A stretch of DNA of 64,000 nt, taken from positions 5,188,603 through 5,252,602 of the forward strand of contig NC_033633.1 of the NCBI RefSeq assembly GCF_001540865.1. Direction: 5' to 3'. The DNA comes from Ananas comosus. Lineage: Eukaryota > Streptophyta > Magnoliopsida > Poales > Bromeliaceae. The notes beneath the pieces were generated by a model. That model was not told the origin of the DNA and did no database searches. It saw only the letters and a program-made list of their open reading frames with translations. Within the stretch, counting starts at the first letter, position 1; every line of letters starts with the position of its first letter. The position numbers and the translations under genes were made by a program. Below are positions 1 through 64,000 of this stretch, one piece after another.

Positions 1-300
1 CATTAATGGTGTAATGGTGCACCATTACACCATTCATGGTGAAATTACACCATTACTACATTAATAGTGTAATAGTGTAATTACAACCATTAAATGGTCA
101 CGCGGCCCCGGGTCTACCGCGCGTCTGCGTCCCCTCGACATCTCCTCCCCTCAACCCTCTCCAGCGGGTGTCGTGCTGCCTTCGAGGAGCGCCTCGGCCG
201 GCTACGCCCGGCGGAGCTCCCACTGCGCTCCAACCTCCGGAGGCCGCGTGCACCCGTTAATGGTGTAATTAACACCATTACACTATTAATGTGTAATCGG
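1..300. repeat. short degenerate repeats of caccatta / taatggtg
   Basis: Units like caccatta and taatggtgtaa recur in both orientations at 1-100, again at 256-300 and once more near 386-404. One copy near 258-284 forms a hairpin (taatggtgt ... acaccatta with a 5-base spacer). They sit in the distal part of the LTR and are separated by GC-rich sequence. No function can be assigned; slippage or a mobile palindrome inside the LTR are both possible. Confidence 0.6.
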
Positions 301-1086
301 TGCACCATACACAATTATCGAAAATAAGAACAGCCGCAGCGCGCCCCGGTGCCCGCCCGCCGCCGCTGCGTGCACCGCCCGCGTGGCACCATTACACCAT
401 TACGAAAAAGAAGAACAGCCGTCGGAGATCGCGACGCGCCGACCCGCGAGCGGAGCGCCAGGGCGGTCGCGCTGACAGCCACCCTCGGCCGCGCGATGTC
501 CCCGGCTGCGACACCCCGCCTCCACTCGCGCGCCTCCACGCGCGCCCACCCTCGCCGGGCTCTCGCGGTCGCTCGGTGCGACCCCTCCCCTGCGATCTCC
601 GCAGATCCGTCCGTCAGATTTGCGAACGGATTGCACCAGTGCGATCAGCACCTCGGAGACAACAAAGCTACGATTTTGTTTCACCACGATCGACCACGGA
701 TTCACAACAAAATCCAAACTTTCTCTCCAACAGAAGAAACTACGCACAAAATACATATAAAACACGTATTTTTGGATTTTCTCGAAATCCGTGCGTCAAA
801 CTCAGAATCCGTCAGCGCCATTAGTTCCAGAACAGCTGAACCGGTCGAAACGAGCTATTGGACCGCTAGGAACGGAGTCCGATACGAGCTGAAAGCCAAC
901 TTCACACCGTGGCTTCTCCGGAAAATCGAGTTACTATTCACTTTAAGTGAAACTTGGAAATCGCGTAGAATCTCCGTTTTAGCTCGATTTCTCCCAAAAT
1001 TTGACGAGTGCTTTTGTAATTAAATTACACACAAAAACATCGTCAACAGAGAGTTTAGTTGCACGGTCAAAATCTCAGTCCTTACA
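1..1086 (-). mobile_element. LTR (3' LTR) of a long-LTR gypsy element, cut by window edge
   Basis: Read on the minus strand this begins TGTAAGGACTGAGATTTT at 1086 and runs leftwards off the window. The first about 480 bases (600-1086) match the LTR that starts at 61874 on the plus strand, including the palindrome TTCACTTAAGTGAA region near 940, the block around 660-760 and the LTR start. The distal part (100-600) is GC-rich and diverges from the 61874 copy. A purine-rich tract directly precedes the LTR start on the minus strand (see 1087-1110), so this is a 3' LTR and not a solo LTR. The ORFs here are GC-rich shadows without recognisable domains. Confidence 0.85.
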
Positions 1087-1110
1087 TTATCCCCCCCTTA
1101 AAAGAAGTTT
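1087..1110 (-). other. polypurine tract next to the 3' LTR
   Basis: On the minus strand the sequence reads AAGGGGGGGATAA immediately before the LTR start TGTAAG. Such a G-rich purine run primes plus-strand DNA synthesis in LTR retrotransposons and marks the end of the internal region. Just upstream is the typical trailer (tttcggggacgaaactt) that follows the pol stop codon in many plant gypsy elements. This fixes the orientation of the element as minus. Confidence 0.75.
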
Positions 1111-1769
1111 CGTCCCCGAAACTTGACCACGTACCCACCGAAATTGAATTCAGATATTACTCCACCACTGTAATATCACCCTTGAGTACTGGTCAATTAC
1201 ATCTAGATATATCAACTTCCGTAGAAAGGGGGAAAAAAAAAATAGGACTGCGGTTCTACCTGGACAAATCCAGGAAAAACGTACTAACCCAAAATCTACG
1301 GACCAAAACTCACCGGGATCAACACTATCCTATAACCTGCGGACAAAGACAGTCCCGCGACTAGGATTATCCGATCCCAAAACTCCAAATCTGAGACTAT
1401 ACTTCATCACTCCAAAAACTCTAGGTCCTCTCAACCTTGGTCCGCGTAACAGTAACCGACTCGACTACATCGTAAGTTCACGTAGAAAAGTCACGAGACA
1501 ACCATTTTAATCTAAAGTCCATTTATGTAGACTGAAACGAAAAGCTCCGACTATCCAACAATGTCAACCTGCTCACCAAGAGCGAATACGAAACGTCGTT
1601 CTAAGACCTGAGTCAAAACTCTCACCTTGGCGACCACAGTCTCTCAACAGTAACCACACAAACTGCCAAAACCTCCATCAAAGGATAGTCACTTACAACA
1701 ATCTATAGTCCTAGGTCCAAGACCTCACTTTTTTCCTGACCAAAAAGGTCCAACCGACAATACCAAATA
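1111..1769 (-). mobile_element. degraded 3' internal region of the minus-strand gypsy element
   Basis: This lies between the polypurine tract and the assembly gap. By position it should hold the 3' end of pol and the trailer, but I cannot read a continuous integrase or chromodomain in any minus frame. The sequence has many probable single-base errors, like the rest of the neighbourhood of the gap. Nothing else is recognisable. Confidence 0.45.
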
Positions 1770-1869
1770 NNNNNNNNNNNNNNNNNNNNNNNNNNNNNNN
1801 NNNNNNNNNNNNNNNNNNNNNNNNNNNNNNNNNNNNNNNNNNNNNNNNNNNNNNNNNNNNNNNNNNNNN
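1770..1869. other. assembly gap of 100 N
   Basis: Exactly 100 unknown bases, the usual placeholder for a gap of unknown size. The left side belongs to one gypsy element and the right side to the LTR of another, so the junction between the two elements, and any target duplication, is lost here. Confidence 0.99.
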
Positions 1870-2842
1870 TAGAGGCGTAAAAAACCCCAAATTCAAGCCA
1901 GGCTCCAGTTTAGGGTTTCCCATGATATCGATCCCAACCTAAGCAAAGGATAGTTAGGATCATTAAGAAGCATCCTAGGTAAGGTTTCTAGACCTTGGTA
2001 CAACCCTAGGGCTCCAAACATCATCTCAAGGATTCACCATGAGAGCACCTAGCTTTCATGGTTCCATGGTGTTCATGGCTCAAAGAGCTTCTTAAACTCT
2101 AACAGAGCCAATAGCTCCAATCTTCTTAAACAAAATCCAACCTTAGAGGAAAAACCTTACAAAACTACGTCTAGGTCAAGCGTTCCACCAAGATTCTTCT
2201 TGTCGGAGAGCTCCATTAGAAGCCTCCAAAGCCTCCAAATCCACCTTTTCTCAAGACTCTTCTTCTTCTTCTCCAAGTTCTAGAGGAGTTCTAGAGAGAG
2301 AAAGAGAGAAATGAGAGAGGAGGAGAGAAATGTCTGTTGGAGAGAGAGGGGTGCGGCATTATATGTGTTGTAACAATGCACTTAAGCCCTCTACTGTGTT
2401 TCCATTGAACTGCCCAGACTGGGCCACTTTTTGCCTTCGGGGACGGTCTCCCCGACCAGGGAACGTTTCCGAACTGGGGGTTTTCCAGGACTTAGCCAAA
2501 TTTTCGAGTTTTCGGCCGTTGCCGCAGCGCAGCGGACGGCTGCCCGTCAAGGGGACCGCGTCTCCGAGCGCACGGTCTCAACACCAGGTGACCGGACATG
2601 CCTCAGGATTTCTCTGGCCAGGTACGCGCACGGGAACGGTCTCTCCTTCAGGGACGGTCCCGAGAGCTCAAAATCTGCGGACTTTAGCCAGCATTTCCAA
2701 ATTTTGCTTCTCGGGTCCCTTTTTGCTCCGTATTGCAACTCCATGCACTTAGGCCACCGGTCCACTTTAACTCGTTCAATTCCGTGTTCCCGTTCGGTTT
2801 TGACGGAACTCGGCACGATTTACGAGGGATGTGAGTGTTACA
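1870..2842 (-). mobile_element. 3' LTR of minus-strand gypsy element (truncated by gap, error-rich copy)
   Basis: This segment is a direct repeat of 9541-10511 and so is the matching LTR of the same element. On the minus strand it starts TGTAACACTCACATCC at 2842. Differences from the other LTR are mainly single-base insertions and deletions, often in short homopolymers (for example ccc to cc, ttt to tt), which suggests uncorrected long-read sequence more than age. The distal 1.5 kb expected from the 5' LTR (8041-9540) is missing, lost in the gap. A purine-rich AGGGGTGAAGA lies just outside, as expected for a 3' LTR. Confidence 0.85.
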
Positions 2843-2899
2843 TCTTCACCCCTAATTTAAGTTTTCCGTCGCCGAAACTTCTAAGGTTAAATTTAAATT

Positions 2900-3260
2900 T
2901 TATTACCTTAGTTCGGATCTCGAAGGCAGGTTTGAGGTAACGCTCCCTATTTTCTCATTTCGAGTCCAAAGTTTCTTTTCCCGGTCATCGCTGCTGCAGC
3001 CAATGAACTTTAACATACGGGATTCGCGGCTTCCGTAGCTTTCGCACTCCCGATCGGCACAACATACGCCCGGAAATTCCTCATATATGTCATATCCTCT
3101 TGAAGCTCTATCGTAATAAACGAGAGGATATGATCCGGGGGTCGCTACACATACTTGCGGAGTTTGAGATACATGGGAATACATCATGTACTCCGCCAAC
3201 TCTCGTTGGTAATGCAACTTGATTAGGCACCGCTGCCGACTCGCTTCCAAAATCTCAAAG
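2900..3260 (-). pseudogene. integrase C-terminus and chromodomain-like tail
   Basis: Minus-strand frames here read residues such as MMYSHVS, IYEEFP, VCCADREC and KFIG, which line up in order with the end of Tekay-type polyproteins: the VFHVS...LRKY segment, then YEEQPV...DR...LR and a chromodomain-like tail. The reading frame shifts several times. In the family this tail is thought to guide integration into heterochromatin. It ends about 60 bases before the 3' LTR. Confidence 0.6.
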
Positions 3261-3269
3261 GGTCCGATA

Positions 3270-4500
3270 TAGCGGCCGGGCTACGTTCCCACGAACACCG
3301 AAAAAACTAACCAAAAAAAAAAAAACAGCTTAAGACTCCTCGCGCGTCGGCGATACTTTAAAAATGCGGGTCTCCTACGCCGAATCAATATCTTTCGCCG
3401 CTTGTCGGCATAACTTTTGTGCTTGATTGCGCCGTTACTAATCTTTGTCGGGCAAGGCGAACTTTTTTCTTCCGCCTCTTGCACCACATCCGCCGGCAAG
3501 ACTATTTTCTCGCGCACCGTCGCTCCAGTGCTATCGGCGAGCGAACTTCCTTCCATACAGGGCTCGGAATGGCGCCATCGCCAAATACTTTCCTGATAAC
3601 TATTGTTATATGGAATTCCGCCATCGGTAAATGATCGTTGCCATCCGCCCTTATAATCAATGTACACACGCTCGAAGCATTGTCCTCAAGTATTTGATCG
3701 TCTTTCTCCGATTGACCTGTCACTTGAGGATGAATGCGATACTAAAAGTCGAGCCGCGTGCCTTAGTGCTCTTGTAACACTTTTCCAGAAATGAGATGTG
3801 CGACTAGGTCCCGGTCCTGAGACAATAGATACAGGACCCCATGAAGTCTCACCACCTCGTCGATATAGATTGAGCTAACTTATCGCCCGACCAAGTAGTG
3901 TGGTGGAAAAAGTGTTGCCGATTTTTCACCGGTTCCACCACTACCATATTCGCGTTCATGTCCACTTGTGACTTAGCAGCCCGTCACAAAGTCCATTGCT
4001 CGATGTTTTCCCATTTCCACACGGGTATAGGTAGGCTCTGCCAATTTTCCCGCTGGAAATCGACGCTTCTCTGCCTTCACCTGTTGGGCATGTGAGGCAT
4101 TGTGCACAACTCCCCTATGATCCCTCTTCATTGCCCGGCCACAATAATGCCATTTCAATTTGATACATTTTGGTTCCGCCCGGGTGGATGTATAAGGAGA
4201 TTGATGCCGCTTCTTGCATAATCGTCCTCGAAGAGCATCGTCCTTGGGCACACACCAACGGCCCCGGCATATCGTTAGTGCGCCGTCTTTCAATGTCATA
4301 TCATCGGACACTACCACTTTCAACTTTGCCCGCCACTTTTGGAGAAAACTCATCGATTGCCTGTAATCCTTTGATTTTCTCCAACAAGGTTGGTTGCACG
4401 ATTTAGGGTGGCGAGTGTTGCGGCACTCCCGGCGCCTCAACTTTAGTCCAAACCGCTGCATCTTCTCCTTCGCAACGCGGTTTGTAGGCGTAATCATCCG
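3270..4500 (-). pseudogene. integrase (zinc finger and start of catalytic core), frameshifted
   Basis: The minus ORF at 3973-4497 contains short blocks recognisable from gypsy integrases: SDDMTLKDGAL, CVPKDDALR, HQSPYT, then LKWHYCGRAMKRD, QQVKAE and AMDFVTG. These correspond to the H2C2 zinc finger and the approach to the first catalytic aspartate. The paired histidine/cysteine pattern is damaged by substitutions and indels. Between 3270 and 3970 the rest of the core can be followed only in fragments. The enzyme would insert the element cDNA into the genome. Confidence 0.65.
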
Positions 4501-4559
4501 CCGCCAAATTTTCTGCCGACTTCCTGCTTAGAGCATCGGGCTACACGTTAGCTCCCGGC

Positions 4560-5730
4560 GGTGGTAGGAGAATCGGTGACGTTATAATCTGTATAAGCAA
4601 CTCTAACCAACCGCCCTGCTGACGAAAGTTTAGCTCCTTTTGGCATGTGAACAAATTTGAGACTCTTACTGATCGGGTGCTTAGATCTCACAATGTTCGC
4701 TATAAGTTAATGCCTCAACAGTTTTAGCAGCCGATATGACAGCCGCTTAACTTTCAAGGTCGTGCGTCGTTATTTTTCATAATTCTTCAGTTGCGCGCGA
4801 AGACATAAGCTATGACTCGCGCCGTTTGCCATCAAACACATCCGAGACGATGTATGAGGTCATCACTATATACGAGCATAACTTTCTTCCCGGGTCGGCA
4901 GCAAGCACCGGAGTAAGATGCAGCTCGTTTTACCTCTTCAAAGCTTCCGCTCACACTCGGGCTTCCAAACAAACTTACCCCTTGTGCGTAAGGCGTGTTA
5001 TGGAGTTGTTTTATCTTAGCAAATCCTCCAGAACACGCCGTGTTAATAGCCCGCAAGTCAGGAAGCTCACGGAATCTCCGCTACACTTGTCTGGGCGAGC
5101 CAATTTTTAACCGCTCAACTTTCTTTGGGTACACGAAATGCATCTCCCGATAGCACGTGGCCCAAGAATGGTAACTACGAAATTCCAAACTCGCACTCTT
5201 TTAATTTTGCGTTAACAGCTTTTCCTTCCGGAGATTGTCAACAGGCACCTTAAATGCTCCGTGTTTTCTTCGGTCGGAACACACAATACGTCTGTCAATG
5301 AATACCACGACGCACGGTCAATATGCGGACGGAAGACTCTATTTCATCAAGTCTATGATGCTGCTGTGGGCAATTGTAAGCCCAAGCGGCATTACCGCTG
5401 TGAAATCATAAATGGCCATACCGCGTACGGTACGCCTTTTGTGCATCTTTGGCCGTTATCTGTCACACTGTGATACCCGACTGTAGATCAATCTTCGAGT
5501 ACACTTTTGGACCCTTGAAACTTTCATCGAACAGGTCATCAATTCTTGGCAACGGGCTATTTATTCTTTGATCGTCACTTTCTTCAACTCGCGATAATCA
5601 ACGCTAGAGTCGAAGTGTGCCGTTCCTTTTTCTTTACAAACAGCACCGGAGCTCCCCACGGGACACGCTCGGCCGTACGAAGCCCTTGTACGAGCCAAGT
5701 CTGTAACTGAGCTTTCAACTCTTTCAATTT
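4560..5730 (-). pseudogene. reverse transcriptase and RNase H, frameshifted
   Basis: Minus-strand translation across three frames gives [11 protein letters not shown], then [26 protein letters not shown] and later RTRYGHYEF, MPLGLT and DLMN, the ordered landmarks of gypsy RT (roughly 5000-5690). RNase H follows at about 4560-4930 with SFEEVKR, VYSDDL and LGCV, where the family has a YSDAS-like active-site block. The catalytic F/YxDD box is disrupted. The number of frame changes is high even for an old element, consistent with the error-rich sequence around the gap. Confidence 0.7.
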
Positions 5731-5739
5731 CCACCGGCT

Positions 5740-6500
5740 GCCATCTGTACGGATCCTTCGAACTATGGCGCCGCCCCGGGAATCAAGTCAATCTACGAAA
5801 CTCAATTCTCCGAATCTGGGGCGCAAATCCGGTAACTCCGCTGGGATTACATCGGATACTCCCGCACAACTCGAATATTCTCCAATTCGAGTACTCTTTT
5901 CCGAGGAGTCTACGATGTCGCCAAGTAGGCCTTCACACCGCCTTTATCATCCTTTTCGCCCTCACCGTCGACACACGTGTTGCCAAAGCGCACCCTGCCA
6001 CGCCGACACCACAGGTAAACTCCTCTTGGTTGGGCTCAGGACGTGATCCCCTTCTTTCACAATCTATAACCCCGTTAAAACTTGGAGAGCCAATTGATCT
6101 CCAAGATTTACCTCGATCCCCACATTCTTCAACACTAGAAGGTTTCGATCGCATAATCCAATCGCTATTTGCACTGGGCATATCCAAACCGTATCGGTAA
6201 ACGTCGATCGAGTTTCAGGAGTGTTCACCAACCAATACTCCTCGTGTTATTGAGTGTCTTCATTATCATGAGCTTGTGCGAATGATGCTAAATGAATGAA
6301 TGAGATTGCACCGTATCGAATACGCTCTAGCCTAGATTGCCTCTGATCAGAATAATACCTGCCACGACGTCGTCGCGGAACGATGATGGTGGCTCTCTCA
6401 CCTGATGGCAAAAAACGCCCCACTAGTGCTTCGAGAACCTCCTGCTGACGTTGACCCGCCGTCATCGATCCACAGGATGTTGCAGGGGCGCAGTCCCGCC
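5740..6500 (-). pseudogene. protease region and protease-RT linker
   Basis: The minus strand shows VIPAELPDL and FVDLIPGAAP near 5740-5930, the conserved linker just before RT. Upstream, 5930-6500 should carry the aspartic protease, but no clean D[TS]GA motif is readable; only scattered similarity remains. Assignment rests on position between gag and RT. Confidence 0.5.
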
Positions 6501-6539
6501 ACTGTCGTGCGTGTAACTGTACTGAGGATATGATGCTGC

Positions 6540-7600
6540 TGGTGACACGCCGCTCGGGCACTCTCGACTCTATGTGCCCGGTTTGGCCCATTGGTAACAC
6601 GCCCTCCTGCTTGGGCAGCTGAGTGGCGCTATGATCCGCCGCGCATACTCACACACGGCGTAGGTAATCTGCACCCGTGTCTGACTTCTACCTCCCGCCA
6701 TGTGTGTATCGGTTGTGGTCGCCGCGGGTCGCTTAGAACTCGACTTGCCCGCCGCCATACCAGCAGTCAGCTTCTTAGTTTATCTTCTTTCACTTATCTT
6801 CTCAAATGCCTCGCGGCTCGTCCCGCTGCAATGGCAATTTTCCGCGCTCCACCAAACGCGCGCGGTCAAGAACCTCCTCATAGTCTTCAAGCGGAACGCT
6901 TGAATGCACCTTGAAAATCTCGGGTCGCAACCGCGCGCTCAAATACCTCCGCTCATGGGTCCCTATCACCATGGACAAGTCCGGCACACAGTTGATCATG
7001 TGCGTTGAACTGCCTCTCTACTCCCGCTACGTTCGACTTCTTGCTTAGTTTGCCGTAAATGCCTCCGTTGATTTTTTCTTTGTCGCTCTCGGGAAAATAC
7101 TCCATGAGCAGCATCTCCGAAACGCCTCCCAAGGGATATAGAGGTGCACTAGCGACGCGACTTTTCTCGCTTGATTCCACCACAGCTCGAGCGACCCATC
7201 AAACAATGACCGCCAATGAACTCCTTATCTTTCGAGACGTTAGATACTCTCGAATAAGTGGCCTCCATCGCGGCGAGAGCCACTCTGCCGTGTCCACGGA
7301 TCCTTCACGTACCGTTGACAGGTTGAGCGGTTGAACCGCTGAATCGTCACGCCGTAACGTGGCTCCTGCTCGGCCTCAAGCACATCGGAAAATGGGACGA
7401 TGAACCTGATGCCCGGAGGAACAAGCGTCTACGGGCGCTGCGACCATTGCAGGGGGTGGCGTGACAGGATGCGGCCGGCGCAAGGCGGATCCCTCGGCAA
7501 CGCGCGGCGCTGCCTGTCTTGCCGCCATCATTCATGGAGCTGCCCGATCTGCTCCCCTGAAGCCGCATAGCCCCGCACAGCCGTATTGGCTCAGCAGCTC
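6540..7600 (-). pseudogene. gag: capsid domain and zinc knuckle
   Basis: Minus ORFs give LLMEYFPESDKEKINGGIYG and RLRPEIFKVH...YEEVLDRARLVERG, which match the capsid (Retrotrans_gag) core of plant gypsy elements, at about 6800-7180. Downstream, near 6560-6600, the motif CYQWAKPG is a damaged zinc knuckle (normally CxxCGKxGH). Gag packages the RNA in cytoplasmic particles. The start codon cannot be fixed because of frameshifts; the leader between gag and the PBS occupies about 7600-8020. Confidence 0.65.
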
Positions 7601-8022
7601 ACGCACGCCGTCACGACCCGACTGTCGGGCTCCTCCGAGGCTGCGCCGGTGTGGTGACCTTGTAACTCTCCTTGTGAGTGGCTCCATTCTGGTCCTGAAC
7701 GCAACACACACAAATTAGTGCTCGATGCACGTGACCCTTTATACGTGTCACTCTAATACCCATTTAAGCGAAGCCACAAGCCTAATTTTTCTACTCTCTG
7801 TGTTGTGTGGTCCGCCGCCCCCACAAAGTCCCGTAGTCAGACACAACTAAGCCCTTATAATCCATCTCTACTTTGAGTAGTGTGTGTCACACTAATACCC
7901 AATTCACTCGACTTTCGCATAAGCAAGTTATCAGTCAAACCGTTTTTTCCTACGTCCTCTAGGCGTTTCCAAACCTATGCGATATCCTACGTATTTCCTT
8001 AGACTCTTTGCTTTCAAACTTC

Positions 8023-8033
8023 GCTCTGATCCA
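8023..8033 (-). other. primer-binding site (initiator tRNA-Met)
   Basis: On the minus strand the sequence TGGATCAGAGC lies eight bases after the end of the 5' LTR. It differs from the canonical TGGTATCAGAGC by one missing base. The same spacing and a similar flank (gat-tata-ttga) are seen at the PBS of the plus-strand element at 31814, which supports both calls. Confidence 0.7.
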
Positions 8034-8040
8034 TTATATC

Positions 8041-10511
8041 TGTCCACGTCCCAATCCCCGCCAATTTGGTCGGGTCGGGTTCACGTTAACAGACGCCGAA
8101 CGGACAGGAGCCTCCCCTGTCGCGCCAAGCGCTACAATACATTAATTAGGCAATTAAACAACGAGAATTGCAATATAATAACAAGGCTTGCCGAGGGCAA
8201 GCAACAACGGCAAGCGAAGGCTTCTAATGCCTAAAATATGAATTACCACATGATATTGATTTCATTATAACCAAATTCAAGTAACAAAGCTAATGTAAAA
8301 CTATTAATTCCATTCAAACCATCTATCTTTTTCTTTAGTCATCACCACAAATTACATGATTGTTTTCACTTTACATACCTAAATCAACAAAGATAAAGTT
8401 GATCATGTATAACAAAAGGGAATGACTACAATCATAAAGTCCCGTTGCGCTACCTACGGCGGCCAAAACCCTTGGCCTCGGGTCCTGCCGCCGCCGCTCA
8501 GTCGTGACTAGGACCTGTGGTGTTAGTGGTGTCGGAGAACTACAACGAAGTTTCGCAGTGAGTCTCGGCATTCCGACCTCGGCGTTCACCCATAGGGTCT
8601 ATCCGGGCATGAGTATTTCAAAGGAGAAAAGGTTAACCCATTACCTAATGCCCCCAATAATTACTATGCCTGCACGAAGAGGGGGGGGGGAACAAAATTA
8701 AGGATATACAATTCAATGCGAAAATGGAATATGCATGCATGCTCCAATCCATAATCAAACTTTGCTTCTTACCCATCCTTACGGTTAACGTCTGTTAACC
8801 CAATAACTCACACCCAAACATCCCTTAATTAACGTGGACTCGAACCTCCTAGGGACCGTCAACTGGTGGGCTTTACACGCCCAGTGCGTGACCAACTCCG
8901 GAGCGCACGCTTCGAGGTGCGGGATGCGACCTCCTCGGAGCCAAGACGAAAGGTGAGTGTCGATTCATATCCTCAATTTGAGGATCCATAGCCACTAGTC
9001 ACAATGTCCAAATATCACGATAGGTCTCTACCTATTTATTTTTGCCACTTCGAGACCTTATCTTCGACCATGTCCTATGGGTTAAACTATTTCCAATGGT
9101 CATCTCTCAATGCAATTCTTGTTTTCTAATGTCTAAGTCCATACTTATTTCACAAATCTCGAGGCCCAATCACAATGTCCGTTTTGGTTCTATCATTCTT
9201 CTACGTTCAATACTTTAGAAGCATAAAAATGAATCAAACAAGTTACCACATGTAGCTACCCTACTATTGGCATGAATGGGGTATATAATATATATATCCG
9301 CTCAAAATAGAAGAAATAGACATGAGAGGGGAATCCACGATTCCGGCGTGCACCCCCACCTCTTGTGAGTCGTCGTGGTGTGTAGATATTAGGCCCCGCA
9401 CTTTACGAAGCCGATTCCGCGCCCTATAATCAAATAGTGCATATTAGGCCTTTTTGTACATGAACTTTACTCTAACATTTTCGAAATATTAAACGAGTTG
9501 TCGACGTGTTTTGGGCACCCCCAATTGGGTTTCTTACAGGGTCAATTTGTCCCCGAAATCTAGGGCAAAAACCCAAATTCAAGCCCTAATGTTGCCATTT
9601 AGGGTTTCCCCATTGAATCGATCCCAACCCTAAGCAAAGGATAGCTTAGGATCATCTAAGAAGCATCCTAGTAAGGTTTCTAGACCTTTGGTACCAACCC
9701 TAAGGGCTCCAAACATCATCTCCAAGGATTCACCATGAGAGCACCTTGAGCTCTCATGGGTCCATGGTGTTCATGGCTCTCAAAAGAGCTTCTTAAACCT
9801 CTAAAGAGCACAAAGCTCCAAATCATTCTTAACCAAAATCCAAACCCTAGAGGAAAACCTTACAAAACTTACCTCTAGTCCAGCTCACCAAGATTTTCTT
9901 GTCGGAGAGCTCCTGAAGACTCAAAGCTCCAAATCCACCTTCTTCTCAAGCTTTTCTTCTTCTTCTCCAAGTTCTAGAGGAGTTCTAGAGAGAGAGAAAG
10001 AGAGAAATGAGAGAGGAGGAGAGAAAATGCTGTTGGAGAGAGGGGTTGGCCATATATAGTGTTGTAACAATTCACTTAAGCCCCTCTACTTGTTTCCACT
10101 TGAACTGCCAGACTGGGCACTTTTCGCCTTCGGGGACCGGTTCTCCCGACCAGGGACGGTTCCCGAACGGTTTTCCAGGACTTTAGCCAAATTTTCGAGT
10201 TTTTCGCGTGACGGCCGAGGGACCGGTCTGACCGCAGGACCGGTCTCCCGAGCGACCGGTCTCACCACAAGGACCGGATGCCTCAGGATTTCCTTGGCAG
10301 GCTACGCGCACGGGGACGTCCTCTCTTCAGTGGACCGGTCCGAGAGCTCAAAATCGGACTTAGCCAGATTCTCAAATATTGGCTCGGGTGTCCCTTTTTG
10401 CTCCGTTTATGAACTCCAATGCACTTAGGGTCCACTTTAACTCGTTCAATTCCGTGTTCCGTTCGTTTTGACGGAACTCGGCACGATTTACGAGGGATGT
10501 GGAGTGTTACA
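8041..10511 (-). mobile_element. 5' LTR of the minus-strand gypsy element
   Basis: On the plus strand it runs from TGTCCACGTCCC (8041) to GTGTTACA (10511), so on the minus strand it starts TGTAACACTC and ends in a degraded GCGTGACA-like terminus. Length is about 2.47 kb. It contains, from its own 5' end, an array of ACCGGT sites (10136-10339), a leader with the accct-type plant LTR sequence, a GC-rich island with CTCCGGAG near 8893, and a noisy version of the LTR mini-exon near 8455-8520. The junction at 10511 interrupts a coding sequence. Confidence 0.8.
10136..10339 (-). promoter_or_regulatory. array of GACCGGTC-type palindromes in the LTR promoter region
   Basis: ACCGGT occurs at 10136, 10222, 10239, 10255 and 10334, mostly as GACCGGTC, inside about 200 bases of the U3-like part of the LTR. 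Motifs like cccgag lie between them. Other LTR families in this window have GTACCGGTAC arrays at the same relative place. Binding by a dimeric transcription factor is possible but inferred only from symmetry and position. Confidence 0.55.
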
Positions 10512-10955
10512 GAGGATGTGATTAGCTTCCTCCCATGATTCAATCTCAATAGGAATCAAGAACCTTCTATCTTCCACCATCAGGTTGAGAGTCTCGGGAA
10601 TGCTACGAACGTGCTGGCAACAAATAAAAACTCTAAAGAAAGAGACGTCGACTTTCCTGTCGCTAACAGGGTCGATATCCCAAAGCTTGCCAAATCCACT
10701 TATCGCGGCTTTCACATCCTCTTCATTCCAGCACAGGAGCGGCCAATGATAAAGACGAATCCAAGCCTTGTGCTGGAGATGTCCCCTGGCCAGTTCTCCG
10801 GCCTCAATCCAGTTGGAGAATCTAAAAACAATATCGTCAAATCTGAAAGGACTCCGGCTGATGGCCGATTCACGCACCACCCAATATATAGGTATATCTA
10901 TAGATAATAGCATATGAAAATAGAAACCAATGCTTTTACTCTCGCCAAATGGCAA
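10512..10955 (-). pseudogene. DUF4283-like host-type coding fragment, truncated by an LTR
   Basis: A single open minus-strand frame encodes about 148 residues before it reads into the LTR at 10511. Blocks WIRLYHWPLLCWNEEDVKA and FGKLWDIDP resemble plant DUF4283 proteins, a family of unknown function often next to LINE-like or zinc-knuckle sequences, where a W-P-L..W-x(2)-E-x-L/V pattern is followed by G-x-P/LW-x-(I/V)D. The frame has no stop over its length, so the loss is recent or the sequence is a single exon. The first residues (from 10955) may be intron-derived. The 3' part is absent beyond the LTR insertion. What it did is not known. Confidence 0.6.
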
Positions 10956-11002
10956 TCATAACTTTTTATACATGGCAACCTTATTTGAGATAATTAATAC
11001 TA

Positions 11003-11620
11003 GGCTAAATTACAGAAAAGCCCCCTGTCAATACCCGCTTTTTCACTTTCCCCCCCTGTCATTTAAAAACCTACACTTTGCCCCCTTGAAAAATAAGAAA
11101 TGTTCACAGGGGGCTACACTGTGACAAAATGACCAAAATGCCCCTCACCATCTTCGTCTTGGCCGTCGCCCCTCCTCTTCTGTTATTTGCGCCTCGCTCA
11201 ACCGTAGCTCCGATCCATTTTCCTCACCATGTTCCCCCGCTCTTCTTGCACTCGTGTTACCCCTCCATTTCGGCGACGATAGGGAGGAGATCGGAGTTGG
11301 CATGGACGAAGAGGCGTGTGAGGGCGAGGGCGAGACGGCGAAGGAGCACGAGAGCATGTGTGTGGACGCGAATGGAGGGGTGGGTGAGGGCGAGGCGGCG
11401 GTGTAGAGCGGTGAGAAAAGAGGCGGTAGGGAAGAGAGGGTATTTTGGGTATAAAAATATATAATAATAGGATATAAATGGAACCCTAACGGAATACTGA
11501 CGGCGGGGGCCCAAAGTGAACATTTTTCATTTTTCAAGGGGGCAAAGTGTACGTTTTTAAATGACAAGAGGAAAAAGTGAAAAAGCGGGTATTGACAAAG
11601 GGGTTTTCTATAATTTAGCC
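11003..11620. mobile_element. non-autonomous Mutator-like element (MITE-sized)
   Basis: The two ends are inverted repeats of about 100 bases: GGCTAAATTACAGAAAAG... on the left and, reversed, GGCTAAATTATAGAAAAC... on the right, with matching blocks through the ccctgtcaatacccgc and ttgcccccttgaaaaa segments. The flanking 9-mers ttaatacta and tcaatatta differ by two transitions, fitting an old 9-bp target duplication. The interior (11130-11450) is GC-rich, unlike the AT-rich flanks, and could be captured sequence, but I recognise no protein in it. Confidence 0.75.
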
Positions 11621-11768
11621 TCAATATTATTTATAATTAAAAAATTGAATTATTGAGGAAAGACGTAAAAATAGGAAAAAAAGAGTTCAGGTATATAATT
11701 AGTATATTTACTGTAGCTTTATAATATATTTCTTATCTAATCCTGTCTGAAAAAAATTATCACTATAT
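11621..11768. other. AT-rich spacer between two Mutator-like elements
   Basis: About 150 bases of AT-rich DNA without a recognisable feature, ending in the left target duplication (ataattaaa, 11769-11777) of the next element. Confidence 0.6.
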
Positions 11769-11777
11769 ATAATTAAA

Positions 11778-13979
11778 GGCCAATTTGCATAAAAAAATCC
11801 ACCAGGTTTGTGTTTTTCCAAAAAAATGGGCCACCATTTTTGATTTTGCAGGTTCGGCACGAATTTTTAAAAAACTAACCAAAATACCCTTATTTCCCTC
11901 TCTATCTCTTTCTCTTTCTCTCTCTCTCTTTTGTTTTCTTGTTCGTCTTTCTCCTCTACTGGTTTGTCTTCCTCCTCCTTGTCGTTTCTTTCTCTTATTC
12001 TCCTTCCCGTTTCCTCTTCCTTTTTCTTTTCCTCCACAACCCCAACATCTACGTCGCGCTCCACTCTCTTACCCCGGACACATCTCCACCGATGCTGGCT
12101 CAAATATGATATAGATTACATGAGGTGAGCTAAGCATATGGTTGTGGATGGCGACGGTGATGAGCGTAGTGAAGGATTTAAGATGATTGGGTGGGAGAGC
12201 GCGTCTGGCGGGGGCGGTGGCTGCGGTAGAGGGTGAGGGAGAGGACGCGATAGCAAAAAAAGATACAAAATGTAGAAAAAAAAACAATAAGAATAAAAAG
12301 AAAAACACGTTAAAAAATAGTTTTTCTCCTTCAAAGATCATTAAGTATTGTTGCTACTACAGAAAAGGCAAAGAACCAGAAGAAGAAGATGGTGAAGTTA
12401 CATTGTTAACATGAAGATGCATTATTTCAAAAAAAATTACACTATTTGAGGCGAAAGTTGTACTCTTTGAGATAAAAATTGCACTCCTTGAGATGAAAGA
12501 TACACTTTTTGGACGAAAGTTGTACTGTTTGACCGATATTTACACTGTCTAAGATGAAACTAGCACTCTTTGAGCAAAAGTTGCACTATTTGAGCAAAAG
12601 TTGCATTGTTCGAGATGAAAATTATACACTGTAAACAAAAGTTGCATATTTCAAACTATTTGAAACTAAGTTGTACTACATAAAATAGAAGTTATGCCGT
12701 TTGAGACTAAGTTATACTATTTAAGACTAAGTTATACTATTTGAAACTTACACCATTAAAAATTATTTGAAACCAAGTCTCAAACGGTCAACTTAGTCTT
12801 AAATAGTTTTAAACTGTAAAATTTAGTTTTAAAAAATGTGCCTTCTATTTTATATGGTGCAAATTAGCTTAAAATAGTTTAAGATGGTGCACTTTTCATT
12901 CACAAAGTGCAATTTTCGTCTCAAACAGTACATCTTTTGCTCAAAGAGTGCCAGTTTTCTCTCAAATAGTGCAATTTTGGCCTCAAACAGTATAATTTTT
13001 ACCCGGAAAGTGCACCTTTCATCTCAAAGAGTGCAACTTTCATTTCAAATAGTATAACTTTCTTTTGAAATAATGTAACTTTATTTTAACACTATAAATT
13101 CATCTGTTTCTTTTTTTTTTCTCTATTTCTTGGCCTTTCTCGTAGCAACGACGATATATAATGATCTACCTAGAAAAGAAAAGTAATTTTTCTTTATTTT
13201 TTCCTTTTATTCTTTATTTTTCTTTTTTTTCGAATCCTCTGCATCTTTTTCCACTATCGTGCCCCTCTTTCGCCCTTTGCCACAGCCACCGCTCTCGTCG
13301 AGCGTGCTTTCCTGCCTCGTCGTTCTTAATTCCTTCGGTACCCTTGCCGCCATCGCCATTAGCGGCCATGCACTGCACCGCAAGCCCACTTCTGCAATTT
13401 ATGTCACATTCGTTAAGAAAAATATTAGTGGCAGTCCACAAATAATGTGTCGGACCTAGTGGAGACAAAAAAAACTATCTATCTATTAGAAAGAGAACAA
13501 AGAATCTAAGCGCTTCCTAAGAAATTCTCAGTCAAGCCATAAAAAAAGATGAGAGTAAGAAAGCACACGAAACCATCGTTGGCATAATGATATGTTGGTG
13601 CATTTTCATCCTCACCCTCAAGAGCTATAGCGAGAACTGCTTCGGCCATGACCTCATAGCCTCCATCCGCTTCGCCATCACCCGCACCTGCTCTAACTCC
13701 TCATCCGGCGCCAGCGTCGGTGCCCACACAGGTGAAGGCGAAAGTGGAGGAAGAAGAGACGACGCTGCCCTCGTTACAGTTGTCAAGAGCTGCAGAGGCA
13801 ATGGAGGAGGCAATGAGGGTCGAAGAGAAAAAAATGAACTATAGAAAAAAAAGAGAAAGAAAAAAGAATAAGAATATTTTGGTCAGTGTAGTGAAAATTT
13901 GGATCGAATCAGCAAAATTCAAAATAGTGGCCCATTTTTGTAAAAACGCAAAACTAATCGATTTTTATGCAAAAAGGCC
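11778..13979. mobile_element. non-autonomous Mutator-like element with perfect 9-bp target duplication
   Basis: The element begins GGCCAATTTGCATAAAAA and ends with the inverted counterpart (reverse: GGCCTTTTTGCATAAAAAT). The inverted repeats extend about 110 bases with shared blocks such as aaatgggccac. The flanks carry a perfect 9-bp duplication, ataattaaa, at 11769-11777 and 13980-13988, the hallmark length for Mutator-superfamily transposition. The 2.2-kb interior has no transposase. It holds a pyrimidine-rich stretch (11880-12040), a large imperfect palindrome of short repeats (12415-13085), and a GC-rich patch (13640-13800) that may be captured DNA. Confidence 0.85.
12415..13085. repeat. 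palindromic array of about 20-bp repeats
   Basis: The left half carries many copies of a degenerate unit like gaaagttgcactctttgag; the right half carries the reverse complement, like ctcaaagagtgcaactttc. The switch in orientation lies near 12770-12860. Units vary but keep the tgcactntttgag core. Together they form a large foldback within a Mutator-like element. No coding function is apparent. Confidence 0.75.
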
Positions 13980-13988
13980 ATAATTAAA

Positions 13989-14473
13989 ATCTAATTTTTC
14001 TTTTTTTTACAAATTTTCACAAAATTTTTCCTCTAAACTTTCTTTATTTTCTTAAAAATAAAATTCAAAAAATGTCCCTTTGCAATTCATAGGTTTGTGA
14101 TGAACATGAAAAGTGTTGAAGAAAATAAGTAGTAAGAAGTACCAATGAGGGGGGAAGAGCGAGAAAGGGGACAGAGATATTTGGAGGAAAAGGTGAGTTT
14201 TGAACTTTAGTACTGTTCTGTCTAATACAATGCTTTTTACTACTATATATGCCCACTACACGAGCGCATATTATTAGCATTCTCTAATTACTATCTTACA
14301 ATACTAATTTAGCTTAAAAAAATACTAATTGAAGCCGGCAACAATCTTCATGCAATGCAGACTTCCATTTATGTGTTCTCTAGTCTCTATAATAATCTGG
14401 CCTTTGCCGATTAATAGTATATGACGATAGAAGCCATGTTTCTTCTCCAGCCGAATAGCTAACACTTAGCAAT
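13989..14473. other. AT-rich stretch without assigned feature
   Basis: Between the Mutator-like element and the scrambled gypsy element. It contains short poly-T and poly-A runs and no reading frame with recognisable content. A 5' LTR of the following gypsy element would be expected hereabouts but is not present. Confidence 0.4.
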
Positions 14474-14640
14474 GTTACCCGGACTGTAGGTCGATTCTCG
14501 AATAAACTGACGATCCCTAAGACTGATCGACGAGATCGTCGATCCGAGAAAAAGGATGCTTATTCTTTACTGTGACCTTATTAAGCTCCTGATAGTCGAT
14601 GCATAGTCGCCTCCGTATGCCGTCACTCGTGGCGATTTCA
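14474..14640 (-). pseudogene. inverted reverse-transcriptase fragment
   Basis: On the minus strand this reads [17 protein letters not shown], then [18 protein letters not shown], the block of gypsy RT that should lie directly before the plus-strand RT at 15074. It ends at cctacagtccgggta; the plus-strand RT resumes with the same 16 bases (acctacagtccgggta) at about 15071. The piece is therefore in inverted orientation relative to the rest of pol. Confidence 0.85.
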
Positions 14641-14650
14641 GGTGATTAGG

Positions 14651-15072
14651 ATGGAGCGGCGATCACAATCACCTAAAGGATCTACCCTAGGACAGCTAGA
14701 GGAGCAGAGTCAGAGTGCTTCTAGTGATATACATGAGCTCCGAGAACAGATGACTTAGATGACAGGGATGATGGGTAGTTATGTGAGTTGTTAGCACAGT
14801 AGGTTAGTATTTCACAGCAGAGATTAGTACGGGATGCTCCGCCATTGAGTTTTCTGGTAGATGCTCCTAGAGTAGTGGTACCCTCGGTAGAGACTGTTAC
14901 TGAGAGATTGAGACTGATTGGGGTAATGACAGAGGGCAGACCGAAGATGTTAGAAGCAGAGCAGGAGAGAGCACGTGCAAGACTGGCTGAGTTTAGGAGA
15001 TTCGGTCTGCCCAGGTTCAGTGGTCATAGTATGAGCCATGGGATGTGGAAGCTTGGGTAAAAGCTTTGGAAA
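14651..15072 (+). pseudogene. N-terminal gag fragment of gypsy element
   Basis: Starts with an ATG followed by residues ERRSQSP and continues through a Glu/Arg-rich helix to RRFGLPRFSG and VEAWVKALE, the landmarks just before and at the start of the gag capsid core in plant gypsy elements. Several TAG codons interrupt it. The rest of gag, the zinc knuckle, the protease and the first part of RT are missing, since the sequence jumps straight to RT at about 15073. Confidence 0.65.
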
Positions 15073-15665
15073 CCTACAGTCCGGGTATCGTTAGCTGAAG
15101 ATTCGGGCTAAAAAGGCGCCGAAGACAGCTTTTTGAACTCATTTTGGCCATTATGAGTTCACGGTGATGCCGTTCGGGCTTACTAATGCCTCGACGGCCT
15201 TCATGGATGTGATGAATAGGGTCTTCCGGCCTTCCTTGGATCAGTTTGTCATGGTCTTCTTTGACGGCATATTGATCTACTTGCAGAGCGAGGAAGAACA
15301 CGAGGATCATCTATGGCGAGTAGTACTCCAGATACTTCGAGAGAACAAGCTTTATGCTAAACTCAAGAAGTGCGAGTTCTGACTCCATGAAGTGTCCTTC
15401 TTGGGACACATCGTGATCCAGTCAGGTATTACGGTGGACCCGAAGAAGGTGGCCTCAATGGTTGTGTAGCCTAGACGAGATTAGAAGCTTTCTTGGTTTA
15501 GCAGGCTATTATTGGCGATTCGTCAAGGGCTTTGCTAAAATCGCTGTGCCGCTAAACAGGCTAACCGAAAAAGAAAAAAAGTTTTCGTGGACTCCTAAGT
15601 GTCAGCAAAGCTTTGAGGAGCTGAAGGACAAATTGATCCGTACACCCATCCTAGTTGTATCGTGA
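15073..15665 (+). pseudogene. reverse transcriptase (C-terminal two thirds), catalytic box mutated
   Basis: Open stretches at 15164-15382 and 15462-15665 read [20 protein letters not shown], then [10 protein letters not shown] and FLGLAGYYWRFVKGF. The F/YxDD catalytic box is FFDG, with the second aspartate replaced by glycine, so the enzyme would be dead even without the frameshift near 15460 and stops (15379, 15663). Confidence 0.85.
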
Positions 15666-16045
15666 CCTAGTGAGGATTTCGTAGTCTATTGCAATGCCTC
15701 ATGGATAGGATTGGGGTGTGTACTCATGTAGCAAGATCTTAGCTAGCTAAAGGACTATGAGAGAAACTACCTGACACATGATCTCGAGCTCGCGACAGTG
15801 GTGTTTGCCCTTAAGCTGTGGAGGCACTATTACTATAGGGCACACTGTGACGTATTCACAAATCACCAGAGCCTGAAGTATCTCTTCATCCATAAGGAGT
15901 TGAACCTCAGGCAAAGGCGATGGCTCGAGCTCTTGAAGGATTATGACTTCTCTATCCAGTATCATCCGAGGAAAGCAACTATCGTGGCTAACGCCTTGAG
16001 CAAGAAGCAGTCATCGGCTGAGTTGTCCTTCAGGATTACGGGATA
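15666..16045 (+). pseudogene. RNase H domain with stops
   Basis: Reads VVYCNASWIGLGCVL, then HDLELATVVFALKLWRHYYY, NHQSLKYLF, LNLRQRRWLELLKDYDFSI and YHPRKATIVANALSKK. In the family the first block carries a catalytic Asp (YSDAS); here it is CNAS, a loss of the aspartate. TAG codons interrupt the frame near 15730 and 15745. Confidence 0.8.
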
Positions 16046-17575
16046 GGATCGCCTTGTGGAGGAGTTCTGTCATTTGGAGATAGAGGTTACTAGGGCCACA
16101 GCCTAATTGACAGCCCTAATGGTGCAACCTACATTGTCAGAGCGGATCATGCTCAGACAGTAGAGAGACCCGTACTTACAGAAGGCATGAGTGGATGTCG
16201 AGCAGGGCAAGGAATGGGACTTCTCCATCCATTCCAACGGATCTCGTCATTTATGGGTAGGTGGTGTGTTCCCGATGATTCGAATTTGAGAAAGAACATC
16301 TTATCTGAGGTGCATTGATCCCCGTATACTGTACATCTCGGCAGAACCAAGATGTATCACGACCTGAAGCAAAACTTTTGGAGGTCAGGGATGAAGTTAG
16401 ACGTGGCACAGCACGTGGCTCAGTTCTTGGTTTGTCAGCAGGTGAAAACTGAGCACCAACGATCGGCAGGAAAGCTGCAACCACTTTCGGTGCTTGTATA
16501 GAAGTAGGAGCCGATTACTGTGGATTTCATCATGGGATTGCCTCAATCGCAACGGGGTCATAATGCGATCTGGGTTATAGTGGATCGACTGACGAAATCG
16601 GCTCACTTTCTGTAGGTGTGCACACTTGGTCCTGAGATCGACTGGCGCAACTGTACATCGACGCGATTGGTCGGCTTCATGGGGTGCCGGTGTCAATCGT
16701 GTTGGATCGGAATACTTGCTTCGTATCCCAGTTTTGGAGGAGCTTGCAGCAGGCTATGGGTACGAAGTTGAATTTTAGTATGGCTTTTCATTTCCTGGGT
16801 GACGGCTAGTTGAAACGGGTCTTCCAGACTCTCGAGAACATGCTTTGTGCATGCGCCTTGAATTATGGCGAATGATGGTTCAAGTATTTATCACTGGTGG
16901 AGTTTGTCTCTAACAATAGTTATGAAGCGAGCATCGGAATGGCGCCGTACGAGGGTTTGCATAGGCGTCAATGTCGGTCCCCTATCTGTTGGGACGATGT
17001 CGGAGAACGTCGGGTAATCGGGCCGAACTTGGTGGAGGACGCGGAGGCGAAGATCCACATTGCGAGAGAATGGTTGCAGACTGCGTAGAGTCGACAGAGG
17101 AGCTACGCGGACCAACAACGGTGTGACCCGGAGTTCCAGGTCGGCAAGCATGTGTTGCTCAAGGTGTCACCATCCAGGGGGATCAAGCGGTTCGGTTTGT
17201 GAAACAAGCATAGTCTACTGTTTATTGGACCGTTTGAGAACCTGGAGCGTGTTGGTCCATTGGCGTACATGTTGGCTCTTCCTCTGAGTCTCGTCCGGGT
17301 GCATAATATTTTCACGTGTCCATACTTTGAAAGTATATTCCAGATCAGTCCTATATTATCAGTCCGTTCACTATCCAGATGCGGGAGGATCTGAGTTACG
17401 ATAAGGCCCCAATGTGAATATTGGCATGTGAGGTGAAGCAACTATAGATTAGGAGTATTCCATCTGTGAAGGTCCAGTGGGAGAATCATGAGGAGAGCGA
17501 GTCTACTTGGGAGCTTAAGTTTACTATGCGGGAGTGGTATCCGCAATTGTTTGCGGGGGATGCATGATTTAGTTT
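16046..17575 (+). pseudogene. integrase and chromodomain-like tail, frameshifted
   Basis: Recognisable pieces include [11 protein letters not shown] and [15 protein letters not shown] (start of the catalytic core), NNSYEASIGMAPYE, KHVLLKVSPSRGIKRFGL, LLFIGPFE (GPY/F motif) and a final VQWENHEE...STWEL tail that resembles the chromodomain-like segment of Tekay elements. Many frames and stops. The downstream trailer encodes the usual FEDET-like pattern before the polypurine tract at 17591-17608. Confidence 0.75.
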
Positions 17576-17608
17576 CGAGGACGAAACTTCTTGTAAAGGG
17601 AAGGATGA

Positions 17609-17692
17609 TGTAATATCTGAGACTTTATTAAAAAAGAGAAATTCAAATTTGAATTTGAATTTAAATTAAATTCTATTTATATATATATATAA

Positions 17693-17731
<39 letters not shown>

Positions 17732-20700
17732 TATATGTTGTGGTTATTGGTGAAGACAGAGAGAAGATGGAATTGTTGCGAATCCGCGCTTGATTCAAGC
17801 AAAACAAAATTGTACTTTCTATGGTTCGATAGTGTCGGAAGCACTGGCGTAGTCCGTTCACAAATCCAATAGATTGATCTCCCGTAATCGCACGATTACC
17901 GAGAAGGGGTTGATTTTGGCAAAATTAAGTTTTCGCAAAAGTCCCTATATTTTCTATACCAAATGGCACAAAATCAAAAACAGTGCCTATGTGTGTTTCA
18001 ATCGTTTTGTCAGGGGCTCAACTGAAAATTCAGTGAATTGAGGGACTTTTGTGGAAATTGGCTATGTGCATATATGTTAAAGTTAGGGTTTTCTCCCCCA
18101 CAAACTCTAACCCTAGCCCCATAGCTGAGTTCCCAGCCGCCTCCCCTCTCACCTTTCTGTGTGCTACGCCCCACCCAGCTGCCGCAACCGTGCTTCAACC
18201 GGCCAACCGCCGCCACTGCCATCTTCTTCCTCATCTCCTTTTTCTCCACCACCCATCCACCTCATTCTCTGCCGAGGTCAGGTCAGGTCAGGGAGCACCC
18301 TCCACCCTTGGACTCCCCTCCGGCATCTTCCCCGACCTCCGGCGAGTTACTCCCGCCGACTGCAGTCGTCGCCGCAGCTGCTGCATGGTTGGAGCCACCT
18401 AGGGTTGGTGCGGTAGCAACGAGCTACTCGCCTCCACCGCCACCGCCGCCGTTAGCTACCTCCTCTCTTCCCTCTCAGTCCCAGAGGAGGCCCGCGGCCC
18501 TTCCCTGATGACCCTAGCGATCGTCGTGGTCGAAGAAGAGAGCTGAACCCCAGTCCTAACCCGTGCGGGCTTGAGTTGTCCTCGCGCCACCGTCGACACC
18601 TCCCGCCGCTGGCTAGCGCATGCGCCGACCTCCCCCTATGTCGGCCGCACCTCCCTGCTGTCGGTGCCCCCGCCCCAGGCCACCGCCGGCTAGACTTGGC
18701 CCCCACTGCCCCAGCAAGCCCAATTAGGGCTTTTCCTGCGTGCTCTTCACTGTTCCGGTGATCCAAGGCCACTCCGATGCCCTCGAAGGTGAGCATTGTG
18801 ATCACGGAGTTCCGCTGATTGCAGTGCTCACTTTGATCTCTGTCAAAAAGACTCCAATCATCATTTTCGCCCTCGTCGCTCCCGGGGTGCTTTCTTTGCT
18901 GAACTTCGGCTTGCTCCCATGCGCTCCACAACGATTTGTTGTGCTCCGAATAGTGAGCACGGCCTTCGGTTCGACGAGACCTATCAACTCGTGCCTCGGC
19001 TGACCTTCGAAGTGGTCGGATCGAGGTAAGGACTTCAATCTCCACAAAATTTCTTATATTATAGAAAATATTGAGATTGGTAAGGGCCATCTTGCAATTA
19101 GGCAGTGTGGGCTGCCTCGGGCAGTGTGTGGTCACTAATTTTGACCCTTTGGACTCGTTGTCTAGGTTCCGAAGCCCTCATGCAATAGAAAATAGGATGT
19201 CGGTGCGTTTTTCGGCGAAATCACCGATAGAACACAGTTTCGCATCGAGATAAATTTTTAGCTACAGGATTGCCCAAAAATCATTGCCTAGCCTTATTGG
19301 ATGCTCGGCGTGGTCTTCTCGTGTGTCTGGAGATGATAAGTGAGCGACGAAGGGTTCTGGTGTCGAATTTGACACTTCTGGGAACCGGGATCGGAAAGAT
19401 TTTCTGACGATAATTGTTTTGACATGAGATCTTATGTTCGCTGCTGGGATGCCCAAATTAGTGTGTTTCCGGTTAGTGGGTGACTCGTGGCATGAGTCGG
19501 TGTGTTTCGGGACACTTCGTGGGTCCCAGCAGTGTCCCGGTCTGATTTTCGGGACTTTCAGCAAATTACGATGATCGGTTTTTGGATAACCAATTCTTTG
19601 GTAAATTGTGGGGATTGTGAGTATTGTGTTTTGAGCTAGTAGGTTGGACTCTAACCCTGTGGATCCTTCGTAGGTCCGGTTGACAACTTTGTGCATCTTA
19701 GGGACTGACGCGATAGAGATTCAGGTGAGTACTTCTATTTGATGTCGGTCTAGTGGTGCATGCTCGGTGATTTTTCCTCCACCTTCTCCTTCTATATTTC
19801 TTACATTACTTATGATTGTTGAGCCTGACACCATACAACCCTATTGCATATTGCTCTACTTAGTTTTATATTCATTTATCATGATCTAGAAGTAGAGCGG
19901 TTGTTTACTATAGCCGTGGATCATGATATCTGTTGTGACCTAGTAGGTCGATTCTGTGACTCTCGTTATTTGATGACCTATCCAGTCGGTATACCCTGAG
20001 GGGTTTGATTCTTGACTATTTGCCAACGGCTATTGATCATATTTGTATCGATCGCCATTACTCGTATGCATTTCACGTACACCAATGGTTTGGCCATCGC
20101 AATGGTATTCTTTTCCGAAAAAGTGGTCGAATTTTCGACTCGTGAGCCCAGGAGCTTATGCTAGGGTTAAATGCTATTTAGAGCGGCGTGGCAGTTACCT
20201 AAGGTCTTTAGACTGACACAGTGGATCTGAATTGGATACTATGGGATTATTATCCGATTGATGCATTTCACTTACAGTAGCGGTAGTTGTACATATATCT
20301 TACTTCATCTTTTACTTTGCTACTGTATTATCTTTTATATCTATATTTTTGGTGATCAATGAGTACACTCGCCCTTGCCGGCTTGTGGTACTCATTGGAA
20401 GACCCTTGTTGGTTTTTCACCCTCCCTAATTTTAGGTGATCTTGGATGTACGAATCGGGGCGAGGTGTGAGGCGCGTACCTAATGAGAGAGATTTCCCGG
20501 CCTGGTGGCATATTGGTTCTAGACTTACCTTTTTCAGTTGATGAATACTTAGGCTATTTGTGGTTCAGTTTAGCTTTGCTTGGATATGTTTTAACATTAT
20601 GGACTTGCGAAAATGGTTTTCTACTCCTCGTGGCAGCTTGTTTTCAAAAAAAAATAAAAGGTTCCTATGTGGGAAATAATTTTTAAAAGGTTTTCGGCTT

Positions 20701-21012
20701 TTCGTGATTTTAGTATTTCAAAATGAGCTTCTGAGTGGAAAACACTTTCAACTGGTAGATGTGGAATCTTGTGAATATTTTTATGTACCATTGTGAATGT
20801 AATTTGTGAATAAATGTAGTTGTAACTTGTACTATGTGCAATGCCATGCAAATATAGAGGAGACTCTGTCCATGTGGACAGAATATTCTCTGTATTTGTA
20901 GTAGGTCTGTCATCCCTTGGGACAAGGTTTCAAAAAAAAAAAAGGCCATTTTCTGTTGATCAATTGGCCTTCTTTTCAAATAGCTTTATAAAAAGGACCC
21001 CGGGGTGTGACA
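17609..21012 (+). mobile_element. 3' LTR (3.4 kb) of the scrambled gypsy element
   Basis: Starts TGTAATATCTGAGACTTT right after a purine run (aaagggaaggatga) and ends GGGGTGTGACA at 21012, giving TG...CA ends. It shares layout with the LTRs at 1-1086, 22262-29029 and 61874-64000: a GC-rich leader (18100-18750) with a gtgagcac-type block (18790-18960), a mid region, and a conserved 3' end (20480-21012) also found at 49450-49979 and, reversed, at 22262-22692. A TA microsatellite lies at 17680-17730. No matching 5' LTR is visible. Confidence 0.8.
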
Positions 21013-22261
21013 TTAAGCCCGACCCGAATCCAAAATTATATTTTTAATACCCAAAGCTCGGCCCAAACAGGGCCCATCGAGCTTGGTCTTGTTTAGGCCC
21101 GGGCCTAGTTCCACCCCTAGCTATACCTGATTTACTTATTTCTACCCTTATTTATCTTTTCTGCCTATCGGTGTGTACAGCCTGCTTTTGTCTGCTTGCG
21201 GCACCCACTCGGAGAGGGAGACTTGTTTACATGTTCTCACCCCTACTATTTTTCAGGTAGCTTGGGCGGTGAGGGTTGGGACTCTAGGTTATGGGAACTC
21301 TAGGATCTATTTAGATACTATCAAACACCTAGAGTAGGGTGAATAGGTGTCTAGGCCAGAACACAAATCTCAATGCGATAAAAATAAATGTGAAAAATAA
21401 TAAAAACACACCGAGATTTATGTGGAAAAACTCCAACTTGGAGAAAAACCTTCAGGACCAACACGTGAAAAAATAATTCACTAAGAGTAAAAGATTACAA
21501 GGTGATTACCGACCCCACAGAGTTGACCTCTTTTTTATCTCCTACAGATCTCGCGCATACCGCTGGGTTGTCCACTCCCCACGTCCGAATCCACAGACGC
21601 CACCGGAATCCTCGAGCACTTATGATTTGAATCCACGAATCATCTTAATTATGCCAAATCCACAACGTCACTCACAAAGAGAAAATGAACGTTTCTATGG
21701 TGATCCATTGCTTAGAGTATCGTTAAAGAATTAGAGAAAAGATCTGTAAGCAAATCATAGATCAATTCGACATATGCATATTGAATTTCAATAACTTGAA
21801 ATAACCTAAAGAGGCTTTTTGGTGGAGAAAGGTTAAGAACGAAAAATCTAGCCTCTAGGGTTGCTCTCTCATGAATTCTTAGTGCTTCTATATCATAGAG
21901 AACCCTAACATTGTATTTATAGATTTTAGAATTAATTAGAGTCGGATTAGAGTCATATTAGGAAACCTGCACATTGAGTACTGGTACTCGGATGTGGGTA
22001 TCGGTATGCCATGACGCAATAGGAATTTCCTAATGCTAGGTACTGGTACTCGACCAATGCCGTACTGGTACCACACAACTTAGTACCGGTACTCAAACCT
22101 GGTACCGGTATGCAATTTAATTTGCATAATTGCTGCTCTCGGGTTCCGAGGAACTCACTATTGGGTTCCGGTACTCAATATAAAAAATCAGGTTTTTCAA
22201 TTCAATTTTGAGGAACCAAAAACTAGTACCAAAACACAATATAAAATATTGTTGTATATGA
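21013..22261. mobile_element. repeat remnants, including an LTR-like piece with degenerate ACCGGT palindromes
   Basis: 21013-21120 is a GC-rich piece with gcccg/cgggc inverted motifs ending at ggcccgggcc, like the ends of small non-autonomous DNA elements. 21130-21300 contains a ttctcacccctactatttttcagg segment like the acceptor region of the LTRs here. 21290-22261 resembles noncoding copia-type LTR sequence (gtggaaaaactccaacttgg) and carries ggtactggtactc, gtaccggtac (22083) and ctctcgggttcc near 22138. No coding sequence seen. Confidence 0.4.
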
Positions 22262-23070
22262 TGTCATGCCCTGGGGTTCTTTCGGAAAGTCCTCTTTAGA
22301 AAAACTAGTGGAAAACGTGTAGATTTTTTTTTAAAACACCTTTGAGAATATCCCGCAGACGTATACAAATTCGCCACATGGATAAAGGATTTTCTGTACA
22401 AACGGACAGAGTCCCTTTTGGACATGCACTGCGTAGCACCATAGTACAAGATCAAGCACACATGGAACCACACAACACAACATCTAATGCACATTAAACA
22501 ATAATAATCACAGAACACTAATTATCCACATCTATCCTTTGATATAAGTACATTAACAGGTAAAGAACTAAACTAATCCAACAGACATGAAAAGCTAAAC
22601 CAAATACTAGATATAAGGATTGATGAGGACCAAACAAGAACTCGGCTATCTAATATCGTCCTCACGCACCATCGTAACCCTTACTGTCCACATGTCACGC
22701 CCTGCACCCCACCTATTTGGTCAGGTTCAGGCACGCTAACAGACCGCCGAACGGACAGGGTTTCCCTGTGCCGCGGACAGAGTCTCTCCTGTACGTCCAA
22801 GGCGTCGCAATCAATACAATACAAGAGGTTACAAACAGGAACAGTATTCATTCATAGATTGCATAAGGAAGTATCAAAAACATAAAACTACTAAGCTATT
22901 ACAACATTCCACTTAGATACATTTTTACAACATAATTTTCTTTTACATTAAACTTCCGAATACAATCCCAAATCTTACAACTTGATAAAAGTTTGTTCTT
23001 GTCTTCAAACCTCCCAAGCTAGACCACCAACTCGGGTACCGCTACCTCGGTCTCTGGGGTAGGGCGCTAT

Positions 23071-23121
23071 CTACGGAGCCACGCCCTTGCCTCGCGCCGC
23101 CGCGCTGCTCACGTGAGTACC
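23071..23121 (-). CDS. LTR mini-exon ending RGKGVAP-stop
   Basis: On the minus strand a tttacag acceptor-like tract is followed by a short frame GTHVSSAAARGKGVAP and a TAG stop. The same C-terminal motif occurs, with different codons, in four other LTRs of this window (31412, 34215, 51144, 59227). It lies about 380 bases before the LTR 3' end. It would have to be spliced to an upstream exon to be translated; the donor is not established. Confidence 0.4.
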   Translation of the reverse strand, partial: GTHVSSAAARGKGVAP

Positions 23122-23683
23122 TGTAAATACCCCAAAACAACGTGGGGTGAGAACCAACTCCATGGTTCCCAGTGGGTACGGCCACCCAAGGGAAAAGCTC
23201 GGTCGATATGTCTAATGAGGCCCTGTAACAAGTTAGTCCAATAACATATAACAGATATATAGCAGATATTGAACTAAGTGTCCTGCCTCCCAAAATGCAA
23301 TATGCAAATCCCGTACTTATGCAAGTAGATTACTTTGTCCTACTTTATATTCTCGGCCATTCTTTACTTGTAACATTTCTTTACTTTATTAGCTATTCTT
23401 TTACATTAGCCGTTCTTTATTCTTTTCTTTTGTTATTCTCATTCTTTAGCCATTCTTTATTCTTAGCTAGCTTTGCTCTTTACTTGCCATTCTTTCCTAA
23501 GGTTACATATACCTCGGTCACACTATGCCACCCGACTCGATCTTGAGTGAATCAACAGCGGATAAGCCGCGCTCTGTCCGGCTCGAGGTGAAGGAACTCT
23601 CGCATGCACCTCAGCCTACAGACCAAGAACCACATCGCCTAACGGGTCGCCCAGCGTACCCCGTGGTCAGGGATCCCCCGATG

Positions 23684-23850
23684 GGAGAGGAACATGCCAC
23701 ATACACCCGCAGCCGAGATCCCCGATAGGGAGAGGAACATGCCACATACACCCTAGCGCTCACTGTTCTTGCTCGATCACAAACCTCGAAGTTCTTCCGG
23801 TGGGAGAGGAACCTTGCCACATACACCCGCGGCCAAGAACTTCCGAGCTC
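23684..23850. repeat. minisatellite of about 45 bp, three copies
   Basis: The unit gggagaggaacatgccacat followed by acacccgcagccgagat-like sequence occurs at about 23684, 23727 and 23801, the last more diverged. It lies in the GC-rich middle island of the solo LTR. The open frames over it are a by-product of GC content. Confidence 0.7.
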
Positions 23851-24878
23851 ATATGCTGCACTAGCAGCCGCTGCACTCGCAGCCAGGATTCCGGAATCCA
23901 CTTTACATAACTCAAGGGTTGGTCTTGTAACCCTATAGTTTCGACCTACTTAGGTCCATTGTCCTTTCCAACCTAGGTTTACTTGACTCTAGGTTTAACA
24001 CTTTTATCACATATCCTAGGTTTAATTTAACGCTAGGTTCATTAACTTGAACTCTCAACCTATGTTCTCTAACATGAGGTTCAATGTCTTTCTCATTAAC
24101 CTATGTTCAATGATACTAGGTTTCATTGCCACTCATCATCCTAGTTATTTATACTTAGGATTCTCAATTGACATGCCACTCGATATTCTTTCTTTACAAT
24201 GTCAAATTCTTTACTCAGAGTTCATTAATCTTATTTCACATTCATATCTAGGCATATGTCTTATGCATTTATCATTAGCATCTCAATCATGCACTTATAT
24301 ATCATCTAGTTCATGCACATAGTTCATGTGTTTACTTAATATACATCTTATATTCGTATGCACTTTATCTAACATTCATTTCTACATGAATATGTCATCA
24401 TCATGCAATTCATTCTATGCATTGTGCTTACCTGCATTCTTCTAGTTTACATGCATATTTATAGTCTCACAATGCTCGTCATGCATTTACATAGCATTTT
24501 ACACATACTACCAACATGCTTTAATTAGCATTAGCTATATGCATCCTATACATGTCCCATTTACATTTATATGCATCAACATAGATTTTTAAAATTTCTT
24601 GCACAAGGAGAAGAGGATAAAGAGGACTCTCCTCCTCAATAACTTCTTCTCCTTTCTTTCCTCCTCTTTTCTTGTTCTTCCTCTCATTCCTTTCTTCTTC
24701 TTCTTCTTTCTTTCTCTTTTCGGTTTAGAGAGAGAGAGAGCAAGAGAGGTGTGAGAGAGAGAGAGAAATGAGAGGGAAATGAGAGGGGAGTGGACCCTCA
24801 GCCCTCATATAGGCATATTTGCAAATAAACCCCTCTATTTTTCCTATATCTGAAACATCTCCCGCTGTTCGTGCTCCT

Positions 24879-25063
24879 TGTACCGGTACACGGGGTCTTG
24901 TACCGGTACAAGGCCTGGCAGACAGCCCAACCCGAGAGCTGGTTCTCTCGGTTACGCAGGGTACAAGGCCCCTTGTACCGGTACAAGGCCCCTTGTACCG
25001 GGCAGCTCCAACCCGAGAGCTTCACTGGTTGTACCGGTACAACCATTGGGCTTGTACCGGTAC
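24879..25063. promoter_or_regulatory. GTACCGGTAC palindrome array in LTR
   Basis: Perfect GTACCGGTAC at 24880, 24900, 24975, 25031 and 25054, most extended to TTGTACCGGTACAA, plus a half site near 24995. Cccgagagc motifs lie between them (24929, 25013). The array is in the U3-like part of the solo LTR, upstream (on the minus strand) of its leader. Translated frames over it (VPVQ, YRYK) are artefacts of the repeat. Confidence 0.7.
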
Positions 25064-25826
25064 AAGACATCCAGAATGTCATTTTTGACTTCGATTCCGC
25101 TCTACTTCGCGCTGTTCGATGCCAAAACCCTTCCAACTCTTTTAGAGCTTACTTTTAGCCTTCCAATAGTGATGGAATATTAATTGGGACTTGTCCATCC
25201 ATCTTCTTCGCATACTTTAGTCGATTTGGCTAAAGTTCGCTAATTCCTTCTGGGTTCCAATATGTTACATTCTCCAAACATATTTTCGAACATGTCTCCA
25301 TCATCTTTTCATCCACGCTAATGCCGAACTTAGCTCACGGCCCAACATAGTCTTTCGGGTTCCGTTTTCGCGCCTACGCGCACCGAAACGCTCGAAAGCT
25401 TCCGAACTTCACCGAACCTCACCGGAACCATTCAAATAGTTTTCCAACCCAACATACACCGTGACTTCATATCTTTAGAAGTCCGGTATGTTACACCACA
25501 TCACTTGAAAAATGGTGGAGGGTGAGAACATGTAAACATGTCTCCCCTCCCAGTAGGTATTGCAAGCCGATGAAGGCGAGTTGTACTCACTGGCAAAGGA
25601 AGGGATAACCAAAGCAATGAATAGATATTGTAAGATCAGTAGCAATGAGATAACAACAGACAATAAATACGAAAATACCACTACTGAGTAGAAAACAACA
25701 ACTAGGCATAATCAATAGATATATTGGCAAATAATGCAATATACTAAATGGCCCATAATGGCAACTAGCCGAAAGAGTAATCCACAAATGTCTGCCCGAA
25801 TTAGGTCCACTGTTTCCAAAGGAGAA

Positions 25827-26260
25827 GTCACTATGTTACTGACCTATCAGGTCTATAATGTCCAAAACGTACAATATACTACTAAGAGGTCACCAACCAC
25901 AAAGTCAACCGTATTAAACCATGCAACATACAAGTAAAAGTGCCACCGACATCAAGTCAACTAATGTCGCAATACGCAACATACACCTAGGAATGTCACT
26001 GACCATATGGTCAACTAAAGTCAAAACACAAAGTAGATGGCTACGAGTGTCACCGACTATAAAGTCAAATGATATCAAAACTACTACGAGTGCCACCGAT
26101 TATAAAGTCAACTAATGTCAAGGTCATCTACTATGAACATACCATAGGTGACTCATGCATCGAAACACCGCTCCACTATTAGATCATGACTATATGAAAT
26201 AGGAGTAAGTGTAGAGCGACTAACTATGAAGTCAAGTGATGTACGAAAGCTCAACCAACA
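25827..26260. repeat. degenerate tandem repeat of 45-60 bp in the long LTR
   Basis: A unit like gtcaccgactataaagtcaa followed by ctaatgtcaa recurs at roughly 25827, 25890, 25939, 25996, 26048, 26090 and 26217, with variable spacers. It sits in the middle of the minus-strand long LTR. The plus-strand relative at 19915-20040 has similar gacctagtaggtcg-type words. Noncoding. Confidence 0.65.
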
Positions 26261-29029
26261 TCAAGTAATAGGAAGGAGATAACAAGGATAGAAATCACCG
26301 AGCAGGCACCACTTTACTGACTTCGGATCGAAGTACCTACCTCTACCGAAGGATAAAACTAGGTCGTCAACACCCATCGATATCTCCCGCCACAGTCCGG
26401 ACCTATGTAAAGTCCTACCGAAAACGTAATTAGCTTAAAACTGCTAATACAAAAGCTATGGTTTCAAGTGAAACCAACATGCGAGCAATCGGGTTTTCGG
26501 ATCCCGTTCCATGATTACCGAAAGATCGCCCAATCGTCGCACCGACTCGTTGGAATGTCACCCCAACCCACGGGGCATTCTAGAACAAGTCCCACACAAA
26601 GCCTATCTCATTCGCTATCCCAATACATCAATTTAATGCCATTGGGGCGGCCACACAAATAGTGCGTCAAAACGGAAAGCCGAAATCGTGGAAATCATCG
26701 GTTTGGCTCCCGAGATGCCCATTTCTGCACCAGAACCACCCGCAGCTCTCATGCTGCGACCAGAGGTGTCAAACCTCACACTAAAACCAGCCAGTAAGGC
26801 TCCTACCCTGCTGCAAACAGTAGCAACTCGCGCGACACGAAATCGAGCCCCAAACTACTTGATTTCAACATTTTGGGGTCCGGATTATCCCCGAAGCATT
26901 CCGAAACACTCCAAAATTAATTTGACCTTCCTCGTGATACCAAAACACTCACTTTTGAGTGTTGAGATAGCCGCACACTAAGTGGTGCGATCCGGATGAA
27001 AAACTCCAAAATGCACCGTACCGGGTTCCCAGAAATCATCAATTTTGACTTCGGAACCCACCTAGGATCCATCGCTGGTCCGTTCTTCACACCAGCGAGG
27101 TTCCAACCAGTCAACAAGGTTACCCTTCTGCTACAACCAGCCGCTGAACCGGTTCCGTGAAAACGGAGTCGAAAACACACCCAAAATGCACTAAAATCAT
27201 CGTTTCGTGTGCCGATTGCCACGTAATCCACCTTAGGGATTTCCTAAGCCTCGAACAACAAGTTCGAACATCCTAAACCTAAAACATGTCGTTCGGAATA
27301 GTCCCGATGCAAAAAGCATCAGCGGCATTACGCCGAACACCCGGTGCGTGATAAAATCATACAGTAATACATCAATTAGAAAGTTACTGCTGATTCCATG
27401 ACTTTGGAATCCGAACGAGGGTAAGGTCCAAAAGGTCTCGACACCTTGAACGTCGTGCTCGCTATCTGGAGCACAACGAACTACTGTGGAAGAAATTGGA
27501 GCAACATGAACCGTAGCTTTCGTGGTCTCTAGGAGCGGCAATGTGAGAACAGCCATTGGGGACAAATCTAGTTGTAATTGAGGAGAGCACCACACTATAG
27601 TAGTGCTCCGTAAAGCCGTGCTCTGCTATCGAAAGATCGCTGGCAGCCAGATGTGTCGAAAAAGAGAGATCAACCCGAGCCAGTACTAGCCGCGGCGTAA
27701 CCAAAGTAACAGTAGGCAGCAAGGAATCCCCCAGCCTTCCGTACAGCCTAGGGCTGGCCGACGCCGACCACAATGTGTAGGCCCCGACTAGAGGAGGCCC
27801 TCAGGTGCAGTGGCTGGTGACAAAGACCCTCGGCAGCGCCGAATCCGGAGACTCGACGTACTCTTCCCTAAGCTCAGGCTCGGGCTCAATCTCGAGCTCG
27901 TGCTCGGGTTAGGGAAACTCGAGGGTAGTAGCCGAGCCAAGGAGAGGTTGCTAGACTGCTTCCCCGAGGGCGGCGGCGACCAAAACCAAGTGAAAGGGAG
28001 AGAGAGGAAACCCGAGGAAAGAGAGAGAGAGAGAGATAAAGAGAGGAAGGAAAGCTTGGCCTTACCACCAAACCGAGGGTTGCTGGCGGCAGGCGGCGGG
28101 GGTGGCGCGCCGGTGGAGGCCCAAAGAGGTGGCGGCTCGGGATAAAGGGGACCGGCAACCCTAGCCATCTATATAATATACATGTATACATACATAAAAA
28201 TATGCATATACATTAGAAAAATGCATTATAGTCCCCTGAGTTATAGTATTTTATCTTCAGTCCCTTACCAGCCCACAAAAATGCATCAAGCACCATCCTT
28301 CCCAAATTTCACGCGATAAAACACCTAGAGTTTTGTGAAATTTTGAAAAGGTCTCTATCCATAAAATTTTCTCTTGACATCAACTAGGTGCCATTTTCCG
28401 CAGGTAAACCCGAATTCCGTGAAATTCGTGATATAAACTCCTCTCTGGGTCTACTTTCATGTAGAACCTTCCACTCACCAAAACTATAAAATTTATGACA
28501 TAAAATGATAACCTCTTCACAAAGTGCTCAATTTTGACACGTTGCAAAAATAGCAATTTAGCACTCTAATCATTGAATTTTGTTCTAAAAACTCACCAAT
28601 GCATGTAATATGCCCAGTGGCACCTACTTATGAACTTTCACACAAAATAGATCATCGAACACTTCTAAAAGGCAAGAACATCTAATAATCAGAGGCCAAT
28701 ATGCGCTAAACTCTAATTTCCTCAAAAATCGTGCATCGAACATGAAATCGGGTAGTACCATCACCTCTGGTATAGCTGGACCATCGAAAATGACCTATTG
28801 GATCATTCGAAACGGAGTCCAAATCATGTCTGAAGCCATCCTCAACGCGATGCTTTAAAATAAAACGTAAGTTATTTTTCACTTAAGTGAATAGTACTCA
28901 ACACCTTATGCCTCAAATAAAAACTCATTTATGCCAAGAATTAAACTAGAAATTCCAAAAATAAGAGTATCTATAATAATCCACTAAAAAACACCAATTT
29001 ACACCATAAAAAAAATCTCAACCCTCACA

Positions 29030-29396
29030 ATTTGATTACCCATGAGATTTTGAATACTTTTAGATCTTGGAAACTTGAGGTTTCGGTTACTTGTGGTTTG
29101 AAGTTGGATTTCGAATGAGGGATTTCTATTATGCATGTACTCGGAGTTGTTCTGGATTTCACTATATTGGTTTATGAAATCTTGTTATCTGGTTTTCTAC
29201 CCATCGTGGTAGTCGATTTTTAAAAGATTGAGTTTTCGTGTGGGAAACAAATTTTAAAGAATTTTGAATGGTTTTGATTGATGAATATTTAGAGTATAAA
29301 AACAAAACTTTCGGGGGTGAGCACTTTTAATATAATGATTGTAGTGTTGTGCATTGCATCATCTAGGTCCTAAGGAGTGCTTAGAGGCATGTATTA
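29030..29396 (+). mobile_element. fragment of a long-LTR 3' end
   Basis: The stretch 29060-29340 contains ggttttctacccatcgtgg and gtgggaaacaaattttaaag, which match the end regions of the LTRs at 20610-20700 and 49620-49690. It is interrupted at 29397 by the next LTR. No coding content. Confidence 0.55.
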
Positions 29397-29594
29397 TGTA
29401 ACACACTGAACTTTAGCAAATCGCAAGGATCGAGTGTTCGAGCTGTGTTCTGAACTTTTTCAGATTTTTTGGAGGGTCGTTGACTGTGTTCCGACCTATG
29501 ACTCGCATCCCGAGGAGCGAGGATGAAAACTTAGAACCAAAATCTCCAAATTGCAGATTTTGGGCTGCTCTCGGGTTGAGCTCTGCAGGGCAGA

Positions 29595-29820
29595 GTACCG
29601 GTACTGCATCGGCGGAGTACCGGTAAGGGACCTGGTACCAGTACTGCATCGCGAGGGTACCGATACGCAGTGTATTTTCTCGCTCGACCGAGGCTCGGGT
29701 TTGGGGAGCTCGGCTGCCTGGTACCGGTACTCCAGCCCGCGTACCGGTACGCAGTGCAGGTGCAGACTGCACATTATTGAGGGGTTTTTTTGAGTTTGTT
29801 ACAACTCTATATATACCCCA
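29595..29820 (+). promoter_or_regulatory. U3 region: ACCGGT palindromes followed by TATA box
   Basis: GTACCGGTAC occurs perfectly at 29595, 29721 and 29741, and with one change at 29617, 29635 and 29657. Tctcgggttg and ctcgggtttg motifs lie at 29572 and 29694. A TATA-like element (ctctatatata) follows at about 29803, with the leader starting shortly after. The 3' LTR repeats the layout (41909-42042, then TATA near 42098). Order and spacing make this the element's promoter; the role of the palindromes is inferred. Confidence 0.6.
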
Positions 29821-31411
29821 CGCCCCCTTTTGGGTTTCCTGAGCTTGGAACCAGAGAAGAGAAGAACCAGGTAGGGGACTTCTCCACTTCCCCTCTTTGA
29901 TTTTCTTTTCTTTTTACTTGGATTTTGGGGGATTAATCATCTCTTTTGCTCCTTTTTGGCATGTTGGTGGTTTTCCACTATTGGAGAAGCTTGAAGTGAG
30001 AGATTGGAGCTTGTTTGAGGAAAGATCTCCAACCCTAGCATCTTCTAGCTTGGTTTGGAGCTTGGGAAAAGGTTAATATCCTCTCTACCACTTGTAATTG
30101 TGGTTTTGCTTGAGTTTTGGGAAGAAAACCTAGTTATGTGGAATCTAGGGTTTTATTTGGGGGTTTTTGATTAGTAGCTTTTGGGGCTAAATTGATAGGT
30201 GTAGAACCTTCTTATAGGTGGGATTAGAAGTACTCTAGCTTCCTTTTGGAGATTGGGAGGATGTTTCACCATCCAAGGTGAGTTTTGACCTTTCTTTGGG
30301 TTGGTTAAAGTTTAGCTCGTGGGGTGTTCATTCATTACTCCTAACCCTCTTAGAATTTTTTTTAGGGAGCTAGGAGACTAGTGGACATCTTCGTTCGCGC
30401 AAACGAAGGGGATCCGAGGAGTTCTTGGTGGGTTTGACCTTACCGAAATAGGTGAACTCCCCCTATGTTATATTTCTTATTGTAAAATGAAAAATTATGC
30501 ATATTCATGCTAGATAGAGCATATGTGAATTTTAGAATGTTTAAAATTCATATGTTATGTATCATAAAATTTTACCTCTATGTAGTAGAGAGATAAGTAC
30601 ATAGTAATCATGCAAGTTAATGGCATTCTTTTATTTGGCTTGGAATCATGTTTTATATAGTGAAAATGACAAGAATAATATGCTCTTGGACATAGAACAC
30701 ATGCTTGACATAGTGAATATTAGTGTCATAAAGTGGCACTCAACTTAGTAAATTGTTAAACACTTACTTGTTGACATAGTGATAGGCCATTGGGACATTA
30801 GCCTTTATATCATGTTTTAGACATTATGACATTGGACTTGAGATGGATGACTACGCTTGCTTGTCATTGTGCTCATTCGCACATGCTTGTGAGGGTCGCT
30901 CCCCACAAGCCGGCACTCCGGAGATAGCCAACGTGACATAAGCTCGCCAGTGCGGGATTGGGCGCCGAAATGGGATGCCGTGGGGGAGGTTCATTCCTAG
31001 AGTGGGAATGTTGACTACCACGGGGCCATTAGGCACGGCGCAAGCAGGACTACCATGTGTAGGTCCTTATGATTGGAAAAATCTTGAACTAAAATGTAAT
31101 GTAGACATTATACTAAATGTGAATGTAGACATCCTAATAGTTGTACTTGTGGACATCATATTATTTATATACATGTTCATTCTTGTTAGAATAACTCTTG
31201 TACATGTGAAATTCATGCTAAGTAGAGGTATAGTAGTTTAGTAAAATTTATTACATGCTCATTATACATGTTGTTTATTTTCGCTAAAAGTTAAATTTTG
31301 CTACTTTTACCTGCATAACCTAGTGGTGTATTTCACTGATGTCGGCGGCTTACCCACTGGGAACTATTGATTAATAGTTCTCACGCCCCCTGTTTTGTTG
31401 TTTTTGTTACA

Positions 31412-31468
31412 GAGCCTTCCACTCCAGAAGAAGCTAGGGACCGCGGCAAGGGTGTCCCCTCTAGCTAG
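31412..31468 (+). CDS. LTR mini-exon EPSTPEEARDRGKGVPSS-stop
   Basis: Preceded by tgttttgttgtttttgttac-ag, a strong pyrimidine tract and AG, with tagttctcac (branch-point-like) about 35 bases upstream. The 18-residue frame ends TAG. Related frames in four other LTRs share E-P-x-x and D-R-G-K-x-V/I near the end, using different synonymous codons (CGC/CGT/CGA, GGC/GGT/GGA, AAG/AAA). A possible donor is the ccaaggtgagtt at 30276, but reading-frame continuity is not shown. Confidence 0.45.
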   Translation, partial: EPSTPEEARDRGKGVPSS

Positions 31469-31813
31469 TTAGCGAGGAGCTTGCTTTTAGGTGGTTCATC
31501 TCTCCTTTTGTTTTAGTTGGAAAGAGTGAGAGTTTTTGTACCCTTTGTGTAGAGACCACCATTTTTATATATTTAGTTCCTTGTATTTGGGATCTTGTTG
31601 TATCTACATTATGGATTATGTTAGTTGTTTAGTTCTTTTATTTCTACTTGTCTTTAAAATTTAATTGTATTCACGCTCTGATATCTCTAGATGCTTGTTA
31701 CTTCTGTTTTATTTATCGCTTGTTGTAGGCGCCTTATATGTTGTAGGCATATGGCGGGTCTGGACATGCACCGGGCAGGTTTTCGCTGGTTCCCAGGGCG
31801 TGACAGATTATAT

Positions 31814-31826
31814 TGATATCAGAGCC
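31814..31826 (+). other. primer-binding site (initiator tRNA-Met)
   Basis: TGATATCAGAGCC lies 8 bases after the LTR end and differs from the canonical TGGTATCAGAGC by one base. It primes minus-strand DNA synthesis and fixes 29397-31805 as the 5' LTR. Confidence 0.85.
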
Positions 31827-32269
31827 TAGGGTTGAGTCTTAGTGGACCTAGTAAACCTTAGGCCGGTTGGACTATAGGAAATAGGCTCGTGAGAGACGGG
31901 TTTATTTGACTTGTAAGTGAAAGTATCATGATTTCGTTTTATATTAACTCTAAAATGTCGTAGTTTAATCGAACTGTATAGCTTCTAACTTCGCGGAGGG
32001 TTACGTTGGCGGCCGACAACGTAACATCGGGAGTTAGTAGTGAAACACATTTCATTACTTTCGCTGTAACGTATCGAAACCCGAAAACGATTATCGAACT
32101 TTGATCAAATTGGTTAAAGTGTTGAGAGAAAGGGGCTGGCGAGTTCCATTTTACATTCCAACAAGGTTGGAAGGGTGAAAATGAGTTTAAGAAGTGTTGG
32201 AATGGTTTTGGCATCGAACGGCGCGAAGTAGAGTCGAAACGATGCAAAAACAGCATTCTGGAGCATTGT

Positions 32270-32466
32270 GTACCGGTACGCCATGATGGCTGTACCGGTA
32301 CAGCAAGTGACCCGAGCACTGGTTGCTCTCGGGTTTGAGGCTGTGCGAAGGTGTACCGGTACGGGACCCGTGTACCGGTACACAAGCTGCGCAACCGAGA
32401 GAGCTTGCTCTCGGGTTTGGGCCTCTGCGCAGGTCCGTACCGGTACACAAACCCGTGTACCGGTAC
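32270..32466 (+). promoter_or_regulatory. GTACCGGTAC palindrome array (six perfect copies)
   Basis: Perfect copies begin at 32270, 32292, 32353, 32372, 32437 and 32457, arranged in pairs about 20 bases apart, with ctctcgggtttg motifs between pairs (32327 and 32409). Located about 0.33 kb after the LTR start and before its leader. The pairing could suit a protein that binds two adjacent turns of DNA; that is inference. Confidence 0.65.
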
Positions 32467-32642
32467 ACGGTGGGTCTGACAGCCCAGTGAAGTCTGCTAC
32501 AGAGATAAAGCTGAGGGGCCTATCAGCAATTGTTACAACATGTAATAGAGGTATTCCCTCCTCTCTTCACAGCACACACACCTCTCCACTCTCTTTTACA
32601 TTTCCTCTCTTTCTCTCTCTTAAACCCTAGCTCCAAGACTTG

Positions 32643-32787
32643 GAGAAGAAGGAGAAGAAGGTGGAGAAGGATTGGAGGAGTGAGTTTAGAAGGCTTTGGT
32701 GGTTCTAGGGGCTCNGAGAAGAAGGAGAAGAAGGTGGAGAAGGATTGGAGGAGTGAGTTTAGAAGGCTTTGGTGGTTCTAGGGGCTC
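32643..32787. repeat. identical 72-base duplication around a single N
   Basis: 32643-32714 and 32716-32787 are the same 72 bases (gagaagaaggagaag ... ggggctc) with one N between. This is what a scaffolder produces when two overlapping contig ends are placed side by side. The true sequence most likely has one copy. Confidence 0.9.
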
Positions 32788-33829
32788 ACCTACAAGGAGG
32801 ATCTTGTTGGAGCTTGGGCTAAGGTGAGGTTTTACACAAGTTGAGCCTAGGGTTTGGGTTTAGACCTTAGATTTTTGGGTTTTGATCTCTCTACAAGTGA
32901 GGAAACCCTCTAAAGACCTTGAAACCATGAAATCCATGGTTATCTTGGACCCCTCTCATGGTGGATCACTAGGGCTCAAAATAGATGCCATAGGGATGGT
33001 TCTAAAAGCTTAGAAACCTTATTAGAGAGCTTCCCATGTGATTCTAAGCTTTCTTTTGCTTAGCAATGAGATCAATCTAGGAAAAATACAAAAATGACAT
33101 GTTAGGGTATCCCAAAGAGGGGTTTTGCCCAAGTTGGGTTTTGATCTATTTTGATCATGTAGAAACCTAATTGATGGTATTTTAAACGCGTTGGAACGCT
33201 CGGTTCGACAATCCGACGAGTGTATGCAAAGTTATTAACAAAAACGTCATTTTCCGTACAGATAGCCGCAGCACGCGGACTAGGGCTTCAAAAATTTCAA
33301 GAAATTCACCATAGCATCCTTGTAACCATCTACGGTGGGTGGTGCATTCCAAGGACATCGAAAATTTCTTTATGTCTAAAGTGTCATATTTGAGCATATA
33401 TATTTATATTGAGCAAGTTGCATAGTAGGGTTAATTGTAAATTTCCACTGCATGATATGAGTTCTAATGCTTGAGAAATAGTAGTAAATGAATGAGAATT
33501 GGTAACCCTATATATGCATGACATGGGACAAGAACCTAGAAGGGTTAGTAAACAAATGTGACATGTTAACATAGACATAGAGTATGGCATGAGTACCAGA
33601 ACATAGCACTTAGAAAACAAGTGTGGCATCAATGACAAAGAACAAGAACAAGTAGTGTACATGACACTAGAAGAGGTTAGAGAATGCAAGTAAATTGGGT
33701 TTGTGACATTATGACATATACACCTTAGAGTTAAGGGTCATATGAACATGGTTCTCCTTGGAGTCAAGGAATGGATTGAACTTGGAATCCTTAAAGTTAA
33801 GGATTGATCGTACTCACCTAATAGTCCTT

Positions 33830-33955
33830 GCTCGAGGGCGGTAGCTCCCCCTCGGGCGATGTGCTCCGGAGTTGTCATCACTGGGTCGTAGCGATTATCT
33901 CCCCAGAGGGCGGTCCCGTCGGGTCGTAGCGGTTATCTCCCCGACAATAGGGATT
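33830..33955. repeat. GC island with short repeats in solo LTR
   Basis: The 22-base word gggtcgtagcg-n-ttatctcccc appears twice (33885 and 33925), next to ctcgggcgatgtgctccggag. Equivalent GC islands occur mid-LTR at 30890-31050, 8840-8950, 23600-23880 and, reversed, 51550-51720. Noncoding. Confidence 0.55.
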
Positions 33956-34214
33956 TGGGTTGGTGAGTTTGTAAGGGCGAAACCTACGGGCTAGTCATGA
34001 GATTGGGTAATGAAAAGTTAATCTTGCATTCATCATGAGCATACTATTGAGCATAGTTTTACTTATCGTTCAGGCATATTAGCTGCATTTGTTAGTTGGT
34101 TATTATCTATTCTTTCTTCTATTATGTCTGATTAGACCTAGTGGGATAGTCGGCGTGGTTGGTTGCCGAACCCACTGGGAACTTTGTTGTAGTTCTCACC
34201 CCACTATTTCCACA

Positions 34215-34268
34215 GAGCCAGGACCGAGTGAGCCGGCAGATGATCGCGGTAAGGGCATCGCGCCCTAG
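34215..34268 (+). CDS. LTR mini-exon EPGPSEPADDRGKGIAP-stop
   Basis: Follows ccactatttccacag, an acceptor-like tract, with agttctcacc upstream as a branch-point-like word and the block ccactgggaac at about 34174. The frame ends TAG. It shares the first E-P and the DRGKG(I/V)A ending with the frames at 31412, 51144, 59227 and 23071. It lies about 440 bases before the LTR end. Confidence 0.45.
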   Translation, partial: EPGPSEPADDRGKGIAP

Positions 34269-34792
34269 GTAGTGACCGCCCGAGATGGTTATCATTTTGT
34301 AGTCGCATACCCTTTACTATCATCTTTTGTATTTGATGATTTTAGTATCATGAACTTGCTTTAATGAATGATGTAAAGGATATTTATTTTAAATGTCAAA
34401 ACTTATATTTTGGGAGAAATGAGATGTGAAAAGAAATGATGCAAGAATGTAAAAGAACTTGATTATAATTGGATGCATGTATGTGATTTAAATTTAGTCA
34501 TATCACTTGTATATTGATTGGTTAATTCTTTCACCTTGGCTATTGCTTACCCTCGTGCAAGCCATTGTGTATGCTTCCGCTTATGCAAATTTTACTCTAT
34601 TGATACTTGTTATTGAGCCTTGGGCGGACAGGGAAGCTCTGTCCATTCAGCGTCTGTTTGACGCTCTCGAACCGGCCAAAAGGGATTGGGCTAGGGGCGT
34701 GACATTCGCATGATTTGAATATTATTCTCTTTGAGTGGGGTTGCGATAGCGTGGGTTTTACTAATTTGCGCTTTTATGTTGTTGTAGTGATT

Positions 34793-35985
34793 ATGCCGAC
34801 TATTCGCTCTAAATCTATTGGAGCGGACAATGCGGCAAATTTCGAGAAGGTGGAGACCTTCGCTACCTCCGAATCTAGTGAGGTCCGCGAGTTAAGGACC
34901 CAACTTACGGTCCTTACTGATTTGGTAACTCAGCAGGCGGTGGCGGCTCAGCAGTAGGCCGAAGCGGCGCGTCGACAGGAGGCGCGGATGAAGCGATTGG
35001 AGGATCTTCTACTTTAGCAGTCAGCTGCTAGGGAGGCACGGGATCCCTCACCACCCGCGCCAGATGAGGATGTTGCACCGAGGGCGGCGTCTTCCGCGCC
35101 CGGCACTTCGTGGCGGCACCCGTTGTGGCGCCCCAGGAGGAGGTTGTTGCGGCACCACCAGTTCAGGTGCCTCCGGCGGGAGTAGTTTTCTCCATGATGG
35201 TTGCTGGGGAGGAGCGGGACCGGCTCATGGATCGCCTCAATGAGTTCAGGAGGTGCAATTCCCGGATCTTTGATGGAGAGAAGGCCGACCACTGAATTGT
35301 GGAAAAGTGGTTGATGCATATGGAAAAGCTTTTCTATGATACCTTCGTGGAGGAGAGGGACAGAGTTTGGCTTGCCACTCATCACCTAGATGGCGAGGCC
35401 TATCGTTAGTGGTTGGACATCCAGGACAACCTCAACATGGATTTGTCGGCTATTTCTTGGAAGCGGTTCAAGGAGCTTCTGTTGGCACACTACTTCCCCG
35501 ACAGTGTCAAGAGGCAAATGGCAAAGGACTTGCGCAGCTTGTGCCAGGGGGAGCGGACTGTGGCCGAGTATTAGCGGGAGTTCTCCCGGCTCCACCATTG
35601 GATGCCTTTCGTCGTGCGGGACGACAGAATAAGGCCCGCATTTTTCAGAGTAGACTTCGGCCGTCGATCTTCCGCTTCGTGCAATCATCGAATCTGCAGA
35701 CCTATCGGGAGGTGGTGATGAACCGTGCTCTCATTGTGGAGAGGGGCGCGGCAGATGTGCAGGAACGAAGAGAAGGCATGGACAAGGGTAAAGGTAAGAG
35801 ACCCGCGGCTGAGGGTGCGAGTCAGGCGCACTCTAGGTGGCCGTCGAGACACCCGAGGAGCCAGTTGAGAGGGCGTAGCTCATTTGCGCAGCGAGGAGGT
35901 TCTGATCGTCGCCGACCTCCCCAGTGTGTGATATGCGGTTGTCCCCACATTCCATCGTAGTGTCCGCAGCGAGGAGGCAGGTGCT
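34793..35985 (+). pseudogene. gag: capsid and first part of zinc-knuckle region
   Basis: Starts at an ATG (MPTIRSKS) about 90 bases after the nested solo LTR. A coiled Gln/Glu-rich segment is followed, in a second frame from about 35110, by the capsid core with RLNEFRRCNSRIFDGEKADH and EKWLMHMEKLFYDT, WKRFKELLLAHYFPDSV and LCQGERTVAEY, typical Retrotrans_gag landmarks. Stops at 34955, 35015, 35293, 35407, 35571 and 35957 are TAG or TGA where Gln or Trp is expected. Basic stretch and first knuckle (CVICGCPH) follow, then the gene is split at 35985 by an LTR. Confidence 0.8.
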
Positions 35986-38045
35986 TGTAAGGAAATGTGC
36001 GCATCTGTATGTGCATTTAATGCAGCGGAAATAAATTTTATTTATAAAATATGATCCAATCATGTATACTTTAATATCATAACATTTATGATATTAGTAT
36101 ATATATGTATCAAGATCATCTCGTGTGACACACAAAATTATTATTCTAATCTAATTAGAAGAAAGGTTCGAATTTCAACCTGTGCAATGTACCGAATTAT
36201 TTCACGGTTGACGTGGATCTAAACTTCTGGTCCTTTGAGCCGCACAAGTGTTCGGCCTCTACGTGTATCCACACAAGGCTGATCCGAGATCTGTGCTTCA
36301 CACAATCACAGTGTAATCTCGAAACTCCTTTCGTGATATCTTGTGTCAATGTGGAGAAAAATTAATCCTCAAAATTGTGCTAGCAATTTGAAGAGGATTA
36401 ACTATAGAGACTAATTAATATTGGAGGACCACTCTCTTATGATTAAAAGAGAGCTCTATACAATTAAAAAACTTTCTCTCTTTGTTTTGTAATCTACTTC
36501 AAAACACCTATATTGTAATAATCCTCATCATCAAGATATGCCATTATTTATAGGTGAGGCAGCATACGAGTAGAGAGAAGCGAAAGAGGCGGGGAGACGT
36601 TCTCTGCACAATTAATAATGTGTTTCTCCCTCTATAAAAGAAAAGATTGTGGAGAGGAGTCCCATAAATGAGAGGAGTTAACTCCTCTCATTTAGTGCAT
36701 GGAGATGCGAAGAGAATGAAGAGAAAAAGAAGTTTTCTCTTCTACATCATAAATGCTAGAGTTTCTCCTTTTATCTTTTCTTCCACTTTCACTTCGTAAC
36801 TCCTCAAATTAATCTTTATTAATTGAGGAGTTGATGAGAGAATAATTTAAGTGCAAGTGCACCATATGCAACAATTGCGTTTAACTCTACAACTTTTAAT
36901 TTTACAAATTGGTCCTTCTTGCTAATCAATTTAGCAAGTAAATTCAGGCTTTGCTACTTTAGCAAAATAGTCTCTATTAATTCTCCAAGTACTAGATCAC
37001 ACGCAGCCTTTATTGTGTGTGACCACATAGATTCAATTCTACCTGGTAGTGAGATGTGATAGTAAACTCTTTTAATGTCACCATCGAAACTCTTCTCGAT
37101 GGACCAAAATATTTTTGGCTCTCCCAAGTGAGTGTAATTAACTATCTTAATTACTCTCATAGGTCCCACAATCCACGAGTGACACCTAGCAGTGTATCGC
37201 GGCAATCCAAGTAGAATTAATAATAGACGGAACCTCTAGGTGTAGTTACCGTGTGATAAAATCCTTCTATCACTAGTCCCGATTTAGCCGAGGTTATGGA
37301 TTACTCGTCAAACCCCATTACTCAATCATATGTCTCATCTGATTAACAATTAATATGGAAACTCTTTTCCATAAAATCATACTGCCTTGGCCAAGGACTT
37401 TTATATCTTGTAAAACAGATAGTATAGGACAATTACCTCTCTACCGAGGTTGATAGATTCCATCTTGACACACACTTACCTCCACGTATGACCCACTGCA
37501 GCCAACATGTGTTGACTTAACCCATGATTAGGGTATAGGTATTTACACAGTCAAACTACAATAACCCACACGCAAGATAACCATGGTGCCTAAAGTCAAA
37601 GGATCACTCACACTACTACAGTATGGAACAATTCACTGACGAGTGAGTAGACATCCATGTGATTGTTTATAGTTGGTCACGCTCAGTGAAATTGTTCTCC
37701 AACATTCACCTGTATGCTTATTCTAGTGTCACCACACTAATGACATGAGGCTCGTCATCCCATAAAGGAAGTACAGTATACACTGATCTATCCGGATTTA
37801 CCACTGCCCTTTTGATAATCCTATGATCAGGAGCATTTAAGAATTAATTACAGAAGAATATATGTCTCAAATTTCTAACTTCTTAGAAAGTTAATTCTTC
37901 TAGTATTACTTCTATGGACGATTCATAAATATGCATTTGGCAATAATATGAATGAAGAATGCTAGATTTAATCATAAAAGAAAAGTACACTGATATTAAC
38001 CCTTTAAGTTATGACAAGATTGGCTTATAGGGCATATAACTAACG
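35986..38045 (-). mobile_element. Angela-like copia solo LTR inside the gag zinc knuckle
   Basis: Plus-strand start TGTAAGGAAATG at 35986 and end ATATAACTAACG at 38045, so the minus strand begins (C/T)GTTAGTTATATGCCCTATAAGCC, reminiscent of Angela/BARE LTR starts (family resemblance from memory, not tested). Flanks gtgct (35981-35985) and gtact (38046-38050) are a 5-bp target duplication with one change. Removing 2060 bases plus one duplicate brings the second Cys knuckle of gag back into frame across the join. No internal copia sequence is present, so it is a solo LTR. Ends differ from TG...CA by one transition. Confidence 0.8.
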
Positions 38046-38694
38046 GTACTTCCTTTGTGGCCAGGAGGGCCACTTTCGGACCAAATGCCCGAGGGGTTCA
38101 TCACCGTCACCGTCATCTGCATCGGTACCGGCTCTATCAGCTTCTAGCCGGGGGAAACCATCGGCGCACTACCCGTCTGGGCGGCCACCCATCCAGCGAC
38201 AGTCTGAGGGGTCACGACAGGCCCCGAGCGGGCGTATGTATGCAGCCCAGACGGAAGAGGCGGCAGCAGCCGAGGATGTGGTGAAAGGTATCATTTTATT
38301 AAATGGCATTCAAGTTCGAGCTTTATTTGATACCGGTGCATCGCATTCATTCATAAATCGGCTGTTTGCCGAGCTGCATGACATCCCACTAGTTTCTTTG
38401 TTGCATCCGGGAAGTGTTGTTGTACCCGACCACACCTTGAACATTCGGGAGTTTTGCCCCAGTTGCCCTGTTCGGGTAGGGGATTGGATTATATCCGTGG
38501 ATTTGCTAGCCTTGCGCAAGCTGGGAGAGTTTGATGTGGTTTTGGGTATGGATTGGTTGACGAGATACTTCGCCTCTATCGATTGCAAGAATCGAACTGT
38601 CACTTCTAGAGAACCGGGTCAAGATGAAGTTGTTTTTAGAGGATGCCAGAGCTCGCTGTTTGCGATGACGGTTAGCTCTTCATGAGCTAGGCAG
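38046..38694 (+). pseudogene. second zinc knuckle, linker and aspartic protease
   Basis: Opens with CGQEGHFRTKC, the second half of a CxxCxxxxHxxxxC knuckle, followed by a Ser/Pro/Arg linker. The frame from 38236 reads VKGIILLNGIQVRALFDTGASHSFI, with the protease active-site DTGAS at 38329-38343, and FDVVLGMDWL farther on. This domain is open for 150 residues; its only break is TGA at 38683, probably from CGA. The protease would cut the polyprotein. Confidence 0.88.
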
Positions 38695-39813
38695 TTGATC
38701 AGCAGAGGTTGTATAGTCTATTTGGCTAGTGTTGTGCTGAGGGGTGATGATGACACCCCTAGGATTGAGGATAACCCGGTGGTATGGGAGTTTTGTGACG
38801 TGTTTCCAGCGGAGCTACCTGATATGCCACCTGATAGGGAGATTGAGTTTGTGGTAGATCTCATCCCTGGGACTACCCCAATCTCAAAGGCACCCTATAT
38901 GATGGCACCGGTTGAGTTGAAAGAGCTGAGGGCACAGCTGCAGGATTTGTTGGATAAAGATTTTGTTCAACCTAGCATCTCACCTTGGAGAGCGCCAGTT
39001 TTGTTCGTCAAGAAGAAAGACGGATCGCTTCGGTTGTGTGTGGATTATTGTGAACTTAATAAAGTCACGATCAAGAACAAGTATCCGTTGCCAAGAATTG
39101 ATGACTTGTTTGATCAGCTTCAGGGATTATGTGTGTATTCCAAGATCGACTTGCAGTCGGGATACCACCAGTTGAAGATCAAGCCCGAGGATGTATCGAA
39201 GACGGCTTTCAGAACACGGTATGGACCTTATGAGTTCATTGTTATGCCGTTTGGGCTTACTAATGTCCCGGCAGCTTTTATGGATCTAATGAACCGTGTT
39301 TTCATGTCGTATCTAGACAGGTTCGTCGTGGTGTTCATCGACGACATTTTGGTTTATTCTCGAAGTGACAAGGATCATGAAGAGCATTTAAGACTTGTAC
39401 TTCAAGTGGTTCGAGAAAAGAAGCTCTTTGTCAAGTTGAGAAAGTGCGAATTTTGGCTTCGAGAGGTGGCATTTTTGGGAAACTTGATTTTGGGATTGGG
39501 TATAGCCGTGGATCCTAGGAAGATTAAAGCTATCAAGGATTGGCCTAGACCGACGAGTGTCACTGAGATCCAGAGTTTTCTTGGTTTGGCCAACTACTAC
39601 CGGAGATTTATTGACGGGTTTGTGAAGTTGTCTACTCCCCTCATGCGGCTCACACACAAAGGCACCAAGTTCATTTGGAATGATGCGTGCGAGAGAAGCT
39701 TTCAAGAGCTGAAGGAACGGTTGACGACCGCCCCAATCCTGACCTTGCCAGTAGCTGGAGCAGGGTATGTGATTTATAGTGATGCATCTTTTTTATGCAG
39801 GATGGAAAAGTGA
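38695..39813 (+). pseudogene. reverse transcriptase, intact frame of 372 codons
   Basis: The longest open frame in the window. Landmarks in order: [105 protein letters not shown] (catalytic FIDD) and [12 protein letters not shown], then thumb and the start of RNase H (YSDAS). A deletion of some 24 bases with a frame change just after YSDAS (about 39790) ends the frame. The catalytic aspartates are present, but without intact RNase H and integrase the element cannot move by itself. Confidence 0.9.
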
Positions 39814-40110
39814 TCGCGTGTGCTTCTCGCCAATTGAAGGAGTATAAAAGGAGCTATCCTACACATGATTTGGAGTTGGCGGCCGTAGTCTTTGCCTTAA
39901 GCTATGGCGTCACTATCTTTATGGCAAGCGGTGTGAAGTATACACGGATCACAAGAGCTTAAAGTACTTATTCACTCAGAAGGAGTTGAACTTGAAGCAG
40001 CGCAGATGGTTGAAGCTACTCAAGGATTATGATTTGACAATCCTCTACCACCCGGGCAAGGCTAACGTGGTAGCAGATGCTTTAAGTCGGAAGTCAACAG
40101 AAAATTTGGC
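39790..40110 (+). pseudogene. RNase H domain, two frame breaks
   Basis: After the deletion the frame continues [19 protein letters not shown], [13 protein letters not shown], then a single-base loss near 39900 shifts it; the +1 frame resumes with [15 protein letters not shown] sequence and, from 39986, [19 protein letters not shown] and [17 protein letters not shown]. The DAS, E-L and D-H-K blocks of gypsy RNase H can all be located. It would remove the RNA template during cDNA synthesis. Confidence 0.8.
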
Positions 40111-41660
40111 AATGCTTGTAGCCACACAACCGCCGTTGATTGAGCAGATGAAACAGTTGGAGTTGGAGGTGGTGGCTCCTGATACACCCTTGAGATTGAT
40201 GGCTTTAGTGGTGCAACCTACCTTATTGGAAAGGATTAAAGAAAAGCAAGTTCACGATGTAGAGCTGCAAAAGGTTCAAGCTAAGATGGTTGATGGTTAC
40301 ACCGGTGATTATCACGTGGACGACCAAGGGTTCTTGTGTTTTCGCGAGCGGATTTGTGTACCGGCAGAATCGGGAATTAAAGAAGATATTCTTCAAGAAG
40401 CTCACCGTGCATCCTATGCTTTACATCCAGGAGGCACCAAGATATACAAGGATTTGAAGTTACTTTATTGGTGGCCCGGAATAAAAAAGGACGTTGGCTA
40501 GTTTGTAACTCGATGTTTAACTTGTTAACAAGTGAAAGCTGAGCACCGACTACCCGCGGAGAAACTTCAAAGTTTATCTATTCCCGTGTGGAAGTGGGAA
40601 AAGATCACCATGGATTTTGTTATGGGATTGCCTCGCTCTCAGGTCGAGCATGATGCTATTTAGGTGATCGTGGATAGGTTGACGAAATCGGCTTATTTTA
40701 TACATATTCACACGACTTGGACTGGTGAGAGACTCGCACAAGTGTACCTTAATGAGATTGTGCGACTTCATGGAGTGCCTACTTCGATAGTATCCAATAG
40801 AGATCCCAGATTTGTATCTCACTTTTGGAGGAGTCTGCAGGATGCATTGGGCAATCGTTTGGATTTCAGCACTGCTTTTCACTCTCAGAGTGATGGACAA
40901 TCTAAGCGCACTATACAGACATTAGAGGATATGCTTCGAGCGTGCGTGATAGACTTCTAGGGAGGATGGTCACAGCACTTACCGATGGTAGAGTTTGCTT
41001 ATAACAATAGTTATCAAGTAAGAATTAAGATGGCACCCTTCGAAGCATTTTATGGACGGAAGTGTAGATCGTCATTTCATTGGAGTGAAGTTGGCGAGAG
41101 ATTGGCTTTCGACCCTAATGTGCTCTAGGAAGCAGAGGATAAGGTTCGCCTTGCTCGAGAGCATTTGCTGACGGCTCAGAGTAGACAGAAGAGCTATGCT
41201 GATAAGCGACGACGAGACTTGGAGTTTCTAGTTGGAGATCATGTTTTCTTGAAAGTCTCGCCGACCAAAGAAATTAGAAGATTTAGCATTCGGGGTAAAT
41301 TGAGCCTCCGGTTTATTGGACCGTATGAGATTTTGGAGTGTGTAGGCCCTGTAGCGTATAGGCTTGCTCTACCATCGAACCTATCGGGAGTGCACAATGT
41401 GTTTCATGTTTCGGTCCTTCGGAAGTATATCTTCGACTCAGCTCACGTTTTGGATGTTTTACCATTGGAGCTGAGGGATGATTTGAGCTTTGAAGAGCAA
41501 CCGGTAAGGATCTTGGCCCGCGAGATAAAGAAACTTCGGAATCACGATATTTCTTATGTGAAGGTTCTTTGAAGCAACCACGATAAACGCGAGGCCACGT
41601 GGGAGTTGGAGAGCGCACTGTAGGAGCGCTATCCCCATCTTTTTCAGATGGAGTCTTGAG
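40111..41660 (+). pseudogene. integrase with GPY/F motif and chromodomain-like tail
   Basis: Zinc-finger part [26 protein letters not shown], then C..C with TAG (40499) and TAA (40526) stops; catalytic core with [12 protein letters not shown] (first Asp), [15 protein letters not shown] (second Asp) and [13 protein letters not shown] (Glu). C-terminus RFIGPYEIL and NVFHVSVLRKY. The tail SFEEQPVRILAREIKKLRN..., then VKVL and EATWELES, matches the chromodomain-like end of Tekay elements. Further stops at 40661, 40958, 41127, 41572 and 41621 are single C-to-T type changes. Confidence 0.88.
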
Positions 41661-41699
41661 GTAACTTGCTTTTAAGTTTCGCGGACGAAACTCCTGTTT

Positions 41700-41711
41700 A
41701 GGAGAGGAGAA
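41700..41711 (+). other. polypurine tract
   Basis: aggagaggagaa directly precedes the 3' LTR start TGTAACACA at 41712. It follows the usual trailer with ttcgcggacgaaactcc. Confidence 0.85.
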
Positions 41712-42632
41712 TGTAACACATTGAATTTTAGCAAATCGCAAGGTTCGAGTGTTCGAACTGTGTTCTGAATATTTTCAGGTTTTCTAGAGGGTCGTTGACT
41801 GTGTTCCGACCTATAACTCGCATCCCGAGGAGCGAGGATGAAGACTTGGCACCAAAATCTCCAAATTGCAGATTTTGGCTGCTCTCGGGTTGAGCTTTGC
41901 AGGGCAGAGTACCGATACTGCATCGGCGGAGTACCGATATTGGACCTTGTACCGGTACGCAGTGAATTTTATCTTTTGACCGAGGCTCGGGTTTGGCGAG
42001 CTCGGCTGCCTGGTACCGGTACTCCAGCCCGCATACCGGTACGCAATGCAGGTGCAAACTGCATATTGTTGAGGGATTTTTTTGAGTTTGTTACAACTCT
42101 ATATATACCCTACGCCCCCTTTTGGGTTCCCTGAGCTTGGAACCAGAGAAGAACCAGGTAGGGGACTTCTCCACTTCCCCTCTTTGATTTTCTTTTCTTT
42201 TTACTTGGATTTTGGAGAATTAATCACCTCTTTTGCTCCTTTTTGGCATGTTGGTGGTTTTCCACCATTGGAGAAGCTTGAAGTGAGAGATTAGAGCTTG
42301 TTTGAGGAAAGATCTCCAACCCTAGCATCTTCTAGCTTGGTTTGGAGCTTGGGAAAAGGTTAGTATCCTCTCTACCACTTGTGATTGTGGTTTTACTTAA
42401 GTTTTGGGAAGAAAACCTAGTTATGTTGAATCTAGGATTTTATTTGGGGGTTTTTGATTAGTAGCTTTTGGGGCTAAATTGATAGGTGTAGAACCTTCTT
42501 ATAGGTGGGATTAGAAATACTCTAACTTTCTTTTGGAGATTGGGAGGGTGTTTCACCATCCAAGGTGAGTTTTGACCTTTCTTTGGGTTTGTTAAAGTTT
42601 AGCTCATAGGGTGTTCGTTCATTACCCCTTAT
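41712..42632 (+). mobile_element. 3' LTR, truncated
   Basis: Matches the first 0.93 kb of the 5' LTR (29397-30330), including the palindrome array, TATA box and leader, then stops abruptly at about 42632 where AT-rich sequence begins. The missing 1.5 kb includes the mini-exon. Shared parts differ by several percent, largely C/T and G/A exchanges. Confidence 0.88.
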
Positions 42633-42967
42633 ATATATAAAAGTTTTAAAAGCGTAACATAATTCATTATTTAAAATATTATAATATACAATAAAAGTAT
42701 TTTTTAAATCTTAAAGCAAAAATATTTCATAATAAAAAAGACACGCGATAAGAAATTAGAGTTAGGATTTTTAGAATGGATAAATAAAAAGATATACATT
42801 TTTTAATTAAAAAAATATATGTGCGGGTACCCGTGGGTACCCGCGGGTTACCCAAAATGCCCACAGCTTAATGGGTACCTACCCATTTTACCCGTAATTT
42901 TTTGGGTTGAAAAAGTTAGTACTCATACCCACAAATTTGCAGGTAACCCGCGGGCATCCACGAGTAT
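42633..42967. other. AT-rich stretch and a small GGGTACCC-rich palindromic element
   Basis: 42633-42820 is AT-rich without features. 42827-42967 has gtgcgggtacccgtgggtac on the left and gtaacccgcgggcatcc on the right, partly inverted copies of each other, as in small hAT-like non-autonomous elements that carry gggtaccc words. No transposase. Class uncertain. Confidence 0.4.
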
Positions 42968-43335
42968 TGGTAGAGATTGCCGGGTCTAGATATGGGACTA
43001 TTGGGGTGTCACAGACTCCTCCGGTTTAGACTCTGACATTCTCGTCGGCCCTAAACACACACAGCCCAAGATTATCAAGCGTTCTGACTTGTCTCGCTAG
43101 CTTTTGTCATTCTGACCCTGACTTACCCTGTCAATCATCAAATCCTGGCTTAGTTTGTCATTCCGACTCTGTTTCAGCTAAGACTCATCTCACACTTCCG
43201 GCTGGTGAACTGGCCCTGATACCGAATGTAACGACCCAGCCCACTAGCAATAATAACTCGTTTGGCCCAAACATTGGCCCAAAATGCTTAAATCCAGTTA
43301 TTATTAGTAGGGTAGAGCCCTCTCACATAGCCTGT
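42968..43335 (-). mobile_element. TRIM retrotransposon remnant
   Basis: Left LTR end tatgggactattggggtgtcaca (ends 43012), internal region of about 214 bases, right LTR start TGTAACGACCCAGCCC at 43227. Just inside the right LTR the minus strand reads ggtatcagggcca, a PBS-like word for initiator tRNA-Met; just inside the left LTR it has a purine-rich ggaggagtc. This gives minus orientation. The solo LTR at 56944-57096 shows the full 153-base LTR. The ending gatgtgggac...cacA resembles Cassandra-type TRIMs, by recollection. Confidence 0.65.
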
Positions 43336-43606
43336 TGATCTTGAGCTGTGTGTGTGTGTTTAGAGCTGATCAGGACAACAAGGCCTAAACGAGGGGCGTG
43401 TGTGTGTGTGTATATATATATATATACTACTATATTATTATATATATTAATATAGAGAGAAGCGACGATTGATGGGGATGATGGGGATGCGGGTCTCGGG
43501 GGCGTGTCGTGTGATGATGTATGCGAAGAGATATAGTTTTAATATATTATTGCAGAGAAGGAGAGAGAGAGAGAGCTAGAGAGAGAGAGAGAACTAGGCT
43601 AATATA
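43336..43606. repeat. GT, TA and GA microsatellites
   Basis: (GT)n at 43350-43360 and 43398-43410, running into (TA)n to about 43430, and (GA)n at 43555-43595. A second TA/GA pair lies at 43812-43890. No coding potential. Confidence 0.8.
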
Positions 43607-43797
43607 CTATTAATAGCACCAAGTCATTGGTGCTACCAAGTTTTTGGCCATTGGATTAAGAGATGTGCGGTTAGGATGATGTGGGCACGCTAGGGTTGAG
43701 TGGTGGTTGGTTGAATAGTATGATCTAACGTGAAAATGATCAAAAGGTGATCTAACGCAAAAAACTTGTAGCACCAAGTGCTTCGTGCTATTAATAG
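43607..43797. mobile_element. MITE, copy 1
   Basis: Inverted ends ctattaatagcaccaag and its reverse, extending about 40 bases (gcaccaagt, ggtgctac, aagtttttgg). Interior has ggttaggatgatgtggg and ggttggttgaatagtatg. Two further copies follow at 43901-44260 (reverse) and 44283-44400 (partial), sharing the interior words. Superfamily unassigned. Confidence 0.7.
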
Positions 43798-43900
43798 CAT
43801 ATAGCCGGACTCCATATATATATATATATATATATATAATAGAAGAGAGAGGACGAGAGAGAGAGAGAGACGAGAGAGAGAGAAAGAAAGAGTCCGGATA

Positions 43901-44260
43901 TGGTGCTTGTTAAAAGCATTACGTTAAATCTACTCCTTTTATCATTTACACCCATTAGATCATACTATTCAACCAACCACCTACTCAACCCTATTATGGG
44001 TCTCATATCATCCTAACTGTACATATTTTAATCCAATTGCCAAAAAATCTACAAACACTAATACCTTTCTTTTTTGGAGAGATAGGTAGCCACGCTACCC
44101 GCTTGTTTATTTCATTTATAAATAAACTTAACTAGAAATGTGAATCAACTAGGATTCGAACTTGGGTCTCGGTACAACCCAAGCCCTTTGCCACTTGCTC
44201 TAGGGACGGTCGATCAAACACTAATAACTCTGGTACTTTAAAAGCATAGGAGCTAAATTC
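43901..44260. mobile_element. MITE, copy 2 (reverse), carrying a SINE
   Basis: Reverse-complement relative of copy 1: gatcatactattcaaccaac and atcatcctaactgtac words match its interior. It is interrupted by the SINE at 44064-44215 with an 11-base duplication. Its right end (ggtactttaaaagcatagg...) is mirrored at 44283-44311, forming a 29-base perfect inverted repeat with a TA-rich loop. Confidence 0.65.
44064..44215 (-). mobile_element. Au-like SINE
   Basis: On the minus strand: a tRNA-like head with B box GTTCGAATCC (44145-44160 region), the body gattcacatttctagttaag, then gggtagcgtggctacctatc and a final run ccaaaaaagaaagg. This order matches plant Au SINEs (family recalled, not searched). 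Flanked by an 11-bp target duplication aaacactaata at 44053-44063 and 44216-44226, as expected for LINE-driven insertion. RNA polymerase III promoter boxes imply transcription from right to left. Confidence 0.85.
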
Positions 44261-44282
44261 TTCTCTCTTATATATATATATA

Positions 44283-44400
44283 GAATTTAGCTCCTATGCT
44301 TTTAAAGTACCAAGTTATTGGTGATTATAAAGTTTTCGGCCCTTGGATTAAGGATGTGACATTATGATGATGTGGGTCCTAGGGTTAGTGGGTGTATTAG
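44283..44400. mobile_element. MITE, copy 3 (truncated)
   Basis: Begins gaatttagctcctatgc, keeps the family words cccttggattaagg and gatgatgtgggtcc, and stops at about 44400 where the duplicated segment begins. The break is not at a natural element end. Confidence 0.6.
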
Positions 44401-47400
44401 TTCTCTACTTTAGAGTCAAGATGAATGGTTTCATGTCATTTCTACTTTATAAGTGCATCCTACACTTGTTAATAAGTCATTCTACAGTATTAGACATGAT
44501 CATAAATACTATGCATGCAGTCTCTCTACTTCATCTCTACTTCATAGAGGTACAATGTCAGACATATCAAACACTGGTGGCAAAGATGTCCCGATTCATA
44601 TTAATCACGTTAGTCGCAAACAAAAACGCCGAAAACCCATTCTATAGTGACATATAGAACATAGGGAGCTTCATTTGCTCTTGTTTAGGTCAACCATCTA
44701 TCACTAAGGTCAATACAGCCAACAGAAGCTTCAACTCAGCTACACGTCGGTCTGGACCTGCTAAAACAAAGCATTCAAAACGCGTCGAAACGAATTACTT
44801 AACAATCCAATTCGGCTCCAATCACACATAGTACAAAGTAATAACTTAGATTCCCTGCTTCGGGCGCTTTAATACTCAAGTTGAGTCTCCAAGAGCTCTC
44901 ACAAGTCAACTAAAGACGATCCAAGGCTCGATCGACTCATCGAGTTATAATTCACTAATTATCCTAATAGCTTAAGGCAACTATTCTCTGAGTTTAGATG
45001 GATAATTAGTAGCCAAATAATCTTCTTCACTGCTGTAAACATCTTCTAATTCGGTTAGAGAGCAGCAATACAAAACGGCTCAAAATTCGACACTAAACAC
45101 ATAACTAGAGAGAAAATCAAGTTAATTACCTCTCTAAAGTTTTCAACAGCTTCTCAGGTAGTAACTCACAAAACTCAGCAAACTTCCGCTCTCCCACGTT
45201 TCAGCACTGCTCCCTTGAGTCTCCAAACCAGCGAGCAACAAGTTACGACGCGAATCGGGCGAAACGGCGGATTTTACATAGAGAGAGAAAAAACGCTAGA
45301 GAGATGAGAGAGAGGAAAAGGGGGAAGAAGCTTGCTCTGAGCTCTTAGGGCCTTCCAGGACTTCAGGGCGGTCGACTCGGTATCTGTAGGGATAAGATTA
45401 AGATGCAAGAGACCAAAAAATTCTCTGTCACGCACTATGCCTCAGCTAGCTTGCTGTACGGACAGCATAATGCTAGCTGTACGGTACAACAATGCAATAA
45501 TCTGCCAATGCGCAGACACAATACACTTTCTTGTTTTCCGGCAATTCGATCACTCTCTTTACTTGTCGGAAAAACTTGTCCAAACCTTTCAGAATATGTA
45601 GGATAGTCCACAACTCAATTGCCACACACTCGAACTCCGCAATTTGCAAAGTTCAGTGTTTACCTCTATTTTACATTAAAAAATTAAATTTGAGTTTAAT
45701 TATGAATTAAATTTATTTTTTGATATCAAATTGATAAAATTAATTTTTTTATTACAGTGCATCAAAATTAATTTTAACTGTTAAAGTAAATAGTGAATTA
45801 AATTTGATACTTTAAATTTAAACACATATTTATTTGATTCATCAAAAAAAAAGTATATAAAAAAATTCGATGTATATATAAAAAAACACTGTAGGATATT
45901 GTAAATATTTTTTAATAAAAATAACTTACTATTTATGATATATATTTTTATTGTAATTTGAATATATATATGTATAAATTTATATTGATTAAAATAAATT
46001 ACAATAATTGTTACTGCTTTGCACGCGTCCGTATCAACTAGTATATGTATATATACTAGTTAAGGCAGTGCAATGCACGTCAACAAATATTAAAAATAAA
46101 ATTTTTTATAAATAAATATTATAGATCGATATATAGTATTTAATCTTATTAAAATAAAATGACAGAAAATAAATAGATTATAATATCATCAAAGAAAGAA
46201 CATAAAATCCATTAAGTATCTATTGAAAAAAGCACAACTTTGCTAATAAATTGATTCTGATAAATAAATTTAAATACTATAAAAAAAATAAAATATTAAA
46301 AAGTACATTTATCCTAATTATCGATATTAACGTGCATACTTTAATACCAACAACTGATCGTGTAATAGCATCTCTCGACTCTCTCCACATGCCAATGTGG
46401 TGTTAGCACTATCTTGTCCTAAAGGATCAATCTATTCGATCATTTACTTCCATCCTTCAAATAATTAGTTATTAATAATTTTTTCATGCCAATGTGTGCT
46501 AGCCACTATCTTGTTCCTAGATGATCAATCTAATTCGATTCATGCTTCAATCCATCCAATATTAGTTATTAATAATTTTTTTGACGCCAATGTGTGCTAG
46601 CTCTATCTTGTCCTAGAGGATCAATTAATTCAGATTATACTTCAATCCATCCAATAATTAGTTATTAATTATTTTTTTCATGTGAAATGATAAAAGAGAA
46701 ATACCTTACCTTCAGTTTAGGACGATTAAAACCGTAATTGATTTGGACAACCTTCCTACAACATACTAAGAAAAATGAATAGTATAGAAATTAGTAGTAG
46801 TATAGAACGGTGGCGAAGGCGATAATGTGTTTGGCGCGATGACGACGATAACGATGAGGAAGATGATGACGAAGTTTTGGTTACGACAATAGAAGAAGAA
46901 AATTGAGAAATAATATACTAGAAAAATTTTTTTGAGAATTTTTGAAGAAAAATATAGGTAAAACTTAAAAAAATATTACTAAAAAAATATATGTTTTTAT
47001 TTGAAAAATATATGGTAGAAATGAGAGAAATACTTAAAAAAATATGTTTAAAACAATATAAAGGCACATTACAGAAAAAAAAATCAGATGAAATTCAAAA
47101 TACCTCTCTCACTTTGACAAGACGATAATGTGCCGGCGCCGAGTGATGTGATGAACGACGGAGATTAAATAAAAATATATTATTTAAAAAATATTTAAGA
47201 TATTTTTAAAAATAATAACAAAAATAAAAAAAAATATTACTAAAAAATTATGCTTTTATATTTGGAGAAGATATATAAGTGAAAATGGGAAATACTAAAA
47301 AAATACTAAAACAGTATAAAGGCATATTAAAAAAAGAGAATTTCAGATGGGGTCAAAATACCTCTTTAATTGTGCCGAAAGCGGCGAAGGGTGGCAAAGT

Positions 47401-49439
47401 CAATAATGTTCGCGCAGGTGATGATAGATGACGATGTACACAGTACCGACAATGCGGACAAATGAGAAATAATATTACAAAAAAATATTCAAAATATTTA
47501 AAAAATATGTAGATAAAAAATAAAAAAACATATTACTAAAAAATATATACTTTATATTGAGAAAACGTATATGTGAAAATAAGAAAACGAAAAAAAAAAA
47601 AAAAACTAAAACAGTACAAATGCACATTAAAAAAAAATTTCAGATGGAATTAAAATACCTCTTTTAATTATGGACGACTGCTGGCGAACGCCACAATGGC
47701 CACAGGCGCCAATGATGATGAGTAGGACGATGATGATGTACCGCTGTGACAAATAGAAAATATTAATAAAGAAAAATATTTGAGAAAATATAGATAAAAA
47801 TAAAAAGATACTACTAAAAAATATATATGCTTTATAGTAAGAAACGCTATAGTAGTGAAATGAGGAAAATACCAAAAACGATATGACTAAAGAAAAGATA
47901 TGATATATTATATTGTGTTGATAAAATTATTATGATGAGATAAGATTGTAGTTAGATATTATATGCCGAGAGATATTATGATAGTATTCTTATATTGAGA
48001 ATGGGAAGAATATTTTAGGAGGGATATTATTTAAAATTGAATATTTGCTACAAAAGTTTAGAAATTATATTTAAAACTAAATTTAGTTTGATTGGACAGG
48101 CATTAATTTTTTTTAGAAATCATTCTATACTTTTATGACGCATTAAAAAAAAAAATTCAAATGGAATTAAAGATATTCTTATAATATATGACGAAGCTTG
48201 CGAACGCGACAACTGTACCGGCAGCAGACTGGATGATGAGTAGGACGATGATGATGTTTACCGTTTGTGAAAATGAGAAAGATATTACTAAAATATTTGA
48301 GAAATAATGATAGATAAAAATAAAAAAGGATGACTATAAAAATATATATGCTTTATATGTAAGAAACGTCATAGTGTGAAATAAGAAAACACAAAAACGA
48401 CTATGGCTAAAAAAAAGATATGATGTATATAATTGTGTGATAAATATTATGGGATGAGATAAGATTAGTTGAGTGTCAGATCTTATACGAGGTATTATGA
48501 TATATTCTATATTTTGAGAATGGGAAGAAATTTTGTTTGGTGGATATTATTTAAATGTTGAGTATTTTTGCTATAAAAAACGTTAGAAATTATATTTAAT
48601 TTAACGATTCAGTTTTTGATTGGACAATGCGATTAATTTTTTTAGAAATAATTCTAGTACTTTATGAACGCATATATTAAATATGAATATTTCACGAAAA
48701 ATATTTAAATTATATTTAATTAACGCATTAGTTTTATTTGGGGTATTAAAATTACTTTAGCAATATTTACCCTTCTATGGCGCCCGCTTAATTTTAATAC
48801 TCGTCAAAATTAATATAACCATCTTATGTAAGGAAAAATCCACAATTTGAATAAAATTCAATTATCAAATTCGCAGTATTAAATTTTGGCGGGCATTTCA
48901 AAATTTAAAATTATTTTTGAATACCACTTCGATCTGGCTAGCTATTACGATTTAGCACAAAAAAATTTGAGAAATGCTTGGATATGGAATATATATTTAA
49001 TTTTACGTTTACCGTTGTGATTTAGCAGAGTATTACGTGGATCAAGTCGGATATTATATTTAGCCATAAGAATAAATTTAAATTTTACGCTATTATATGG
49101 ATTGGGGATAGACAAAAAATATTGACAGAAACGCGGCTGTAGTATAGAGATAATGGATATGGGAGGTATTTTGTCTAATAAAAATGACAGATACTTTTTA
49201 TTTTATTCGTTTGGATAAGAATCTCGATGGCAGAAAACTTAGAGATCTATATTTAAGAATAAATTTTATTAAAAATTCTATTGAAAATGGAATAGTTGAA
49301 AGTTATGACATGACTGTAACGACCTTAGCACTAGAATAATAACTCGTTGGGCCCAGCCACAGCCAAAAATGCTTTAGCCAGTCTATTATTCTTATGTCTA
49401 AGTCTCTTATTAACCCAATTGATAATCCCTTTCCCATCC
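44401..49439. repeat. second, error-rich copy of 51949-57071
   Basis: From ttctctactttagagtcaag onwards this follows 51949-57071 in order: rear part of the solo LTR (to about 45660), AT-rich flank, Helitron end (ctag at 46056-46059), 98-bp repeats (46388-46680), the long AT-rich array, and the TRIM LTR start at 49315. It lacks the outer parts of both the solo LTR and the Helitron. Differences are chiefly single-base insertions and deletions. It also lacks the 81-base insert that surrounds the N at 56309. Most likely uncorrected long-read sequence of the same locus or a close paralogue. Confidence 0.85.
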
Positions 49440-49979
49440 ATCGATCGTTAGTGGGACGAGACGTGAGGTACGTGTGTAGCGGTCGATAGAGCTTCCGACC
49501 CAGGTTGTTTCGATTTAGTTGTTATCCTTGGTATTTCTGTTGATATATAGTTTAGTTGGTTTATGTGGTTCAGTAATTATTTACATTCGAAAGTGTGGAT
49601 TTCTGGATTTTGTAAAATAAAAGGTTTTCTACCCCTCGTGGTAGCGTTTTTAAAAGAATAAAGGTTTCTGTGTAGGAAACAGCTTTCAAAAGATTTTTGT
49701 GGATTTCTGTCTAAACCTTGAATACAAAACTGTGATGTGAATGGTGAATGTATGAATGTATAGTTATCCTTATATTCATCTGGTTGTGGTTGTATCCTGG
49801 TTGTACTGTGTATTTGATCGACGCCGTGCAAATATAGGGGAGACTCTGTCCGTGTGAACAGTGGATTCCCTGTATTTGTGGCGGATCTGGCATATCCTGG
49901 AGTCAGGTTTTCAAAGAAAAAAAAATTCAGACGCTTTTCCGCTTTGTTTTAAACTGAAAAGGGACTCCGGGGCGTGACA
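49440..49979 (+). mobile_element. 3'-end fragment of a long LTR
   Basis: Matches the end of the 17609-21012 LTR: ggttttctacccctcgtgg (49623), ggggagactctgtcc (49838), then ggggcgtgaca at 49979. The left junction is an abrupt change inside the TRIM LTR copy, not a transposition boundary. Confidence 0.7.
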
Positions 49980-50782
49980 ATATATTTAATCTATATATAA
50001 AAATTATAACAATAATATATATAGTATATTAATTATTATATATTTATTATATAGCCGAATTTTTGATCCCGAATTTTTAATTGGTGAACGTATAATACCC
50101 GTATAAATCACGTATCCGAATAACTGGCGAATCCGTTTTTTAGCCATATTTTTCAACGAATTTAAAAATTAAAAGACGAATTTTATCTGAATTATATCTG
50201 TACCGAATTTTTGCCGAATCCAAATTAACTAATTATGCCTCCAGCCACTAAGGTTGGTTTAGCTACGATCGATCTCATCCGTTAATCTGCTCGCTCCCGA
50301 CGTGCTTAATTAATTAATTGATATTTGAAGGGCAAATAAGAAAAATATTTGCTATATGAAGGGTATATAAGATAAGTTAGTTACGGTACAAGGGTATATT
50401 GGAATGGGCAAAATGGTAATTTTTCAGAGATAACGGCAGCTAACTGACGGAACTTAACTCCGGGGGTATATTAGAAAGACTTGGAACATAAAAAGGTATT
50501 TTCAATATTAGCCTTCTAAGAGGGGTAAATAAGAAAACCGGAAACTTTTCAGGGGCATATAGGCAATTGCCCCTATAAAAATCTATTCTCTACAAATAAT
50601 TATAATCAATTTGTTAACAAAATATCTAGAATAGATATGATCAATCTATTAAAAAATAGCATTCTTATCCATCTATAAATTCAATCATACGAACGATTAT
50701 AATCAATTTGTTAAGAAATATTTAAAATAAAAACAAACTGTTATGATCAACTTATTAAAAAATAGCATTCCTTTTCATCTAT
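49980..50782. repeat. AT-rich region with small repeat elements
   Basis: 50050-50230 holds repeated cgaattttt words and may be a small non-autonomous DNA element. 50310-50580 has gaagggcaaataagaaaaat and gaggggtaaataagaaaac in direct order and ends ggcaattgcccc, a MITE-like piece. 50595-50684 and 50697-50782 are two direct copies of an approximately 90-base unit (attataatcaatttgtta ... aaaaaatagcatt). No genes. Confidence 0.45.
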
Positions 50783-53217
50783 TGTCACGCCCGGGTACCA
50801 GCAGAAGCATATCCGGTACGTGCACGACCCGCCATACACCTGCAGTATATAAGGCGTCTACAAGAAACAAGTCGATAGGAGTTAAAACATAAAATAATCC
50901 TATCCTGATATCAGAGCATAGTAAAAGTCACAAAGACTATCAACAATAGAACAAGGAGTATATATTCCACAAACTCAACAAAACGTGAAGTATCACAACT
51001 ATAATATCTGTCCAAAGAGTAAATATACATCACGGGGTATACAAAACGAATAGGTACAATAGTGGTCTCTCTATACATAGGGACATCACCCTCGGCCGTA
51101 GCCCGAGTAATAAAGTGATCGACTAGTACGTTCCTAGCAATGTCTAGCTAAACGCGACTCTCTTGCCACGATCCCTAACCTCTCCTGTAGATGGCTCTGT
51201 AAAAACAACAATAAAAAAGGGCGTCAGAACTATAAACAATAGTTCCCAGTGGGTAAGCCGCCAGCCTCGGCGAATTACACCACTAGGCTCATGATGTACT
51301 AAATGAAAGCAAACACGATAATTGCATGATATATAAGCATGATGCTAACAAGTAATGAGCATGTAATCAATATGTAATAGCTTTCTACAGTAATGAATCA
51401 TTTGCATAATAGAGATATAGCAACTTCTGTAATCATGAACATATACATGAATATGAAAGTAACTACTGTACATTTTAACTAGTAAGCATTCATTACTGTC
51501 CTTTGTCATTTAGTACTTTCACCTCAATAGAGTTTTCCTTTCATTCAACAAGACCTACCCAAGGTAGTCCGACTTGCGCCGCGCCTAAGGGTCTCGTGGT
51601 AGTATGCACTCCCCACGGCAATCCATTTCGGCACTCAATCCCGCACGGGCGAGCAACTGTCGCGTAGGCCAACTCCGAAGTGCCGGCTTGTAGGGAACGA
51701 CCCTCACAAGCGTGTGCGAATGAGCACGATGGCAAGCAAGCATATTCCACTGTCCACATGTCTCAATTATCATGTTTTCATTTGCAATGTTCTTACCCTC
51801 GATCCTCTGATCGGAATTTCAATACACAAATAGTAACAAAAACTAGTATCCACTAGATTGTAAACATGTAAGAGTAATGCTAAATCACATGGTATTATAA
51901 TCTTTCCACTATTATGGCACTGTCAACATAGTCATAAGCATGTCATAGTTCTCTACTTTAGAGTCAAGAGAATGTCATTATTTTCTACTTTATAAGTGCA
52001 TCCTACACTTGTTCATAAGTCATTCTACAGTATTAGACATGATCATAAATACTTTTATGCATGCAGTCTCTCTACTTCATCTCTACTTCATAGAGGTACA
52101 ATGTCAGACATATCAAACATGGTGGCAAAGATGTCCCGATTCATATTAATCACGTAGTCGCAAAAAACGCACGACAAACCCATTCTATAGTGACATATAG
52201 AACATAGGGGAGCTTCATTTGCTCTGGTTAGGTCAAACCCATCTATCACTAAGCTCAATACAGCCCAACAGAAGCTTCAAACTCAGCTCACACGGTCTCT
52301 GGACCTGCTAAAAACAAAGCATCAAAACCGCGTCGAAACGATTACTTAACAATCCAATTTCGGCTCCAATCACACATAGTACAAAGTAATAACTTAGTTC
52401 CCTGCTTCGGGCTAGCTTAATACCTCAAGTTGAGTCTCCAAGAGCTCTCACAAGTCAACTAAAGACGATCCAAGGCTCGATCGCACTCTCGAGTTATAAT
52501 TCACTAATTATCCTTAATAAGCTTAAAGGCAACTATTCTCTGAGTTTAGATGGATAATTAGTAGCCAAAATAACTCTTCTTCACTGCTGTAAACATCTTC
52601 TAATTCGGTTAGAAGCAGCAATACCAAAACGGCTCAAAATTCGACACTAAACCATAAACTAGAGAGAAAATCAAGTTAATTACCTCTCTAAAGTTTTCAA
52701 CCAGCTTCTCAGGTAGTAACCTCACAAAAAACTCAGCAAACTTCCCTCTCCCCACGTTCCAAGCACTGCCCTTGAGTCTCCAAACCAGCGAGCAACAAGT
52801 ACGACGCGAAATCGGCGCGAAACGGCGAATTTTACATAGAGAGAGAAAAACCCTAGAGAGAGAGAGAGGGAAAAGGGGAAGAAGCTTGCTCTGAGCTCTA
52901 AGGGCCTTCCAGCAACTTCAGGGGTCGACCAGGTATCTGTAGGGATAAGATTAGATGCCAAGAGACCAAAAAATTCCTGCTGCCACGCACTAGCTGCCTC
53001 AGCTGCTTGCTGTACCGGTACAGCATAATGCCTGTACCGGTACACAATGCAAAATCTGCCCAATGCGCAGAAGCAATACACTTTCTTGTTTCCGGCAATT
53101 CGATCACTCTCTAACTTGTCGAAAAACTTGTCCAAACCTTTCAGAATATGTAGGATAGTTCCACAACTCATGCCACACACTCGAACTCCGCAATTTGCAA
53201 AAGTTCAGTGTATTACA
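50783..53217 (-). mobile_element. solo LTR with target duplication tctat
   Basis: Plus-strand ends TGTCACGCCCGGG ... TTCAGTGTATTACA; both flanks are tctat (50778-50782 and 53218-53222). Same family as the LTR at 29397-31805 in reverse orientation: shared start TGTAACAC/TACACTGAACTTT, GC island, ccactgggaac block and mini-exon. 2435 bases. Two perfect palindromes GTACCGGTAC at 53012 and 53034. Confidence 0.93.
51144..51197 (-). CDS. LTR mini-exon EPSTGEVRDRGKRVAFS-stop
   Basis: Minus strand: tgttgtttttacag acceptor-like tract, then GAG-CCA... to TAG. It aligns residue by residue with the frame at 31412 (EPST, then RDRGK, V) although several codons differ at third positions. It lies about 360 bases before the LTR end at 50783. 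The block gttcccagtgggtaagccg (51241) lies upstream on the minus strand, as at the other copies. Confidence 0.45.
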   Translation of the reverse strand, partial: EPSTGEVRDRGKRVAFS

Positions 53218-53615
53218 TCTATTTTACATTAAAATTAAAATTTGAGTTTAAATTATGAATTAAATTTATTTTTTGATATCAAATTTGAATTAACAATTAA
53301 TTTTTTTATTACAGTGCATCAAAATTAAATTTTAAACTTTAAAGTAAATGTGAATTAAATTTTGATACTTTTAATTTAAAACACATATTTAAATTTGATT
53401 CATCAAAAAAAAAAGTATATAAAAAAATTCGATGTATATATAAAAAAAAACACTGTAGGATATTGTAAATATTTTTTAATAAAATATAACTTACTAATTT
53501 ATGAATATAATTTTTATTGTAAAATTTTGAATATATATAATGTATAAATTTATATTGATTTAAAATAAATTACAATAATTGTTACGTGCATTTGCACGCG
53601 CGTACATTCAACTAG
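53218..53615 (+). mobile_element. AT-rich DNA ending in a Helitron-like 3' terminus
   Basis: The right end reads cgtgcatttgcacgcgcgta then caACTAG followed by T. A hairpin (cgtgcatttgcacg) about a dozen bases before CTAG is the signature of a Helitron 3' end on the plus strand. Its 5' end is not found; the solo LTR at 50783-53217 appears to be inserted into it or beside it. Confidence 0.45.
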
Positions 53616-53972
53616 TATATGTATATATACTAGTTAAGGGCACGTGCAATGCACGTCACACAAATATTAAAAAATAAAATTTTTATAAATAAATATTATA
53701 GATTCGATATATAGTATTTAATCATTACTAAAATAAAATGACAGAAATAAGAAATAGAATTATAATATCATCAAAGAAAGAACATAAAATCCATTATAGT
53801 ATCATTGAAAAAAGCACAACTTTGCTAAATAAATTGATTCTGATAAATAAATTTAAAATACTATAAAAAAAATAAAATATTAAAAAGTACATTTATCCTA
53901 ATTATCGATATTAACGTGCACTACTTTAATACAACAACTGAATCGTTTGTAATAGCATCTCTCGACTCTCTC

Positions 53973-54268
53973 CACATGCCAATGTGTGTTAGCACTATCT
54001 TGTCCTAAAGGATCAATCTAATTCGATTCATACTTCAATCCTTCCAAATAATTAGTTATTAATAATTTTTTCATGCCAATGTGTGCTAGCACTATCTTGT
54101 CCTAGATGATCAATCTAATTCGATTCATGCTTCAATCCATCCAAATAATTAGTTATTAATAATTTTTTGACGCCAATGTGTGCTAGCACTATCTTGTCCT
54201 AGAGGATCAATCTAATTCGATTCATACTTCAATCCATCCAAATAATTAGTTATTAATAATTTTTTTCA
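53973..54268. repeat. three tandem copies of a 98-bp unit
   Basis: The unit begins with gccaatgtgtgctagcacta, continues tcttgtcctaga and ends with taattagttattaataattt. Copies start at about 53977, 54077 and 54173 and are over 90 percent alike by eye. The noisy copy at 46388-46680 shows the same three units. Noncoding. Confidence 0.85.
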
Positions 54269-54389
54269 TGTGAAATGATAAAAAGAGAAATACCTTACCT
54301 TCACGTTTAGGACGATTAACACCGTAATTGATTTGGACAACCATTCCTACAACATCTAAGAAAACTGAAATAGTATAGAAATTAGTAGT

Positions 54390-56240
54390 AGTATAGAAGG
54401 TGGCGAAGGCGATAATGTGTTGGCGCCGATGACGACGATAACGATGAGGAAGATGATGACGAAGTTTTGGTACCGACAATAGAGACAAATGAGAAATAAT
54501 ATTACTAGAAAAATTTTTTGAGAATTTTTGAGAAAAATATAGGTAAAACTTAAAAAAAAATATTACTAAAAAAATATATGTTTTATATTTGAAAAATATA
54601 TGGGTAGAAATGAGAGAATACTAAAAAAAATATGTTAAAACAATATAAAGGCACATTACAGAAAAAAAAATCAGATGAAATCAAAATACCTCTCTAACTA
54701 TGACAAAGACGATAATGTGCCGGCGCCAGTGATGTGATGAACGACGGAGATAAATAAAAAATGATATTATTAAAAAAATATTTAAGAATATTTTTAAAAA
54801 ATAATAACAAAAATAAAAAAAAATATTACTAAAAAAATATATGCTTTATATTTGAGAAATATATAAGTGAAAATGGGAAATACTAAAAAAATACTAAAAC
54901 AGTATAAAGGCATATTAAAAAAAGAGAAATTTTCAGATGGGGTCAAAATACCTCTTTAATTGTGCGAAAGCGGCGAAGGTGGCAAAGTCAATAATGTGTC
55001 GGCGCAGGTGATGATGATGACGATGTACAAGTACCGACAATGCGGACAAATGAGAAAATATATTACAAAAAAAATATTCAAAAATATTTAAAAAATATGT
55101 AGATAAAAATAAAAAAACATATTACTAAAAAATATATACTTTATATTTGAGAAACGTATATGTGAAAATAAGAAAAAACGAAAAAAAAAAAAAACTAAAA
55201 CAGTACAAATGCACATTAAAAAAAAATTTCAGATGGAATTAAAATACCTCTTTAATTATGACGACGCTGGCGAACGCCACAATGGCACAGGCAATGATGA
55301 TGAGTAGGACGATGATGATGTACCGCTGTGACAAATGAGAAAAAATATTAATAAAAAAATATTTGAGAAAAATATAGATAAAAATAAAAAAGATACTACT
55401 AAAAAAATATATATGCTTTATATGTAAGAAACGTATAGGTGAAAATGAGAAAATACCAAAAACGATATGCTAACAGAAAAGATATGATATATATATTGTG
55501 TGATAAATATTATGATGAGATAAGATTGGATAGTGTAGATATTATATGCGAGGATATTATGATATATTCTATATTTGAGAATGGGAAGAATATTTTGGAG
55601 GATATTATTTAAACATTGAATATTTTGCTAAAAAAGTTAGAAATTATATTTAATTAACGATTTAGTTTTGATTGGACAGGCATTAATTTTTTTTAGAAAT
55701 ATTCTATACTTTTATGACGCATTAAAAAAAAAAATTCAAATGAAATTAAAATACTTCTTTAATTATGACGAAGCTGGCGAACGCGACAATGTACCGGCAC
55801 AGACAATGATGATGAGTAGGACGATGATGATGTACCGTTGTGACAAATGAGAAAAGATATTACTAAAAAATATTTGAGAAAAATATAGATAAAAATAAAA
55901 AAGGATACTACTAAAAAATATATATGCTTTATATGTAAGAAACGTATAGGTGAAAATAAGAAAACACCAAAAACGATATGCTAACAAAAAAAGATATGAT
56001 GTATATATTGTGTGATAAATATTATGATGAGATAAGATTAGTTAGTGTAGATATTATATGCGAGGATATTATGATATATTCTATATTTGAGAATGGGAAG
56101 AATATTTTGGTGGATATTATTTAAATGTTGAATATTTTGCTAAAAAAGTTAGAAATTATATTTAATTAACGATTCAGTTTTGATTGGACATGCATTAATT
56201 TTTTTTAGAAATATTCTATACTTTTATGACGCATTATTTA
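54390..56240. repeat. array of five diverged units (about 270-510 bp) in the Helitron
   Basis: Each unit opens with a GC-containing word such as gacgaagctggcgaacg or gacgataatgtgccggcg, followed by gatgatgatgta, then AT-rich DNA with atgctttatatttgagaaa and taaaatacctctttaatta. Unit starts lie near 54400, 54705, 54965, 55262 and 55770. The last two units are longer. Repeats of this kind often build up in Helitrons; no ORF is conserved between units. Confidence 0.7.
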
Positions 56241-56277
56241 AATATTGAATATTTCACTAAAAATATTTAAAATTATA

Positions 56278-56389
56278 TTTAATTAACGATTTAGTTTTGA
56301 TTTGGGGTNGGATATTATTTAAATGTTGAATATTTTGCTAAAAAAGTTCCCGCCAAAATTTAATTAACGATTTAGTTTTGATTTGGGGT
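56278..56389. repeat. duplicated sequence around a single N
   Basis: The 31 bases ending tttagttttgatttggggt occur at 56278-56308 and again at 56359-56389, with an N at 56309 and a piece resembling 56109-56147 between. The other copy of this locus (48660-48760) runs straight through without the extra 81 bases, so the insert is very likely an assembly join error. Confidence 0.8.
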
Positions 56390-56943
56390 ATTAAAATTTT
56401 TTTAGCAATATTTAACCCTTCTATGGCGCGCTAAATTTTAATACTCGTCAAAATTAAATATACCATCTTATGTAAGGAAAAATCTACAATTATGAATTAA
56501 AATTCAAATTATCAAATTCGCAGGTATTAAATTTTGGCGGGCATTTCAAATTTAAAATTTAATTTTGAATACCACTCGATTGGTAGGTATTACGTTTGAG
56601 CAAAAAAATATTTGAGAAAATGCTTGGATAGGAAATAAATTTAATTTTACGTATTACGTGATTAGCAGAGGTATTACGTGATCAGTGGGTATTATATTAG
56701 ATAAGAGATAAATTTAATTTTACGTATTATATGATTGGTGGATAGAAAAAAAATATTTGAGAAACGCGGCGTAGATAGAAGATAATGGATATGGAGGGTA
56801 TTTTTGTCAATAAAAATGACAGATACTTTTATTTTTATTCGTTGGATAAGATCCAATGGCGAAAACTTAAGATCTATATTTAAGAATAAATTATTATTTA
56901 AAAATTTATTTAAAATGGATAGTTGAAAATTGCTGAACATGAC

Positions 56944-57096
56944 TGTAACGACCCAGCCCACTAGCAATAATAACTCGTTGGGCCCAGCCAACAGCCCAAA
57001 ATGCTTAAGCCCAGTTATTATTACTAGTGTCTAAGTCTCTTATAAACCCAATGATAACCCCTTTCCCATCCGATGTGGGACTATTGGGGTGTCACA
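56944..57096. mobile_element. TRIM solo LTR with target duplication atgac
   Basis: TGTAACGACCCAGCCC ... GGGGTGTCACA, 153 bases, with atgac at 56939-56943 and 57097-57101. Same LTR as in the TRIM remnant at 42968-43335. It is inserted in the Helitron, about 80 bases from the Helitron 5' end. The incomplete copy at 49315-49439 belongs to the noisy duplicate. Confidence 0.9.
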
Positions 57097-57177
57097 ATGA
57101 CAATATTAGTAAAAAAGATAGAGGCAATTTTGGAAAGGGAAAAAATTCAAAACTAACGCTTTTATAAGTAGTATAGA

Positions 57178-57372
57178 TATATATCTTAAAAAGAAAAAAT
57201 ATTGAATGATAAAAATATTAAATAAAAAGATAAAATATTAATAGTTAGAGGAAAAAGAGAAACTATCGTTATGTTATTTATTTTGTATACGGAAAAGAAA
57301 AAATTTTGAAATAGGTTTATAGACAAATCCAAATTTAAAATACGTACTTTTATATATATAGTATAGTTATGC
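57178..57372 (-). mobile_element. possible second Helitron 5' end
   Basis: The minus strand from about 57369 reads ctatactatatatataaaag followed by tacgtatttt, like the start of the Helitron at 57177 (TCTATACTACTTATAAAAGC). AT-rich sequence follows up to 57178. No 3' end can be paired with it. It may be an older related insertion into which the first one landed. Confidence 0.4.
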
Positions 57373-57961
57373 ATATACATATCAGTTGTAGCAAATATTT
57401 TCTTAAATAGTTGTTAGTTTTAAAGGTACGCTAAATGGTGTTGGATAGTCTGAGGGATCAAATAGCCAAATCCGATCGTTCCGCGCAAAAAAATAATATT
57501 TTAATTCTCACGAAAAAAGTGGTGTCGATGAAGTAGCGTGCATGGCTTCATCATGCATGAATTAAGCCTTACATGTAGTTGCATAAAGCGGCCGGACTAA
57601 ACATTTTGCCTCGGATTCCTACTAAAAAAAAAAGTATTGCTATTTAGCAGGAAAAAAAAGTATATTAAAATTTATTCTTACGTGTAATAACTTTTCTGTA
57701 AAATAGATTGTTTTAAAAAAATTAATTTTGATTTTCGATGTTTATAGTTTAGAATTTAGATTTCTTTTTATACGGCACGCATTGGTCGTAATTAATTAAT
57801 AATAGTAATATATAGAAGCGCGCAGAGGTAGAATCAATCAAATAGACATGCAATATTATAATATATGTACTCACGCATATATATTAGACTGATTGATTAT
57901 CATAATTTACTTAGACTAATTATTAGGCTAACAAAATAAATTCTCACTATTTTTTAAGCTA
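57373..57961. other. unassigned AT-rich sequence
   Basis: No reading frame of interest, no terminal repeats and no match to other parts of the window. It may be old single-copy or decayed repeat DNA. Confidence 0.4.
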
Positions 57962-58304
57962 CCATTTGGTTCGGGGTTAAGAAAAAACTAGTTATTTCAG
58001 GGATAGGGTTAAGTTCAGGGTTAAGATGGGATTAGAGTATTTTTGTGTTTTGTTGGAGGTTTGAGTTAGTTCAGGATAGTGAAAAATAGTGTTTGATTGG
58101 AGTAGGTGAGATAAGAAGGATAGTGGGTTATTATGAATAGAACATAGTATTTGGTTGGTGTTTGGTGAGGTTAGATAGGGTTAGCTAATCCGGGATAGCC
58201 CATTTGAGATGGGGTTAGCTAACTCCACCCATTTTTTAGGGTGTTTGGAGATAATACGGGGGTTAAGGGGTTATTCTACCTCTTAACCCCCAACCAAACA
58301 AAGG
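57962..58304. mobile_element. MITE with ggttaag-type inverted ends
   Basis: Left end ccatttggttcggggttaag, right end (reversed) cctttgtttggttgggggtt-aag. The flanks carry cta on both sides (57959-57961, 58305-58307), which may be a 3-bp target duplication as in PIF/Harbinger-type elements, where tta or taa is usual. The 343-base interior has many ggtta and gttagct words and no ORF. Confidence 0.65.
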
Positions 58305-58927
58305 CTAAATAGTTTTCTCTTGACAGTATTTAAAACATGAATGTATATATCAAAGAGATTGTAAATCTTTATATTGTCATCCATCATGCTCACCGCTAAA
58401 AAAAAAAATCAAGAATGATTCAAAGTTCGAAAAATAATTAACATCTCTGTCAGTTCCCCTTCCTAATTGTTCACAGACTAACAGAGAATAAAAATAGTAC
58501 AGATCATGCAAAAAAAAGAAGAAGAATGATTCAGTCGTTGATCCTGTGCCCACTTGCTTGAGGACAAATAAATCTTGATTATCCATATTTATTTGTAATG
58601 AAAAATAGGAGAGAAACGGTATATGTTAATAAAAAAATGAGTGGGAATAATGTAAAAGTGAAGGAAGGAAATACTTAATTTATGGATTTTATACTCCCGC
58701 GCGTATTTTAACACTTATTTGAAAAGAAAAGTTATTTTAAAATTAAATAGAGAAATAATTTGTATTTTAATAATTATTTGAAAAGAAAAGATATTTTGAA
58801 ATTAAATAGAAATATTTTTTTTCCACCCGTTATCTGTTAGTGAAAAAATTAAATTAAATTATTAAATAGGGAAATAATTTTTTTCACTTGTTATCTATTA
58901 GAGAAAAAATTAAATTAATAGAAATAA
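58305..58927. repeat. AT-rich sequence with 60-105 bp degenerate repeats
   Basis: 58690-58925 holds several copies of a unit like cttatttgaaaagaaaag followed by ttattttaaaattaaatag and ttaaattaaattattaaat. The same unit resumes at 60727-60840 on the other side of the solo LTR, so the LTR inserted into this array. 58305-58690 shows nothing recognisable. Confidence 0.6.
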
Positions 58928-60725
58928 TGTCACAGCTCGGATTACACGTTTTTCCGGGCACGCCGACAAATCCGCTGTATACAAAGGACTTTTTCCTGTA
59001 TACGAAGCGATAGCTGTACCTGTAAACAAATTCAAACTACAACTAGTAGTATAGAGCTGCTAAACTGAACTGAATATAAATACACATCAGGTTCACTATA
59101 AATACAAAGCCTCTCAGATACAACATCCCTCGCTCCAGTGAGTAACTAGTATAAGTATGTACATGAATCAAAAACCAAAACTACATGTAGCTGGTACTCC
59201 TCTAGTACTGCAACCAGGAAAGGGATTTAGCTCGCGACTTCTTTTCCACGATCAGTATCAGCGACAGCAGCAACCGCAGAAGAAGGCTCTGCAAAAAGGG
59301 GTCAACAAGTGGGTACCGCTACTGACCTCAACAACTCACCCACTAAGTCTACAGAAAGTATGCAGAAGGATAATAAAGAAAACTGGTAAAACTCTACAGC
59401 TATATGCCACTATACTATCGCTAACCAACACTAGCTATCTATAGATGTGAGAAAAATACAACCTCTGACCGAACTCACTAGGGACTATGAACGCACCCGT
59501 CCCACTCGTCGAAGCTACACCAACCACCACTACGCTGGGTTGTTGGTGGAGAGCAAGTCCAGGCAGGACACTACGATATCAACGCAAAAGCATTAAGCCC
59601 GACTCCGGAGTGGCACTCGTGGGCGCTACCCAACCGAGTATGCAAGGATGTCTCTGTCGAGCTCAATCAGGCTCTCACAGGCTATAATCAAAGCAAGTAG
59701 GTCTAATGGTCTAACAACTAAAGCTCACGTGCCCTTGGCATAATCTGATGCAAAATACAGAAATTTGGGTCCACCGTCAACCACAACGGCACCTGACAGT
59801 CCGAAACAGTCTACACACTACTGTAAAATAAGCTCGGCATCTCAGCACGAGCGTAAACTCATCCTACACTAATCTGGATATCCATCGCATACTAACAGCG
59901 AAGATACAATAGAACTATAGCCCCTAAAGCTAAATCTGGTAATTTTCAGAAATGACAATGTAGGATCTATATGTTTTCTCCTAAGTCAATACCAAGTCCA
60001 ACATGTAAAATTAAATATTAGCTTAACTCCAAATTCAGATTTTATATTCTAATCCATGAATTCGAGTACTAGCAAGAAAATAAACCAAGAATACATGTCG
60101 ACTATATTAAAACTTAGAAGGTATTCTGACGATTTCGGTAAACTTCAACCCACCTCAAAAAGCTCGTCTAACTACGGCGAGAAGTCGAAAGGAGGGAAAA
60201 CACGCACTCGCCCGGCCTTCCAGCGATGTAACCGCGACGCACGCGCTCCCGAACGGCCCTCCGAATCGGCATTGGAAATCTCCCGAGCTCAAATTGGATC
60301 TCCACCTCAAACACGATCCAAATACTAGAGAGAAAAAGATCTCAGCTAACCAAGTTGATAAAGATGAGGGTGAGTAGGTGGCAACCTTATCAACCTACAA
60401 CAAAGAAAAAGACCATAATGCCCCTTTACCAACTCCACATGACAGCTGGAGTACCGGTACCCGATTTGGTTATCAGTTCTCGGCCTCTCAACCTACAAGC
60501 TCACGCACAGGGTACTGGTACCAGCCCGATGCCGTACCGGTACTTAACACTGAAATCCTGCACTTTGCGGATTTCAGCGTAAGAACTCCACTATCACCTC
60601 GCGTCTAGTCCGTTTGCGTCCATTTCGCGCTAAAACGACTCCGACTTGTTCCAACACTCTCCACATGTGTCGACAAGCCTCAAATGCTGAAATCTCACGG
60701 GCAACCAAACACCTAGGATACTACA
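58928..60725 (-). mobile_element. solo LTR with target duplication aataa
   Basis: Plus-strand ends TGTCACAGCTCGG ... GGATACTACA, flanked by aataa on both sides (58923-58927, 60726-60730). 1798 bases. Contains GTACCGGTAC at 60451 and 60534 with ggtactggtacc between, a GC-rich leader with gccggccttcc around 60210, and the mini-exon at 59227-59289. A different LTR family from 50783-53217 by sequence, but with the same internal layout. Confidence 0.92.
59227..59289 (-). CDS. LTR mini-exon EPSSAVAAVADTDRGKEVAS-stop
   Basis: Minus strand: acccctttttgcag acceptor-like tract, then GAG-CCT-TCT... and a TAA stop. It starts EPS and ends DRGKxVA like the frames at 31412 and 34215, with GGA-AAA in place of GGC-AAG. 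It is three codons longer in the middle, a change that preserves the frame. About 300 bases before the LTR end. Confidence 0.45.
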   Translation of the reverse strand, partial: EPSSAVAAVADTDRGKEVAS

Positions 60726-60926
60726 AATAATTTATATTTTAATATTTATTTGAAATAAAAAATATTTTAAAATTAAATAGGAAAATAATTTTTTTCTCAC
60801 ACGTTATTTGTTAAAAAAAATTAAATTAAAGTATTAAATAGAGGGAGAGGAAGGGAAAGTAAGAGAGTCATCATCCTGGAAGAGCTTTTGAGGACCACTA
60901 ACACATATAATGTATCTCACAATTTA
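60726..60926. other. AT-rich array remnant
   Basis: Continuation of the repeats at 58690-58925 up to about 60840, then a short purine-rich stretch and unremarkable sequence to the next element. Confidence 0.5.
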
Positions 60927-61722
60927 GGGGCTGTTTGGTTGCACATATTTGTAATTATATTGTAATTACAAATGCATGCAACCTCAATTTCTGTGTTTGG
61001 TTTAATGCAGTTGAGTCCATCTGCTGCAGTTCTAACTGCAGCAGTTAGTGAGGAATAGAATCACCGACAAATTAACAATAATAAATAAATAAATAAATAA
61101 TATATATAAATATATGGATAAATAAATATACTTGTAAATAAACTCATACTAATAAAATTTTTTTGGCGATACAAGTTTTGCGCAAAAAATTAAATTTTTT
61201 TTTAATTTATTTTATTCAAAATATAAAAATAATTTTTTTTTCTAAATTTTCATAGAATATGATTGTGTATGTCAACTTAATAAGTTTTAATTAATTATAA
61301 TGATTAAATTTGATAAAAAAAAATGAGAGAATCGTTTAAATTTTTAAAGTTTGATTTACATATTAAAATTAAATAAATTAAAAATTTTAAATGTGTCCAT
61401 TGATAAGTTGAAGAATTATTGAAAAATATAAAAATATTATATGTATCCACTTATTTATTTATAGATAGTAAATTTAAATGATTAATAAAATTATACCATT
61501 ATTTTATGTATAATGAAGATAATCTTACCACTCTATCTAAAAAGGTGATAAGATTCACAAATACAACTATCAGCTTCAAATTACCAAATAGAAGAAATGC
61601 AACTGCAACAGTTATATCAACACAAAACCAAACAAACTACATATAATTACAACTGCTGCATTTTCAACTGCATGCATTTTTAACTACACTGCATTTACAA
61701 CTACATCCAACCAAACGGCCCC
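60927..61722. mobile_element. Tourist-like (PIF/Harbinger) non-autonomous element
   Basis: Ends GGGGCTGTTTGGTTG and (reversed) GGGGCCGTTTGGTTG, close to the Tourist terminal consensus. The flanks carry tta on both sides (60924-60926, 61723-61725), the expected target duplication. The 796-base AT-rich interior has no transposase. Gctgcagtt/aactgcagc words (61020-61045 and 61640-61670) extend the terminal symmetry. Confidence 0.88.
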
Positions 61723-61873
61723 TTAATGTTTGAAAAATATTAGGAATAAAGGGCAAAAACAAAATCCATAAAATACAAATTCAGCACAAAACAATTGTTC
61801 ATATAATTGAACAATAGTTTAAACAGAGACTCCACAAACACACATACACCACAAGCAAAGCTAATTAGAAAAT
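61723..61873. other. unassigned spacer
   Basis: About 150 bases between the Tourist-like element and the next LTR; nothing recognisable and no polypurine tract before the LTR. Confidence 0.5.
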
Positions 61874-64000
61874 TGTAAGGACTGAGATTTTTGACAGTGC
61901 AACTAAACTCTCTGTTGACGATGTTTATGTGTGTAATCTAATTACATAAGCACTCGTCAAGTTTCAGGAGAAAATGAGCTTAAACGGAGAAGTTACGCGA
62001 TTATTAATCTTCACTTAAGTGAATAGTAACTCCGGTTTTCCGGAGAAGCCACGGAGTAGAGTTGGCTTCTAGTGCGTATCGGACTCCATTCATATCAGTC
62101 CAATAGCTCGTTTCGACCGGTTTAGTTGTTCTGGAACTTGTGGCGCTGATGGATTTTGAGTTTGACGCACGGATTTCAAGAAAATCCAAAAATACATGTT
62201 TTATATGTATTTGTGTGTGTGTTTCCTTCTATTGGAAGAAGGTTGGATTTTGTTGTGAATCCGTGGTCGATCGAGATGAATCGTAAGTGTAGCTTTGTTA
62301 TCTCCGAGGTGCTGATCGCACTGGTGCAATCTGTTCGCAAATCTGACGGACGGATCTGCGGAGATCGCGCGTTGATCGAGGAGAGGTCAGGGATGGCAAA
62401 ACGGTAATTTCGCGAAAGTCGCGATATTTTAATGAACGTTTTCGGCGAGAGATCGGGCATGGAGGGGTATTCGTGCGTTTACTCACGCGCGTGAGGGATC
62501 GGATGGAATTGCTGAGTTGAGGGACTTTGGCGCAGATTTGTTACCCTAATACCATATAATGTAGGTTAGGTTCACTATGGAAACCTAACCTAATACGCCC
62601 CTAGGCTGACCCAGACCCCTTGCCGCGCCTAGCTGAGCCGTGCCCTCGCCATGTGGGTGCCGCGGCCGCGGCGAGCTCTGCCGGCGCCGAAACTGCCAGC
62701 AGCCTTTCCAGTCCACGCTCGTTCGGCCTCCTCTCCGCCCACTTGGCCGAGAGCCAGGTTAGAGAGTTCCACCACCTCTGCGAAGGAAGCCGCCAGCAGT
62801 GATCCACCTCCAGTGTGTCCGTCCCTGCTCGCGGCCATCCGGACGTCGCCGGAGCCGCCTTGCCGGGAGCTGCGGCCAGCGGGTCAGCCCAGACCGCAGC
62901 CCGGGCAACTACTGTTAGCGAGCGCCGGCCACCACCTCCTCCGGCCGCGCGCCGCCTAGCCGACCCGTGACCTCCGGCGTGCTGCCCCCGCGTCCCGCTC
63001 CACGACACCCGCCGCCGTCGCTGGGAGCTCCCGCCCCACGCCCCTGACCCGTGCGGGCGACCTTGGAGCGCGCCGCCCCAAGCCCTGCCGCCGCTTCCGA
63101 CGGCGCGCGGAGGATTATCCGCCGGACCGTTTCCGGCGACCCCACGACCCAGGCCACCCTTTGAGCGCCGCCGGGCCGCCGACAGGTGGCCCGCTGCCGC
63201 CGACCGTGTGCCTTGTACGAGCCGAGCCGCGGGCCGCCTTCACTTCCGCAGCTCGGCCGACGCCGGCCGACGCAAGCCTCCGCACACCCTCGGTCCCGCC
63301 GTAGCTCCCCGACCGGCGCCGACCAGCCCCGGCCGCCGGCCATCGCCGCCATGGCGACTTTGGAAGCACCAAAAACGCAAGGGAGTTGGCGGCTCGTACG
63401 CCGCCGCACGCACTCGGCGCCCTGCGCGCCTGACGTGTAGAGTGCCCCGAGCCCCGCCATCTGGTCAGCCATCCCCGGCCGGACCGCCCGCCGGAATATC
63501 GCCGACGGCCATCCCTAGCTCCCACTGCTCCGGTGAGTAGCCATTTATGGTTCCTGCACTGCTGTTTTGCGTTCCGGTCACTTTTCCAGTGATCCGATGA
63601 CTCCCTGGCACCTCGGGAGGTGAGCACGGTGATCGTGGGCTCGTGCTGAACACGATGCTCACCTCCATTTAGGTTAACGGTGCCCTGGTTAGTGAGTAAT
63701 GTGCGATCTTCGCGCTGTGCACACTGTTTCGCTGAGGTTTGCGTCGCTCGTGCGCGCGTGGTTGCTGCCGGCAGTGCTCCGAAAGGTGAGCACGGCCTCT
63801 GGCACGCTGAAACCTAGCAACAAGTGTGATGGCACCCTCCGTAAATCCCTGGTTTGCTGGTACGACCCGTTGGAGCCATGAAATCACATAAAATAATGTG
63901 ATTTCATGTGCCGTTAGGGATTCTTTTGCGTTTCGCTTCGTCGTGGCTGCTGTTGGCAGCAAGTTAGGGCTGAGGATAACCTCTGGACTGATTGTCCAAG
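61874..64000 (+). mobile_element. long LTR, cut by the window end
   Basis: Starts TGTAAGGACTGAGATTTTTG, nearly the same as the LTR on the minus strand at 1086. Shared blocks include TTCACTTAAGTGAA (62010-62023) and the segment 62100-62380. A very GC-rich leader (62590-63540) follows, then a gtgagcac-rich block (63620-63800) like 18790-18960. No polypurine tract precedes it, so it is a 5' LTR or a solo LTR. The overlapping GC-rich ORFs at 62600-63630 in several frames lack domain content and are judged noncoding. Confidence 0.8.

Follow-up and report, generated by a model that had tools for sequence, protein, structure and literature searches.

Why should long terminal repeats (LTRs) that otherwise differ from one another carry, at a fixed place, a short exon-like segment selected for its peptide? 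The window analysed here, a stretch of 64,000 nucleotides of pineapple (Ananas comosus) DNA, contains five such segments, which an initial annotation had read as spliced mini-exons expressing a small protein or an N-terminal extension, with the upstream exon also in the LTR. The five frames were found where that annotation had placed them, each preceded by a pyrimidine-rich tract and CAG, and the segment indeed looks like an exon selected for its peptide. The exon starts had to be moved one base later (to 31413, 34216, 51196, 59288 and 23120), and the place within the LTR is fixed as claimed, at a measured 361-489 bases from the 3' end where 300-450 had been given.

LTRs carrying the mini-exon

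The coordinates of the LTRs and their mini-exons are collected in Table 1. The primer site that follows LTR A is presumably of the tRNA-iMet type, and the target site duplications (TSDs) of the solo LTRs B, C, D and E are perfect 5-bp duplications. The 3' LTR of element A starts at 41714 and is truncated near 42620, upstream of its own mini-exon position. Since gag-pol of this element is broken and its 3' LTR is cut before the mini-exon, copy A itself would be unable to make the RNA proposed below. Palindromic repeats of the GTACCGGTAC type were also seen in the 5' part of dissimilar LTRs (window positions 32190-32480, 24876-25100, 29590-29760 and 60440-60560).

Table 1. Positions in the window of the LTRs, mini-exons and element A features discussed in the text.
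Feature	Position	Strand	Remarks
LTR A	29397..31805	+	5' LTR of a Del/Tekay-like Ty3/gypsy element; starts TGTAACAC, ends GTGACA, then primer site
LTR A mini-exon	31413..31468	+	(E)PSTPEEARDRGKGVPSS-stop; first codon split in phase 1
LTR A hairpins	31319..31383	+	Two adjoining hairpins and CTCAC branch-site-like motif, 5' of acceptor
LTR B	32065..34704	+	Solo LTR, TSD TTCGC, within leader of element A
LTR B mini-exon	34216..34268	+	(E)PGPSEPADDRGKGIAP-stop
LTR C	50783..53217	-	Solo LTR, TSD ATAGA
LTR C mini-exon	51144..51196	-	(E)PSTGEVRDRGKRVAFS-stop
LTR D	58928..60725	-	Solo LTR, TSD TTATT
LTR D mini-exon	59227..59288	-	Long form, (E)PSSAVAAVADTDRGKEVAS-stop; LTR D without second hairpin
LTR E	22693..25495	-	Solo LTR, TSD TGTGG, nested in older LTR F
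LTR E mini-exon	23071..23120	-	(G)THVSSAAARGKGVAP-stop
F	25501..25598	-	Sixth hairpin and acceptor module; frame without RGK motif, interrupted by LTR E
G	21204..21303	+	Seventh hairpin and acceptor module (TTTTTCAG); frame GSLGGEGWDSRLWEL-stop, without RGK motif
Element A gag end and protease	38044..38682	+	Zinc-knuckle end of gag and aspartyl protease; zinc knuckle by eye, Pfam gives protease families only
Element A candidate donor	38276..38297	+	Phase 1, Gag/protease; GTGAAAG|GTATCATT, GT at 38288
Element A pol frames	38686..41569	+	Reverse transcriptase, RNase H and integrase, broken

Pfam searches of the window element and of a young element of the B family (L089) returned the Ty3/gypsy order of gag, protease, reverse transcriptase, RNase H and integrase. 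Window positions 38044-41569 matched RVP_2, RVT_1, RT_RNaseH, Integrase_H2C2 and SH3_Tf2-1, and L089 matched Retrotrans_gag, Ty3_capsid, zf-CCHC, RVP_2 and RVT_1. The clade name Tekay is a tentative assignment from protein and LTR features. In such elements a chromodomain is expected after the integrase; at 41129-41569 Pfam found the SH3-like integrase domain and zero chromodomain matches, and the segment ends at a stop codon at the expected chromodomain position. Scans of viral contigs and prokaryotic genomes returned no relative. A protein search with the gag of A yielded 86 proteins, 79 of them bearing the label Ananas; of the remaining seven, five are nameless, one is labelled Macrophomina (a fungus) and one Caballeronia. 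According to passages of a pineapple survey, Del elements make up 16.4% of the assembly and mostly lie near Peabody (PMC6022998).

Frame, selection and flanking signals

The mini-exons of LTRs A, B, C, D and E are 56, 53, 53, 62 and 50 nt long, the copy longer by whole codons being that at 59227-59288. Their first codon is split in phase 1, so that the LTR exon supplies its last two bases and the exon upstream its first; an upstream G would give Glu in A-D (G|AG) and Gly in E (G|GT). Together, the window and the pieces of genome fetched for comparison provided 12 tail types with a common frame and stop, and in the representatives of all 12 the mini-exon comprises 16-20 codons, the split codon included, so that the stop lies 16-20 codons past the predicted junction.

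Modules were also sought by their hairpin alone, ignoring the peptide. This yielded 74 modules, 43 of them distinct, in the window and a set of fetched loci, and an RGK-like frame with its stop was present in 33 of the 43. Three of the other ten contain the frame or a one-residue variant of it (window E and the second module in L019, both of which had escaped the pyrimidine filter, and L017 with CGK). The module of L003 is frameshifted, that of L018 is without AG, and five are degenerate or different (the second in L018, L034, L066, F and G). Most loci had been fetched because they matched the 31412 copy, the 34215 copy or the gag of A, and the sample of families is therefore not random.

Codon differences fall mainly at third positions, as had been noted from the window copies. 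A single sequence was taken to stand for each of the 12 tail types; compared pairwise, these sequences differ 81 times at the first, 51 times at the second and 291 times at the third codon position (permutation P 2e-5), with 204 synonymous versus 121 non-synonymous codon differences and a P of 0.0036 for the four codons outside the alignment anchor. The representatives were picked by tail and the five degenerate or RGK-less modules left out, which tilts the test toward the peptide, and the families share ancestry. Copies are related, which makes counts non-independent. A test on five copies gave 8, 8 and 45 differences at the three positions (P 1e-4).

Within a single family the pattern can be followed through closer copies. 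The A mini-exon gave 40 scored matches of 1574 candidates, and 20 of the 39 outside the window were fetched. Together with the window copy, the frame was kept in 20 of 21 copies, and AG likewise in 20 of 21. The 20 in-frame copies (the frameshifted one was dropped) differ by 20 synonymous and 24 amino-acid-changing variants and by no nonsense variant, where the flanking mutation spectrum predicts a synonymous share of 0.26. Within about 2.2 kb downstream, a primer site was seen at 3 of the 20 A-family loci (L010, L013 and L028) and a gag match at 2 of the 20 (L013 and L028), the remaining loci among L009-L028 being solo LTRs, 3' LTRs or fragments by appearance.

From 5' to 3', the module is laid out as a terminal exon would be, with hairpins, a motif resembling a branch site, a pyrimidine-rich tract and CAG ahead of the 16-20 codons, and with the stop and a UUGUA-rich stretch behind them. 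Single-sequence folds 5' of the acceptor gave two adjoining hairpins in A, C and F, the second hairpin with other pairings upstream in B and E, and the first hairpin only in D, with z-scores for A-F of -2.0, -1.6, -2.7, -1.1, -0.8 and -4.4 (the value for A from a 91-nt fold). Covariation was weak: a single pair of the second hairpin is altered on both sides (T-A to C-G in E), and a consensus fold of five of these stretches contained no covarying pairs. We therefore describe the hairpins without regarding them as proven; they could conceivably tune splicing at the adjacent acceptor. The motif after them (CTCAC, CTGAC or TTGAC) resembles YUNAY, the branch-site consensus.

Counts of TTGTA differ between the two sides of the stop, with 23 in the 1813 bases downstream (12.7 per kb) versus 20 in the 10259 bases upstream in the same five LTRs (1.9 per kb). 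Shuffled sequences contained 5.4 on average and 12 at most, and 0 of 500 reached 23. UUGUA is a plant far-upstream polyadenylation motif, and the layout is as expected for a last exon followed by polyadenylation signals; it would lie in the transcribed part of the 3' LTR.

The literature searched (mostly titles and abstract openings, with most subscription journals outside its scope) contained no description of such an exon in Tekay/Del elements. We consider it very probable that the terminal exon is real, under selection and undescribed in that literature.

The upstream exon and candidate donors

As an exon, the LTR segment is well supported by its frame, codon pattern and flanking signals; a partner donor for it is suggested by the comparisons that follow. 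Donor-like sites were seen 3' of a TATA-like box at window positions 29800-30280 (+) and in A-family LTRs among L009-L028. Across 15 A-family LTRs, GT is kept in 15/15 at GAG|GTTAGT (30072) and in 14/15 at AAG|GTGAGT (30278). In the frame of the 30072 donor, the open stretch contains a Met in none of the 15 copies and exceeds 11 codons in only 2 of them; in that of the 30278 donor, a single late Met occurs in 2 of the 14 GT-bearing copies. ATG frames before donors above the score cut-off in the other LTRs were scattered, none being common to them, in a scan whose LTR starts for B, C and D are 2 to 18 bases off those of Table 1. Within this scope, no frame that enters the mini-exon from an LTR donor is both conserved as open and equipped with a start codon, and an upstream coding exon in the LTR was rejected for this reason.

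Two consequences follow. Because the stop is shared, the mini-exon cannot be an N-terminal extension; and because no conserved coding exon was found upstream in the LTR, the partner coding exon should be in the internal region. A GC-rich, hairpin-prone-looking block was also seen 5' of the exon at 30849-31080 (+), 51500-51747 (-), 33800-33980 (+) and 23600-23900 (-), with 137 bases 85% identical between A and C in LTRs that are otherwise diverged. In 10 of 15 copies, one and the same TAA interrupts its best frame. The block looks non-coding and is perhaps a structured RNA element, for example a packaging or dimerisation signal.

We scored donors in gag-pol against approximate plant splice-site frequencies, reading the pol of B up to the start of reverse transcriptase. 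Within that range, phase-1 sites common to A-type copies and B were found at the Gag/protease boundary and at the DTG codon of the protease, 48 bases downstream. The boundary site (..VVA-G|I.., GCAG|GTAT) falls after the zinc knuckle and ahead of the catalytic part of the protease, and its phase-1 GT is present, in the same letters, in A-type copies, in the young B element and in a third element (L071). Its mean score is 5.5 in A, a moderate value, and 8.0 in B. No copy, among 18 of A type and 21 of B type, differs synonymously at the codons GCA GGT, whereas the Val codon before them has 10 such changes in the A-type and 1 in the B-type copies. Around and at the donor, however, 8 of 14 codons in A-type and 4 of 14 in B-type copies are free of synonymous change, so that GCA GGT does not stand out among equally fixed neighbours and argues weakly for a donor. 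A changed Gly codon is found in three of the 18 A-type copies and in one of the 21 B-type copies; GCA and GGT were each kept in 19 of 20 boundary copies, which were picked from 150 scored matches and form part of the 21 B-type copies.

A second site, AAAG|GTAAGA at 35794 in the KGK stretch of A gag, is the strongest donor in the A frames scanned and is in phase 1. Across A-type copies the KGK donor has a mean score of 7.7, above that of the boundary site, and all 17 of 17 retain a GT at the first KGK Gly codon; its phase is labelled 0 in this comparison because a single reference copy supplied the frame for counting. Most A-type copies do not have GGT at the second KGK Gly codon, which holds the best donor of the window. 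The KGK donor was at first favoured for its score and phase in A, and was demoted to a rival because the young B element L089 reads AAG GGG AAG there, without GT. In two young B elements (contigs C96 and C18) the boundary donor is flanked by the mini-exons of both LTRs, and the predicted introns from donor to exon measure 5526 nt (C96, with the donor at position 3313 and the 3' LTR exon at 8839) and 5465 nt (C18). Tails were intact in all three of the exons examined, out of four in these elements.

Annotated Ananas proteins were compared with these sites, with joins deduced from the end-points of similarity in gene models that are possibly purely computational. The gag similarity of P0088 ends exactly at the boundary donor (PDDVVA|), and that of P0001 at LDKGK. 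P0076, P0085 and P0087 end with the mini-exon tail after differing upstream sequence, namely pol before a B-type tail in P0076 and apparent LTR sequence in P0085 and P0087; P0084 ends in the variant RDHGKGVA. A database search for the donor exon joined to the tail retrieved no such protein (9 candidates and 1 match, from which the tail was absent). Two probes for a Gag-to-tail junction in genomic copies likewise gave one-sided matches only, among the best 40 of 825 and 40 of 978 candidates.

Another tail, EPGDPxSTLAV..TGTAAV, with which the annotated gag proteins P0011 and P0056 both end, was considered as a further mini-exon and dropped, as it sits in longer contiguous open frames. This repeat was seen at 150 scored places of 172 candidates, in contiguous frames that often span 112 residues.

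Proposed Gag splicing and its alternatives

In the Del/Tekay-type elements of pineapple, the mini-exon may plausibly serve as the last coding exon of a subgenomic Gag mRNA made by splicing, a reading that we hold tentatively and on sequence comparison. Full-length RNA would start in the 5' LTR and receive its poly(A) tail in the 3' LTR, beyond the mini-exon. A fraction of this RNA would be spliced from the donor between Gag zinc knuckle and protease (VVA-G|, GCAG|GTAT) to the acceptor of the 3' LTR, removing about 5.5 kb that is expected to comprise protease, reverse transcriptase, integrase, the polypurine tract and U3. The spliced product would be a complete Gag ending ..VVA-EP..DRGKGVA-stop, without protease or polymerase, and the unspliced RNA would provide Gag-Pol and the genome; splicing would set the Gag:Pol ratio. 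Having lost the polypurine tract and U3, the spliced RNA should not be copied into new elements. If it does not replicate, then junction-spanning genomic copies are not expected, although a lack of such copies fits an absence of splicing too.

It is possible, and we put it forward with reserve, that the Del/Tekay elements of pineapple, and perhaps those of other plants, meet the need of single-ORF elements for more Gag than Pol by splicing gag to an LTR-borne coding exon. Free Gag would then carry a conserved DRGKG-type tail absent from Gag-Pol, the spliced RNA would be barred from replication, and solo LTRs would be portable last exons.

The same terminal exon might instead be joined to a different donor, be it the KGK sites at 35788/35794 in A, the protease DTG codon or a site in pol, the product being either a shortened Gag or an accessory protein that ends in the RGK tail, comparable to the small regulatory proteins made from spliced Ty3/gypsy or retroviral RNAs. 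The strength, phase and 17-of-17 conservation of the KGK GT in A argue for this, as do the end of gag similarity at LDKGK in P0001 and the passage from pol to a B-type tail in P0076. Yet the young B element has no GT at KGK, the second KGK Gly codon is mostly not GGT in A-type copies, and the annotated proteins disagree among themselves on the sequence before the tail. We regard this alternative as unlikely, if still a serious contender. We rate as rather improbable that the main role of the acceptor is in excising an intron of the 5' UTR within the 5' LTR, the frame being a by-product or a short untranslated exon. The well-kept LTR donors at 30072 and 30278 would use this same acceptor, and P0085 and P0087 have apparent LTR sequence before the tail; but a non-coding exon leaves unexplained the third-position pattern, the whole-codon length changes and the shared stop, as well as the UUGUA enrichment directly after that stop. 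The two uses can coexist, and a 5' UTR intron of more than 1 kb inside the 5' LTR may share its acceptor with the mini-exon.

Two further readings concern the peptide itself. The frame could have no translated function and reflect a conserved DNA or RNA structure with chance codon periodicity, or relics of an ancient capture, as the persistence of the hairpin module in F and G despite the absent RGK frame might suggest; given the codon-position test, the conserved stop and the lack of nonsense variants, we find this highly improbable. The initial proposal of a small protein or N-terminal extension, its upstream exon also in the LTR, was right in taking the acceptor and the coding exon as real. 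An extension is contradicted by the stop that ends the frame in 12 of 12 tail types compared, and a small protein from an LTR-only transcript finds no conserved open LTR exon with a start upstream of it, which leaves that proposal with hardly any likelihood. Gag splicing to the mini-exon remains our preferred reading.

If this model holds, then the pineapple system would work like the Gag splicing known from Ty1/copia elements. Passages of PMC3735527 describe a spliced copia RNA from which nearly all of pol is deleted, a Gag-dedicated RNA from a single-ORF element. Splicing pol away to obtain a Gag RNA is what we predict here, whereas Drosophila copia is a Ty1/copia element and the pineapple elements are Ty3/gypsy and have their putative acceptor and a conserved coding tail inside the LTR. 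BARE1 of barley makes Gag from a spliced RNA with a donor CAG/GTAT at the gag end (PMC3735527, in part), which resembles the candidate pineapple site GCAG|GTAT; it loses 104 nt and reaches a stop three residues on by frameshift, and shGAG of EVD/EVADE in Arabidopsis is a spliced Gag RNA that has lost the protease region (passages of PMC3735527 and PMC12786077). Both belong to Ty1/copia, while the predicted pineapple intron spans about 5.5 kb, has its 3' end in the 3' LTR and would create a conserved new C-terminus.

Coding sequence that extends into the 3' LTR is also found among chromoviruses, in CRM group A, where the integrase frame reads into the 3' LTR (the CR motif) in passages that mention no splice (PMC3059260). 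That read-through is contiguous, whereas in pineapple the exon is set about 2 kb into the LTR and is preceded by an acceptor; in A, as judged from one degenerate copy, pol stops before the 3' LTR and no contiguous frame of the CRM type was found. Ogre resembles the proposed system as a plant Ty3/gypsy element with facultative splicing, in its case of an intron between gag-pro and pol that regulates polyprotein expression (PMC6317226, in part). Splicing in Ogre enables pol translation, and in pineapple it would remove pol. A recent review, in the portion available, calls plant LTR elements generally intronless, with Ogre and EVADE as exceptions and BARE1 added later (PMC12786077). Excerpts on long reads from triticale class 14 Copia GAG RNAs and one Gypsy GAG RNA, the latter intronless (PMC7765848), and excerpts on sunflower reads report spliced short GAG isoforms of two elements (PMC7730604), one of which is called Copia in part of a later paper (PMC9784723). 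Some Tekay transcripts are also present in sunflower long-read cDNA (PMC9784723).

If the model is true, then splicing to an exon carried by the LTR would give these elements a new means of producing Gag in excess of Pol. Every solo LTR would in turn be a ready-made last exon, with acceptor, short tail, stop and polyadenylation signals, able to end neighbouring transcripts. The exon sits in LTRs of what is apparently the most abundant lineage of a crop genome. LTRs are usually taken as non-coding, and that they can carry a selected coding exon matters for gene annotation and for transcripts ended by solo LTRs. In this regard we observed that P0087, P0076 and P0085 of Ananas comosus var. bracteatus have Ty1/copia-like integrase, pol or apparent LTR sequence joined to the tail, as if solo LTRs acted as portable terminators of other transcripts, or as annotation artefacts would appear.
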